A stretch of DNA of 64,000 bases from Rhododendron vialii (lineage: Eukaryota; Streptophyta; Magnoliopsida; Ericales; Ericaceae): positions 454,001-518,000 of the forward strand of contig NC_080569.1 of assembly GCF_030253575.1 (NCBI RefSeq), in the 5' to 3' direction. The translations under genes were made by a program, and so were the position numbers. This document shows positions 1-64,000 of the stretch, one piece after another (within the stretch, counting starts at the first letter, position 1; each line of letters begins with the position of its first letter). The notes under the pieces were generated by a model. The model did no database searches, had not been told where the DNA came from, and saw only the letters and a list, made by a program, of their open reading frames with translations.

Positions 1-595
1 GTTTGAACAGTTTACGCACACTTTAATTAGCTTTTTAAAAAAATCCCACCGTATATCAACAGAAAAATTATTATTGGATGGCCTTGAAGTATCGTTACGT
101 GTTATCCCAACACTCCTTAACCCCACACATTTTTTGTAAGGTCCATACCGTCAAGTGGTGTCCAAACATCGTTATACCACGAAAATTATTAAGTGATCCC
201 GGAACACCGCTACGTGATGATCCAACCCTCCACCACCATAGATCCACTTGGACCTCAAGACTAAATGTTTGGACTCCACATGAATATGTGGTCAAGATTA
301 CCAAAAATTCATTTAACACCACATATTCATTCGAGACCAATAGCTAAGCATATGAACCCCCATACAAGTGGTGTCGAGACTCGAGAGTGTTGAGCACTTG
401 CGGTTAAACAAGACCATCGAAGAATTACTTCAACTGGTGCGGGCGAGCCACGTACATTTAAAATCGGAACAAAAGTTCCATACATTCAGCGCTCCTTACC
501 ATACCTCACGTCAACACCCCTTTTCACCTAAGTTATTAAAAAACAAACAAAACCACCCTTTTCTCCTGTTCACAGCCCATTTGTATGTTTGTTCC
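1..595. other. AT-rich intergenic DNA, no gene recognised
   Basis: No open frame here resembles a known protein. Positions about 65-350 contain loosely repeated phrases of the kind 'cgctacgtgatgatccaac', suggesting a decayed repeat, but I could not define its ends. Confidence 0.4.
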
Positions 596-765
596 GGTGG
601 TAAGGAGGAATTTGCGCTTGCAACATGGCAGAGTTCGATTTCCCCTACAGGCAAACTATGATTTAAGTGGCGAGTTATGGCTGTGAGTTGCAGTACTAGT
701 CTCCCCCGAAGATTTAGTCGAGGGACACGTAAGCTAGCCCGGATATTTCAGTTATAAAAAAAAAA
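596..765 (+). mobile_element. tRNA-derived SINE (old copy)
   Basis: The head holds a tRNA-like A-box region (ggtggtaagg, 596-605) and a B-box-like stretch (gagttcgatttcccc, near 631). A body follows containing 'gatttagtcgaggg' and 'gtaagctagcccggata', ending in a run of ten A residues at 756-765. I recognise this head, body and A-tail layout from plant tRNA-derived SINEs. No clear target-site duplication remains, so the copy is probably old. The exact 5' end is uncertain. Confidence 0.55.
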
Positions 766-1011
766 TCACTACCGGAGAAAAAGTAAATGAGATCTTCACT
801 GCATACTCTCTCAAATATGAACACTGTAATGTAAAATTGAGCGGACAATCCCGGCAAAACACGCAATCAATTAATAGAATGATCTAAGTCCAAAACAGGC
901 TAATGCACAACAAGTTTACCCCATTTGGATTTGGATGGAAATACATATACAGTAGTAAAAAAGCCATATTACTACAACGTATGTTAAGGTACGCACGTAA
1001 CGTACGTAGTT

Positions 1012-3023
1012 CTAGCATCTTTTAACAGTACTGTAAGCTACCCCGTCATTCCCTGCCAAGATCAAGTACTTGTCCTTCCTAGTAAGCCCAGTGCATTCAA
1101 ACCCCAGAGCCTTCCCAATCTCACTCTGTACGTAATTAGCCACATCAATCCTCGATTTCTCACTATTTGCACCACTGACCTTATCGAGGAACTGAATGGT
1201 GTAACTAGGGAAAGGGTTCATGAGGAAGAAAATGGGGTCCAAACACTTGAACCCGCTCGCAGTTGTCCCGTAAAACAAGCTCACCTTCACGTCCATCGCC
1301 ACGGGGACTATATCGTCGCTCAATTCTGCAAACAACGGGCTGAACCGTAACAAAAATGGCTCCCTACAAGTGGTCCCTTCGGGGCAAACAATCATGTCCC
1401 CTTGGTTCAACAACCTCTCCATCATCTCAGCATCTCGATTCCTGTCCCTTGTTAATCGGACAGTCTTGATGGGCGCTATGATCTCCGATACTCTACTCAG
1501 GCTGTATGTCGCGGCCGTGACGGGCTTCTTTAGACCGAAAGAGAAGTACAGTGGGTCCAACAAGGTCCTGTGGTTGCATACATATAGAAGGCCTTTGGGT
1601 TTAGAAACAGAGTACTGTAAGAAATAGGGATTTTTAACCTGGAGCCGGAGGCCGGTGAAGGCTAAGATTGGAATGAGCATGTTGTAGGGCAATGTTAAGC
1701 CAATAATGGCCCTGAAGAGGGCTAGGGAAAATCCAAATGGGACCCACATGAACATGGCAAGAGTGGCCAGTGGGGTCGGTCTGAATGCCAATCTGCCATC
1801 ATGGAAGATAAGGGGCTTGGGGTATTTCTCTGTGGGAAGATGATGCCAGTTCCTCCTGTCCGCCCCACTCACCAAGTAAATCTCCTGTTACGACAACCAC
1901 CACAATAATAAGGGACTGTTAACTTTTCTCTATCGATTCATATGCATACATTCAAAAAAAATATATATGACAAGTTAAATGCTTGGTGGGCTCTGGCCCC
2001 GAATCGTTTTGTTTGTTCTCGTTATCATAAAAATGCATTTTTTTTCTTGTTTCCCCTTGACTTGGAGTGACAACTGCAATTTTAAATTGTTAAAAGTGTA
2101 ATAATTCGCCAAATTATTAGATAGGGACAAACTATTAAAAGAACATACAATCACATGACATTATTGAAATCTCTTAACACATGAATTTAGAAATATAATC
2201 GTGTCGTTGTCAAGAAATATGATTGCGTTTTGTTGTCAAAATACTAAGTAGTTCAAACAGAAAAAATACAAATATTTGGAGATCGACCAATTATAATGTC
2301 GTGGTGTGAGAGTAGTCTTACCTTGCAGAGAGAGAACAATTGATGATCAAGAGATATGTTGAAGCTACTAATTCCAATGATTTTAGATGCTGTCTTGTCG
2401 TCTTCAAGCACCTCATCTAGAACAATCTTCTTCTTCTTCTCTTCCATCAACCCCACAAAGTAGCCAGAGCACACCTTCAGTTCCCTGCCAACTACAAAGT
2501 CAATCTCCATGTAATCCCTCAAAAAACTATCAACCATTACCCGAGGCAAATCGGTGACCCCAACTTTCTTCCCACCTCTTCTTACCACCTCAAAGCTTTC
2601 CAAACCAACATCCTCCAAAAAGAACTTGGGTAAAACAGCTGTTCCCGCTCTAAAGCTCTGTTCTTTGATCCCAAGAAAGCAAACCATGACCATGATTTTC
2701 AAACCCATCTCATGGCCAACAACACAAATAAATGGGTACAAAATGAAGAGAATAAGTGCCCTTAAGATGCTTCCAGCTTCAAAGGCTACTAACAGGAAGT
2801 AAGGAAAAAGAGATTGGGATTTCAAGAGAGATCCTTCGACGCTGAAGATCAAAGTGTGGTCCAACAGGTCTTCTTGTCTATGAGCAAGAGAAGGGTACTT
2901 GTGAAATTTGGATTGGGTTGTGGTGCTGTAGCTTCTGTGTAAGGTTTTTGGGTTTTTGAAATATTTGAGGAGGAGACGGGCGAAGAAGACAACAAGAGCT
3001 TTGAAGAAAAACGCATTCGACAT
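1012..3023 (-). CDS. GPAT3: Glycerol-3-phosphate acyltransferase, GPAT2/GPAT3 type (two exons)
   Basis: This gene transfers an acyl group to glycerol 3-phosphate in glycerolipid synthesis, probably at the ER or another endomembrane (family knowledge). Exon 1 is 3023-2322 (234 codons) and exon 2 is 1884-1012 (290 codons plus stop), giving 524 aa; the family is about 500-530. The intron runs from GTAAGA to CAG in phase 0. Exon 2 opens EIYLVSG, matching the homologous segment of Arabidopsis GPAT2. The acyltransferase block has NHRTLLD (residues 338-344, H-x4-D) and CPEGTTCREP (401-410). The N-terminal HAD-like half reads FSVEGSLL where phosphatase-active GPATs have DxDGT, so phosphatase activity is not expected. 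Hydrophobic segments lie near residues 8-22 and 80-120. I chose the second Met (MSNAFFFKAL) because it matches the family start; an upstream in-frame Met lies at 3059. GPAT2 and GPAT3 are close sisters, so the number is tentative. Confidence 0.9.
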
Positions 3024-3106
3024 TTTCTTAACCCACTTCTTTGTAATGGCTATGCGCACAGCAGTTGTTGACTTCTTGTGGTGTGTCCTCAGAAGAATAT
3101 GAAGTA

Positions 3107-3118
3107 CTCTATTTATGT
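3107..3118 (-). promoter_or_regulatory. TATA-like box of the GPAT gene
   Basis: Read on the minus strand this is CATAAATAGAG, about 90 bp upstream of the chosen GPAT start codon, a normal plant spacing. It is placed by sequence match only. Confidence 0.4.
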
Positions 3119-6100
3119 CAGTCCAATTAGGGAAATGTCCATCGACTTGCGTCTTTATTACGAACGTGGCACCTTGTTGACTATGCCAACTCTGTATTTT
3201 TTGTATTTTATCAGAGCCAATCAGCCAACTCTGTATTTTATCAGGGCATTGTTTTTTTCCTTTTTTTTTTTAATTTCTTCCTTCCCTTATGATCAAGTCA
3301 TGGGGTGTGTTGTGTGGACGCTTTCCATAAGCGTGTACGGTGGGACCCGATAGAAGGTAGAGTGAAATAAATGATCGAGTATCCACGTAGAAAAGTCAGA
3401 TAAGCATAAGAAATCTCTTTGGATTTCCACTCCTCTTTCTCTTATACTGAGCAGAGCTCAAATGTGGAAAGCCAGCGCATTTCAAGTTCAGAGTTGAGGG
3501 CTTTCAGTCGACAGCTCAAATATGTCAACGAAATAAAAGAATAACATATAAAACCAGGTGCCCTGCAAATTGGAGTAAAATGCAAGTTCCCTCTTGTTTT
3601 TTAGTACTCCAGTAGTTTCTCTATTACACTAGCTACTAGTTTTTAGTATTTTACTTCAACCAAGTTTGGACTATATTAATTCGATGAACTTTTTTTTTGG
3701 TTTTTCATTAAAATGATTAGGATTAACTATTCTTCTCGACGAGAGTGTTCAAAAAATTATAAAAATATGAACCAAAGTTCAGCAAATTTAGGGATAAAAA
3801 AAAACATAAAAATTCTTTTTTTTTTCCAGTCAACTTTTTTAGCTTTTGTTCATAACATTTTACTCTTTCAATTTATGTTGATAAGACAAATGATTAGTCT
3901 GAAAATTTTAACTCAAATCTAATCAATATTAGTAAAAAACAACTAACAAACAGAAATTTACCATAATTTAAGCTAGTCTATGTGGCTACAAGCTTATTTG
4001 GTTTTACCCCTTGACTTTCAAGGGGAAGGTCTGGGATTCGAGTCTATAGAGAGATATCGATCTCCCTTTAGTTGTTAACTCACTAATTTTCTGTTAACCT
4101 CACTGATGCATACAATATTGAAAAGCAATATTTATTTTTTGCTAGAGAAAAAGAAAGTGAAAGGCCAATTTTAAAGTTCTACAGGCTACAACTTGAGCCC
4201 ATGCAACCGACACACGCGTATAGCCCCAAACTGTTACCAGCTATTGCCCCATGAGACGGCTGCACATGGTCGTGTTGTTTAGGAAGGATCCAACATGTAA
4301 CGCGCTATATAGTAACTCAGTTTTTTTTTTTTTCCAAATCGTAGGAGTTGTATTGTATCAAATAACAGCCAAATACATCAAAGTTGGATATCGTTCCAAG
4401 ATGAGTAAATTAATAACCAAACAAGAGGCCTAACTATCCAAAATCACCCACTAGAGCCTCGCAACCAGGCTTTGCCAGCTAATCTGTTATAACTGACCTC
4501 CAAACAGAGAGAGTAACACAAACCCTCAACTACAACAAAGACAAGCAAAAGAACACCAGAAACCCCACACAGGCAAGGGAAAACTTTCATTAAAGGGAGA
4601 GAACCAAATCAACAAAACCCAAAATAAACGAAACCAAAAAGAGACACAAAAATAAATAAATAAAAACCTGGCCCAGGATGCTGTTGCCAGAAGCCGTCGC
4701 ACCGGATCCGTCAGCTTATTCGCCAGATGAGCAAAGCCAAGCCATCTCATCTTCAAATATTCACCAGATCGGCCCAAGCAAGGCCGGACAAGTAGACGAG
4801 GAAGGAGGCGAATGGTGGGGGGAGGGGGAGGATGGAGGCGGAGGGGAAGGGGAGGCAGAAGTGGAGCACGATAAGCCTAGGAGGTGAAAAAGAGGGAGGC
4901 CGGAGGAAGGGGCCGGGGAGGTGGAGGTGAGGAGTGCCGGCCAACATTGTTAAGCATTTAAGTAGACTATCAATTTGCAAACCAACAAATATAAATCAAG
5001 CAACATTACAGGGCGATGGTTGAGGCATAAAACAAAGATAAGTCTTTAATTATTTTCAAGTTATTTACAAGTGTAAATGGTATAATTACTGATTCTGTGA
5101 AATAATCACGGATGCAATCTTTAAAAGAAAGGTCGACAGAGATAGTGTAACGACTCGAGTCGTCAAGCACCGCAGCCCAAAACATAATTAAATTGATTGC
5201 TACACCCCGCGCCATTGGCCAACTCAATAAACAACAAATAACTAACGGAACACCAACACCCACTTCCTAAAGAAACTACATTATCTCTCGATACACCTTC
5301 CACGTACCCTTCTCTCTACAACCTTCCCCACTCTCGACCTCTCCTCCACAAACAGAAGCATTTTCCCCGTCTGCACCAAGAAGCATTTTCCCCGTCTGCA
5401 CCAAGAAGAGAGATATATATCAGCCTTTCCACCAAAAGTTTACAGCACAACTATCATTGTCTTTCCAAGCCTTCCACGTGCCCCTCCCATGCACAAGTAT
5501 ATCATCTCTTGTTATATATTTCAAATATTCCAAAGCTATTTTAACTTTCTCTACCCACTAGTTTTCTGTCTTTTGTTTCTTTTGTATGTTAACCAAAATC
5601 ACAAATGCATCCATTTTGCACACTACCATTAATTGATGCACACACACTCTAGTATCACGTGCATACCGCTCACAAAATAAACACGTATATCTTCCATGCA
5701 ATCCCTATATTGACTCAAATCCCCACAAATCTTTCAATTATATTAATCCCCATTATATTTTGTATTTGGTGTTAATTAGATATTTAAATGCTTAAGAATG
5801 CGTTTGTTTGGGGTCTCAAAACTCAATTTTCTCTCTCTGCTCATGGTCTCCCATAAGTTTTTTCTTCAATTATTAATCTTATTTGTCTTTCTATTTCTCT
5901 CCACTGATTATCCAAAAAATCTCCCTCAAAATCTAAACCAAACAAATTAACTATTAGATTTTCTAATCTTGAAATTTCAAAATCTTGTTCATAATCCAGC
6001 CCCCGTGTCTATGAAATCCTGGCTCCTTCCCTATGGATGTTTAAATTACGTACGTTGTGCTTAGTTTTAGAAATTTATGTGTAAATTAAGTATATGCGCA

Positions 6101-6721
6101 CTAATAAGCTTTTTAATTTTGACTAGTAATAATTGAAGTCCAATGAAGTTAATTAGTATTATCTTGTTGCTGTTGATTATAAAAATAAGCTCCCATGACC
6201 ATATATATATACATACTTAATGGTGCATGTGATCAGCTGCCACTCATGACTGTAATCCTCGATCCTAGCTAGCAACTAAAACTTTTATGGTTATTTTTTG
6301 CACTCTATAAGGTGTGACATGCACATGCATGTAGTGGACTCATAACGGATTTTATGTGAGTGATCGGAGTACTTAATTACTACTATTTTAAAGAAATTTT
6401 GTGAAGTGGAATATTAATATATACATGGTGCATGTCCATAGGCCAATCTAAACCCACAGATCGACGTACCAACCATAAACAGAAAACCAGTTAAAGGGAA
6501 TTAAATATAATAAAATAAAGAAAAGTGAATTTTACGATTAACGATCTTGCATTTTAATTTAGTCGTCTCATGAGAATTATATTTACTTTTAACATGCATG
6601 CATGAGCATGATGCATCGCTTGCGTGCAACCACCAGTATGGTCTCGCATCGCATGTCTTCCCTCAAAGTCAAAAATCCATTGTCGGCTGGCTCAACAGTT
6701 TGACCGCCCAAGTCTCTATAA
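3119..6721. other. Intergenic region, no gene; one G-rich block
   Basis: No convincing coding region. Around 3,975-4,130 a B-box-like phrase (ggattcgagtc) hints at a decayed SINE. Positions 4,796-4,935 are strikingly purine-rich, with G runs of 4 to 6 near 4,815-4,855. The stretch 5,806-6,040 is a dispersed repeat with a second direct copy at 13,517-13,755. The rest is AT-rich sequence with no structure I can name. Confidence 0.45.
5806..6040 (+). repeat. Dispersed repeat, copy 1 of 2
   Basis: Shares roughly 235 bp with 13,517-13,755 in the same orientation. Shared phrases include 'gggtctcaaaac', 'aagttttttcttcaattatt' and 'ttatccaaaaaa'. A pyrimidine-rich stretch of similar style occurs at about 50,540-50,760. 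It is probably a MITE-like or other non-coding repeat; no terminal repeat was resolved. Confidence 0.6.
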
Positions 6722-7130
6722 AATTGTATCCGGATGAGGTGGAAATCATGGCTTTTCCGCCTCCCATTGTGAGTCCCATTGTACATTTATTGCGGTAATC
6801 TGAGTCATTCATCTTATAGAGTTCGCAAAATTCATGTAAAAAATCAGATTTATCGAACAGTCATAGGTATATTAAAAATTAAATTCTGGTTTTCAAAACG
6901 GATGGTCATGCACATTTTAAATTAAAAACTATTGCAAGAATCCAGGCCGCCCATTTTATAAATCAAAATTCAATTTTTGATATACCTATCAATATCCGAT
7001 AAAGTTGATTTTTTGCGTGGACGCACGATTTTGCGAGCTCTACAAGATAAACGATTCAGATTACCCCAATAAACACACTACAAGGCCCACAAATGGCGGT
7101 GGGGAAACCCTGGCTCATCCGGACATAATT
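6722..7130. mobile_element. Fold-back (long inverted repeat) element, old
   Basis: The two halves are imperfect reverse complements over almost the full length. The left arm begins aattgtatccggatgag and the right arm ends ctcatccggacataatt. Inside, 'cggtaatctgagtcattcatctt' on the left pairs with the complement of 'aagataaacgattcagattacc' on the right. Many mismatches mark it as older than the hairpins at 15.0 and 16.3 kb. It encodes no protein. Non-autonomous MITE/fold-back class. Confidence 0.75.
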
Positions 7131-7286
7131 CATTCTCGAAACAATAAGGTTTGACCCATGCACCGTTAGTTGCTTATGTACGTACATGCCAACGTGTCTG
7201 TGATTGAACACTCACTTGGAGAAGAAGCAACAATAGTGAAGAAATAAATGATGGCCGGTTACATGGTTATTAGGCTCACCCATCTT

Positions 7287-7655
7287 AAGCTATGACTTCT
7301 AGCTGTGTAAGAAAAGTAGTACCGACCGCGCGCCCTTCTTTGTTAGGCTCACCTATCTTAACTATGATTATTACTCTATGAGAAAAATTTTATTATGGCT
7401 GTTTCGGTAAATAGTTATTTACGGAGATGAATCGTGTGCATCCATTTTGGCTTTGGACGGTCCGAATTTAAATTAAAAAAATTATGAAAAACGAACAGTC
7501 AAGATCGCATGACTCTGTGAATAATGAAATCACGAAGCCTGAATAAGTCAAATCTCTTACTCTATATTTTTTTTGCCAATCATTAAAATAAAAATAAAAA
7601 ATGGCGGCCGGTATTACTTTTCTTACACAGAAGTCTGTAGTTGGAGTCCTTAATT
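7287..7655. mobile_element. Probable short TIR/MITE remnant
   Basis: A 30-40 bp arm near 7,290-7,330 (containing ctgtgtaagaaaagtagtac) recurs inverted near 7,608-7,645 (ggtattacttttcttacacag). The interior has no coding potential. Family unknown; ends approximate. Confidence 0.5.
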
Positions 7656-8940
7656 AAGAGTAAAACTTTGTTTGGGCCTGCCTCCCTCCCGTAAGTGAAA
7701 ACTTATGCAATTAGAGGGATCCGTTCTGAGTTATAAGCAAAAAATACGTAACAATGAGGCGGATGATCCGTTCAGATTTCAATTTTCAAATTGCCAAGGA
7801 TTCAATGGGATGCAAATTATATATGGTGGTGCAGGAAAGGAAGCACCACACCACACATGACAGGATGACACTACTCACGCCAGCATAACCCATGCAATAC
7901 AGCTAGCAAAAATGAAAAAGGCAAAGGTAGAATAGTAGGTCGGTCCTATAGGAAGGACCATGGACAGTAAAAGTAAATTATGCCGATGGAATGTTGTATC
8001 AACCACCCACAATTAGGAAACACTACGTATGTACTCTCCCCCCCAACTACTATACCAATTAAGGTTTCTATCTCTATTAATATATGTAAATTAAACCTAA
8101 TTTATGGGATCATTGAAGAGGTACTCTTAGGTACGTACTGATGGGCTAATGGATCGACCAAAGGTTGAGCCACCTCCACCGTAATAGAAATGCAAATTGA
8201 CCAGCCAACCAATTTGGCTCTATGCGTAGATCGAATTAGCCAACGCTTGTTCAAATTATAGCTAGACAAGATGGTCTTAGGTGATAGGCTAAAGATTGAG
8301 CCACCTCCACCATAATAGAAATGCAAATTACCCAACCAACCAATTAACTTCTCTAGCTAGCACCCAACGTAACGCTCGTTCAAATTAGCTAGACAAAGAG
8401 ATATATAACTGGGCTAGACATTGGATATATCATATAGACAATTAATCTATTCTAATATGGAAACTGAGGCAATAGCCCAATGTGATGTCAAGCCGTGTTA
8501 TAGAAATAATTTTTCGGGATTGCCAAAAAGAAAATAAGTTTTTGTGATTACTTTTGATTTGGTGGGAAATACTACTAGTTGTTATGAAAAAAATCAGGGT
8601 CAAAGGTATATATATGGGTGGGGGGGCCGGGCCACCCCTACCTTACTAGAACTATCCTATACATTATATAAAATACAATGGCACCATGTGAATTCCAGGT
8701 TCCAAGTTTCTAATTAAACAAAATAGTAATCAGTAATTAAGAATGGGAAGAAAAAAATGTCATATCAATGGCACAAAATGCAGGTCGGGGTGGGAAAATA
8801 TAGGCTTCTCTTGCGTTACGGGGTATGCATACTGCGGGATTAAATGGATCAGTAGTGATCATCCTCAAATTCTACAAATACAAGTAATTAATAGCTAGAG
8901 GTACTAAATTAATCAACCCTAGCTACTTTTAGATTTTGCA
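7656..8940. other. Intergenic region with a local tandem duplication
   Basis: No gene seen. Positions 8,145-8,275 and 8,276-8,400 are two diverged copies of a unit of about 120-130 bp; both contain 'gccacctccacc', 'atagaaatgcaaatt' and 'gttcaaatta'. The rest is AT-rich and unremarkable. Confidence 0.5.
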
Positions 8941-9784
8941 TACTACAATATTGTTAAAAGATAACGCTTGAAAAAGTAAAAAGATGTCAATTTTTGAAAA
9001 AACCGTAATTTAAAATATTGCAATAGGTAAATAATGTCAGTCATCCAAAAAACTGTGATATACTGTAATATATTTATGATGTCACTTTTTAAAAAACTAA
9101 CATAACTATTATTTCTTTTTAATGTCAGTTTATCCTAAAGTGTGATATAATATATTTATGATGTCACTTTCTAAAAAACTGACATAATTATTCTTTTATT
9201 TTAATGTCAGTTTCTTATAAGTGATATTGAAAAACAAAAATTTATTTTTTGGAGGAGACGGCGCCGTATGCGCAGTGTGCGGTACCTCAACCTAATTAAT
9301 CCCGCCCAAATTAATAACTCAATCTAATTAATCCCGCCCAAAATAAACCCGGATGAAACCTCTTCGCATCCACTCTCTCTCTCTCTCTCTCGACAATCTG
9401 GTACTAGCTTGCTCGCACTCTCAGCCTCCTTATCAGAACAGATCATGTTACTTCCACAAGGCAAGGCCGATATCTTTCGTAGTAGTCAAGGAGGCATTTG
9501 ACATCGTGTGGTGGTGGTGGAAGCTGTGATATTTGCCGTTGATTGATCTTGGTCACCAGCCACTGGCTCCGCCATTGCTTTGGTCACCGATTGACTCGAA
9601 ATCAAACAGGTATACAGACCCCGCCTTTGTTTAGACAGTTAACACAACTTTTTGTCTAATTTTTTCATTGTTGAATTTATGGGTGCTATTTACATGGTTT
9701 AAAATTTGTTTTAGTGTTGATTGAGTTGCTCGCATTATAGGTGTTTGATAATATGCTCATGTCAATCTATGTCTCTCTTTTTTT

Positions 9785-9900
9785 TCGCGCGGTAACTAGT
9801 AAAATTAGGATGGGGCTAGGATTTGAACCCGAGTTCCCCAAATCCTTTGTACATATATAGCCAAACCACGTCAAGCCACGAGTCATTTTGTAGTTCTTCC
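9785..9900 (-). mobile_element. Possible tRNA-derived SINE fragment
   Basis: On the minus strand an A-box-like TGGCTTGACGTGG is followed by a B-box GGTTCAAATCC, the spacing of a Pol III promoter. It lies inside the CACTA-like element. Tail and ends were not resolved. Confidence 0.35.
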
Positions 9901-10514
9901 AATCGAACGAAACGGAACATAAGTTATCGATTCGATTGCTTTATTTAATTAATGTGTTCCTGTTTTGTTAATCTGAATTCGTTTGTTAAAGAAACAAGGC
10001 AGTGAATGTTAGGGCTATTATTCAAGTTTTGATTTCGGATGAGTTGAAGCTATTAGCACAGTTACAAGCACATAGCCTTGTTGGCGTCGTATCCGTTCCG
10101 TCAGTTAGTTTTTTAGAACTCGATGGATCTACCCTCAAATATGAAATGAAGAGATTTGTTGAGATGAATGATTCTTAAGTGGTTGCTTTATGGATTATGT
10201 GCCCAATAAGATAGGATATTGAGAAGGTTGTAGTTCATGAAAAGTTAGAAGGATTTAGAAATGTGGTGGAACTTAATGAATAGTAATACTGTAATACTAG
10301 ATGTTCATAACTGTAGAACAAGCCAAGCTTAATATAGATGAGTTCTCCTATGCTGAAATTCGCTGTGTTCAATTCACTGAGTTGGAGAGTTGGTCTGGAG
10401 CTCACTATTAACTCACTTAACTGAACGTTAACGAACATTTACCTAGCCAAGCCTTGTCTTGAATCTATGCTCTTTACAATCATATAGGTGATAGCTATTG
10501 TTTGCCTATAACAG

Positions 10515-11164
10515 GAGATATCAGACAGCTTTAGCAATATGGAGTTTTTGTATGTTAATCAAGGGGTTATAGCCTCAGAAACCACCGATGGTTCAACCTC
10601 TTTTCGCAAGTCTACTCAGTGGCAGGAGGAGCAATGGTGGCTGCCTGTGCCTCGGTCTCGCCCGACGATCTCCTTGAAGATACACGAAAGCAGTTGAATC
10701 ACAATCGCGAATGTGCAACTCAAATACTAAAAGCTGCCATGTCCATCAACAACATAGCTTTAGCTGAAATGGAAGTTCCTGAATCATACTTGGAAGCTCT
10801 TCCAAAGGTTTGTAATTCCAACCTAACACTAGTATCAAGGAATGTCGCCAAAGAAGCCCTAATTTCCTTTCATATGCTAAGTTAGCAATAAAGAACAACA
10901 CATTTTTTTCCCACTCAGTTCAAGTGTTTTTTGAAGCCATGTACTTATCATTGTTTGGCACCTAAACTTGTTTAGGTTTTACTATTCGAAGTATCACTAG
11001 GCAATTGAGATCTAACATTGGCTTTTTTGTTTCCCTCCTGATTATTATCTCAGAATGGGAGAGCCTGTTTAGGAGATGTTATTTACCGGTACATCACTTC
11101 AAACCATGTTTTACCATTCAGTGTGTGTGTTCCACTGATTGGTGCCGACACCTCTCTCCACTAG
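10515..11164 (+). pseudogene. Captured fragment of a RopGEF (PRONE-domain) gene
   Basis: RopGEFs activate plant ROP GTPases through the PRONE domain. Exon-like segment 10515-10807 reads [18 protein letters not shown], then [12 protein letters not shown]. After one frameshift it reads ARKQ-like [17 protein letters not shown] and AAMSINNIALAEMEVPESYL, ending ALPK. A GT...AG intron (10808-11053) follows, then NGRACLGDVIYRYITSN from 11054. These match consecutive PRONE stretches in family order, and the intact intron argues for DNA-level capture rather than retroposition. The frame is lost again near 11,090, where residues only faintly resemble the next PRONE stretch. The fragment sits inside the CACTA-like element. 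No full RopGEF gene lies in the window, so the donor is elsewhere. It is not expected to make a working GEF. Confidence 0.8.
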
Positions 11165-13516
11165 GTATGAATATATCTGCAAATACATTTGCTAAACCCT
11201 GAATTGCTCAATCTCAAAAAATTAATCTATCTCTGGGCTTTGGGAAAAAATGAGCAGTGGCGCTAGAGCTTCAATGGAAGCAATTTTTGAAAGTCAATTC
11301 TGAACATATTAGGGGCAATCTTCTCATGCTAAGGTATCATTATCTACATGTTTCATTTTTTATGTTCAGCCCTTTGAATATATGTACTCTTTACTTCCCT
11401 TTTTGACTTTGGTTTGCTTGGATACACTTAACTGCAGTAAAACTCGACAAAAGTGACAATTATTGAGAAACAACTATCTTAACCTTCTTTTGGTTCAAAA
11501 CTAACCCTATGATCTGCAAAATGAGAGTATGCATGAGTACAAATGAAATATCTAAACCTTGTCTTTGTTAAAATCAATATCTCTCTTCATTTATGCAAAT
11601 TCATATGCATCTCTCTTGTAAGTTGTGAGTTAATCATATTCTTTTCTACTTGTATAGGTACAACGTGCATGGTAAGATACATAGTTTAGAGGTTGGCCAA
11701 GGTACAAAGTCCATCTTTCTAGTTTATTTCTTATCAATTCAGCTAAGGTGCACTTACCTTTGCATCCTAACGGGATTGATGGCATCATGTTGTATATCTT
11801 GATTGTTGTCTTGGTGACATGAGTTTAGTCATGTGTTTTCTCCTTTGTTGTTGCTTTAGTTTATTTTCTCTTTTATGTTCATGGCGCATGTTTGCTCTCT
11901 CCTTGGGGTTGTCTGGTTTGATTTTCGATGCATGTCAGTACATTAAACATTTTTTGTTTTTGGCCTAGGTGATCCATTTCTCTTGAGCAACAGTGAGGTA
12001 TCCTAAGGTATTTTTTCTCATTTTGATACATTCATGTTTAATTTGTACGTGCTTTGGATATACCATCAACAGAACCTAACACGAAAGTGAACTTTGAGAA
12101 TTAGACTAATTTGCCTTCTTTTTTTCTAAGTGTAGTGTAATGATGTTTGTATATGTGGAATTTGAGAGAAATAATATGATAATTTATTTTTGCTTTCTTC
12201 CTATTATGTTTATTGCAGGACATATATGCCGAGCAATGCAAACTTTTGGGTTGAAGAAAGCTGGAATAAGTGAATAGTTATAGGGGGTCATTTATTTGTA
12301 TTTTGTACTTTTCGGGTTGAAATGATACTTGATCACCTTACGTACTATAGCATATTTTTAATTTTTTAGTTATCAATGTATACCTTTTTATTCATTAGTG
12401 GATGCTTTTATCTTTTTAAATGTTTTTAATGATTTTGAGCAGGAACTAGAATTGTGATTTTTTTTTTTAGGAAAAAAGACAAAAAAGATGACAGTTTTAA
12501 ACTGTCATCTTTTACTTTTTAATTACGCTTTAAAAATGTCATCTTTTTGAAACATGAAGGTTTTAAAGCACTTTAATGACATTTTACAACTGTTATCTTC
12601 TACTTTCAATTACATTTAAAATGCGTCATCTTTATAGATACTAATGACAGTTTCAAACCGTCATTTTAAGATTCAAACTTTTAATGTCAGCTCTATAGAT
12701 GACAGTTTTGATAGATGACAGTTTCAAAACTGTCATCTTTCACGTTAATGACACTTTTAAACTGTCATCTTTTACGATTATTGTAGTAGTTCATTGTCAT
12801 AATCAGCTAGTGCTCCACTCTGGCCAGAACAATCCAAAGGATTTAGCTAGGATTGGTAGAGTACTGTTCCAGCCTCCTCGCTAGTATATATACGTAGGAA
12901 ACAGTCACACAAACAAGCAAAATCTGAAAGTAGTAGTAGAAATATCACAATTAATGAATGGTTAATTAGGACATGAGCTGAGAGACTAGAAACCGACGAC
13001 CTTATTTTTTTAGACATGCAGATCATCTGTTCTCAAAATTAATTAATGATGTATTGTGTATCAGTAGTGTATATGTATTAATTAATTAATTATGGAGCGG
13101 TGACTTATAACTTCAAAGAAGTAACTTAACGTGTTAGTGTATTAATTAATTTATGAAGGATGGGCTTGCATGTTAATTAATTAAGGTTCTATCATGGGGT
13201 TGATCGAGATGTCAAACCGTTTGAATTGCCACAATACTAGCTAGCTACACGATGGATGAACCTGCTTGCTGTACATGTCCAAGGAATATCATGACAAGCT
13301 AGTTTTTTTTTTGTTTTTTTTGCTAATGAAAAAGGTGGGCTACATTGATTGAACCAGTACTGTAGACAGAGACGGAACTACTCTTAGCTAAGCGTACGAG
13401 ATTTCGATATTAATATCAATTGTTTTTTTTTTTTTTGTTGTTAAGAGCATCTGGATATTGTACGTATTTTTTGTTGGGTGTTATATATTTAGATAATTAA
13501 TTAAAAGCGTTAAGGG

Positions 13517-13755
13517 GGGTGTTTGTTTTGGGTCTCAAAACCCTACCCATCTCTCTGCGCACAGTCTCTTATAAGTTTTTTCTTCAATTATTAATCTCAT
13601 TTCTCTTTTTATCTCTTTTCACTCATTATCCAAAAAACCTCCCTCAAAAGTCAAAACCCAAACCAAATAAACTATAGAGATTCCGGATCTTGAATTTCAA
13701 AACCTTGTTGTTATAATTCGGCTCCCGTATTTACGAAATTCTGATTCCATCCATG
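13517..13755 (+). repeat. Dispersed repeat, copy 2 of 2
   Basis: Direct-orientation relative of 5,806-6,040, with shared blocks in the same order and scattered substitutions. Non-coding. Confidence 0.6.
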
Positions 13756-14446
13756 AGTGTAGAGACCGCCCCGGATCAACTAGCTAGGGCTGGAATATTG
13801 ACAAGCTAGTATCTCCATATATAAAATTTCAATATTCATGAATATGGAGTACGTCGTCCTGACATTATTAACAATTAATGGTGGGGTATTTGGCCTGTTG
13901 CCCGGCCTGCTATCCATAAACAATTGGTTGTCAAGGCCCATCAGTAAGTGCTTCCTTAATTATTTTCGTTTTCTTCATTCAATTTAGCAATCAGTTAAGA
14001 GTGCATGTACTCCTATATATTATTAATTACAGGTATATTAATTATGGACATTCTTAATTTAAAGTTACGTACGCAATCAATCATCTAATATAATAGTAAT
14101 TAAGAAAGCCAACAAAAGCGAGCGTGTCCCGCCACAAGTGCTAGCTAGCTAGCTACAATCACATGAACGTTGAGAGAAGAAAAGAATCTTGTGGTAGCTA
14201 GCTAGTTACTTTCACAACTTACAATTTAGTGAAATTTTGTCAAAGTAAAGCTCGATCTGTTGTTTCGACGTCCTTTTTCGTTTTTTGGACAAAGAGTGCG
14301 TTAAATGTAGTGAAATATCTTCGTCGTCATATGACCAAAAATGATTTTGTCTAAAATTCACTAGTGTAAGCTAGGCATTTTGGGTACCTTCCAAAACCCC
14401 CAAACTTCTCGATCGACTCATTGAGAGGTTATTATCTCTCTGTACA

Positions 14447-14456
<10 letters not shown>

Positions 14457-14512
<56 letters not shown>
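14457..14512 (+). repeat. (GA)n microsatellite
   Basis: About 28 uninterrupted GA units following a short (GT)n run. Open frames across it on both strands are artefacts of the dinucleotide repeat. Confidence 0.95.
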
Positions 14513-14514
<2 letters not shown>

Positions 14515-15002
14515 CGTGCATGACCATCTCCTGCACCTGCAGACTACTACGGGTTTTGTGATCAGCCATATCACCTTCTCTTTCGATCGTAATCCCTCTT
14601 GCATGCATGCTTTGACCTGTCCATCAACTATGTGCATCTAAAGTATATTTTTGAACAACTATTTCGTGCGAAAATCGTTCTACGTGATCAACAATTTTCT
14701 ATGTCAAATACTTTACGTCGAAGCAAGAGAACGAATTTTGTGTGCGGAAGTTATTTGGCACAGAAATTTAAAAAAAAAAAAATGACTGGAGACTTATTAT
14801 TCAGGAAAATAGTTGATGGTAGCTTTCACAGAATTAGAAGATATATACGGAATTCTGAGTTGAACACATGTCGTAATTTTGGGAAGTAAAAATTTTAATT
14901 TCCAAAAATTTCTCTAATCGCCTTGTTTAATCCAGAAGTTCCATTGAAATATGCAGGAACTGTCCATTATGCATGCAAGAGGTGTAATAAGTTAAAAGTA
15001 AG

Positions 15003-15322
15003 AGCTGTGCACAACGGCCTTTTTCTTCCGCCTCGGGTCGCGCAAAGATGATCGGAGCAACTTATTTTGTTCAAAATATGTCGTTTAAAGTCTCTGTAAA
15101 AAATGAGTTTCGTTCGATATCGTTAGAAGCATTAACAAAACACCCAAAATCACTTTAGCCTAAATTCTGAAGTGATTTTGGGTGTTTTGTTAACGCCTCT
15201 AACGATATCGAACAAAGCTCATTTTTTACCGAGACCTTAAACAACATATTTTGAACAAAATGAGCGGCTCTGATCATCTTTGCGCGACCCGAGGCGGGAG
15301 AAAAAGGCCGCTGTGCACAGCT
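15003..15322. mobile_element. Near-perfect fold-back hairpin element
   Basis: The 320-bp segment is almost entirely one inverted repeat. The left arm starts agctgtgcacaacggcc and the right arm ends ggccgctgtgcacagct; arms of about 150 bp flank a short loop near 15,155-15,165. Arm identity is high, so it is young or recently homogenised. Non-coding. A transcript through it would form a long hairpin. Confidence 0.85.
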
Positions 15323-16154
15323 GCTGTGCACGAATCATTTCTGTAAAAGTAATTAACTGTAGATTGTTCTACATACATGCATATTGAAGCGTCTTTTTGT
15401 CCAGTTTGAAAGACAAGCTAGATTAATTTTTTGCTTGAATGATTTAGTCAGAAGGCCACTCAATTGAATATCATCCAATTCGTAAAGTACTTTTATCATG
15501 AATTCGTCCAAATTTTCATGCAGAATTCGCAATCTAGAAATTTGGACTAAAATTTGAACGAAAGGATCGAGTATTTATCAATATATATATCCAATTGAGC
15601 TGATTTTAACTTGAATGCTCGATAGATCGACTCTATACGAAATCCAAACTATGTAGGAAAAAGTGTTAATATGTTGATCAACGACTCTTATAAGCTCATG
15701 AGTGCGTAGGGTTCCATATATGGGAACATTAACCAAATGCATGCATGCTAGAGAAGTACTAAAAGGGGAGCTCTATACCTAAATATGCAAACGTAATTGC
15801 CATCTTAGCTACAAAAATATATGTATGCATGTGAATAATGTCACAAGCGAGTGATCGAAGAACTAAAAGAAGAACAAACCTATGCACGCAAATTAATGCA
15901 CGTCTTTAATTACTAATTTTGATTTTAGCCTAGCTAGCTAGCTAAGGCATGCACTCTGCAAAAGCCACTGCCCGCCATCACAATGTCTATATAAACATGC
16001 ATTGGGTGGCTCTCATGAAAACCAATTGGAGTAATTAATTAGCTCCATTCTCCCAATTCGATTAATTCTCTCCTAAACTTCCCATATAGTACGTACGTAC
16101 GTACTTCCCCATTCATCAAACAATATGGCTACAGAGAAATTGGCCAACGTACTC
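15323..16154. other. Intergenic region, nothing recognised
   Basis: AT-rich with many GCTAGCTA, ATGCATGC and ACGTACGT palindromic runs. No gene or defined element seen. Confidence 0.4.
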
Positions 16155-17430
16155 TTAGGCCACGCTTCTAACACAAAACCGGATCGAGGAGGAATCGGAA
16201 CTCCTTTCTAACAGGAGTACGTTCCATAATCAAACAGTAAGGAGCTAGGATAATCAAGTTAATCTTCTTATATACATGCAGCTATATATATATATAGAGT
16301 CCGTCTCCCGTAAGGACCACCTCATTTTAATAAAATGCGGACCTCCCTTTCCCGATTGAATTTCGATGATCCGAGCCGCTCAATGTGTTCAGAACGTGAT
16401 TTTAAGGGTACCCGCGAGAAATCAGCAAAAAAAATGACCGGGAAGGGCTTCATCCGAGCAGTTTTTGTTTGTTTTTTATCGAACGGTTCAAACAAAAACT
16501 GCTCGGATGAAGCCCTTCCCGGTCATTTTTTTTGCCAATTTCTCTTTGGTACCCTTAAAATCACGTTCTGAACACATTGAGCGGCTCGGATCATCGAAAT
16601 TCGATCGGAAAATGGAAGAAACGAGGAGGTCCGCATTTTAACTAAAATAAGGTGGTCCTTACGGGAGACGGACTGTATATATATATATATATATGAATTA
16701 TTTATTTCATTTTCGGTTTTATATATTGTGGATGCAATCAGTAACTAGATGAGTTGATCGTATCATAACAACTTATTCTTCTTCTTTGTTTTTCTTTTAT
16801 CATCAATGTCATGGGTTTTTTTTTTTTTTTTTAAATCTCATTTATCCTAATACAACAACCAGAAAATGAATATGACAATTATCGAGCTCTATGAGGGCAC
16901 ATTTACTCGTTACAAAAATGAATATATGAGTTAGACTAAAGTTTTGAAAGCAAATAAAGTATACTATAATACATATAACTCTGTCAATACTAGCCGTTAT
17001 GGCGCATTCCGAGAATTTTGGTAAGGTTTTTGAGAGAGAACAAAATAGAAAAACAAGTTTTCAAAACTATAATCGTTATATCTTCCGATAACTCCGACAT
17101 TTTTCAAAAAAAAATTAGGTATAAATTCCTACTCGAGATGTCAGTAAGGAAAAGAATGCTTTTTGTGCATGACTGTCAAACAATTGGATCCATTTTTACC
17201 GATCGAGACCTTCTTCTTTTTTGTGTCTTAATCCATTAATTTCTATGAGAAATAGTGAAGAAACGCCTAAAACAAAAGAAAAATCGTGTGATTATTTGTC
17301 TAGCTATCTGGGCTTTCACAGAAAGAAATACGAATAGAAAATTGCTAACCTTCTAATTAAATTAGGTTAACTCCTGTTAGCGATGAGTTCTGAGCTTCAG
17401 TTGTTGTGTTAGAAAGCATGGCCTAAAGGT
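16155..17430. mobile_element. TIR DNA element, non-autonomous, with a nested hairpin
   Basis: Left end 16,155-16,222 (ttaggccacgcttctaacac ... ctaacaggagt) and right end 17,362-17,430 are inverted copies over about 65-70 bp; the right end reversed reads ttaggccatgctttctaaca. The interior has no transposase, only AT-rich sequence plus a nested hairpin at 16,298-16,674. The flanks gtactctt and ggtatctt could be a degraded 8-bp duplication, which would suggest a hAT-type element, but this is not secure. Confidence 0.6.
16298..16674. mobile_element. Fold-back hairpin element in a (TA)n site, nested
   Basis: A 377-bp long inverted repeat. The left arm starts agtccgtctcccgtaaggac and the right arm ends gtccttacgggagacggact, with nearly identical arms of about 170 bp. 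It is flanked on both sides by TATATA runs, consistent with insertion at TA or at a microsatellite. It interrupts the TIR element 16,155-17,430 and is therefore younger. It shares the phrase 'gatgatc.gagc' with the 15.0-kb hairpin. Confidence 0.85.
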
Positions 17431-18160
17431 ATCTTGGCCATCTCCTCTCTCTCTCTCTCTACAGCCATTGTTTTAATTCGAGTTACTCATGGTTTTTGGA
17501 ACTGGTCCTTTACGGCGATGAACTAATACTATTAGCAGCCATTTAAAATCGAAAAAGCGTTAATTCTCTTCTTCATCAATAGGAGATCGAGAGAGTGGAG
17601 TTTGTCAGGAGAAAAAAAATAAAGAAATAGAGCTGGCTATGGGGCGGAGGCATTCCATACCATCTGCAGATCGAAATACACTGGTTTCTGCTGTACGTGG
17701 GGTGGTGCCAGTTTCCTAAATGCAACAAATTCTAATGGCTAAACAGATTCTGTTTTACAAAATAGAAACACAGTTTACGTAACCAAGTTATTTTGACTTG
17801 TAAGGTACCTAAGTTCCCAAATTCTTGTTTGAATCCAGATTCGAAGTACTTTGTACTTCTACATTACACCACGTTTTACAAAATTCTATTATGTACGTTG
17901 TACATTTACTATACACACCCCTTGTACTGTTTTGCACTTATTTTTTTTCTGTTCCTATTAAAATGCTCTATTATCGCAAAGAAAAAACAATAAAATCTAA
18001 TCTTTGTTTCTGACAAAAGCCAAAAAATTTCTATCTAATGAATGGATGGCTGATGAACTTCCATTTCAAGTATTTGACCTTTTTCCTGGCTTAAGAAGAC
18101 TGATCCCAAAAGTCGTGACTGTTTTTCTAACTTGATGTTGTCCATAGCAAACTAGTAGTT
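17431..18160. other. Intergenic region upstream of the PME copy
   Basis: No gene recognised. It contains a short (CT)n run near 17,447 and otherwise AT-rich DNA. Short open frames at 17,793-18,013 have no recognisable similarity. Confidence 0.4.
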
Positions 18161-18283
18161 ATGGTTCCTTTCGTGATTTCCTCTGTTTTGTCTTTGTGTG
18201 TCTTTGTTTTGCTTGTGGTCTGTAGCAGCAGCCATACTCCTATACTCAGGTTTTATGTACTCCGGTTCTCCAAAGCAGAGTAA
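18161..18283 (+). other. Candidate signal-peptide first exon of the PME copy
   Basis: A 40-codon frame starts MVPFVISSVLSLCVFVLLVV, a textbook secretory signal (polar start and a hydrophobic core of about 15 residues), then CSSSHTP. Pectinesterases are secreted, and the next PME exon lies about 200 bp downstream on the same strand. No splice donor joining the two is obvious. Treat it as a candidate only. Confidence 0.3.
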
Positions 18284-18473
18284 TAATCCTGAGTCACTTT
18301 TAAAGCAAATTTCGCTAGTCTCAGCTCCAGCAAGGAAATAAGGTTTATTTAAAACAAGACATCCCCAGAAAACAACAGTAACTAAGCTAGGTTTGGAGGA
18401 TGATCCGAAAATGCCTCCACCACGCCTTGTAATACCCTGACATCTACTAAAAGTAATATACATTCTTGACAGG

Positions 18474-20044
18474 TGGCACACAAAGCTGTTTGCAACCCTC
18501 ATGTTGAGGACGTTTTGCTCGAGTGCGCAAAGCCAGGTCATGGACATAGATGTTACTGTAGCCAAAGATGGGTCAGGGAACTTCTCGACCATTCAAGAGG
18601 CAATCGAACATGCTCCAAGCTTCAGTCCACGGAGATACAAAATACAGATCGGTGAGGGTCTCTACGGGGAGTACATAGTAGTGTCTAAAAAGAAGACAAA
18701 TCTTATGCTGGTTGGAGCCGGGATGGACAAGACTATCATATCAGGCAACAGAACCACTGCTATTGGACCCTACGAACATACTTATCAAACAGCAACAGCA
18801 GGTCAGTTACTGCATTATTAGGAGAAGCAAATCAATTGTTTGATACAATTGAAGTCTGGATAGACACAATTTACAGTTAGCAGTTGTGCATGAAATCCAT
18901 AAAGCAATAGCCGACTGTTTTGGACATTAATTTAATAGAACCAGCTCTAAAAGAATTAAGCAGACATCCAATTTAAATGGTTTGATTTTATGGTAAGTGG
19001 TAACAAAGTTGGGTTATTGAACAAAAACAAAAAAAAATGTTGCACCTTAAAACATCAGAAAATTATATTTTTACAACAGTTATGGACACTCTTCTCCGTA
19101 AATGAAATATGAAACAAAAATTGTAAGCATATGGCATGTCATAAAATGCATGTACTGACATTGAAATTAGGACAGAAAATGAGTTTTCTCAATTGAATGA
19201 AATTCACACCAACGCATGCATGCACACACAATCTTGCCTGTCCTTGGGATACATAAACAAAGTAAATATATGCTGAAGCAAGTCTAAGATAGTGTTGAAA
19301 TTCATACTACTACGCTAGTCACTAAGATACTTATTAATCTCTTCCTCATCAACAGCAATAGAAGGTCAAGGATTTGTCGGCTTGCATATCACTGTTGCAA
19401 ATGCAGCTGGAAAGCAATATCCCCAGGCTGTGGCATTAAGAATTGATGCAAACTACTCGGCCTTCTACAATTGTCGATTCCGAGGGAATGAAGACACTCT
19501 TTTCACTAGACAAGGGTACCAATTTTACAGGGAGTGCGAAATCTAAGGCACTGTAGATTTCATTTTTGGAGATTCAACTGTAGTACTCCAAAACTGTTTC
19601 ATCTACCCACTCCAGCCTCTTGTGCAGAAAAAGAATACAATAACGGCCCACAAGAGAGAGCAGCCATACGAACAAACTGGTATAATCATTCATAACTGGA
19701 CAATAAGAGCTGCACAGGAACTACTTCAGCAGGATTCAAAGTTTACGACCTTTTTGGGAAGGCCATGGGGGAATATGTCAAGAACAATCATAATGCAAAG
19801 TTTTCTTGATGATCTGATCAACCCCAAGGGTTGGCTGGAGTGGGAAAGCCCACCCCACAGTGTCGATAAAGTGGACTATGCTGAGTTTAAAAATCGAGGG
19901 CCAGGAGCCAATACAGCAGGTAGGGTGCATTGGTCAAGAGTGATCAATAGCTCCAGTGAAGCAACCAAGTATACTGTCAAAAATTTTATCAAGGGGGACA
20001 AATGGATTCCTGCAGAAATTCCATATTTTCCGGGCTTAATGTAA
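18474..20044 (+). pseudogene. Pectinesterase, copy A (catalytic domain, broken)
   Basis: Pectinesterases remove methyl esters from cell-wall homogalacturonan. Exon 18474-18801 encodes DVTVAKDGSGNFSTIQEAIE and SKKKTNLMLVGAGMDKTIIS. Exon 19356-20044 encodes AIEGQGFVGLHITVANAAG, QAVALRI, GNEDTLF, DFIFG and LGRPW, ending YFPGLM. The intervening intron is GT...AG in phase 1. One in-frame TAA interrupts exon 2 just before GTVDFIFG, where a Ser or Thr codon is normal. The usual GYQDTL reads GNEDTL, so a transition-state Gln is Glu. No fused N-terminal inhibitor domain was found. This is the most complete PME copy in the window and the only one with its 5' exon. A sequence error at the stop is possible, but the substituted Gln also suggests decay. 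Confidence 0.8.
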
Positions 20045-22298
20045 ATTCGTGTTGTATCTTTTCAATGAATAACACAGCAACTGGATGCAGGGAATTACAC
20101 TTTCCTAGTATTTCATTATACACAGTTCCAACAAGTAAAATCAATGGGGTTTATACTTTAATAATATTTTTTTTTTGAAAAGGGGTTTATAATTGAATAC
20201 AGTACTTGGAAAACCAATCCACTTATGGGTGACGTTATGGAATTTTGATGGATATTTACAGAGGTACAAGTATAAGAATGGGATTTATAATTGTAAAATC
20301 AAAAGAACAAAATACTTGGAAACCAAACCACCTGTGAAACAGAAAAATCAAATGATGAGGGGTGAGGCCAAGATTTCGTCCTGGTGGAAGTAACAATCCA
20401 CTAGAAAGTTGGAACACAACCAGAACCCATAGTAAGTGACTGAAAAAAAAAAAAACTACTGCATATAACTATATCAAGAGAGGGAATACTCTATGCTAAC
20501 ATGAAATCATACGTACTATTCTTTGATAGTTCTTTTCTAATAGCACATCTATAGTTCATGGAAAAACTATGTTTGGTTATGCCCTACAAATGCTCTCGAG
20601 TCTTAACCAGACCCAGTTATCTAGCAAGCATTTTGAAAAGAAGCCCATATCTCCTAAACCAGAGCAGACTACGGCAAAAAACCAAAAGAATGCAGCTATG
20701 AAGAAAAGGTTCAGCAGTCTCCAGCCAATCCCCTCCCTCTTTTATAAGTCCAGGGTTAAATGAAATAGATGGGGTGGATGACTCAAATGCAAGTCGACGA
20801 AAAAGATGTGGCAGATGACTAAAATACAAGTGACTATCGACAAAACTTTAATCTATGCATTCGGAGAGAACATTTCAGATATTTCACAAAAAGTATTCTG
20901 AAGATAACAGGAGGTTGAGAAGTTCCAAAGCGAGAGGAGGGTGATGTTTTTCAAAAAGAAAACTAGAATTTAACAACCTGCACCACCCAAATAATATATC
21001 GACTCTAACGCAATGCATGAGCTCATACTTGCATTGAATTATAGTATATCGTATGTACAATGCTTTATGTTAGTAACTGCTTCTCATCGTATGATATGTT
21101 GACTATAGAAACCTAGATCATATAGAAAGTGCCATTTTTCATTCGAATGCGCCTTTTTCTTGGCCACAAACCCATCTTTGATTGAGCAACTCAAAAATGT
21201 TATCCTTTTCTTTTGAGAGGTCACAAGCTTCTCTCTTCAAACTATTTGTCCAAAGTTATGATGTCATTGCTCCTTAAATATTGGGTGTCTAAGGAGTGGA
21301 TGAAAAATGGACTTGGTTGAAAGCTTATATTTCAAGTTTAGGAACAGAGACATGTCCTAGCATCCTATTGAGAATGGGACGTAAAGGGAAAGGAAAGGTA
21401 GGTTGTTTCTATTGCCATATCACCCTGTTGTATCGCAAATTACACACGGCCATAAAGATCATTTTTTCTATCTAAGATGTGCATCTCTTTCTCTAAACAG
21501 GCCTGGGAATTCCCTTCATCAACCAAAAATTACACTTCTTTCTCCCTAAAAGTGTGAAGCACTCTTTTCGGGGACAGATGAAAGACATTCAACTAATACC
21601 TTAAAAACAATACAGCACGCCATTATATGGATTTCAATTGCAGGAATAGGTAATCAAGTGCTAATTGCAATTCTGCTGTACCTTCTTTTGCCACCCTAAA
21701 CCGTAAACGTAAAGGATATGAAATTATGAGAGGGGAATAAATAGAAGCACAATTTTAAGGTTCAATGGACAACCTCTATCATTTGAAAGAGAGGCCGTCG
21801 CACAGCATTGTAGCACCAATATGAATTGTGACATTAGCAGCACCCAATGTAGATATAGAAATAGATAGACGGTGCTAAGGAGATCTGCGAATTGGTGCAT
21901 GTTAAGCAAAATATAACAAATGACAATTATGTGGAAATCTACATGCCATTTTTACTTTTGCCAAGGAGAAATACAACTTAGTGCAATTTAAGCAAAATTG
22001 ACACTATAATACGTGTAAGTTGTAATGAGCGGGTGAGATAGGGATTTGTCTCATATTTTGGTAAATTTCTTGATGCTTCTGCATTCAAATACTTGATCGA
22101 AATGGCTAGAGAGTTGTCAGCCAATTCCCACGCAGTATGAAATCATGAGCCAGAAACATGATCATAAGGAGCTATATATCATGGGGTTCAGAGTTATGAG
22201 GGAAGAACAATGGGTAATAGAAAAATGGTATGATTCATTTATTTATTGAATGTTGTAAAGGAGGAAGGAAAATGGATAACAGAGACTCAGAGAGAGTC
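20045..22298. other. Unit A spacer of the PME/PMEI array
   Basis: No gene. This spacer is repeated at about 27,042-29,276 (unit B) and, from 20,681 onward, at 30,468-34,549 (unit C, interrupted). Conserved landmarks include 'gatatgttgactatagaaac' and 'gggacgtaaagggaaag'. Confidence 0.7.
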
Positions 22299-22826
22299 TC
22301 AACCAAGAGAGTCAACAATCTCAATAACAAGTCCCGCTAAATCTCCCAAAACATCATTTTCCACTGTTAATGGCGATTTTCTCTTGTCTGGTCCGTCAGT
22401 AAATGTATCCTCACAATCTTGAGCCTCAGTAACAAGGTCAGCGGCTACTCCTTTAACTGCAAATATATCTGAGCCCACATTCTTAATGGCCTTAAATATA
22501 TCATCAAGAGCACTTGCATACTCCAAGGCACAGTTTTCGAGAGCTCCTATTAGAACAGCATCATTTGTCTTTTTGAGTAGCACGTTTACTTGGTTGAGAG
22601 TAGCAGTTGCTTTAACCGCTGTAGCATAAAACATGATACGAGCAAGCCCTTTAACATCTGTAGCTAAGCTACTAGGGTTTGATCTTAGAGTTGAAATGCA
22701 AAGATATGGATATAGAGTTTTCTTGCATGGGTCGCCAATTAAATCAGCCTGTGAATGGCAGCTTAGAGTGAAGAGGAGAGAAAGAAAAAGAAGTGACATT
22801 CTTGTCAAGGTGACAGATATGTCCAT
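22299..22826 (-). CDS. Invertase/pectin methylesterase inhibitor (PMEI) family protein, intact
   Basis: A 175-aa secreted four-helix-bundle inhibitor; family members bind pectin methylesterases or invertases in the cell wall or vacuole. The N-terminus MDISVTLTRMSLLFLSLLFT is a signal peptide, with cleavage probably near CHSQA-D. The four conserved cysteines are C34, C43 (GDPCKKTLYPYLC), C99 (ENCALEY) and C138 (AQDCEDTF), which form two disulfides in the family. The length fits. An in-frame Met five codons upstream (22,841) is possible, but the start at 22,826 is preserved in both other copies. It lies on the strand opposite the broken PME of its own unit. Whether it inhibits a PME or an invertase cannot be told from sequence. 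It is the only unbroken copy of three. Confidence 0.85.
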   Translation of the reverse strand: MDISVTLTRMSLLFLSLLFTLSCHSQADLIGDPCKKTLYPYLCISTLRSNPSSLATDVKGLARIMFYATAVKATATLNQVNVLLKKTNDAVLIGALENCALEYASALDDIFKAIKNVGSDIFAVKGVAADLVTEAQDCEDTFTDGPDKRKSPLTVENDVLGDLAGLVIEIVDSLG

Positions 22827-22841
22827 TCCTTTACAAGGCAA

Positions 22842-24836
22842 CGTAACAATGTGTTTAAGTAAGGAAGCAAGATGATATCAGGAAGGATAGCACAACCTTA
22901 AGACAAATATTGACCTATAATTTTTCCAAAGTGTAAAAGAGCGAGGGTCTTTTGAGGAGGAGAAAATGAAATTACCAAGGCAACTTATTGCAATGATAAT
23001 GCAATATGATTTCAATGTGCCCAGATTATGTTGACTTACCCTCCTAAACAAGAAAAGATAAATCTATTTTATTCTCAGTATCAAATAAAATTAAAAATGC
23101 AGTCAAGGGTCAAATATGCATATTAATATTCCAAATCCACTTGTAATTGACCCATAATTATCTCAGATGCACTATAAAGTTTAGGAAATCAAGATTTCTT
23201 CCATGGCCTTTATATTTTGTACCAAGTTAATCAATGCATAATGATTGACTCCTTCTTATGGATGCACCACTGATTCATAAAAATCCTAATGCAGTCTTCA
23301 ACAACAGGATCAAATAAAAAACCAGTGACATTCTCCCAAACCAGAGCAGCTAGGGCAAAAAAAGCTGCAGGGTAGAAGAAAAAGTACAGCAGTTTCCAGG
23401 CAACCTCCTGGTCCGCCTCCTATTTTATGAGAGCATGTACACCAATCTCCCTAAATTTTGAGCCAAAATACCTACTCAAGGTCACTTTTGTACTTTAGCT
23501 AGTTACTTTTTGGACACACACTGCATCAGTCTCTCCATTTTAACTCTACTCCATTAAAATACTCTTTTTTATACAAACATACTAATAATTTACAAAAATG
23601 ATGTCATACTCAAACCGATCACAATAAGATGATTTAAACTGCTCATATCAAGGGTGTTGTTGAGAATATACTTCATAAAAAAAAATCATCTTGATCGGAC
23701 ATTGATAGGGATCAAACAATGTCATTTTTTTAAACAATTTTTTTTAGATACCTATAGATGTTCCGTGAAGATAATTTTTATAAATAACTTATTAACAAAC
23801 CCTATAAAATGACCAGTTCGGATCATTCAATTAAGTGATTGGCGTTTGCTTATAAATTATTTACAGTGAAAATGCCATTTGAAAGTAGTAAATTTGAAAA
23901 AATGTTTTCTTCCAAGTGTACAGTGCCTCGGTTGATTCCCCGAGTCACTGTAGCATATTTAGGATATCCACCAAGTAGAGAGGGCAGTAGAGAGGCTCCT
24001 AAAGCTCCTTTGTTCAATTTTTCCTGGCTATTTTACCTAAGCATGAAGTTTAAAGCTTGGTGTTCATGCTCCAAATCCAACAGTTGCAAGAAAATGTGGG
24101 GTACGGTGGAGGACTCAAATTCAAGCAACTTATGACACACTATTATTCTCTGCATTTGGAGATAACATTTTACTAATTCCACCTAAGGGAAACGAACGAA
24201 CACCAGAAACACAGGAGGATAACATTATCAACCCTTCCCCGAACACCATTATTGCAATAGTTATCCAATCTGATTTCAATGCACCCAGATTACAAAGATT
24301 TACCCACCTAAACAAGAGAAATCTTTTTTATTCTCAGTATCAAGTCAAATTAAATATGCAGTCAAGGTCAAATAAGCACTAATAATAAAAATATAATTGC
24401 AATTGACTCATAATTATCTGAGATGCACTATGAACTTTAGGAAATAGAATAGAAAATCAAGATTTCTTCCATTGCTTTTAGATTTTTGTAGTGAGTTAAT
24501 TAATGCATGCTAATAAAACTTTTGTACCTATTCTTATGGGATGTAACAACTTTTTAAAGTTTCTGATTATGGTCTTCGAGGACCAAATGAAAATCCAGCA
24601 ACAGTTCCTAAACCAGAGCAGACTAGGGCAAATAAACAAGCTGCAGCCTGGAAGAAAAAGCACAGCGATCTACAGACAATCTCCTATTTTATAAGTCCAG
24701 CGGTTGCTAAAAAATGATTGGGTGGAGAAATCAATTGCAAGCAACTCTTGTCAAACTATTAATATGCATTCGGAGATAACATTTTACGAATTCCACCTAA
24801 AGTATGAATGACACAAGAAACACAGGAGGAGGATAA
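22842..24836. other. Unit A, downstream half of the array spacer
   Basis: Non-coding. It is repeated in unit C at about 35,095-37,080 and in part in unit B (29,820-30,467). It includes a MITE-like insert at about 23,429-24,070. Confidence 0.6.
23429..24070. mobile_element. MITE-like element, unit A copy
   Basis: Begins gagcatgtacaccaatctcc and ends ttggtgttcatgctcc, forming inverted ends of about 15 bp that are perfect in the unit C copy (35,686-36,255). Because both units hold it at the same place, the insertion predates the duplication. In unit B it is cut off after about 40 bp at the 30,465 junction. Confidence 0.6.
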
Positions 24837-24841
24837 CATTA

Positions 24842-26015
24842 TGTGGGATGTAAGAGTGGGAAGAGTACCTGAGGTCGCCCTCCAAGTATATGGCGGTTGC
24901 TACAATGGTGCTCGAGACCACCGGAGGTGGAGGAGGAGAGAGCTCAGGGCGGACTTAGAGAGAGAGGGGGATGGCAGTGGAGAGAGAGGTCTTAACCAGA
25001 GAGTAGATAGGTGTATTGAATGCTTTAGAGTCAACTCTCCTTATATATGAGCCTTGGAAGAGGAGAGAGCCAGGTGTGAGGCTCCTCCCCATTGGTGAGC
25101 AAAGTGGAGGTTGACATGCTTTCCTCTTTTAGTTCCTAAGTCAGGCCTTGGAGCTTGCATCAAGGAACCAACAGAGGCTATTTCGGTGATATATGGAGAC
25201 CCGTATCATCTGCCAAGTTAGGCGGTAGGTATGATACAGGCTTTGAGGTGCCAGGCGGTAGGTATGATGCTTCTTCCGAGATATTAGATGGCGGTCAATG
25301 CCTCCTCTCTCTCTAGGACCGGTCAAGTTAGAGCTTGCCGGAGGCAAGCTCGTCCTCTTTGACAAACCCCTTGCTCTAACCAAACCACGTTCCTCCTTAG
25401 GTCCCAAGCGAGATACCTAGGCCCTGCTCCCGCCCTAGGACGGTGTGTAGAGTCGCCTTTGAGTACATGTAGAGGGCTCGCGGAGCCTTAAGAGTGTTAA
25501 GTAGGAGGTGAGGTCCCGGGGGTGATCTCATTCCTCCATGGGTCGAGGGGTTCTGGAGTCCGAAGGTAGAGTTGTGGAGAAAGCCTTGCTTCGGCGGAAG
25601 CAAGGTTCGTGGAGGAAGCCTTATTTTGGTGGAGGCAAGGCTTGTGAAGGAAGCCTTGCTTTGGCAAAGGTAAAGTCCTTGGAGGAGGCATTGCTCCTCC
25701 GAAGATAAAGTTCATGGAGGAAGCCTCACTTTAGCAGAGGCAAGGTTTGTGGAGGAAGCCTCACTTTGGCGGAGGCAAGGTTTGTGGAGGAAGCCTCACT
25801 TTGGCGGAGGCAAGGTTTGTGGAGGAAGCCTTGTTCCGCCGGAGGTAAGTATCATGGAGTAAGCATTGCTGGCCCTGGAAGTACGGATCGTGGAGGAAGC
25901 CTTGCTCCTCCAGGAGGTGAGTACCATAGAGGGAGCCTTGCTCCTCCTGGAAAGGATCGCTGAAGGGGCTCCTGGAGAAGGCGTATCTGGATGTGGGATA
26001 TATCATATACCCACA
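24842..26015. mobile_element. Solo LTR (1,174 bp) with 5-bp target duplication
   Basis: Begins TGTGGGATG and ends CATATACCCACA, so it has TG...CA ends. It is flanked on both sides by 'catta' (24,837-24,841 and 26,016-26,020). The unit C paralogue has the uninterrupted sequence 'ataacattatcagccc', confirming the empty site. No internal retroelement domain is present, so this is a fossil left by recombination between two LTRs. A TATA-like 'ccttatatatgag' lies near 25,038, and a minisatellite fills 25,577-25,960. Superfamily not determined. Confidence 0.85.
25577..25960 (+). repeat. Minisatellite inside the solo LTR
   Basis: About ten variants of a unit of roughly 35-38 bp built on 'gtggaggaagcctcactttg' and 'cggaggcaaggttt'. 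Its open frames (Leu/Pro-rich or Glu/Ala-rich) are repeat artefacts. Confidence 0.8.
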
Positions 26016-26020
26016 CATTA

Positions 26021-26515
26021 CCAGCCCTTCACCAGACACTTTTTCTCAAACACCATTGCATGTTTCCTCTTTTGTCTTTCCATTCCCTCAAACAGAAAAA
26101 AAGATCTGTTAACACACACCAACATTGCTTCCCTTAGTATCTCAACCCCCAAGAGTTTTGGTCTCTCCACCGCACGAATTTCTGTGAACTATCCTAATGC
26201 CATAACCACAGAGGAAATTCAGGAAAAAGACCATGGAACACTTCTCACCCCTACAATAATGCTCTAAGACTCTAAGTTGGTTCTCATATTATATAACCTT
26301 AGAAGACACGCTACAATATTAGGAGGATAATATACAGCAATAAGAACAGTTTGAAGCGTAATTGCTCATTAAAAACCCATTTTAGAACTGGGAATTGAAA
26401 TAAACAAAACAAACATAAAAAAAGGGGGGGGCATTCAAGAGCTATGGGAACAACCCCAAAAAAACTAATAGCAGTAAACAAACATCATGGCAGTAGAAAC
26501 AGGAAGGGTAACAAA
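26021..26515. other. Unit A tail segment, non-coding
   Basis: From 'cagcccttcacc' to 'acaaagca', this segment recurs at 37,080-37,534 at the end of unit C. No gene. Its 3' end is the duplication breakpoint. Confidence 0.65.
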
Positions 26516-27041
26516 GCATTAAGAGTTGATGCAAGCTACTCGGCCTTCTAAAAATGCCGATTCCAAGGGTATGGAGACACTCTTTTCACTAGAAGAGGGT
26601 ACCAATTTTATAGGGAGTGTGAAATCTACTGGCACTGTAGATTTCATTTTTGGAGATTCAACTGTAGTACTCCAAAGCTGTTTCATCTACCCACTCCAGC
26701 CTCTTGGGCATAAGAAGAATACAATATCCGCTACCAAGAGAGAGCTCCCAGTCCCATTTGAACAAACTGGTATAATCGTTCATAACTGTACAATAAGAGC
26801 TGCTTTCTTGATGATCTGATCAACCCCAAGGGTTGGCTGAAGTGGGGAAGACCCCCACAGTGTCGATAAAGTGGACTATGCAGAGTTTAAAATCAAGGGC
26901 CAGGAGCCAATACAGCATGTAGGGTGAAATGGTCAAGAATGATCAATAGCTCCAGTGAAGCAACCAAGTATACTGTCAAAAATTTTATCAAGGGGGACAA
27001 ATGGATTCCTGCAGAAATTCCATATTTTCCGGGCTTAATAT
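26516..27041 (+). pseudogene. Pectinesterase, copy B (5'-truncated, broken)
   Basis: Corresponds only to the later part of exon 2 of copy A, beginning at the codons for LRVDASYSAF. It has an early in-frame stop, a one-base shift just before GTVDFIFG, and an internal deletion of about 75 bp that removes the LGRPW region. The reading fuses IRAA directly to FLDDLINPKG. It cannot encode an enzyme. The 5' truncation coincides exactly with the tandem-duplication junction, so this copy was born incomplete. Confidence 0.85.
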
Positions 27042-29276
27042 AAATTGGTGTAGTATCTTTTCAATGAATAATACAGCAACTGGATGCAGGGAATTACACT
27101 TTCCTAGTATTTCATTATACACAGTTCCAACGAGTAAAATAAATGGGGTTTTATACTTTAATATATATATATATATTGAAAAGGGGTTTATACTTGAATA
27201 CAGTACTTGGAAAAACAATCAACTTATGGGTGAACTTATGGAATGATGATGGATATTTACAGAGGTACAAATATAAGACTGAGAATTATAATTGCAAAAT
27301 TTTCAAGAACAAAATACTTGGAAAACCAAACCACCTGTGAATAGAAAAATCAAATGGTGAGAGGTGAGGCCAAGATTTCATCCGGGTGGAAGTAACAATC
27401 CACTAGAAAGTTCCACACAACCCATAGTAAGTGACTGAAAGAAAAAGAAAAAAACTACTGCATATAACTACATCAAGAGAGGGAATACTCTATGCTAACA
27501 TGAAATCATACGTACAATACTTTGATAGTTCTTTTCTAATAGCACATCTATAGTTCATGGAAAAACTATGTTTGGTTATGCCCTACAAATGCTCTCGAGT
27601 CTTAAGCAGACCCAGTTATCCAGCAAGCATTGTGAAAAGAAGCCCAAGGCAGAATATCTCCTAAACCAGAGCAGACTCCGCAAAACCCAAAAAAAAAATG
27701 CAGCTAAGAAAAAAAGGTTCAGCAGTCTCCAGCCAACCCCCTGCCTCTTTTATAAGTCCTGGCTTAAACAAAATAGATGGGGTGGATGACTCAAATGCAA
27801 GTCAAACGAAAAAGATGTGGCAGATGACTCAAATACAAGTGACTATCAACAAACTTTTAATCTATGCCTGCGGAGAGAACATTTGAGACACTTCACAAAA
27901 CATATTCCGAAGATAACAGGAGGTTGAGAAGTTCCAAAGCAAGAGGAGGGTTTCACAAAGAAAATTAGTAGAATTTAACAACCTGCACCACCCAACTAAT
28001 ATATCGACTCAAGCGCAATGCACGAGCTCATAATTGCATTGCTTTATGCTATATCGTATGTACAATGCTTTATGTTAGAAACTGCTTCTCCTCGTATGAT
28101 CTGTTGACCATAGAAACCTAGATCATATAGAGAGTGCCATTTTCCATTGGAATGCGCCTTTGTCTTGGCTAGAATCCCATCTTTGAATGAGCAACTCACA
28201 ATTGTTTTCCTTTTGTTTTGAGAGGTCACAACCTTTTCTCTTCAAACTATTTGTCAAAAGTTACAATGTCATTGCTCCTTAAATATTGGGTGTCTAAGGA
28301 GCGGATGAAAAATGAACTTGGTTGAAAGCTTATATTTCAAGTTTAGGAACAGAGATATGTCTTGGCATCCTGTTGAGAATGGGACGTAAAGGGAAAGAAA
28401 AGTTAGGTTGTTACCGTTGTTTCTACTGCCACATCACCCTGTTGTATCGCAAACTACACACAGCCATAAAGATCATTTTTTCTATCTAAGATGTGCATCT
28501 CTTTCTCTAAACAGGCCTGGGAATTCCCTTCATCAACCAAACATTTTTTAAATTACACTTCTTTCTCCCTAAAAGTGTGAAGCACTGTTTTTGGGGACAG
28601 ATTAAAAACATTCAACTTATGCCTTAAAAACAATACACCACACTAAACCTTCTTTTGCCACCCTAAACTGTAAGCGTGACAGATATGAAATGATGAGAGG
28701 GGAATAAATAGAAGCACAACTTTAAGGTTTAATGGACAGCCTCTAGCATTTTAAAGGGAGGCTGTCGTACAGCATGGAAGCACCAATATGAAACATGACA
28801 TTAGAACCACCTGATGTACATATAGGTATAGATAGATGGTGCTAAGGAGATGTGTGACTTAGTGCATGCTAAGCAAAATATAACAAATGACTATTATGGA
28901 GAAATCTACATGCAATTTTTACTTTTGCCAAGGAAAAATGCGACTTGGTGCAATTTAAGCAAAATATAAAAATTGACATTATAATACGTGTAAGTTGTAA
29001 TGAGCAGGTGAGATAGGGAGTTGTCTCATATTTTGCTAAATTTCTAGTTGCTTCTGCATTCAAATTGATAGAAATGGCTAGAGAGTTGTCAGCCAATTCC
29101 CAAGCAATATGAAATCATGAGCCTTTTGTCAAGACATAAGAGTCCACACAATCATATGGGGCTATCATGGGGTTCAGAGTTATGTGGGAAGATCAATGGG
29201 TAATAGAAAAATGGTAGATGCTTCATTTATTTATCGAATGTTGTAAAGGAGGAAGGAAATTGGATAACAGAGTCTC
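27042..29276. other. Unit B spacer of the array
   Basis: Non-coding paralogue of 20,045-22,298 with many small substitutions and indels. Nothing extra recognised in it. Confidence 0.65.
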
Positions 29277-29803
29277 TCAACCAAGAGAGTCAACAATATC
29301 AAGAACTAGTTCCACTAAATCTCCCAAAACATCATTTTCCACTGTTAATGGCGATTTTCTCTTGTCTGGTCCGTCGGTAAATGTATCCTCACAATCTTGA
29401 GTCTTAGCAACAAGGTCAGCAGCTACTCCTTTAACTACAAATATATCTGAGCCCACATTCTTATTGGCCGTAAAAATTTCATCAAGAGCACTTGCATACT
29501 CCGAGGCACAGTTTTCGAGACCTTCTATTAGAACAACATCATTTGTCTTTTTGAGTAGCACATTTACTTGGTTGAGAGTAGCAGTTGCTTTAACCGCTGT
29601 AGCATAAAACATGATTCGAACAAGGCCTTTAACATCTGCAGCTGGGCTACTAGGGTTTGATCTTAGAGTTGAAATGCAAAGATCAGGAAATTCAGTTTTA
29701 CTGCAAGTATCGCAATTAAGTCAGCCTGTGAATGGTAGCTTAGAGTGATGAGAAGGGAAAAGAAAAAAAGTGACCTTCCTATCAAGGCAACGGGTATCTC
29801 CAT
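29277..29803 (-). pseudogene. PMEI family protein, copy B (one frameshift)
   Basis: Paralogue of the intact PMEI at 22,299-22,826. The signal peptide MEIPVALIGRSLFFFSLLIT and the C-terminal three-quarters (ENCASEYASALDEI, TQDCEDTFTDGPDK) are well kept. A one-base deletion after ADLI shifts the frame across the segment carrying the first two cysteines. In the other frame that segment still reads CSKTEFPDLCIST. Everything else is open, so inactivation looks recent. Confidence 0.85.
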
Positions 29804-30467
29804 TCCTTTACAAGGCAACGTAACAATGTGTTTAAGCAGGGAAGCAAGATGATAGCAGGAAGGATAGCACAACCTTAAGATGAATATTGACCTATCAGAT
29901 TATCCAAAATGTAAAAGAGTGAGGGTCTTATGAGGAGGAGAAAATTAAATTACCAAGGCAACTTATTGCAATGATAATGCGCAATATGATTTCAATGCGC
30001 CCAGATTACATTGACATACCCTCCTAAACAAGGAAAGATAAATCTATTTTATTCCCAGTATCAAATAAAATTAAAAATGCAGTCAAGGGTCAAATAATCA
30101 TATTAATATTCCAAATCCACTTGTAATTGACCCATAATTATCTCAGATGCACTATAAAGTTCAGGAAATCAAAATTTCTTCCATGGCCTTTATATTTTGT
30201 ACCAAGTTAATCAATGCATGATGGTTGACTCTTTCTTACATGTTCTTATGGGATGCACCGCTAATTTATAAAAATCTTAATGCAGTCTTCAACAACAGGA
30301 TATAAAAATAAAAAAAAACAGTGATTCTCCCAAACCAGAGCAGCTTAGAGCAAAAAAAGCTGCGGCCTAGACAAAAAAGTACAGCGGTCTCCAGGAAACA
30401 TCCTGGTCCTCATCCTATTTTATAAGAGCATGTACACCAATCTCTCTAAATTTTGAGCCAAAATACC
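29804..30467. other. Unit B tail, truncated at a recombination junction
   Basis: Parallels 22,842-23,470 of unit A and then stops abruptly at 30,465-30,467, where sequence homologous to 20,681 of unit A begins. Non-coding. Confidence 0.65.
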
Positions 30468-30790
30468 AAAAAACTGCAGCGAGGAAAAAAAAAAGTTCAG
30501 CAGTTTCCAGCCAACCCCCTCCCTCTTTTACAACTCCAGGGTTAAACGAAATAGATGGGGTGGATGACTCAAGTGCAAGTCGAACGAAAAAGATGCGGCC
30601 GATGACTCAAATACAAGTGACTATCAACAAAACATTAATCTATGCATTCAGAGAGAACATTTCAGTTATGTCACAAAGTATTCTGAAGATAACAGGTGGT
30701 TAATTAAGAAGTTCCAAAGTAAGAGGAGGGTGATGGTTTTTAAAAAAAAAAAAACTAGAATTTAACAACCTGTACCACCCAAATAATATA

Positions 30791-31704
30791 GGGAGATTTA
30801 GTGATACGTCTACTATAAACATTTCATAAGTCCACAAGTCCACCTAATAGTTTTGTAAAGCCACAAGTCCACACAACCTAAACCCTAGGGAACCCTATGA
30901 AAGTGCCTAAAACCCTAAACCCTATGAAAGTGCCTAAAACCCTAAACCCTATGAACTATGATGCACCGACACGGACACGGATACGGACATGGACACCGAA
31001 ACCGACACCGGGACACGGGAATTCTAAAAAAATGGGGACACGGACACGGCGGGGGACACGCCACGTGTATATTTATTTATTTATTTATATATAAATAATT
31101 AATTAATTATAGTTTAGCACCCAGAAATTTTAAAAATAATAATAATTTGGCCCCAAATTTTTTTAAAAAAAATTACAGTTTGACCCCCAATTTTTTCAAA
31201 AATTACAGTTTGGCCCCCAAATTTTTTTAAAAAATTGCAGTTTGGCCCCTGCCGTGTCCCCAGCAGTGTCCCCGCCGTGTCCCCAGCGGTGTCCCGCTCA
31301 AAATTTAATATTAAAATATGGGACACGCCACGTGGCGTGTCCCGGACGTATCTCCGCGGTGTCCCGCGGTGTCCCCGTGTCCCCGTGTCCTGACACTGCG
31401 ATTCTTCAACCTTTAGAGGTGTCGGTGCTTCATAGCCTATGAAAGTGCCTAAACCACTAAAACCCTATAATAGGAAAGTGCACCCTAAAACCCTATAAAA
31501 GTGCCTAAATCCTAAGGTACCCTATGCTAGGGCAATCTACCCTACCCTAGGGTACCCTATCCTATAATAAAAAAGTGCATCCTAAAATCTTATGAAAGTG
31601 CCTAAATCCTAGGGTACCCTAAAATGGACTTGAGACCTTACAAAATTAATAGGTGGACTTGTGGGCTTATGAAATTCACATAATGGACCTAAGACTAATT
31701 TTCT
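30791..31704. mobile_element. MULE-like non-autonomous TIR element, interrupted
   Basis: Terminal inverted repeats of about 70 bp: the left has cataagtccacaagtccacc and the right, reversed, cataagcccacaagtccacc. It is flanked by a 10-bp direct repeat aaataatata (30,781-30,790 and 31,705-31,714), in the 9-11 bp range of Mutator-like elements. The interior is made of short repeats such as 'aaaccctatgaaagtgccta', which superficially resemble telomere repeats. A hAT-like element sits inside at 30,956-31,435. No transposase. Confidence 0.7.
30956..31435. mobile_element. hAT-like non-autonomous element, nested
   Basis: Ends ctatgatgcaccgacac and, reversed, ctatgaagcaccgacac, flanked by a perfect 8-bp duplication cctatgaa (30,948-30,955 and 31,436-31,443), diagnostic of hAT. 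The 480-bp interior holds GACACGG-rich tandem tracts near both ends and four units of 'cagtttggcccccaaatttt' type. No transposase. It is younger than the MULE-like host element. Confidence 0.75.
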
Positions 31705-31752
31705 AAATAATATATCGACTCTAGCGCAATGCACGAGCTCATACTTACATGC

Positions 31753-33310
31753 CCACATGGTCAGCACGTGGTTTTGATCTTCCCAAGTTTCCTTGGAAAA
31801 ACCATGGTAAAATTTTCTTCCCAAGATTAAGAATTTGGATGTATTCACTGTGAATTCTCAAGGGTTGTCAATTACAGAAGAAAGAAATTAGATTGAAGGT
31901 TTTGAAGGTACTTTTTTTCTCCTACCAACCCTACTTTTATTAGATTAAAGGCTGCATAATCAAAACAAACATCATGAGAATTCCAGGACGCGCAAAAATG
32001 CCCAAATATTTTGGTTGAGGTTACAAATGCAAGCAAAAGACAACAAAGAAGGGCAGTAAAAAAATCTTGGAAAATAGGAAAGTTGAACAAAGTACACAAG
32101 ATTGTCAAAGAAAGCATAGAAAGAGAGACAGCAATAAATTAAAAACAGACTAAGATACATAGGTGAATTGGGCGCAAAAAAACTATAAACAAACAACCAA
32201 GGATGTACGCCATTCAGACCCAAAATCTGAAGGCGGATAGAAAAGCGACTGGTAAAGAACTGTGTTGGTCAAAGGCATGATATTGTGAAGGATTTCTTCC
32301 CCGCTAACTAAATCCAATTTATCTATATTCTCAGATACACTAATTTACAGGTGCACAGGATGGAAACAACCTCAAAATATAGAGGAAATCATCTAGAAAC
32401 AAGAATTTTTTTTAAATTTAATTGCCCATTAAACCTATTTGGTATAAGTGAAGCAAAATGACCTGAACAAACATAAATACGGGTTCACGAACAAAAGTTT
32501 ATTCCAAGAAGCCTAAATTAGTAAATTATAGCAACTGCAGAGCAAAGAAGGAAAAGCATTTAAAAATAACAAACCAACTGTGGTTAAACCAAACTGAATA
32601 TAACATGACTTATTCTAGATGTATAAAGCACCTAGTGTCATACACTTGACGCTCGCATGAGTGTATCCAATTCGTGTCTGACATGCTTAATATTACATGG
32701 ACCTACCCAGCACATTGTCTAACTAAAAGTTGTCACTAAATGTAGGTCTCCGCATGAACTGTCCAAAGGCACGTTGCATAAACCAAACGCTAGACTTGGG
32801 TTCGAGCCCCATATGGGGCGGTTGGGGTGAGTATTTATGTGGCTACAGATAATTAGTGAAACAATAAAGATCTCTTCATCTTGGAATCTATGCAAATTAA
32901 GTCCAGAAGCACCTCAACAAGGGTTTTGAAGTCTTATACACAGCACCAAATTTTCAACCGTAATCCTACAGACATCAAAAGCTTATATAGATTATAGAAT
33001 TTCTGATAGGAAAAACAATACCTACAATCCTTACATCTTCTTTAGCTCAGTATATGAATGTTTGTACGTCCAATTACAAGAAGGAACCAACTCGCTTGGC
33101 TGATCAAACTGTCTTTATATGCAGCCAATGATACTTCCAAAAGGTAAGTGAGAGGTTGTTTTCGGCATTTGAGTGCAACAATGGATCAAGAGAAGCATGC
33201 CTGGAGAATAGGAAGCATGAGAAGGGCATGGTCAAAACCCAAAGGGAATCATGAATATGACACTGACACTCATACCGAAACTAACATCAGTGCCTGAGTT
33301 CTTGTGACAT
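31753..33310. other. About 1.55-kb insertion of unknown type in unit C
   Basis: Unit A is continuous across this point (near 21,037), so these bases were inserted in unit C or lost from A and B. No protein, long terminal repeat or clear TIR was found. A B-box-like 'gggttcgagcccc' near 32,800 hints at a SINE fragment. Ends approximate. Confidence 0.45.
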
Positions 33311-34549
33311 AGTATAGCGTATGTACAATGCTTTATGTTAGTAACTACTTCTCATCGTATGATATGTTGACTATAGAAACCTAGATCATATAGAGATTGT
33401 CATTTTTCATTCAAATACGCCTTTGTCTTGGCTAGATTCACATCTTTCATTGAGCTACTCAAAATTGTTTTCCTTTTGTTTTGAGAGGTTACAGCCTTTT
33501 CTCTACAAAATATTTGTTAATAGTTATTATGTCATTGCTCCTTAGATATTGGGTATCTGAGGAGTGGATGAAAAATGGACTTGGTTGAAAGCTTATATTT
33601 CAAATTTAGTTAACAGAAATATGTCTTAGCATCCTGTTGAGAATGGGACGTAAAGGGAAAGGAAAGGTAGGTTGTTTCTAATTGCCATATGGCCGGTATC
33701 ACACTGTTGTATTTCAAATTACACACGGCCACAAAGACCATTTTTTATGTATAAGATGTGCATCTCTTTCTCTAAACAGGTCTGGGAATTCCCTTCATCA
33801 ACAAGACATTTTTTAAATTACACTTCTTTCTCCTTAAAAGTGTGAATCACTGTTTTTCGGGACAGATGAAAGACATTCAACTAATACCTTAAAAACAAGC
33901 ACGCCATTATATGGATTTCAATTGCAGGAATAGGTAATCAAGTGCTAATTGCAATTCCGTTGTACCTTCTTTTGCCACCATAAAACATAAGCGTAGAGGA
34001 TATGATGAGAGGGGAATAAATAGAAGCGTAATTTTAAACTTAAATGGATAGCCTCTAGTATTTTAAAGAGAGGCTGTCCCACAGCATGGAAGCACCAATA
34101 CGAATCGTGACATTAGAACCACCCGATGTACATATAGGTATACATGGACAGTGCTAACGAGAAGTGCGACTAAGTGACAAATGACATTAGTGGAGAAATT
34201 TACATGCCATTTTTACTTTTGCCAAGGAGAAATGCGACTTGGTGCATGTTAAGCAAAATATAAAAATGGACACTAAAATACGTGTAAGTTGTAATGAGCG
34301 GGTGAGATAGGGATTTGTCTCATATTTGGGTAAATTTCTAGCTTCTTCTGCATTCAAATACTTGATAGAAATGGCTAGAGAGTCGTCAGCCAATTCCCAC
34401 GCAGTATGAAATCATGAGCCTTTTGTCAAGGCTATGATGGGGTTCAAGAGTTATGAGGGAAGAACAATGGGTAATAGAAAAATGGTAGATGCTTCATTTA
34501 ATTATCGAATGTTGTAAAGGAAGAAGGAAATTGGATAGCAGAGAGAGTC
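33311..34549. other. Unit C spacer of the array
   Basis: Non-coding paralogue of 21,045-22,298 in unit A. No further features. Confidence 0.6.
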
Positions 34550-35077
34550 TCAACCAAGAGTATTAATAATCTCAATAAATGTTGCCGCTAAATCTCTCAA
34601 AACTTCATTTTCCACTGTTAATGGCGATTTTCTCTTGTATGGTTCATCAGTAAATGTTCCCTCACAATCTTGAGCCTCAGCAATAAGGTCCGCGGCTACT
34701 CCTTTAGCTGCAAATATATCAGAGCCCACATTCTTATTGGCCGTAAAAATGTCATTAAGAGCACTTGCATACTCCGAGGCACAGTTTTCAAGACATTCTA
34801 TTAGAACAAAATCATTTGTCTTTTTGAGTAGCACATTTACTTGGTTAAGGGTAGCAGTTGCTTTAACCCCTATAGCATAAAACATGATTCGAGCAAGCCC
34901 TTTAACATATGCAGCTACGCTACTAGGGTTTGATCTTAGAGTTGAAATGCAAAGATCTGGATATAGAGTTTTCTAGCAAGTGTCGCCAATTAAATCAGCC
35001 TGCAAATGGCAGCTTAGAGTGAAGAGGAGAGAAAGAAAAAGAAGTGACATTCTTGTCAAGGTGACAGAGACGTCCAT
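34550..35077 (-). pseudogene. PMEI family protein, copy C (one nonsense codon)
   Basis: Full-length paralogue of the intact PMEI. It begins MDVSVTLTRMSLLFLSLLFT and keeps GDTC, DLC, ENCASEYASALNDI and AQDCEGTF, hence all four cysteines. A single TAG replaces the Lys codon right after the first cysteine (GDTC*KTLYPDLC). With one change as the only lesion, a recent loss or a sequencing error are both possible. A downstream in-frame Met would not restore a secreted protein. Confidence 0.8.
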
Positions 35078-37534
35078 TCCTTTACAAGGCAACGTAACAA
35101 TGTGTTTAAGCAAGAAGCCAGATGATATCAGGGAGGATAGCACAACCTTAAGATGAATATTGACCTATCATATTTTCCAAAATGTAAAAGAGCAAGGGTC
35201 TTATGAGGAAGAGAAAATGAAATTACCAAGGCAACTTATTGCAATGATAGTGCAATATGATTTCAATGCGCCCAGATTATGTTAACTTACTCTCTCCTAA
35301 ACAAGGAAAGATAAATCTATTTTATTCTCAGGATCAAGTGAAATTAAAAATGCAGTCAAGGGTCAAATAAGCATATTAATATTCCAAATCCTCTTGTAAT
35401 TGACCCATAATTATCTCGGATGCACTATAAAGTTCAGGAAATCAAGATTTCTTCCATGGCCTTTATATTTTGTACCAAGTTAATCAATGCATGATGGTTG
35501 ACTCTTCTTACATGTTCTTATGGGATGCACCACTAATTTATAAAAATCCTAATGCAGTCTTCAACAGGATCAAATAAAAAACCAGTGACATTCTCCCAAA
35601 CCAGAGCAGCTTAGGGCAAAAAAAGCTGCAGCCTAGAAGAAAAAGTACAGCAGTCGCCAGGCAACTTCCTGGTCCTCCTATTTTACGAGAGCATGTACAC
35701 CAATCTCTCTAAATTTTGAGCCAAAATACCTACTCAAAGTCACTTTTGTACTTTAGCTAGTTACTTTTTGGACACAAACTGCATCATTCTCTCTATTTTT
35801 CAAAAACGATGTCATACTTAGATGATGTAAACCGCTCATATCAATGGTGTTGTCGAGAATATACTTCATACAAAAAAATCATCTTAATTGGACATTGATA
35901 GGTATCAAACAATGTCATTTTTTAAAAATAATTTTTTTTAGATACCCATAGATGTTCCATGAAGATAATTTTTTTTTACAAATAAACTTATTGACAAGCC
36001 CTATAAAATGACCAGTTCGGATCATTCAATTAAGTGATCGTTGTATGCTTATAGATAATTTACAAGTGAAAAATGCCATTTGAAAGTGGTGCATTTGAAA
36101 AAATGTTGTCTTCCTAGTGTACAGTGACTCGGGAAATCACCGAGTCACTGTAGCATATTTAGGATATCCGCAAAGTAGAGAGGCCCCTAAAGTTCCTTTT
36201 CTCAATTTTTCATGGCTATTTTACCGAAGCATGAAGTTTAAAGCTTGGTGTACATGCTCCAAATCCAATGGTTGCAAGAAAATGTGGGGTACGGCAGAGG
36301 ACTCAAATGCAAGCAACTTATGACACACTACGGAGGAGGACTCAAATGCAAGCAACTTATGACACACTATTAAACTCTGCATTCGGAGATAACATTTTAC
36401 TAATTCCAACAAAAGGGAAACTAACGAACACTAGAAACACAGGAAGATAACATTATCAACCCTTACCCAAACACCATTTATTGATTTCAATGCACCCAGA
36501 TTACAAAGATTTACCCACCTAAACAAGGAAAGAGAAATCTATTTTATAATTTATTCTCAGTATCAAATGAAATTAAACATGCAGTCAAGGTCAAATAAGC
36601 ATTAATAATAAAAATCCGATTGCAAATGACTCATAAGTCATAATTATCTGAGATGAACTATGAACTTTAGGAAACAGAATAGAAAATCAAGATTTCTTCC
36701 ATATGCTTTGAGATTTTTGTAGTAAGTTAATAATGCATGCTAATAACACTTTCTTACTTATTCTTATGGGATGTACCAACAACTTTTTAAAGCTTCCGAA
36801 TATGGTCTTCAAGGACCAAATGAAAATCCAGCAACAGTCTCCCAAACCAGAGCAGACTAGGGCAAATAAACAAGCTGCAGCCTGGAAGAAAAAGCACAGT
36901 GGTCTCCAGCCAACCTCCTATTTTATAAGTCCAGCGGTTGCTAAAAAATTGATGGGGTGGAGAAATCAATTGCAAGCAACTCTTGACAAACTATTAACCT
37001 ATGCATTCGGAGATAACATTTTACGAATTCCACCCAAAGTATGAATGACACAAGAAACACAGGAGAAGGATAACATTATCAGCCCTTCACCAAACACTTT
37101 TTTCTCAAACGCCATTGCATGTTTCCTCTTTTTTCATTCCATTAGTTTCTCAACGCGGAAGAGTTTTGGTCTCTCTGCAACACGAATTTCTGTGAATCTC
37201 CTAATGCCATAACCACAGAGAAAATTCAGGAAAAAGACCATGGAACACTTCTCACCTCTACAATAATGCTCCAAAACTCTAATAAGTTGGTTCTTATGTT
37301 ATATAACCTTACAAGACAGTGACACGCTACAATATTTGGAGGATATTTATACAGCAATAAGAAGAGTTTGAAGCGTAATTGGTCATTAAAAACCCGTTTT
37401 AGAACTGGGAATCGAAATAAACAAAACAAATACAAAAAAAAAAAATGACATTCAAAAGCCATGGAACACCCCCAAAAAACCAAAGAGCAGTTAACAAACA
37501 TCATGGAAGTAGAAACAGGAGGGGTAACAAAGCA
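35078..37534. other. Unit C downstream spacer and array end
   Basis: Non-coding. It includes the MITE-like element at 35,686-36,255 with perfect 15-bp inverted ends. From 37,080 to 37,534 it repeats 26,021-26,518. After 37,534 the sequence becomes unique, marking the right edge of the array. Confidence 0.65.
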
Positions 37535-38504
37535 CATAATATAAAAAATTGGGAGCGATAGTCGATGAACAACAAGGAAGATACCCTCTTCAGAAAACGT
37601 GAAGAACCGATTGTGAAGAGATCATCGACCGGCGGCGACGATCGATGTCGCTTTGTCAGTAGGAGTAGTTTGTTTGTTTGTGTTCAGGGGAAAGTTACGA
37701 CGACCTCCCCTCAAGTATCAAACTGGATACGCCAGAACCCCTGTCCTTTTGGAAATTACCTTCTTTTTAAACTTTCGTCACTCCTTAATGTCGAATATAA
37801 ATAGATTTGTACAACTTTGTGACTTCGTGTCATATAAAATGCTTAATAGGATAATATATGTCCCCAAAAAATCCTTTTTGGATTAGTTTGGAAAATAATG
37901 CACACTAAAAATGCAAATAATGCTTCACCCATGGGTGCTTAATACTACTTGTAGTACAAAACAATTTGAATAAAACATCAATAGCATACTTTAATGTGTA
38001 TATATAGAGTAAAGTATGAAACAACCGAAATTAGAGAGTAAAGTATGAAACAACTGACATATTTAGTGTCACTTTTTCTCAACGAAACGCTTGATTTCTT
38101 CCTTGAACAAACACTAGCCCCTCTTTTTGTTCTTATGAAAAAAAATATTTGCACTGTGATCTACGATACCAAAAGAGAGTGAAAGAATATTGGGAAATTG
38201 TACACATTTTTTCCCCCTTGCCTGACATTAGTTGATGTGCCTATAGAATGGAGGGAAGAGAGACAACAACAAAATACCAGGGTGGATATATTATGCTCTA
38301 CTGAGAATTCTCTTATCCAACTATTCGACAACCAAAAACCAACAATAGAACCTAAGTATGTTTTCTTCAAAACCCATATCATTATTAATTTTCATGATAA
38401 ACACAATAACAAACCATCTTAGCATCAAGCTAATCGTTAATAGACATTAGATAATGAGAATACACCACCATAATTATTTCGGACCAACCCAAAACCTCGA
38501 TAAA
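37535..38504. other. Intergenic region, no gene recognised
   Basis: A frame at 37,565-37,804 (79 codons) has no similarity I recognise. The sequence 'gaagagatcatcgaccggcg' onward is less AT-rich than its surroundings and could be a decayed 5' gene end. Nothing else seen. Confidence 0.35.
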
Positions 38505-39098
38505 TTAGGCGACTAGACTGAGACCAATCCTATAACAAGCATAAGCATCGATACAAGCATACTCAACCTGCTTCTCATCAAGAACCCTAGCCTCCCAGTT
38601 ACTCCTACAAACATGCATCGGTTTCTCCATAGAAATTCCCGCGACTGCATAAGCAAGCTTTTTCAGACCAGGTTTGCGATAAAATCGTATCGGCCAGCGC
38701 GTCATAGCCACGGCTTGGATGTCAGTGGTGCTTGCGACCCTCAAGCCGTATTCCTCCCTAAGCTTCATTGCATCGTCCTCAACCTCAACTCCGACAAAAG
38801 TAATGTTAGGGTCATTGAGGAAATTCTTAATGGACTGCGGAATGTAGTCAATATAGAACATTTGGAGGATGAGGCATTTGGTGTCGATGCATAGCTGCAG
38901 TGTGGCTGTCTTATTACTCATTGAGCTGATGACGTGAGGCCTCCACTCGCAGTCTAGTCCGACGATCATCTTTTGATTGCCGCTGTGAAGAGAGAGTACA
39001 TTTTGGACCCATTCATCAGCCATGGAAGCTTTGTCCGTGACGGTCACTTCAATAGTCTTGCCGGAGAAAGAAACCATCTGTTTGTAATTGTTAGCCAT
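38505..39098 (-). CDS. Werner syndrome-like 3'-5' exonuclease (DEDDy), single exon
   Basis: A 197-aa DnaQ-fold exonuclease of the plant WRN-like group, which trims nucleic acids from the 3' end; small single-domain members like this exist in Arabidopsis. Motif I is GLDCEWRP (D49, E51), motif II FVGVEVEDD (D108 or D109) and motif III YACIDAYACYRI (Y180, D184), so the metal-binding set looks complete. There is no helicase domain, as usual in plants. The start MANNYKQMVSF is the second Met of the open frame (first at 39,107), chosen because sequence similarity in the family begins there. The gene is intronless. A decayed paralogue lies at 42,989-43,627 on the same strand. Substrate is unknown. 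Confidence 0.85.
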   Translation of the reverse strand: MANNYKQMVSFSGKTIEVTVTDKASMADEWVQNVLSLHSGNQKMIVGLDCEWRPHVISSMSNKTATLQLCIDTKCLILQMFYIDYIPQSIKNFLNDPNITFVGVEVEDDAMKLREEYGLRVASTTDIQAVAMTRWPIRFYRKPGLKKLAYAVAGISMEKPMHVCRSNWEARVLDEKQVEYACIDAYACYRIGLSLVA

Positions 39099-39150
39099 AT
39101 CTCTCAATTGCCTCGCTCTTTGGTGGTTTGTCTCAGGAGTACTTCAGTCC

Positions 39151-39160
39151 TTATATATAG
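39151..39160 (-). promoter_or_regulatory. TATA box of the exonuclease gene
   Basis: Minus-strand CTATATATAA lies about 55 bp upstream of the chosen start codon, so the 5' leader would be short. Confidence 0.5.
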
Positions 39161-40014
39161 AGCTAATCATGCATGGATACGACATGGAATCCAAAGGGTG
39201 CATTCAGAAAGGAGACCATGAGGCAGAGTTGGCTTTGTGGATTTCCATTGGTTCTAAAGTGATTGTATGTACCTCGTAACCAATCCCGGCCCCGACATTT
39301 GGGTTGCCCACTTAATTTTAAGTTACAAAAATAGAGAGACATACAAGTCAAAAAAATATTCAATGTTACATTTTACTTTTAACTAGCTTGAATTACATCA
39401 AAAAAATCAAAATCAAAATATAACCCCGGTTATATTGCTTTATGATTACCACAATTTGATTCAAAGTAAACAATTTTTCCTTGAATTTCTTGAAGCAACT
39501 ACTTTGATTAAGTCACCGTACTTTAGTTTATTCATGAAGTCATTTTTAATTGAGATCATAACGAATCTACTTAATCTCTCGTGTGACATGAAGGTCCGAA
39601 TGTAAGTTTCTACCTACTTCAACTAAGAAAAATTGCTCTCCGCCGACGCAACTGTAATAGAAATATTTAACTATATTGATAAGCAACCACATACGATTTG
39701 GAAACTACTATCTTCCTAATAAAATCTTATAACCACACAATTAAAAAACACATCTGGACAAAATCTGAACAACTTAAGTACACTAACTCTCGAAAAATTA
39801 AAGAAGTAAAATCTTTTTAGCGAAAATTCCTACTACAGTTAAAATTAAATGAGTAAATTAAAATATTTTTAACGTCTATATGAGATATTGTAATAAAAAA
39901 AATTAAAATAAAATAGTTTGACCAAAACATAAAAAGATTTATTACAATAAAGTTTAATAAACCCTTTAACTTTTAATAGTAGAAATCACATAAAAAATAA
40001 AATGAAAAAAAATA
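39161..40014. other. AT-rich intergenic region
   Basis: No gene or repeat recognised. Confidence 0.35.
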
Positions 40015-40136
40015 ATAGTAGGAGGCTTAAGCAAATTTTTTAAAAAATGTCCCATAAAAAGACAAAGAATCTGAGCATTTGGTCCCAAAAATTGGCCATT
40101 AGTTTTTTAGAAAAATCATGACCGGAGGAGTGTGCA

Positions 40137-40174
<38 letters not shown>

Positions 40175-40190
40175 GCGAAGTAGGGAAACA
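40015..40190 (+). repeat. Direct repeat flanking the 40-kb tandem array, left copy
   Basis: Shares about 160 bp with 41,022-41,175: 'aggaggcttaagcaaatttt', 'gcatttggtcccaaaaattg' and 'catgaccggaggagtgtgca'. The left copy holds an expanded (GA)n tract (40,139-40,171) that has only about four units in the right copy. Confidence 0.8.
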
Positions 40191-40204
40191 TAATTTGTCG
40201 GTCC

Positions 40205-40930
40205 TAACTGCAGGAGAAAGTAACACGTATTCCTTTAGAAAATGAGAAAGGACGGGAAACGAACAAATGAGACTTGTGGGAGAATAAAAAACAAAGGAGA
40301 AAGTAACACGTATTCTTTTAAAAAACAATAAGTCTAGGTACATTATATTTAACTACTATATCATCAACTATATATTTTATAGAGCTCATCCTGTGTCTCA
40401 AAAAAATACAGAAAAATATTCATAAATTTTAAAATAATATATTATGGGGCCCTATAAAAAATCAGCTCCAACAAATATCGGTAAATATTATTTCTTGATT
40501 CGTAGGGGCGAAACGGTGCAGTTAAACAGTTTCGTCCCCACAAATCAAAAAATAATACTTACCGATATTCTTTGGAGCTGATTTTTTACAGGGCCCCATA
40601 AAGTATTATTCTAAAATTTATGGACATTTTTCTATATTTTTTTGGAAGCCGAGGTGAGCCGTATAAAAAATATAATGGATGGTAGTGCATGTAGCATCTC
40701 TTTTTAAAAAATGATAAAGGACAGGAAACGAACAAAGGAGGCGGAGGATAAAAAAAGAGAGGAGAAAGTAACACGTATTCTTTTAAAAAATGGGAAAGGA
40801 CAGGAAACGAACAAAGGAGGCTTGGGAGGATTAAAAAAAAGGGGAGAAAGTAACACGTATTCTTTTTTAAAATGAAAAAGGACAGGAAACGAACAAAGAA
40901 GGCTTGGGAGGATTAAAAAAAAAAAGAGAA
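40205..40930 (+). repeat. Tandem array of about 80-bp units, split by a hairpin element
   Basis: Units carry 'ggagaaagtaacacgtattc' then 'ggacaggaaacgaacaaagg'. About four to five copies are seen, two left of and the rest right of the hairpin at 40,333-40,700. Non-coding. Confidence 0.75.
40333..40700. mobile_element. Fold-back hairpin element inside a tandem array
   Basis: The arms are reverse complements. 'ttatggggccctataaaaaa' pairs with 'ttttttacagggccccataa', and 'caaatatcggtaaatattat' pairs with the complement of 'ataatacttaccgatattct'. The loop is near 40,510-40,530. It interrupts one unit of the tandem array. Exact ends and target duplication were not resolved. Confidence 0.75.
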
Positions 40931-40947
40931 AGGAGAATGCAAGCGGC

Positions 40948-41262
40948 TTTATGGGACTCGAACCTGTTCATTCTCTAGGAAGCTACATGGCCTTACCACT
41001 AGGAAGCAACATAAAAAATTAAGTAGGAGGCTTAAGCAAATTTTTAAAAAAAATGTCCCACGGAAAGACCTATGAATCAGAGCATTTGGTCCCAAAAATT
41101 GGCCATTAGTTTTTTAGAAATATCATGACCGGAGGAGTGTGCAACAGAGAGAGAAGTGCGAAGCACGAAAACATTTTCACAAGTGGGAATTGTGGATGCT
41201 ATATGGGACTTGAACCTGTTCATTCTCTAGAAAGCTAGATGGCCTTACCACTAGGCCTAAGA
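40948..41262 (-). mobile_element. tRNA-derived SINE-like fragments, two copies
   Basis: Minus-strand 'cctagtggtaaggcc' (A box) and 'caggttcaagtcccata' (B box) occur at about 41,195-41,262 and again, slightly diverged, at about 40,948-41,005. The spacing fits a Pol III internal promoter. Between them lies the 41,022-41,175 direct repeat, so the whole may be one longer duplicated unit. Confidence 0.45.
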
Positions 41263-41974
41263 CACCATATGTTATTAAAGTGCTAACATTTATATTTATT
41301 ACATACTTTATGGTTTTTTTTTTTTTTTTTGGTTGCCCCGTGGTGGGGGTTGTCCAAAGCTGAGGGCTTGTTCGGCTCACTCCGGAGCTGGCCCTGCTCG
41401 TAACAAAGAAAAAGTTAATTGCGTGCAGATACCCATACAAATGCCAAAGAACTATCATCAAATACTCTTCACCTTCTGTTCCTATACATACGCGAAACGC
41501 CAACTTCATTAAGTTCTAGCACTGATAACTTCAATTCATGGATGTACCTAGTTCAATTCACTTGGGAGAGGAGGAATCCATTGAGTTGATAACCTTACCT
41601 ATTCTCAGAGTCACTCATCAATGAATCGCAATAAAGTATTTTTTTTTTCTCGATAACTCGGGATTAACTTGGTGAAAGATTATTCATGTTATGCAGAAAC
41701 GCATCCCATTAATCAAAAAAGCAAGAGTGACAATGTGCTTGCAGAACCTTAACACACTATTTTGTTATTCACCTTGCGTTCCTAGTAAAACCATTTTACA
41801 TCTCTTCTATTCCGTGCTGCATTTTTGTTTTTCACATTACCAAAATGTAAGTATTTCAGGGTCAAAAGACGATTGGACAAGACAAATATCCCCTGCCCAC
41901 GTTTTGCCCAAAACCCCACGCGCAAAACAACAAAAACCATTACATTTCTAGGCGAAGGCCAAGGGTTTCTGCAT
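41263..41974. other. Intergenic region, no gene
   Basis: A poly-T run near 41,316 may mark a retroposed sequence on the minus strand. Nothing else supported. Confidence 0.35.
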
Positions 41975-42616
41975 AGGGCAAAGTCCACTTTCAACCCCTG
42001 TGGTTATCGTCATGTGCGGATATTTCCTCATTGTTCAAAACTGAGCACATAACTTACCTGTGGTTTTGAAAATGTGCAGATAGACCCTCTGTCGTCATGT
42101 TTTCCATCCATATTAACGGAGTTGTATCTCATACGCCTCTAAAATGTAATATAAGTCGTTCATAATGTATTAAATAAAAAATAGAGTATATCTGTAAAAA
42201 AAAAACATTCGATTAGGCATCAATAACCCAATGATCTAATTTTTAGTAAATTCAAATTTGAAATTTTAATTTCATAACAAAATCGATTCGACCATGAGCT
42301 TTTCATTTTTTGGTTGACTTGAATTTTGGCATAGATGTAGTACTCGTCAAAATTTACAATATCTACGATTTGGATTCAATTTCTGGTATAGGGAATAGTG
42401 TGGTTAGATTTAAAAAAGAAGAAGAATCAAGGGACATGATGAAGGTATATCGGTCATTTAATGTTGTGTCCATTAATATGGATGGAAAACACGACGGCAG
42501 GGGGTTTATCCGCATATTTTCAAAATCACAGGTAGATAATGTGCTCAGTTTTGAACCATGATGAGGATATCTCGCACATGGCGATAACCACAAGGGGTCA
42601 AAGTGGACTTTGCCCT
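41975..42616. mobile_element. MITE with long terminal inverted repeats
   Basis: The left arm starts agggcaaagtccacttt and the right arm ends aagtggactttgccct. Similarity continues about 145 bp inward ('tgtggttatcg', 'atgtgcggata', 'ttcaaaactgagcacat', 'gttttccatccatattaa'). The interior is about 350 bp of AT-rich sequence with no protein. The flanks 'tgcat' and 'atgcat' do not give a clear target duplication. Superfamily undetermined. Confidence 0.75.
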
Positions 42617-42988
42617 TATGCATATACTTCTCATTCGGATGGATATTTTTCACTTGCTTATACATTGTCTCAGAGTTTGACTGTTGGAGATTCAATATGC
42701 TATAATTTTCATCCAGAGGGTTTTACCTACTTGCTTCCACGAAACTAGAGAGTTCAAATTGTTCAAACCAAGGTAGTGCAAACGTAATTACCAAAAAAAA
42801 AGTATTGCAAGCGTTAAATAGACAAATCGTCGGAAATTAAACCCAACTGTGTGATATCAACCATAATGATGAGAAAACTATGCAGCTCTTCACCAGAACT
42901 CTGCAAATCTAATACTAGTAAATAACATAAGCAGCAATGTAGTAACTCCTAATGTATGCCAGAAGCTGGAAAAAATGGAAAGAAGTCG

Positions 42989-43572
42989 TTAAATCTCCTG
43001 GATCAACTTGTTGGCAATCCTATAACAAGCATAAGCATCAATGCAAGCATGCTCAATCAACTTGTCATCAAGAACCGTTGATTCCCAATCACACTTGTAC
43101 GGCTTCTCTGTCTTCTGCATACAAAGCCCAGCAACTTCATGTGCTATAGCCCTCAAACTAGATTTACCATGAAAGCTAATTGGGAACCAGATCTTTGCCA
43201 AAGCACGTATATCTACCTTTTTACTACAAACGAGTTGATACTCCTCCTCTAGCTTTCACGTGTTTTCATGGATCTAAATACCGACGAATGTGATACTGGG
43301 TTCAGAAAGAAACACCTTTAAAGATTGGGGGAACTCGTTCATGTGTAGTAGTTGGAGTACGAGGCACTTGGTGCCATGACATAGCTGTAAGGTTGATATT
43401 TTGCCACTCATCGTCCTTATTGGGTGAGGGCTAGATTTGCAGTCCAAACCTATTATAATTTGCTGACCTCTATGCGTGGACAGAACATTGTGCACCCAGT
43501 TGTCTACCAAGGAAGCCTTGTCAGCAATTGTTGCTTCTATGATTTCACCTGAAAAAGAGACCAAGAGTATAT

Positions 43573-43627
<55 letters not shown>
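42989..43627 (-). pseudogene. Werner-like exonuclease, decayed duplicate
   Basis: Aligns along its whole length with the intact gene at 38,505-39,098: LVSFSGEIIEATIADKASLVDNWVHNVLS, then TLQLCHGTKCLVLQL, then ACIDAYACYRI. Motif I reads GLDCKSSP, so the catalytic Glu is Lys. Two in-frame stops, with no frameshift, fall in and after motif II (GI* and NT*KLEEEY). The original start region is replaced by a (GA)n microsatellite (minus strand) that supplies an incidental ATG. It was probably inactive for some time, and the motif III region is better kept than motif I. Confidence 0.85.
43574..43625 (+). repeat. (CT)n microsatellite at the pseudogene start
   Basis: About 26 CT units occupying the position of the first codons of the exonuclease duplicate. 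Confidence 0.95.
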
Positions 43628-43733
43628 GTGACTCCATCTGATGTGCCTTTAGAATCCAAAGTGGGTGCATCGACCAGACCAGGAAGACGTAGAGGCCTTT
43701 TGTCTTCGTTTCATGTTCCAACAGGTTCCGGGT

Positions 43734-43790
43734 TTTTTTTTTGATAACTGAAGAATTTTATTAGCGAAAGACATTAAGGAAATACCATCC
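43734..43790 (-). mobile_element. Possible LINE 3' end (minus)
   Basis: Minus-strand 'cgctaataaaattcttcagt' followed by a run of A residues resembles the 3' tail of plant L1 LINEs. Only the tail is recognisable; no reverse transcriptase frame follows. Confidence 0.35.
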
Positions 43791-44213
43791 GCATACCAAA
43801 AAAACCCTATACATTCTCCTAAAAATAGAAAAGCTCAAACTAACTTAAAAATTGATCAAGAGAAAAACAGCTTCCGTTTAAAACTGGCCATCATTTCCTC
43901 TGTTTAATCACACTTAAACATGTGCACCCTAAGATTCCTATAGTTGCCTCTCTCTTCTCTCCTACAACCCCCTATAGTTATTTCAATGTTAGCCAAAGCA
44001 TCATTTTAAGCGCCACCAAATCGAGTCTATTAGTTTTGTACTACTATAATTTTAGAATAATCGGCCAAACCCATAATAAGTAAACATTGCAGAAAATACG
44101 TTTGGTAGTACTTACAATACTACTGTTGTTATTATTCCCCAAGTAGGCAACTTTCTACATGCCAAAGAAACGAATTTTTTCCCCGGGTGCATTAGGAGGA
44201 GTCTTGACCTCCT

Positions 44214-44266
44214 TTCTCACTTTCTTTCTATCAATAAAATTCTTCTCTGCCATTCAAAAAAAAAAG
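44214..44266 (+). mobile_element. Severely 5'-truncated LINE-like insertion
   Basis: The 53-bp insert 'tttctatcaataaaattctt' plus a (CA)A-rich tail is flanked by a near-perfect 17-bp duplication, aggagtcttgacctcct (44,197-44,213) and aggagtcttgacatcct (44,267-44,283). A short body, an A tail and a variable-length duplication fit target-primed reverse transcription. Confidence 0.55.
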
Positions 44267-44689
44267 AGGAGTCTTGACATCCTTGCAAGGAAAACAAACT
44301 CTAGCAAACAAAAGATGGTAAACATGAGTGGAGCCACGCAAACACCATCAACCATCATCCTCCACAACTATCAATTCTCAGCCACCATTACAAGCTCTGC
44401 TCACCGGTCAACTAAAATCTATGCATAATATTAGAGTATAGCATCTCCAGAACCCTTGCCAGCAGTGCCCTTGCCAGCAGTATAATTGTCGCAGTGTAAG
44501 GCTGCTGTGCTAATCGCAATTCCAAATGTTGAATTTCAAAAGTACAAGCCGACAATTTTTTTGACCAGCAGTTAATGTTGATCAACTGACACGGAGCCGT
44601 TAGCAATATCTCAACATCTCGACTGAATGTCTTAATTACGTAGCGAACCCCTGCCAGCACAACTTTGGGAATGCACGTGAAGTAACCTT

Positions 44690-44868
44690 ACATCACTATC
44701 CCGAAAGCAGTCCCCATCCCGGATTGGCAGAGGACTAATATAGAATCCTAGGTTGGGGGCGGGGATTGGAGGAATGTAGCTATCCCGAAAGCAGTCCCCC
44801 ATCCCGGATTGGCTGAGGACTAATATAGAATCCTAGGTTGGGGGCGGGGATTGGAGGAATGTAGCCGA
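44690..44868 (+). repeat. Two-copy tandem duplication of about 86 bp
   Basis: Unit: 'ctatcccgaaagcagtcccc ... ggggattggaggaatgtag'. The copies differ by only two bases (an extra C and one A/T change), so the event is recent. Confidence 0.9.
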
Positions 44869-46403
44869 ACCATTACATCGGTAGAATTGAGTAACCTGGC
44901 GCTGTGCTTGCAAATTTTAACTCGGCACAACTACCCCAGTCCGGTTATAGGCACACAACTTCAGCTCAATTTCAGATTCATTCCCAGATATCCTGGATGA
45001 TTACGGTAAGGTTGCATACTTACAGAACTTTTTTATGCAGAACTTTTTTCGGTATTTTTTATTTTTCACAACTTTTTGTTTAGCTTTTCATTTTAATTTT
45101 TAAGATTAATCATTCATCCCGACAAGAAGAATCAGACAAGTACAAAAATATGGACCGATATTCAAAAAAATTCATATAACCTGACACTCGTACAAAAGAA
45201 GTCAATCGTTTGTACTTTTTTCGACTTTAGTGAAAAACAAATTTGCTTTTGGTCATAAACTTTTATTTTTAAACTCCACTTGTCGAGACAGATGATTAAT
45301 CCAAAAAATATCAAGCAAGTCGAACAAAAACTTAGAAAAGACAAACAAAACACACCAAACGAAAAAGAAAAAGAAGTTAAGAATGAGCCCTAAGTTGAAT
45401 AGAATAAGGGTAAGAGAATAGTTAAACACCCACATGGCAGAAACATGCCAGGTGATGAGATTTCCCCTACAGTACCTGTACCTTCTCCCTTGCAGACAAG
45501 GACCATAAGTAGTCATACAGCGTGCAATAGGATGTGTCAAGTAGCTGGTCACCAGCTACCAACACACAAGCTACCATAGTGATAAGTACAAGCGATGCTA
45601 GGGACTCTCACAAATGTTGATAGGACCCACGGTTTAGAGGGTCTCACAATCACTTGTGAGAGAAGATGTACAAATGGATGTGTTCCTGGAATTTTTGGAT
45701 AACAGAGCATAAGAAAACAATATCTAATATCAATCTCTGTTTAACTGAAACAAAAGGAGAAAATATGTCCACATCATGGAAATCCACTTTTTAGAAGCCA
45801 AAATTAGAGACTACGAGCTGTTGCAGATGAACCAAAACCATGCCTTCATTTCTTTTGTTCACAATGCGAATGTTTTAAAAGGAACACAGAACCATTTAGG
45901 GGGACAAAAGTACACTCTCAAATGGGGATTATAAAAACCAACGGTCCTTCTGGAGTCCAGATACATCATTAAAAAGCTCACCTAAATTTGAGACTCCCAT
46001 GCGCCGAACAACTGGACCCTGAAAATTTTTGGAGTGAAAACTTAAGCTACCGCATATTTAGACAAAAGGAAATAGACAACATCAAGGCAACTTCACCACA
46101 ATGGCCACCCCTACCAGCAGAAAGGGGAAAAACTACAAAAATCACAATAGCCACGCCATATGCAAACTACAAAATTAAGCAAGACACATCCCAGACTAAC
46201 AACTTGGTATTGGTATTTGGTATTGTAGCCGACTCATGCCTGATTGACCCCGAAAACCAAGATGAATAACTTTCGAACCTTACCCAATGATATCTGCAAT
46301 GCTTCAGCTTAACAAAAAAACAAAAGAAGACAACAAGAAGATTCGGCTTCTTAGCTTGATTAAGGAGAGAGATTACTCACCAAACTTAGCTCCCATGCAC
46401 CAC

Positions 46404-49147
46404 TTAGTACCGATTATACGCTTTCCCATAATCCTCACGCCTCTGACGCTGGAAGTCTCCGTAAGTGTCATGGGGCCTCAAAGAAGGATAATTATCTGTA
46501 GTGTTTTGGTATCTGCCCCTTGAGTCCATTGGCATACTAGCTCCCGCGTAGTGAGCACTGCCTGATGGGCTATCATACTCGGGATAACTGGGTTGTTTAT
46601 AACCACCAAATCCAGAAGAGGATATCTGTTGCCGTGAACGTTGTTGCCTCCTTTGGGCATCAAGTTGAAGAAATTCTTCCCATTGTTTTGCATGGATCCC
46701 CCTTTGTAAAGCCAATTTCTTCACATAATTCTCCTTCATTTCCCTGACAGCCTTGAAGGCGGTAAAAAAACCAAAAGTTAAAAGGAAAACAAAACTAGTG
46801 CATGGTTGTAACCCTCATAAAGATCGTGGGTAACAAGAAGCAAAATTATCTGTTAAAAGGTTTTTTTATCAAAAAGGAAATAAAGAAAACCCAGCCTAGA
46901 TCTCTTCAAAACATCAGAAATGATTTTTTGCTTGTCACAAATCGTCTTTCTTTATTGATCGACTGCTTGTCACAAATCCTCCAAAGGCTCAAATAAACCG
47001 TCAAAACATTTTGAAGTACATTAAAAGAGGACTTCAAGAGATATACAAACCTCGCGATGCTTGTAATTCTCTTCGTCTTCTTCCTTGTCACGAATACTTC
47101 CAAGTTCCATCGCCTCCCTCTTATATTCTAACTCTAATTCCTCCAAAGTATGTGGGAAGGCAGGGTGCTCAAAATTACGGCTAGACTGAATCTCTGATCC
47201 TCGTCTTTCATTAACCCAACCATCAGTTCTCTGGACCCCCATGCTTTGATTATGACCATCATATGAATCAAATGAGTTTCCAGTAAAAGGGCCGCGAGTC
47301 GGAGATTTTGAGTTGCTTGTACGAACTCTTGCTCTGTTGTTAACATAAGCTACCACCAAAGGAAGAGTCTGTTAAGCACTTCCATTCAAGATGTCCAACA
47401 TTGATGTGAGAGAGAACTGTGTCTTAAATACTCCTAGTAAACCCATGTTGAAACAAACAAATGTCGAAATACTGACGGTAATTTTTTTTTCGAGACAATC
47501 CAATCGATTCACACATACCCATGTACGTAACTTCAGAATCGAACGCAAAATGCTTGAAGATAAGAACTTACCTCTTGCTGCAAACCAAATCAGAAAGAAC
47601 AGGCAGCATTATTACAACATTCACAAAAGGATAAAATGGGTACAACTGCAAAATAAGTACAATTTTGTTGGGCCTAAGCTACAATAATGGGATTACCAGT
47701 TTCCTATCGACGCCGTAAATGTATCCTATGCTGTCCCTACCTTGTGGGGAACCCCTTGCCAGTTTTTGCAGATCATCATGAAAACGGTCTTCGACAACCT
47801 TATCCTGTCTACCAAACCTCTGTTGGACCTGGGATGGATTGCGTGGGCTGGGGAGAGACCTCTGGGAATCAGAGCGTCCAAACCGTGAGCTAACAGGGCT
47901 TCTCCGCTCAGGTGACTTAGATCTGCTCATGTGCGAAGAGGAACCCTTTTTTTCACCCTCTTCTTTAACCTTGTGAACAGAATCCACGCCTTTTGCCAAA
48001 ATCAGTCTATCCTTGCCACTGACAATAATAAATTTTTCTTCTACTTTAATTTTGCACCCAATATCTTTTTCGATTTTTTGAATCACTTTCTCCGTGAAAA
48101 GTGCTTTCACATGTTTCTCTCTCGCGGGAACTCTTTCAAAGAAATCTTGAGACTTGCGGTTAGCTCCAAGAGTGGACGGACATCCCTACACATAAAACCA
48201 AATATGTATACACATCACTTGGAAATTTTTACCAAAGCACAATAAGGAAAGCCAAACCAAAAGGACAGAAAAGAACAGAAAATTTTCTGAAGTTAATAGT
48301 CCATGGAAAGAACAATAAGAGTAAGATGCCTGAGGGTCTGAGACACGTTCAGAAAGACAAACAACCTCTAATATGAAGCACAAAGAAGATGTTTGGCATC
48401 TCTACATCAGATTCTAGAACGACTCAGTGTGCAAAATTTGGGAGTATCCACAGTCAAAATATAAAACCAACGGAACGGGAAACATTCAGTTGGCAATATG
48501 TAGATTGTCGCAATAGATGAATTCTGAGTTTCATGCTATACAACCCCGAAACAAATTACTACAGATAATTGTTTTAACAATGACAGAGAGAGATGAAGGA
48601 AATAAATGTCAACCAAAATCCCGACGAAACCACAACTATAATCGCAACTGCTGATTGACACCAAATTTCAACTAATAAACAGGTTGAACTACTGCAAAGT
48701 AAAAATAAATAAATAGAAAAAGCTACAGCAAAAGTGTAACTGCACAAAATAATTTAGTGTTATTCTATATGCAATACATGCATGCATGCATTCCAAGAAG
48801 AGACGCTAAAATAGAAAGCATTGAGAGATAGAATGCATAAATACCTGAGTAAAGTGACCTGATTCCCCACATATTTTACAAATCATTTCTTCTTCTTTCC
48901 TCTTCTTCCAGATCCTCTCAGTAGCTTTAGACTTAGCCTCCCAAACCTTAGCTTCTCTGCTAGTAAAATCGGTTGGGACAGCATAAGGGTCATGAGTCTC
49001 GTCTTCGTCATCAGAACTTGCATGTGACCTTTTACCAGTTTTTGCTTTGTCTTCTACATTTGCGGCATTAGAACCCAGAGGGCCCGTATATTCCTTATAA
49101 AGTTCACTAAAATCGTCATCATTGTCAGGATCGGGACTATTTGCCAT
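46404..49147 (-). CDS. CCHC zinc-knuckle protein, putative RNA-binding (four exons)
   Basis: A 464-aa protein from exons 49147-48845, 48185-47741, 47349-47051 and 46751-46404, all joined at GT-AG sites in frame. The single zinc knuckle CKICGESGHFTQGC (C90, C93, H98, C103) is split by intron 1, with the last Cys in exon 2. Then comes an alpha/beta segment with ALFTEKVIQKIEKDIGCKIK and KFIIVSGKDRLILAKG, resembling a degenerate KH-type fold. An Arg/Ser/Pro-rich stretch follows (SRSKSPERRSP), then a helical Glu/Lys-rich region and a Gln/Arg/Tyr-rich tail ending AYNRY. The N-terminus is acidic (DPDNDDDFSEL). The composition suggests a nuclear RNA-associated protein. I recognise it as a conserved plant zinc-knuckle family but know of no settled name. 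It is divergent from FCA. Confidence 0.85.
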
Positions 49148-50131
49148 TCACAAAATGTCAGCCTGATATAAGTCCTGCATTCGTGTACATATTGCACATC
49201 CCACCACCATCAGCAAATGAAGCGAAATGGATGTGCAGACAAAACATTTAGAAAACCAAAGAGACTAAGAACGGGTGGCCGAATGGTCGCCACAAAGAGT
49301 TAAACAACAAAGGATGATGGAACATGAAAAGTCTATCCCACTTTCAATTAGCATGAACAATTCCATAACACAAGTGACCTAGTCCCTAAACAAGCTGGTC
49401 AAGCAGTCAACTATAATAACAGAGTAACTATCAAAGCATTGCGAGCAGTCTTTTTGTTCATTCTACAATGTAGTAATCAATTGTTCTTTATTTCATTGCA
49501 AAGCTTTTGAGTGTAAATAGTACCAGTGATTTTGTAATAAACGTTTAAGTCAAATCTCAGGCCCCATCGTCAATAAGAAAACAACCACAAACACAGTTGT
49601 GCGATTAAACGAACTTCGTTATCAAAATATTCCACAATGCATTTTTTTGGGCAATAAATGCGAGAATTAAGACGGGTGTACAAGATGACCATAACTGCAG
49701 TACTTCAACAAAGGAGGAAAATAGGATGAAACTCAAAGATAAGATGCACAAGAGCGAAGACGGCAGTCCTACAAAGGACAGTCTTGAGCATACAAATCCT
49801 CGTGAAGATTAACCACCTTAGTCTTGAGATGACGTAGCGGGTTAAATATCCAATTTCGATAACACAGGCATAATATCAAAGTGCGAAGAAGAAATATCAG
49901 TCAGTAACAAACAGGACTGGCCCTGGGCAGAAGCCTAGAAAGCCACTAAATGTATAGTACTCCTGCATATGCATCTGCGTTGAATCGATTGATCACTCCG
50001 GGTGTGGGGGTCGGACATCCTTATACTAGGGCCATTAAATTGCCGATGCGCGTCTAAGCCTCTAAATTGCCCAATGAAAAACAACAAACAAAGAGAGAGG
50101 AAAACAGATAGAGAGAGACGAACACACACAC

Positions 50132-50179
<48 letters not shown>

Positions 50180-52749
50180 GGGTACCTGTCCTGTTCACAA
50201 CTTGGGCTCTGTTGCAGATTACAGAGAAAACCCTAGATTACGTAGAAACCGGATATACATATTGCGACAATTACATACCAAAACCCTAGAACTTGATCAG
50301 TGCTACAAATTACTCCCCTTAAATGTAGTAGTACTTTTTCAGTCCAAAATCTGACTTGTAATTTAACATCTATGTCACCCTTTGTATACATCATATCCTT
50401 GGGCCTTGTTCTCCTTAGAATTTTGGCGGTTTTTCTTGTTTTGACCTTGTTCAAAAAAACATTTCATTTTTTAGTTTTGTGCGCATTTTTGTGGATTATT
50501 GATCTGTCTCGTACAGAGAAATCGGAAAGCCCAAAGAAAATTTATTCCTTGTTTGGATAATGATTTGAAAAAAAATTCTCAATTCAAAAAATACTCATTA
50601 CTCCTACTTTCAATCATTACTTACACATATTTTCAATCATTATTCTAATTTCTTTCTCTATCTCTCTCCAATTATTATCTCTACTTTCAATCATTACTCT
50701 TATTTCTCTCTCCACTCATAACCCTACAAAAATTTTCAAAAACTCATCCAAACATAGCATTACTTTTACCCAAATATTTTTGAAAACAGCCAAAATAAAA
50801 GCCCCAAAAACGGCTTTTTGGACTTTAATTGAGATGTTTCTAAAAATATTTGGGTAAAAATAGAAAATTTTATTTTTACGATTTCTCTCGTCGAGGCGAA
50901 TCAATAATTCACATTAAAATTTGGTACAAAACTAACAAACACTAAAAAATTCATATAAGGACAAGCCCCAAAAAATTTAGGAGAACAAGGCCTTAACTTC
51001 TCTAACAAGGGAGACTGTATTTAACCTTTTTAAAGTGGTAAATTTTCATTTATCACACTATGTCACAACCAAACCGTGTTTACAGTGCACAAAATATAAA
51101 TTAACAGTACCATGTGCCTCGTGATTTAATGTCATTCCACAGCCATCAAACTAGCATTTAGGGTAGCTCCCTAATAATTACTGGTTAATTGATCAATACT
51201 CATCTTGAATACTATGAGAATTTTATTTACTAAACTTCCTAGAGTTCTTATCATTTTATAATGTTGAACCTCTTACGGTCATTGTTATATTGTCGACGCC
51301 TTATTGATTGACTCGAGTCATTGTGGATTTTACAAGTTTATTGCATATGAAATTTTAAACCTATATTTTTTACCTGCGACACGTAGTCGGTGAGTTCATA
51401 GAAGACCTTTTGGGGTTTTCTTTGCCAGTGACACTCAACAACAACAACAACAACAGAGACTTACGAGTCACCAGACATTTGGATAAGGGTTGTTTATATC
51501 TTTGTTAAGTTTGAAAACTTGTAAATATTGTAATTATCAAGCTCGAACATTTTATGTTGTTTTGTTGTTACAACCCATGTTTTGAAAATGAAGGTTGTCT
51601 TTTATGTGGACTGTAGATGCAATAGGAGGATCTTAATCCCCTAATCGGTCACGTATTATATAATCCACCGTTGGTTGTTTTGTGTTGTGACACAATAAAA
51701 TTAGGGTATTAAGGGAGATCTCACCGACTTATACTAGTAATTACCGAGTAAACATGAGTTTGTGCCTTTCCAATCTAGGTCAACTTTGAGCATACTTGGT
51801 GCATTGAGACATGGTATTTTACTCAAATGTAGTTGGTTTATAAAGTCAAATTCATCATTTTTGTGCTAGATTTTTTTTCGCCAGAATATTGGTAATTTCT
51901 ATTTGCAACAAAAATCCGAAAACATAGCAAGGTTAGGATCAAGACTGTAGCGTTGGGATATAATTGACCGGCTCTCGGACGAACAATTTTCAAAACTTAA
52001 CATGTAGAAGAGTCTATGATGCTTAAAATTTAGAAGAAAAAAAAGATTTGTTCCTTTTGGAAGGCCTATTAATTCAAAGAATAAAAGAGGAAAACTTGTT
52101 TTCTTGAACTTTTGTTTCGCATTTATGTTTATGTGTTTGTTTTTGTGAGGTCCTTTTGAAAATGGTACGTTATTTTCTTTGTTATTTTCTTTTTTATGCC
52201 AGAAAAAAATATAGTTTTTAATCAAAACATTTCTACATACTCAAAATGAACAGCCTGCTCACATTTTTTTAAAATGAACCCGGCCTAGGCTCAAATAGTG
52301 TCGTGTTGTATCCAAAGGAAGCCCATCTTGTTGGATGGTTTTTGATTGAGTGTAGCCAAACCTTCTTTACGAAACTCAAATGCAATAAGATCAAATATGG
52401 ATTGACACTTAATTAACATAATTTTTGTCCACGACTTTCGTTTATGATTACCGATCTGAGACATCAATAATGAATGTCTAATATCGTTAAAATGTAACCG
52501 ACACGGGCAGAAAACAGCCTTAGAGTTCGTAGAAGGAAACGACGTGGTTGTGGAAGGAAATCTGCAGACGGGAGGAAGTTTACAAATGGCATCGTACAAT
52601 GCACTTCGCATGTTGAAAACGCGAAGAATCTTGAAATTTTTTTGCCCAAAACACCCTTCCTGCTCCCCCATTCCCACCAAAACCAGAGGACTCCTCCAAA
52701 TGGAGAAGATCTGACCAAATTGAATAGTAGTAAACTCACTTGTTCCGAG
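49148..52749. other. Divergent intergenic region between the zinc-knuckle gene and FCA
   Basis: No coding region supported. A (GA)n tract at 50,135-50,176 reads (TC)n on the minus strand, as is common in plant leaders, so the zinc-knuckle transcript may begin near 50,250 with a leader intron; this is inference. Positions 50,540-50,760 hold pyrimidine-rich repeats ('caatcattact'). The frame on the minus strand at 52,291-52,875 is antisense to FCA exon 1 and looks spurious. Confidence 0.45.
50135..50176 (+). repeat. (GA)n microsatellite
   Basis: About 21 GA units. Adjacent frames are repeat artefacts. Confidence 0.9.
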
Positions 52750-55700
52750 ATGGATAGAGACAGACAGAGGCCGGAGATGTACGGAGATTTCTCCGACTCT
52801 CATCGCAATTCGCATTCCTCTACGTCTTCTTGGTCCTCCGACGATCCTCCTCCTCCTCCGCTTCCACCTCACCAAGCCCTAAACTCCGACGCACACAGAG
52901 CTGGATACCCCGGCGACGGTGACTACCACCACCACCTCCGCCCCCATCATCATCATCACCAAACTCACCGCCACCACTCCAACCAACGCTACAACCACCA
53001 ACCGAATTTCAACTCCGAGCAGCATGGCCCAGTCCCTGGCAGTGGGCCCGACGATAATCCAGCTCATTTCGGCCGGAAGAGACCCTTTTTTTCTTCAGGT
53101 GCGCCATATACATGTTTCCTTTCATCAATTTCCTTTTTTCTGCTAAGTAAGTAAACGTTAGCTGCATTTGTAAATACAAAAAAAAATAAAAAAAATTACT
53201 ACAATGTTCGCTCGTTACACATTCCAAAAGGCGCGCTAGAAAACTACAGCAGAAGTACACACAATTAGCCTTGAAAAAACTCTCAACAAACTCCGCGAGG
53301 CTAGGCAAAACAATCAAAGCTCAGTGGTGTGGCCAAAAATCGACATTAGTGGGGAACCTATTAAGCATAATTTCAAGGAAAAAAAAAATATGGAACTTAA
53401 TATGAAGCACCGCCGGTCTTTCTTTCCTTGTTCATTTGTAGCCCTAGTCTTATATGTTGTTGATTCTTCTTTTTTTGGCTCCTTTAGAGGTGTTATAATT
53501 TCATTGCATGCCTATTAATATATTTGGAAGTTGTCTTTTTCTCAATAAAGATTGCTGAAATAAGGATTTTCTTAGGTTGTATTGAGGGTGGCAGTTTTGT
53601 GAAACTTTATGTTGGGGGCATACCAAGAACAGCAACACAGGAAGAGGTATGTTGCGTTGTCTATACTGCATGTTACTGCTCTGTTTTGTTAGCCTGAACT
53701 GATGACCTATGAACAAACTCTCTCATGTTCCTAGTAGTGGATGGTTAAATTTATGCATTAAAGTGTGCTAACTTTCAAAAACCGGTAAAAGTAGGACCAA
53801 ATTTTGCGTGTTATGTGTTTTGTTTGCTAGTGATAAGGGGCCCCACTTGAATGCGGTGTAAAATGATGAAAACCATTTGAAAGGGCAACCCTCACGACGA
53901 ACTTCTCTCTCCCTCTTTGTGGGTGGTGGTTTCTCTTCAAGCTCCTTCGGGTCACTCCTCCTCCGCTCCGCTGCGAACCTGCACCAAGGCGCGAGAGTAC
54001 TTTAGAGTGGTGTGAAATTGCGTACCTTTCTCTAGGGTTTATCGCTCCACTTATATAGGCGAACGTACTTGCCCTCCAAGCTAAGAGTGACCATGACGCA
54101 CATGGCACATACTCGTGACGTCACACATAACCGCCTCTCTTCTTAGATATTCCAGGTCCCTCTGGAACCAACGAGAGGAATCCCCACATGGCCTTCACAT
54201 GGGCCAAACCGATCCACCCGCCCCGCCCCGAAGGCTCGGTCGTTGGGCCTGCAAACTGGACTGTAAACCGGTGAGTCGGACCCTTCGGTCCGACCCACCT
54301 ATACTCGGCCGTTCCCTTCGCCATGCTGGGTCTCAGCCCAGGTAAGGTACGCGGGGCTAGCTAGGAGAGCCCAACTCTGGCTCTGTCCGCTTCCCTTCTG
54401 TGGGCCGGCCACAGGGCCCAATTCGGTTCGGCCCACCACACTCTTTGTCTCTCTTTATATTGTCTATGTGCTTGCTAAAATTCTAATGCAATTGGCAAGC
54501 AATATAGTGACCCGCAGACTTTATGGGTTGCTAACTGCTCCATTGGAGCAATTTTTGGAACCTTCGCTAAATATTTGGCCACTCTGCCATTGACGTTAAT
54601 TTTCCCTTTGGCCAGCCCACTATAAATGCCCTTAATACTATCCTTTGTCCCGTTGAGGCTGGAAAATATATTCTGTCTCCACTAAATCCGTATCCGCAAT
54701 ACAAGCTATTGCTTTAGTGTGTGTGTGTGTGCACGAATCTTTTTTGTAACTACTCTGCCTTCACCTGAGTGTCTTTTTCTCTAAAGCTTGTTTTTGTATG
54801 GAGTAGGGCGGGAGCATTTGGTGTCCTTAAATTTAAGGTGGATGGGGTTCAATGCATTGACATTTAGCCTGTTCATTGTTTTCTTCACATAAATGCCCCT
54901 ACATTAAAGTTCAAGCGATTTTTCCTTTGTGGTTCATCATTATGGATTTCAATATTTCATTCCGTAATCAACTGGTGGTCAGTTCATCTTATTCTTTTTC
55001 ACCTAACTTTTAGGTGCAACTGTGATTGTCTTTGTGTGAGAGTTGGAAATTATCCCGCCTGCCTACCCGAATGCATTGCTAATTCCTTCTTTCATGTTAG
55101 GTTCGCTCCTTGTTTGAGGAATATGGGAAGATTGTCGAGGTTGTTCGACTTAAGGACAATAGAACCTACCAACCACATGGTAAAGTATTACCAAGATGCC
55201 AAGATGACTTTGACTTTTGCGTACTTGCACATGTTTTTGCTCCTCTGCCTGATGGAAGGAGTGTAATAATATTTACTTCGCAGAATGTGGTTTTGTTAAA
55301 TATGCAACTTTAGAGGAAGCGGACCGGGCCATTGGAGCATTACACAACAAATATACTTTTCCAGCAGTAAGTTCTCTCATGCAAGCCTTGAGAACTTTGC
55401 ATTTGTGTATCCCAAATGAATGAACGTTCCACTGTTTATTTTTCTTTCCCCAGGGAGTGGCTCCAATTAAAGTTCGATATGCAGATGGGGAACGGGAACG
55501 CCTTGGTAAGTTTCTGAGCTAAAGATGTATCATTGGTACTTTTTGGGTACAAGCTGGTATGAGCCTTGTTGTCTTTGACTTCTTGTAAAAAAGAAAATAA
55601 GTCTTTACATATAGGCTGTATTTGCATCATAGGATATACAAGAACACATGGCTTATTAGCATAATCTTGTTTTTGCAAGAGTATGACATGGTTCAGAACC

Positions 55701-58700
55701 GTGGGAGACACACATGTCCATCACTTAGGTGCTGGTGAAACACATTATTGGTTAGCAATAAAATAATTTCAAAAAAAATGTTCAATAAACGCAATGTTCA
55801 CTTTGAATTAATGAACCCTCTTCCTAGATTTTGTTATTTCGATTGTAATTTTGATTATAGGAGGTTTATGTTTGATGGGTGTGCCATCTATAATTTTGAG
55901 TATAGGAGGTTTATGTTTATGTTTATGATTGATTTGTAATTGCGACTTGACTAATCCATTGATATTGAAGTTACGAATTGTGTGGTTTTCTTCTTTTAAT
56001 TATTGTGAATTGAGATGTACTTTAACTACGGAAATATATGTAGATGTGAGTGTCACCGTGCCATCACTCCAGTGGTGTCACTGCATTTCACGTATTCATA
56101 CGACTTAGGTTCATATGGACAATAATGGCTGTTGTCTCGACTCATGCCATTCTTAAGTTTTCTTAAAATAATTCAGAATCTGAGAGAGCATTGCAAGTGT
56201 GGACTGTGTGGTATTTTCATATGTGTAATAAAGCAGTTTATGAATGCAAAGCAAATATAGTGGTTGGCCTTTATGGATGAGATTATAGAATGGGGTGACT
56301 TTGGGATGGGACCATTGATAGCGCCACTAGCTGAAATCATAGTTGTGACAAATTAATACCCTTGTTATACCCTTTCCAATCTTGACTTGTGGGAAGTGCC
56401 AACATTTCATGCGTGGAGGCTGGAGTCATAATGAGAGCCCGGCTTTCCCCAATAAAAGATTACTCTTCTCGCTCACAAAGCAGGTGACCAAGGCTGAGGA
56501 CTCCAAAAATCCTTCGTTTTATTTGTTATCCTGAATATTTGATTCAGGAGCGACCCATCATATGACTCGTAATCGCACAGTTCTTACTTTTTCTATCACA
56601 CCATCCTAATCTATTTCTGTTTTTTTACAGCCATTGGTGCTTTTGTTCCTGTTCGTCAAGTTGGATCTGTGACTCGCTCTTCTGATCCATCTGGTCGTTT
56701 ATCTCTTCATGCAGTATATCTTGTTCTTCCTTTATCTTTAAGTTTCTTGTCTGTCAGTCAACTTGATTCTTGTTGAATCCCTTTTATTGCTGATGTTACC
56801 ACTTTTCTCATGGCAGGGGGTTTTGGGACACAGGACTGCAAATTGTATGTTGGTTGCCTGAACAAGCAAGCTTCCAAAAAGGAAATTGAAGAAGTACGAT
56901 CCAAGCTATTAGCTCCCTGGCCTTTCCAAACGAATAAGATACTATAGTTTCCTTCTTTCAGAAGTTATACCCTGCATGCACATGTCTGCAAGGGTAACTT
57001 ATGTTAATATGTAAGAAGTTGAGCATGCTGCTTATCCTCGGTACTTACTTGTCTAATTTCACTCGGATTTATTGCAAGCTTCTCACATATAATGCATCCA
57101 TTGGCCCCATTTAGGACTGCATTGCTGTAAATCATCGTTACAACTTACAAGTTGCCCTATCCAATATAGTCAGCACAATAACTGTGTATCAATGGGATTT
57201 TGCAATATTAGGGTTTGATTTTGAATGTGAGGATGGTAAAGGCATGTGTTAACATATTGATGACATATGCTGCATGCCATAAGTACCTAAATGCCTTTGA
57301 TGAAATAGGCAAGAGAAGACCTTTGCTTCTTATAAATTGGACCTTTTTCTTGGTCCTTCCAACTCGGGTGATAATGCGGGATTGTCATTATTTATTCTTT
57401 GTTGTTTTGAGAATTTCAATCATTAGTTTTTGTTGTATTCTCTTTTGGGCTCTTACTAAGTTATACTGTTATATTCTGTGTACGACCATTTTCCCTTTCA
57501 GATATTTTCTGCTTATGGTCTTGTGGAAAATGTCTACATTGTACTTGATGAAGTGAAGCAAAGTCGGGGTACGTCTATTACTCTTTAACAGTTGTATTTG
57601 TTTTCCTCATATCCCAATCTTTTGGCTCTGTATAAAACGTGGGAAACTTAATGGAAGATGACCTTTGCTTTCCCCTGATCCCGTGTGGCTCCTGATCGCT
57701 CATTTTACTTGCCAACGCATGTTTTCACGTTGATCTAAAGCAAAATAATGTAGGTGAGATAGTTATCTAGTTCCAAGTCCCACGGCCCATTTCTAAAGCA
57801 AGGTGGTGCTTGATCCAAGTCCATGACCCACTCTCTTTTGCTTTTATCCACAAAAATCATATTCTATACTATAATACTAGGGGAAAGGGTAGTGGGGGTG
57901 GGTTTTGAACCCTCACCAAATGAAGTGCCCATTACCTGCTCTACCAACTGAGCTAGGAGGTAACTTCCATGACCCACTCTCTCTAATGTCTTTGTTGTTT
58001 GGAATGAGAGAGAATAATAAAGGTGTATAGGGTGTTAACTAACCCTAACACAAGTAAACTTTATTTATATTATGTGGTGACTAGTTACATAACATAGACC
58101 ACCAATGTGGGACTTAGTCCAACTCTATTCTAACACTCCTCCTCAAGCTAGAGAATAAATATCACAAAATCCCAGCTTGTTACATAACAACTCTAAACGT
58201 GGTTTAATAAAGGTTTGGTGAAGTTATGGCCAACTGAGCTCCTATAGACACGAAAGGGGTAGGTAACATGCCGCTATCTATCTTCTCCCGAACAATATAA
58301 CAATCTACCTTGATATGTTTGGTTCTCTCATGAAAGACTGGATTCGAAGCGATATGTATTGCTACTTGATTATCACAATACATAGGAATAGGTAATTGTA
58401 CGCCAAACCCCAATTCTTCGAGTAAAGCTCTCAACCATACAACCTCGCAAGTAGTATGAGCCATGGCACGATACTCTGCTTGGACCGAGCAACCACAGTT
58501 TTGTTTCTTGCTCTTCCAGGTAACTAAATTGCCACTAACAAAAGTACAGTACCCCAATTGTGGACCGTTTATCAGACGATGATCCTGCCCAATCAGCATC
58601 AGTAAAGGCCTCAACACGCAAATGACCATTTGAACGATAAAAGAGACCGCGTCCAGGATGAGCCTTAAGATACTTCACAATACGAAGACAAGCTTCCCAA

Positions 58701-61700
58701 TGTGGAAGACGAGGGGCTGCCATGAACTGACTTACCATACTAACATCAAATGAGATATCAGGCCGTGTGTGGGTGAGATAATTCAGCTTTCCTACCGAGC
58801 GACGATAATGGTCTGGATGAGGAAATATCTCCCCCTGATCAACACACAATTTGACATTTGGATCTATAGGAGTCTCTACAGGCTTTGCGAAGACGACACA
58901 TCTGAGAACGCTCCCCCTGAGGAACAAACCCAGGAGGTTGCTCCATATACACTTCCTCAAGCAGGTCACCGTGTAGAAAGGAATTCTTGACATCCAACTG
59001 AAATAAGGGCCAATCAAGATTGGCAACCAGAGAAATAAGAATGCGGACAGAGTTAATCTTGGCCACCGGAGAGAAAGTCTTGGCATAATCAACGCCATAC
59101 GTTTGAGTATAGCCTTTGCCACAAGACGGGCCTTGTACCGTTCTACGGAACCATCCGGATTATACTTGACGGTAAATACCCACCGACAGCCAACAGTAGA
59201 CTTTCCTGGCGGAAGAGAAATCAACTCCCAAGTGCCATTGTCATGGAGAGCAGACATCTCAGCCTTCATTGCTGTCTGCCACTCAGAAATAGATAAGGTC
59301 TCCTGAACAGTGTTAGGAACAGAAATGGACGAAACAGAAGTTGTAAAAGCACGAAGTGACGGAGACAAATGATTATAGGAAATAAACTGAGCAATATGAT
59401 GAGTAGTACAAGACCGAATACCTTTGCGAAGAGCTATAGGAAGACCAGGGGAAGGGAGAGGTGGAGAGGGAAGTGGTGGTGGTGGTGGTGGTGAAGCGGG
59501 ATCTTGAGACGGGGGAGGCACAGCGGGAGGCACTGGTGGGGCTGTGAATCTTTGCATTGACAAACATATACGTGCAAGGGTGGCACAGAAGCAGTAGGAA
59601 CATCGATAGGAATAACATACTCAGACTCAAAAAGAACATATTCAGATTCAGGGGTCCCCGAAAAGAAAGGCAATGACTCATTAAAAGTGCCATCAGCACA
59701 CACAAAGTGACGGCGAAGAGAGGGTAAGTAACACTTATACCTTTTCTGAGTGCGCGAATAACCGAGAAAGACACATCGGATCGAGCGAGGATCAAGTTTG
59801 TCCCGGTTAGGATCTAGTGCATGAACATAGCACGTGCACCCGAATACCCGAGGGGGTAATGAGTGAAGAGGATGACCAGGAAATAAATCTTGGTGAGGGA
59901 TCTGACCACCAAGAACAGTGGAGGGCATACGATTAATCAAGTAACAGGCTGTGAGAACAACATCACTCCAGTACGACTTAGGAACCTGCATTTGGATTAA
60001 CATGGCATGCATAACTTCAGATAAGTGTCGAATCTTGCGTTCGGCAACCCTATTTTGTTGTGGAGTACGAGCGCAAGAAGACTGGTGAATGATCCCATGA
60101 TCACAAAAAAACGCAAAAGAGCATTATGAAAATATTCACGTGCATTATCAGAACGAAAAATACGAATGCAAGTATCAAATTGAGTCTTTATTTCTGCATA
60201 AAAGGACTTAAAGACAGAAGACAACTCTGACCTCGTTTTCATAAGATAAAGATATGTGATACGAGAGAAATCATCGATAAAAATAACATAATACTGAAAA
60301 CCAGCCAAAGTGGGAACATGAATAGGATCCCAAATATCCGAATGTGCTAACTGGAAAGGACGCGACACACGACGCTCAACCCTAAGATAAAAAGACACTC
60401 GACGATGTTTACTAAACTCACAGACTTCACATTGTAAGTCCTTAACATTATTACATGATGGAACCAGACGCTTCATATTCTGAAGAGAGGGATGGCCCAG
60501 ACGGCAGTGTTGTTGATAGGGAGAAACGGACGACTGAAGAGCAACAGACGCAGGACAGATGTCATTGGTAAAATAATATAAGCCGCCACGTTGAGTACCC
60601 CTACCAATCTTCCTCCACGTCTTTAGATCCTGAAACACACAACCATGAGAAGAAAAGGTGATGGAGCAGTTTAAGGATTTCGTAAGTTTACTAACAGGCA
60701 TAAGACTAAATGAAAAACTAGGAATATGGAAGACCGAATCTAAAGTAAGAGATGGAGTAACAGAAACGGAACCCAAACAAGTAATTGCAGAGGTAGAACC
60801 ATCTGCTAAGGTAACACGGGATGATATACCAACAGACTGACGACTAGGAAAGACCGAAGATGTACCAGTCATATGATCAGAAGCACCTGAATCGATAACC
60901 CAAGGAGTGGAGGAACGAGAAGAGGCAACACAAGCAACAGAGGAACCGGTCTAAGCGAGCGTAGCAGTAGAGGGTGAAATCTGATGTGACACTAGGCGCT
61001 GATACTCTTCTGCAGAAATAGTCACTACAGGGTCGGCAGGGTGAGGAAGCGGCTCAACATCCTCAAAAATAGCAGCCTGATGAGCCTGAGGGAACCCAGG
61101 GAGATCATAGCAAGAATCCACAGTATGATTGGTCCCCCCACAATAAGTACACAATCGGGAATCACGACCACGACCACCACCCCCTGACATGCGACCACCA
61201 AAACCACCAATACCAGAACTCAAACCATGACCAAAACCACCAATACCAGAAGTACGAGCACCTATACTAGAATCACGACCACCAAAACCACGGTTAGAAC
61301 CACGTCCACTAAACCCAGAGTCATGACCACGACTACTAATCCCAAAATCACGGCCGCGACCGCGACCACAACTAAATGAAATACCAGAAATACCAGAGAC
61401 AGCGGAAGCTAGTGCTGAACGATCAGAGGGTGGCACAGGCACAGAAACAGAAGACTGACGAAGTCGACTAAAAACCTCACTGAGAGAAGGTAAATCTCGA
61501 GACCCCAAAAGCTGATTGCAAACAGGACCATACCTAGTCGATGATACACCGGATAGGAACCGAGCAATCTGCATACACTCACGCTGGCACCACATGACCT
61601 AAACATCAAGAGGAAATCGGTTCATAGATATTAAGCTCCTCACAAATACCACGAAACTTGGCATAATAAGCCTTCAAAGATAAATCACCCTGGGAGATCG

Positions 61701-64000
61701 AAAAAAAAGAATGATGAAGCTCATATGCCCGACGAAGATTATTAACACCAGAATACATCTCCTGAGCCTGTGTCCATACTTGTTTAGCTGTAGGTAAGAA
61801 GATCAACGTACTAGCAATCTGTTCTTCCATACTATTCCACAAATCAGACCGAATACTAGCATCCACAGATACCCATGCCTCATAGGTGGCAGCAGTCGCT
61901 GCGGGTGGATCGTCAGTCAAATAATAATAAAGTTTCTGACCCACATAATAAATCTCGACGGCTCTAGCCCAGACAGTATAATTCTTACCATTCAAAAGAG
62001 TGGAAGTAATAGATAACTTTTCACGAAACCGAGATCCAGACAAACTACCAACAACAGTAGAGCTCGAAACAACGCCAGAGCCATACTTTGACTCGTCCAT
62101 TATACCGAATCAACACCAATTAATAGAACTAACAAAATCAACCATCAACCAATGCACTACTGTTAACCAACAAATGAAACAAGAGCCACCACTAATGAAA
62201 CAATAGCAACCACTACCAACCAATGCACTACTGAAACAAGAGCCACCACGATAGATGGATGGATGGATGGATGGTGAGTTAGGGCTGGTGGGTTTCGACG
62301 CATATAATCTAGGGTGGATTAGGGTTACGCTCTAATACCATGTTGTTTGGAATGAGAGAGAATAAGAAAGGTGTATAGGGTGTTAACTAACCCTAACACA
62401 AGTAAACTTTATTTATATTATGTGGTTACTAGTTACATAACATAGACAACCAATGTGGGACTTAGTCCAACTCTATTCTAACAGTCTTCATTGGAGGTTT
62501 CGAAGCAAATTTCTCCTAATCCAAGTTAGCTGATCCACATTCATTCTGCTTTCAAGGTTCCGGGTTCATCCAATTTTCTCATAGGGACATGGCAATAGCT
62601 GCAATGAATGCACTGAGTGGAACTTACGTCATGAGGGTATTATTTTATTTCTTCTAGTTCCATTGCCATGTTTTCCGTTTGTTCACACTTTTTTTTTTGT
62701 TTGTTATTTAGGGATGTGATCAACCATTGATCGTACGCTTTGCAGAGCCAAAGAAGCCCAGGATTGGAGAACCAAGGCAACCTCCATCCCCTCTCAAAAG
62801 AATCCGTGTCTTGATTTATATATTTTGGCTGGGTAACAATTTTTGTGTCATAGTGTAATTCATCGACAGTATGAAATCTGAGCTACTTTGTTTGACTCAT
62901 ATGAATGCTTATGCAAGGGGCCGCAACTTGCCCTTTATTGGGTCATAAACAAGTGCTTCAGTGAAAATGGAAGAAAAACACACGGGAAAATGGTTGCTTA
63001 ACTTGCTTAGCTTAATAATATGAGTACCCATGTGCTCCCCTTCCCTGTGCATGCCCTTCTCGCTTTATCTTAATCTATTTATGATAACCTGAAGTTAGAG
63101 AATAACCTTCTTCTGACTTCCTTCTGGTATCTCCTCAGGGATAGTTGCAAATACGGTGGTTCCCGTCCTCAAGAATATGTTAGGTTTGCTAGAACATCTA
63201 TCTCTCCCTGTCTTATTCACATTTTGGTTTGCATAGTTTTGCTAGTGGAATGAGTTTTCTTGTTGCAGGCCAGCACCATATGTTAATGACCCAAGGGCTG
63301 GACATACATTGCCTGATGCTTCTCTTCCACTAAGTCCAAAGAATATGGCGTCATCTTCCCAAGTCAGTAATGATTTCAGCAATGAACTTGTATCATTTAG
63401 AGCTTGTGGATTCATGGTTTTAAGACACATACACAGAACGGTGTAGGTTTCTTAGGTGAAAGAACAACATAAACCTGACTTTCAGATTTTCTGGTCACGG
63501 GATTTTCTGATAAGTGTAGTTTGAGGGCCTGAGTAGCAGCCTATTTAAACGTCTTTTGGGGTATAAGGGAGGCCATTGAGGCCAGATTTACCTGTTTCGG
63601 GAGTGGAGCTGTGAAGCCCCTATCCCACATCGGGAAATAATAGAAACATGAAGTGGTTTATAAGGTAAGGCCCACCAGCTACTATTAATCTGAGGTTAAC
63701 CTTTTGAGCCACGTGGTAGGCTAAGGAGGTCAGCAGGGGCAGGTCGTTACAGGAGCTCTGTCACATGTGCATTAGAATTGGAATGGTGTAACTTTATCTA
63801 TGCAGAGTTTCACTGACCGCAGTGTTGCAGAAAATTTTCCCTCTTCCTTCCTCTTGTAACATTGTTTACATGATTTTGCCTCTTTTTAATTGAGCATTCT
63901 ACTTCTTTTCCTCCCCATTTCCAAGCATGTTTTTTACTTCCAAAATTTTCGACGTGTACTAATGATGTTGTCCTGCAGTCTCCAGGGACTGGAGGCAAAC
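52750..64000 (+). CDS. FCA: Flowering time control protein FCA (exons 1-12, 3' end outside window)
   Basis: FCA is a nuclear RNA-binding protein of the autonomous flowering pathway that promotes proximal polyadenylation and so lowers FLC-type repressors. Exons: 52750-53098, 53576-53646, 55101-55179, 55284-55366, 55454-55505, 56817-56893, 57502-57568, 62557-62636, 62712-62776, 63139-63183, 63269-63362, 63979 onward; about 361 codons here, all in phase. The N-terminus is Pro/His-rich (DDPPPPPLPPH, then a His run). RRM1 spans about 126-208 (RNP2 LYVGGI, RNP1 CGFVKYA) and ends in the FCA signature RYADGERERLG. RRM2 spans about 220-302 (KLYVGCLNKQAS ... GSGFIQFS ... QPLIVRFAEPKKPR). The Gln-rich region and WW domain should lie beyond 64,000. 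Intron 9 appears to use a GC donor. Intron 7 is swollen to 5 kb by a Copia element. I chose the Met at MDRDRQRPEMYGDFSDS; an upstream in-frame Met exists at 52,642. Confidence 0.92.
53831..54440 (-). mobile_element. LTR-like block in FCA intron 2
   Basis: A 610-bp block, much richer in GC than the surrounding intron. Read on the minus strand it starts TGTGGTGGGCC and ends CCCCTTATCA, has a TATA-like CCTATATAAGTGG near 54,050, and then a transcribed-leader-like stretch. That looks like a solo LTR fossil, but no target duplication was found. A different GC-rich insert is possible. Confidence 0.4.
56530..56775 (+). mobile_element. Relic of a Copia gag-protease segment in FCA intron 5
   Basis: A short stretch resembles the Copia aspartic protease signature (DSGATHHMT) and the downstream 'LSLHAVYL' region that matches the equivalent part of the intron 7 element. 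It is an old, broken fossil of about 250 bp in sense orientation to FCA, without LTRs. Confidence 0.6.
57837..57965 (-). mobile_element. tRNA-derived SINE with 17-bp target duplication
   Basis: On the minus strand it begins gttacctcctagctcagttg, with A box TAGCTCAGTTGGTAGAGC and B box GGTTCAAAACC, and ends in an A-rich tail (ggataaaagcaaaa). Identical flanks tccatgacccactctct occur at 57,820-57,836 and 57,966-57,982. It is 129 bp long, in FCA intron 7 immediately left of the Copia insertion. The head could come from a Lys/Arg-type tRNA, but I cannot assign it. Confidence 0.85.
57993..58135 (-). repeat. 3' LTR of the Copia element
   Basis: 143 bp with TG...CA ends (tgttgtttgg ... attctaaca as read on the plus strand). 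Unusually short for Copia. Confidence 0.93.
62341..62483 (-). repeat. 5' LTR of the Copia element
   Basis: 143 bp, about 98% identical to the 3' LTR. Followed in the element's direction by the primer-binding site. Confidence 0.93.

What the first reader, a model, noticed from the sequence alone, without database searches (positions are those of the whole stretch)
8941..12788. A CACTA-like element has captured part of a RopGEF PRONE-domain gene, introns included
Seen: matching TIRs with an ACTACAA core, dense palindromic subterminal repeats at both ends, and inside them two consecutive PRONE-domain exons separated by a GT-AG intron. Known: plant TIR elements can carry host gene fragments (Pack-type or transduplication), more often described for MULEs. 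Inference: a non-autonomous family that may spread fragments of a ROP-signalling regulator and could produce small RNAs against the donor gene.
Basis: partly seen in the sequence, partly recalled or inferred. Interest (0 to 1): 0.75.

Follow-up and report, generated by a model that had tools for sequence, protein, structure and literature searches.

The report
Transposon-like element carrying broken RopGEF fragment
A 3.8-kb piece of plant DNA with transposon-like ends carries a broken middle part of a signalling gene (RopGEF), a kind of gene-fragment capture already well known in plants.

Summary
8,941-12,788 is bounded by imperfect inverted repeats (outer 10 of 10 bases and 21 of 26 match), with AT-rich ends that hold all 10 TGWCAGTTT copies of the window. 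Inside, 10,515-10,807 and 11,054 to about 11,104 encode consecutive parts of the RopGEF PRONE domain across a GT-AG intron (joined: Pfam E = 3e-38, profile positions 118-228 of 361). No PRONE match was found in 111 flanking plus-strand ORFs. The coding part is frameshifted and lacks both ends of the domain, so it should not make a working exchange factor.

Best reading: a non-autonomous, Pack-type, CACTA-like element with a captured host gene fragment. Two defining CACTA features were tested and not met: the ends read TACTA, not CACTA, and no 3-bp target duplication is seen. I therefore call it CACTA-like, not a member. Copies, donor, small RNAs and expression could not be tested, as no genome is held. 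Such captures are described in soybean, morning glory, Arabidopsis, rice and maize. Interest is low.

The parts
8941..8974 (+). left terminal inverted repeat, begins TACTACAATA
   Evidence: 27 of 34 complementary to the right end, outer 10 of 10
8975..9240 (.). left subterminal repeat region (8,941-9,240 is 21% G+C), ATGTCAGTTT-type motifs
9241..9608 (+). G+C-richer block (47%), resembles a 5' untranslated exon with a CT run; origin unknown
   Evidence: composition; the exon reading is inference
9609..10514 (+). interior without a recognised protein; its right part is probably RopGEF intron, up to an acceptor AG at 10,513-10,514
   Evidence: acceptor 1.82 bits by recalled weights; inference
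10515..10807 (+). RopGEF PRONE exon fragment, reading frame shifted inside the exon
   Evidence: PF03759 positions 118-159 and 156-208 in two frames
10808..11053 (+). GT-AG intron between the two PRONE exons
   Evidence: the adjoining profile positions meet across it
11054..11104 (+). start of the next PRONE exon; homology stops near 11,104 (right end approximate)
   Evidence: profile positions 206-229, then nothing
11105..12480 (.). interior of unknown origin; no credible protein family match
   Evidence: exon-chain control gives no support
12481..12754 (.). right subterminal repeat region, palindromic ATGACAGTTT-type motifs
12755..12788 (-). right terminal inverted repeat, ends ATTGTAGTA

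Best explanation
A non-autonomous, Pack-type cut-and-paste DNA transposon, CACTA-like in its ends, that carries a genomic fragment of a host RopGEF gene (part of the PRONE domain, one complete intron). Shown: paired ends, repeat-dense subterminal regions, no recognisable transposase in the interior, two PRONE exons and their intron, a frameshift, and no further PRONE match in the flanks scanned. Inferred: it was moved here by a transposase supplied by another element that binds the subterminal motifs and ends; genomic DNA rather than a copied mRNA was captured, because the intron is kept; the cargo is a non-functional passenger.
For: Inverted ends. All 10 TGWCAGTTT copies of the window lie in the two roughly 300-bp ends. 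Left end against reversed right end scores 37, above all 200 mononucleotide shuffles (maximum 35), and inside the terminal repeats still 35, reached by 1 of 200; the margins are thin. PRONE E = 3e-38 joined; RopGEF8 is the only solved-structure relative at E up to 0.001 (E = 5.1e-21). Intron kept. No PRONE match in 111 flanking plus-strand ORFs of at least 36 aa, nor in the 149 longest of 204 other ORFs of at least 62 aa. No transposase match among 56 plus-strand ORFs (at least 22 aa) and 15 minus-strand ORFs (at least 40 aa) of the element. Precedents of the same anatomy: Tgm-Express1, Tpn1, LsC1, Pack-TYPE.
Against: No full target-site match over 3, 4, 5, 8 or 9 bp at any of three boundary choices; best partial matches 3 of 5 and 5 of 9. 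Termini TACTA, not CACTA. No second copy in the window. The two ends prefer different motif versions. The left TGTCAGTTT count alone is within chance (10 of 100 shuffles).
Confidence: 0.78

Rival explanations
1. Two separate transposon ends happen to flank a RopGEF relic that was already here (an in-place pseudogene or older duplication), so the segment never moved as a unit.
For: No target duplication at the outer ends; left and right subterminal motifs differ: ATGTCA 7 left and 3 right, ATGACA 0 left and 10 right.
Against: Outer 10 bases identical and 21 of 26 match; both ends carry TGWCAGTTT, found nowhere else in the window; the ends align slightly better than shuffles even inside the terminal repeats; no further PRONE match in the flanks; asymmetric subterminal repeats are reported for a soybean CACTA element (PMC2613891).
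Confidence: 0.13
2. The element belongs to another superfamily, with ends CTACAA...TTGTAG and a TA target duplication (Tc1/mariner-like).
For: A TA sits on both sides if the ends are set at 8,943 and 12,786.
Against: TA is its own reverse complement, so this cannot be told from two more bases of inverted repeat. Plant mariner ends are, as I recall, CTCCCTCC-like. Dense subterminal repeats are described for CACTA elements.
Confidence: 0.06
3. A live chimeric gene: the PRONE exons are spliced to the upstream block and to downstream exons and make a protein.
For: A block that looks like a 5' untranslated exon at 9,241-9,608; a possible chain of three further GT-AG introns downstream.
Against: The frame shifts within the PRONE exon; PRONE positions 1-117 and 230-361 are missing; the downstream stretch scores no better than shuffles (66 of 100 reach it, a coarse control) and the chain has no credible family match.
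Confidence: 0.03

Closest known systems
Tgm-Express1, soybean CACTA element in the wp allele (PMC1947982; abstract and discussion seen)
   Same: Between CACTA-type ends it carries host gene fragments with introns kept (five fragments in 5.7 kb).
   Different: Proven insertion, known fragments and chimeric transcripts. Here one fragment is identified, the ends read TACTA and no target duplication is seen.
Tpn1 family, Ipomoea nil (PMC5105172; passages seen)
   Same: Terminal and subterminal repeats kept, interior replaced by host gene regions; most copies lack transposase.
   Different: 339 copies, with 3-bp target duplications (one 5-bp; fourteen with a mismatch). Here a single copy is known and no duplication is seen.
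LsC1, lettuce (PMC8195511; passages seen)
   Same: 3,913-nt non-autonomous CACTA element with 28-nt imperfect ends and no transposase; similar size.
   Different: ACC target duplication and reported activity.
Pack-CACTA / Pack-TYPE elements (PMC8903248, passages and section 10 seen; review PMC13317346, passages and section 7 seen)
   Same: Coding DNA between transposon ends, without transposase.
   Different: Those were called by given terminal sequences plus a target duplication, in clusters of several copies.

Membership tests
CACTA (En/Spm) superfamily | termini CACTA...TAGTG | tested here: not met
   ends read TACTA...TAGTA
CACTA (En/Spm) superfamily | 3-bp target-site duplication (one paper, PMC8903248, gives 5 nt for rice and maize) | tested here: not met
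   3 bp: GCA/GTT, CAT/AGT, ATA/TAG at three boundary choices; 5 bp: at best 3 of 5
CACTA (En/Spm) superfamily | short terminal inverted repeats | tested here: met
   21 of 26, outer 10 identical
CACTA (En/Spm) superfamily | subterminal direct and inverted repeats at both ends | tested here: met
   weaker at the left end
CACTA (En/Spm) superfamily | CACTA-type transposase, in this element or a related one | not testable with these tools
   no match among 71 ORFs of the element, as expected of a non-autonomous copy; no genome held to look for a partner
Pack-TYPE element | host coding sequence between terminal inverted repeats, no transposase | tested here: met
   PRONE exons; no transposase match
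Pack-TYPE element | donor gene elsewhere in the genome | not testable with these tools
   no genome held
Pack-TYPE element | target-site duplication | tested here: not met
Functional RopGEF gene | complete open PRONE domain | tested here: not met
   positions 118-229 of 361 only, in two frames; no more in the flanks scanned
Tc1/mariner | TA target duplication | tested here: inconclusive
   TA on both sides at 8,943/12,786, indistinguishable from two more bases of inverted repeat

The most novel reading that the evidence does not exclude
This is a hybrid element at or near its birthplace. The left end comes from one element and the right end from a neighbour with a slightly different motif (ATGTCA against ATGACA), fused by aberrant excision around captured DNA, as proposed for Arabidopsis Pack-CACTA (review PMC13317346). 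That would explain both the missing target duplication and the unlike ends, and would give a fossil of the capture step itself.
Probability: 0.08. Interest if true: 0.5.

Novelty: new member of a known kind. Interest (0 to 1): 0.2.

Why it matters
It is one more example of a host gene fragment, intron included, lying between transposon-like ends in a plant. If the family is multi-copy it could seed small RNAs against RopGEF genes or new chimeric exons; neither was tested. The missing target duplication together with unlike ends is the only unusual point, and it bears on how such captures arise.

Tried and rejected
A second captured gene downstream: I chained four exons by eye (11,258-11,333; 11,658-11,701; 11,969-11,997; 12,219-12,254), open in one frame for 60 codons. 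Pfam and NCBIfam gave no family, and solved structures gave one match at E = 0.66. In a control with splice weights recalled by me, two of the chain's four acceptors fell below the threshold, the region's best score was a single exon, and 66 of 100 shuffles reached that score. The control is coarse: the probable PRONE acceptor at 10,515 (1.82 bits) would also have fallen below its threshold of 2. I do not count the chain as evidence.

Rest of a RopGEF gene in the flanks: none among 111 plus-strand ORFs of at least 36 aa in 1-8,940 and 12,789-20,000 (E up to 0.1). Shorter coding exons would be missed. Minus-strand ORFs there, and both strands beyond, were scanned only for the 149 longest of 204 (68 aa or more, E up to 0.001).

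Relatives in public collections: a 63-aa PRONE piece in viral contigs and in bacterial and archaeal genome contigs, and the end pattern in viral contigs, gave nothing. These collections are not of plant genomes and the patterns were strict, so this says little. The tRNA and Rfam scans were empty.

Literature: RopGEF with CACTA, Pack-MULE or Pack-TYPE: 40 of 60 papers listed; of those shown only PMC6078310 (by title a rice DNA polymorphism, methylome and transcriptome study, not read) held RopGEF. RopGEF with transposon or gene capture: 20 of 300 listed, none of those shown held RopGEF. TACTA or TAGTA with 'CACTA superfamily': 4 papers, none about transposons by title. TACTACAA: 20 of 773 listed, none about transposons by title. 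RopGEF exon structure: one paper searched, no exon positions in the passages (PMC7057574). I saw no report of a captured RopGEF and no plant family with TACTA ends, but do not claim that none is in print.

Full report
The sequence itself. The window is 64,000 bases at 38.5% G+C and looks like flowering-plant nuclear DNA: Pfam finds a RAM2-like glycerol-3-phosphate acyltransferase, pectinesterase, pectinesterase inhibitor and Copia-type retrotransposon proteins. No whole genome is held for it, so everything below rests on one copy.

Ends. 8941-8974 and 12755-12788 are inverted repeats, 27 of 34 complementary; the outer 10 bases are identical and 21 of the first 26 match. A 25-base pattern drawn from both ends occurs twice in the window, only there, allowing three mismatches, and 0 of 100 shuffles reach that. 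Cautions: the pattern was drawn from the hits. With a looser rule ([CT]ACTA, at least 11 of 13 bases, 300-15,000 bp apart) this pair is one of 20 in the window. A scan for 21 of 26 with a perfect outer 9 gave 655 overlapping hits. I saw the first 80: this pair, microsatellite pairs (most rows), one foldback at 30,821-31,675 and one further pair (28,540/36,107).

Subterminal regions. The ends are AT-rich (21% and 27% G+C against 35-37% in the near flanks). TGACAGTTT occurs 7 times in the window, all in 12,489-12,767 (shuffle mean 1.01; 0 of 100 reach 7). TGTCAGTTT occurs 3 times, all in 9,123-9,213 (10 of 100 shuffles reach 3). Together all 10 copies of TGWCAGTTT lie in the two ends. TGTCATCTTT with up to one mismatch occurs 16 times, 9 of them in the ends (1 of 100 shuffles reaches 16). 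The ends prefer different versions: ATGTCA 7 left and 3 right, ATGACA 0 left and 10 right. The copies are not independent, since part of the left end is a duplication. Aligned as inverted repeats, the ends score 37 (200 mononucleotide shuffles, maximum 35); inside the terminal repeats they still score 35, reached by 1 of 200. So they look weakly related beyond the terminal repeat, by thin margins. Asymmetric subterminal repeats are described for the soybean CACTA element Tgmt* (PMC2613891, passages), and in Tpn1 the subterminal repeats were used to tell orientation (PMC5105172, passages), so asymmetry alone is ordinary.

No target duplication. At boundaries TACTACAA, ACTACAA and CTACAA the flanks give no full match over 3, 4, 5, 8 or 9 bp; the best partial matches are 3 of 5 and 5 of 9. 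Only TA matches, at the last choice, and TA is its own reverse complement. CACTA elements are described as having CACTA/TAGTG termini and a 3-bp duplication (PMC4158355, passages); PMC8903248 gives 5 nt for rice and maize (passages). The terminus and the duplication were tested and not met, so this is CACTA-like, not a member. Loss by mutation in an old copy is possible; that is inference.

Cargo. Pfam PRONE matches three reading pieces: positions 118-159 (within 10,512-10,694), 156-208 (within 10,619-10,807) and 206-229 (within 11,042-11,161; E = 0.0026, below the curated cut-off on its own). Joined they give 132 bits, E = 3e-38, positions 118-228 of 361. The only solved relative at E up to 0.001 is RopGEF8 (2ntx, E = 5.1e-21). 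The first two pieces are in different frames, so the exon is frameshifted. The intron 10,808-11,053 is GT-AG and lies where the profile positions of the two exons meet. Homology ends near 11,104, without a GT donor that I could see there; I read this as a break inside an exon. The fragment lacks positions 1-117 and 230-361. A retained intron means genomic DNA was captured, not a processed transcript (inference).

Is it part of a gene here? Of 112 ORFs scanned (111 flanking plus-strand ORFs of at least 36 aa and one control), only the control matched PRONE at E up to 0.1. Of 56 plus-strand ORFs in the element (at least 22 aa) 3, presumably the known pieces, matched PRONE; four other families matched one ORF each, weakly (best E = 0.0077), and none is a transposase. 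Fifteen minus-strand ORFs (at least 40 aa) gave two weak unrelated matches. Elsewhere I scanned the 149 longest of 204 ORFs of at least 62 aa at E up to 0.001: no PRONE and no CACTA transposase; the mobile-element families found there are Copia-type.

The rest of the interior. 9,241-9,608 is G+C-richer with a CT run and looks like a 5' untranslated exon; this is only an impression. For 11,105-12,480 I first saw a four-exon chain, but a coarse control gave it no support (66 of 100 shuffles reach the region's best score), and it has no credible relatives in three libraries. Its origin is unknown.

How it most likely works. A transposase of the CACTA type supplied by another element would bind the repeated motifs and the ends and move the unit; the RopGEF piece is a passenger. 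That the unit ever moved is not shown, because the target duplication is missing. Capture may follow the model reported for Arabidopsis Pack-CACTA, in which neighbouring elements suffer complementary terminal deletions and form a hybrid enclosing chromosomal DNA (review PMC13317346, section 7; the original paper was not held). Silencing of donor genes through small RNAs is reported in maize for captures by Helitrons, Pack-MULEs and Sireviruses (same review, passages) and is untested here.

Comparison. Soybean Tgm-Express1 carries five host gene fragments in 5.7 kb, spliced as exons (PMC1947982, abstract and discussion). Morning-glory Tpn1 elements have captured host sequences in place of the interior. 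Lettuce LsC1 is 3,913 nt with 28-nt imperfect ends and no transposase, and that paper says the middle regions of non-autonomous CACTA elements typically carry host gene fragments (PMC8195511, passages). Captured fragments are also reported in Chenopodium CACTA elements (PMC8978399, passages). In maize, Pack-CACTA elements hold the most distinct loci of the Pack-TYPE groups (PMC8903248, section 10). The find is therefore a new example of a known kind. What remains odd is the combination of a non-canonical terminus, no target duplication and unlike ends.

Noticed in passing
19433-37534: Large repeated segments (many pairs 87-90% alike, up to 2.5 kb) with three pectinesterase-inhibitor ORFs (by their sequence probably 22302-22877, 29280-29720 and 34553-34972) and pectinesterase ORFs near 18.4-20.0 kb: an expanded local gene cluster.
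   Followed up: partly
57993-62483: Copia-type retrotransposon on the minus strand with 143-bp direct repeats at its ends, 97.9% identical; GTCTT lies one base before the left repeat and directly after the right one. Short LTRs, probably a young insertion (inference).
   Followed up: partly
15003-15322, 16283-16689 and 40362-40684: Long palindromes, each about 320-410 bp and 82-89% self-complementary, foldback or MITE-like.
   Followed up: partly
5802-6021 and 13521-13743: A dispersed repeat of about 220 bp, 81% alike, in the same orientation on either side of the element.
   Followed up: partly
8923-8939 and 12917-12933: A 17-bp inverted repeat, 94% complementary, whose left arm ends next to the element's left end; probably chance.
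   Followed up: no
9807-9850: The sequence ggatttgaacccg resembles a reversed tRNA B box (motif recalled), so a SINE-like scrap may lie inside the element; the Rfam scan was empty at the curated threshold.
   Followed up: no
44696-44865: 85-bp tandem duplication, two copies about 97% alike.
   Followed up: no
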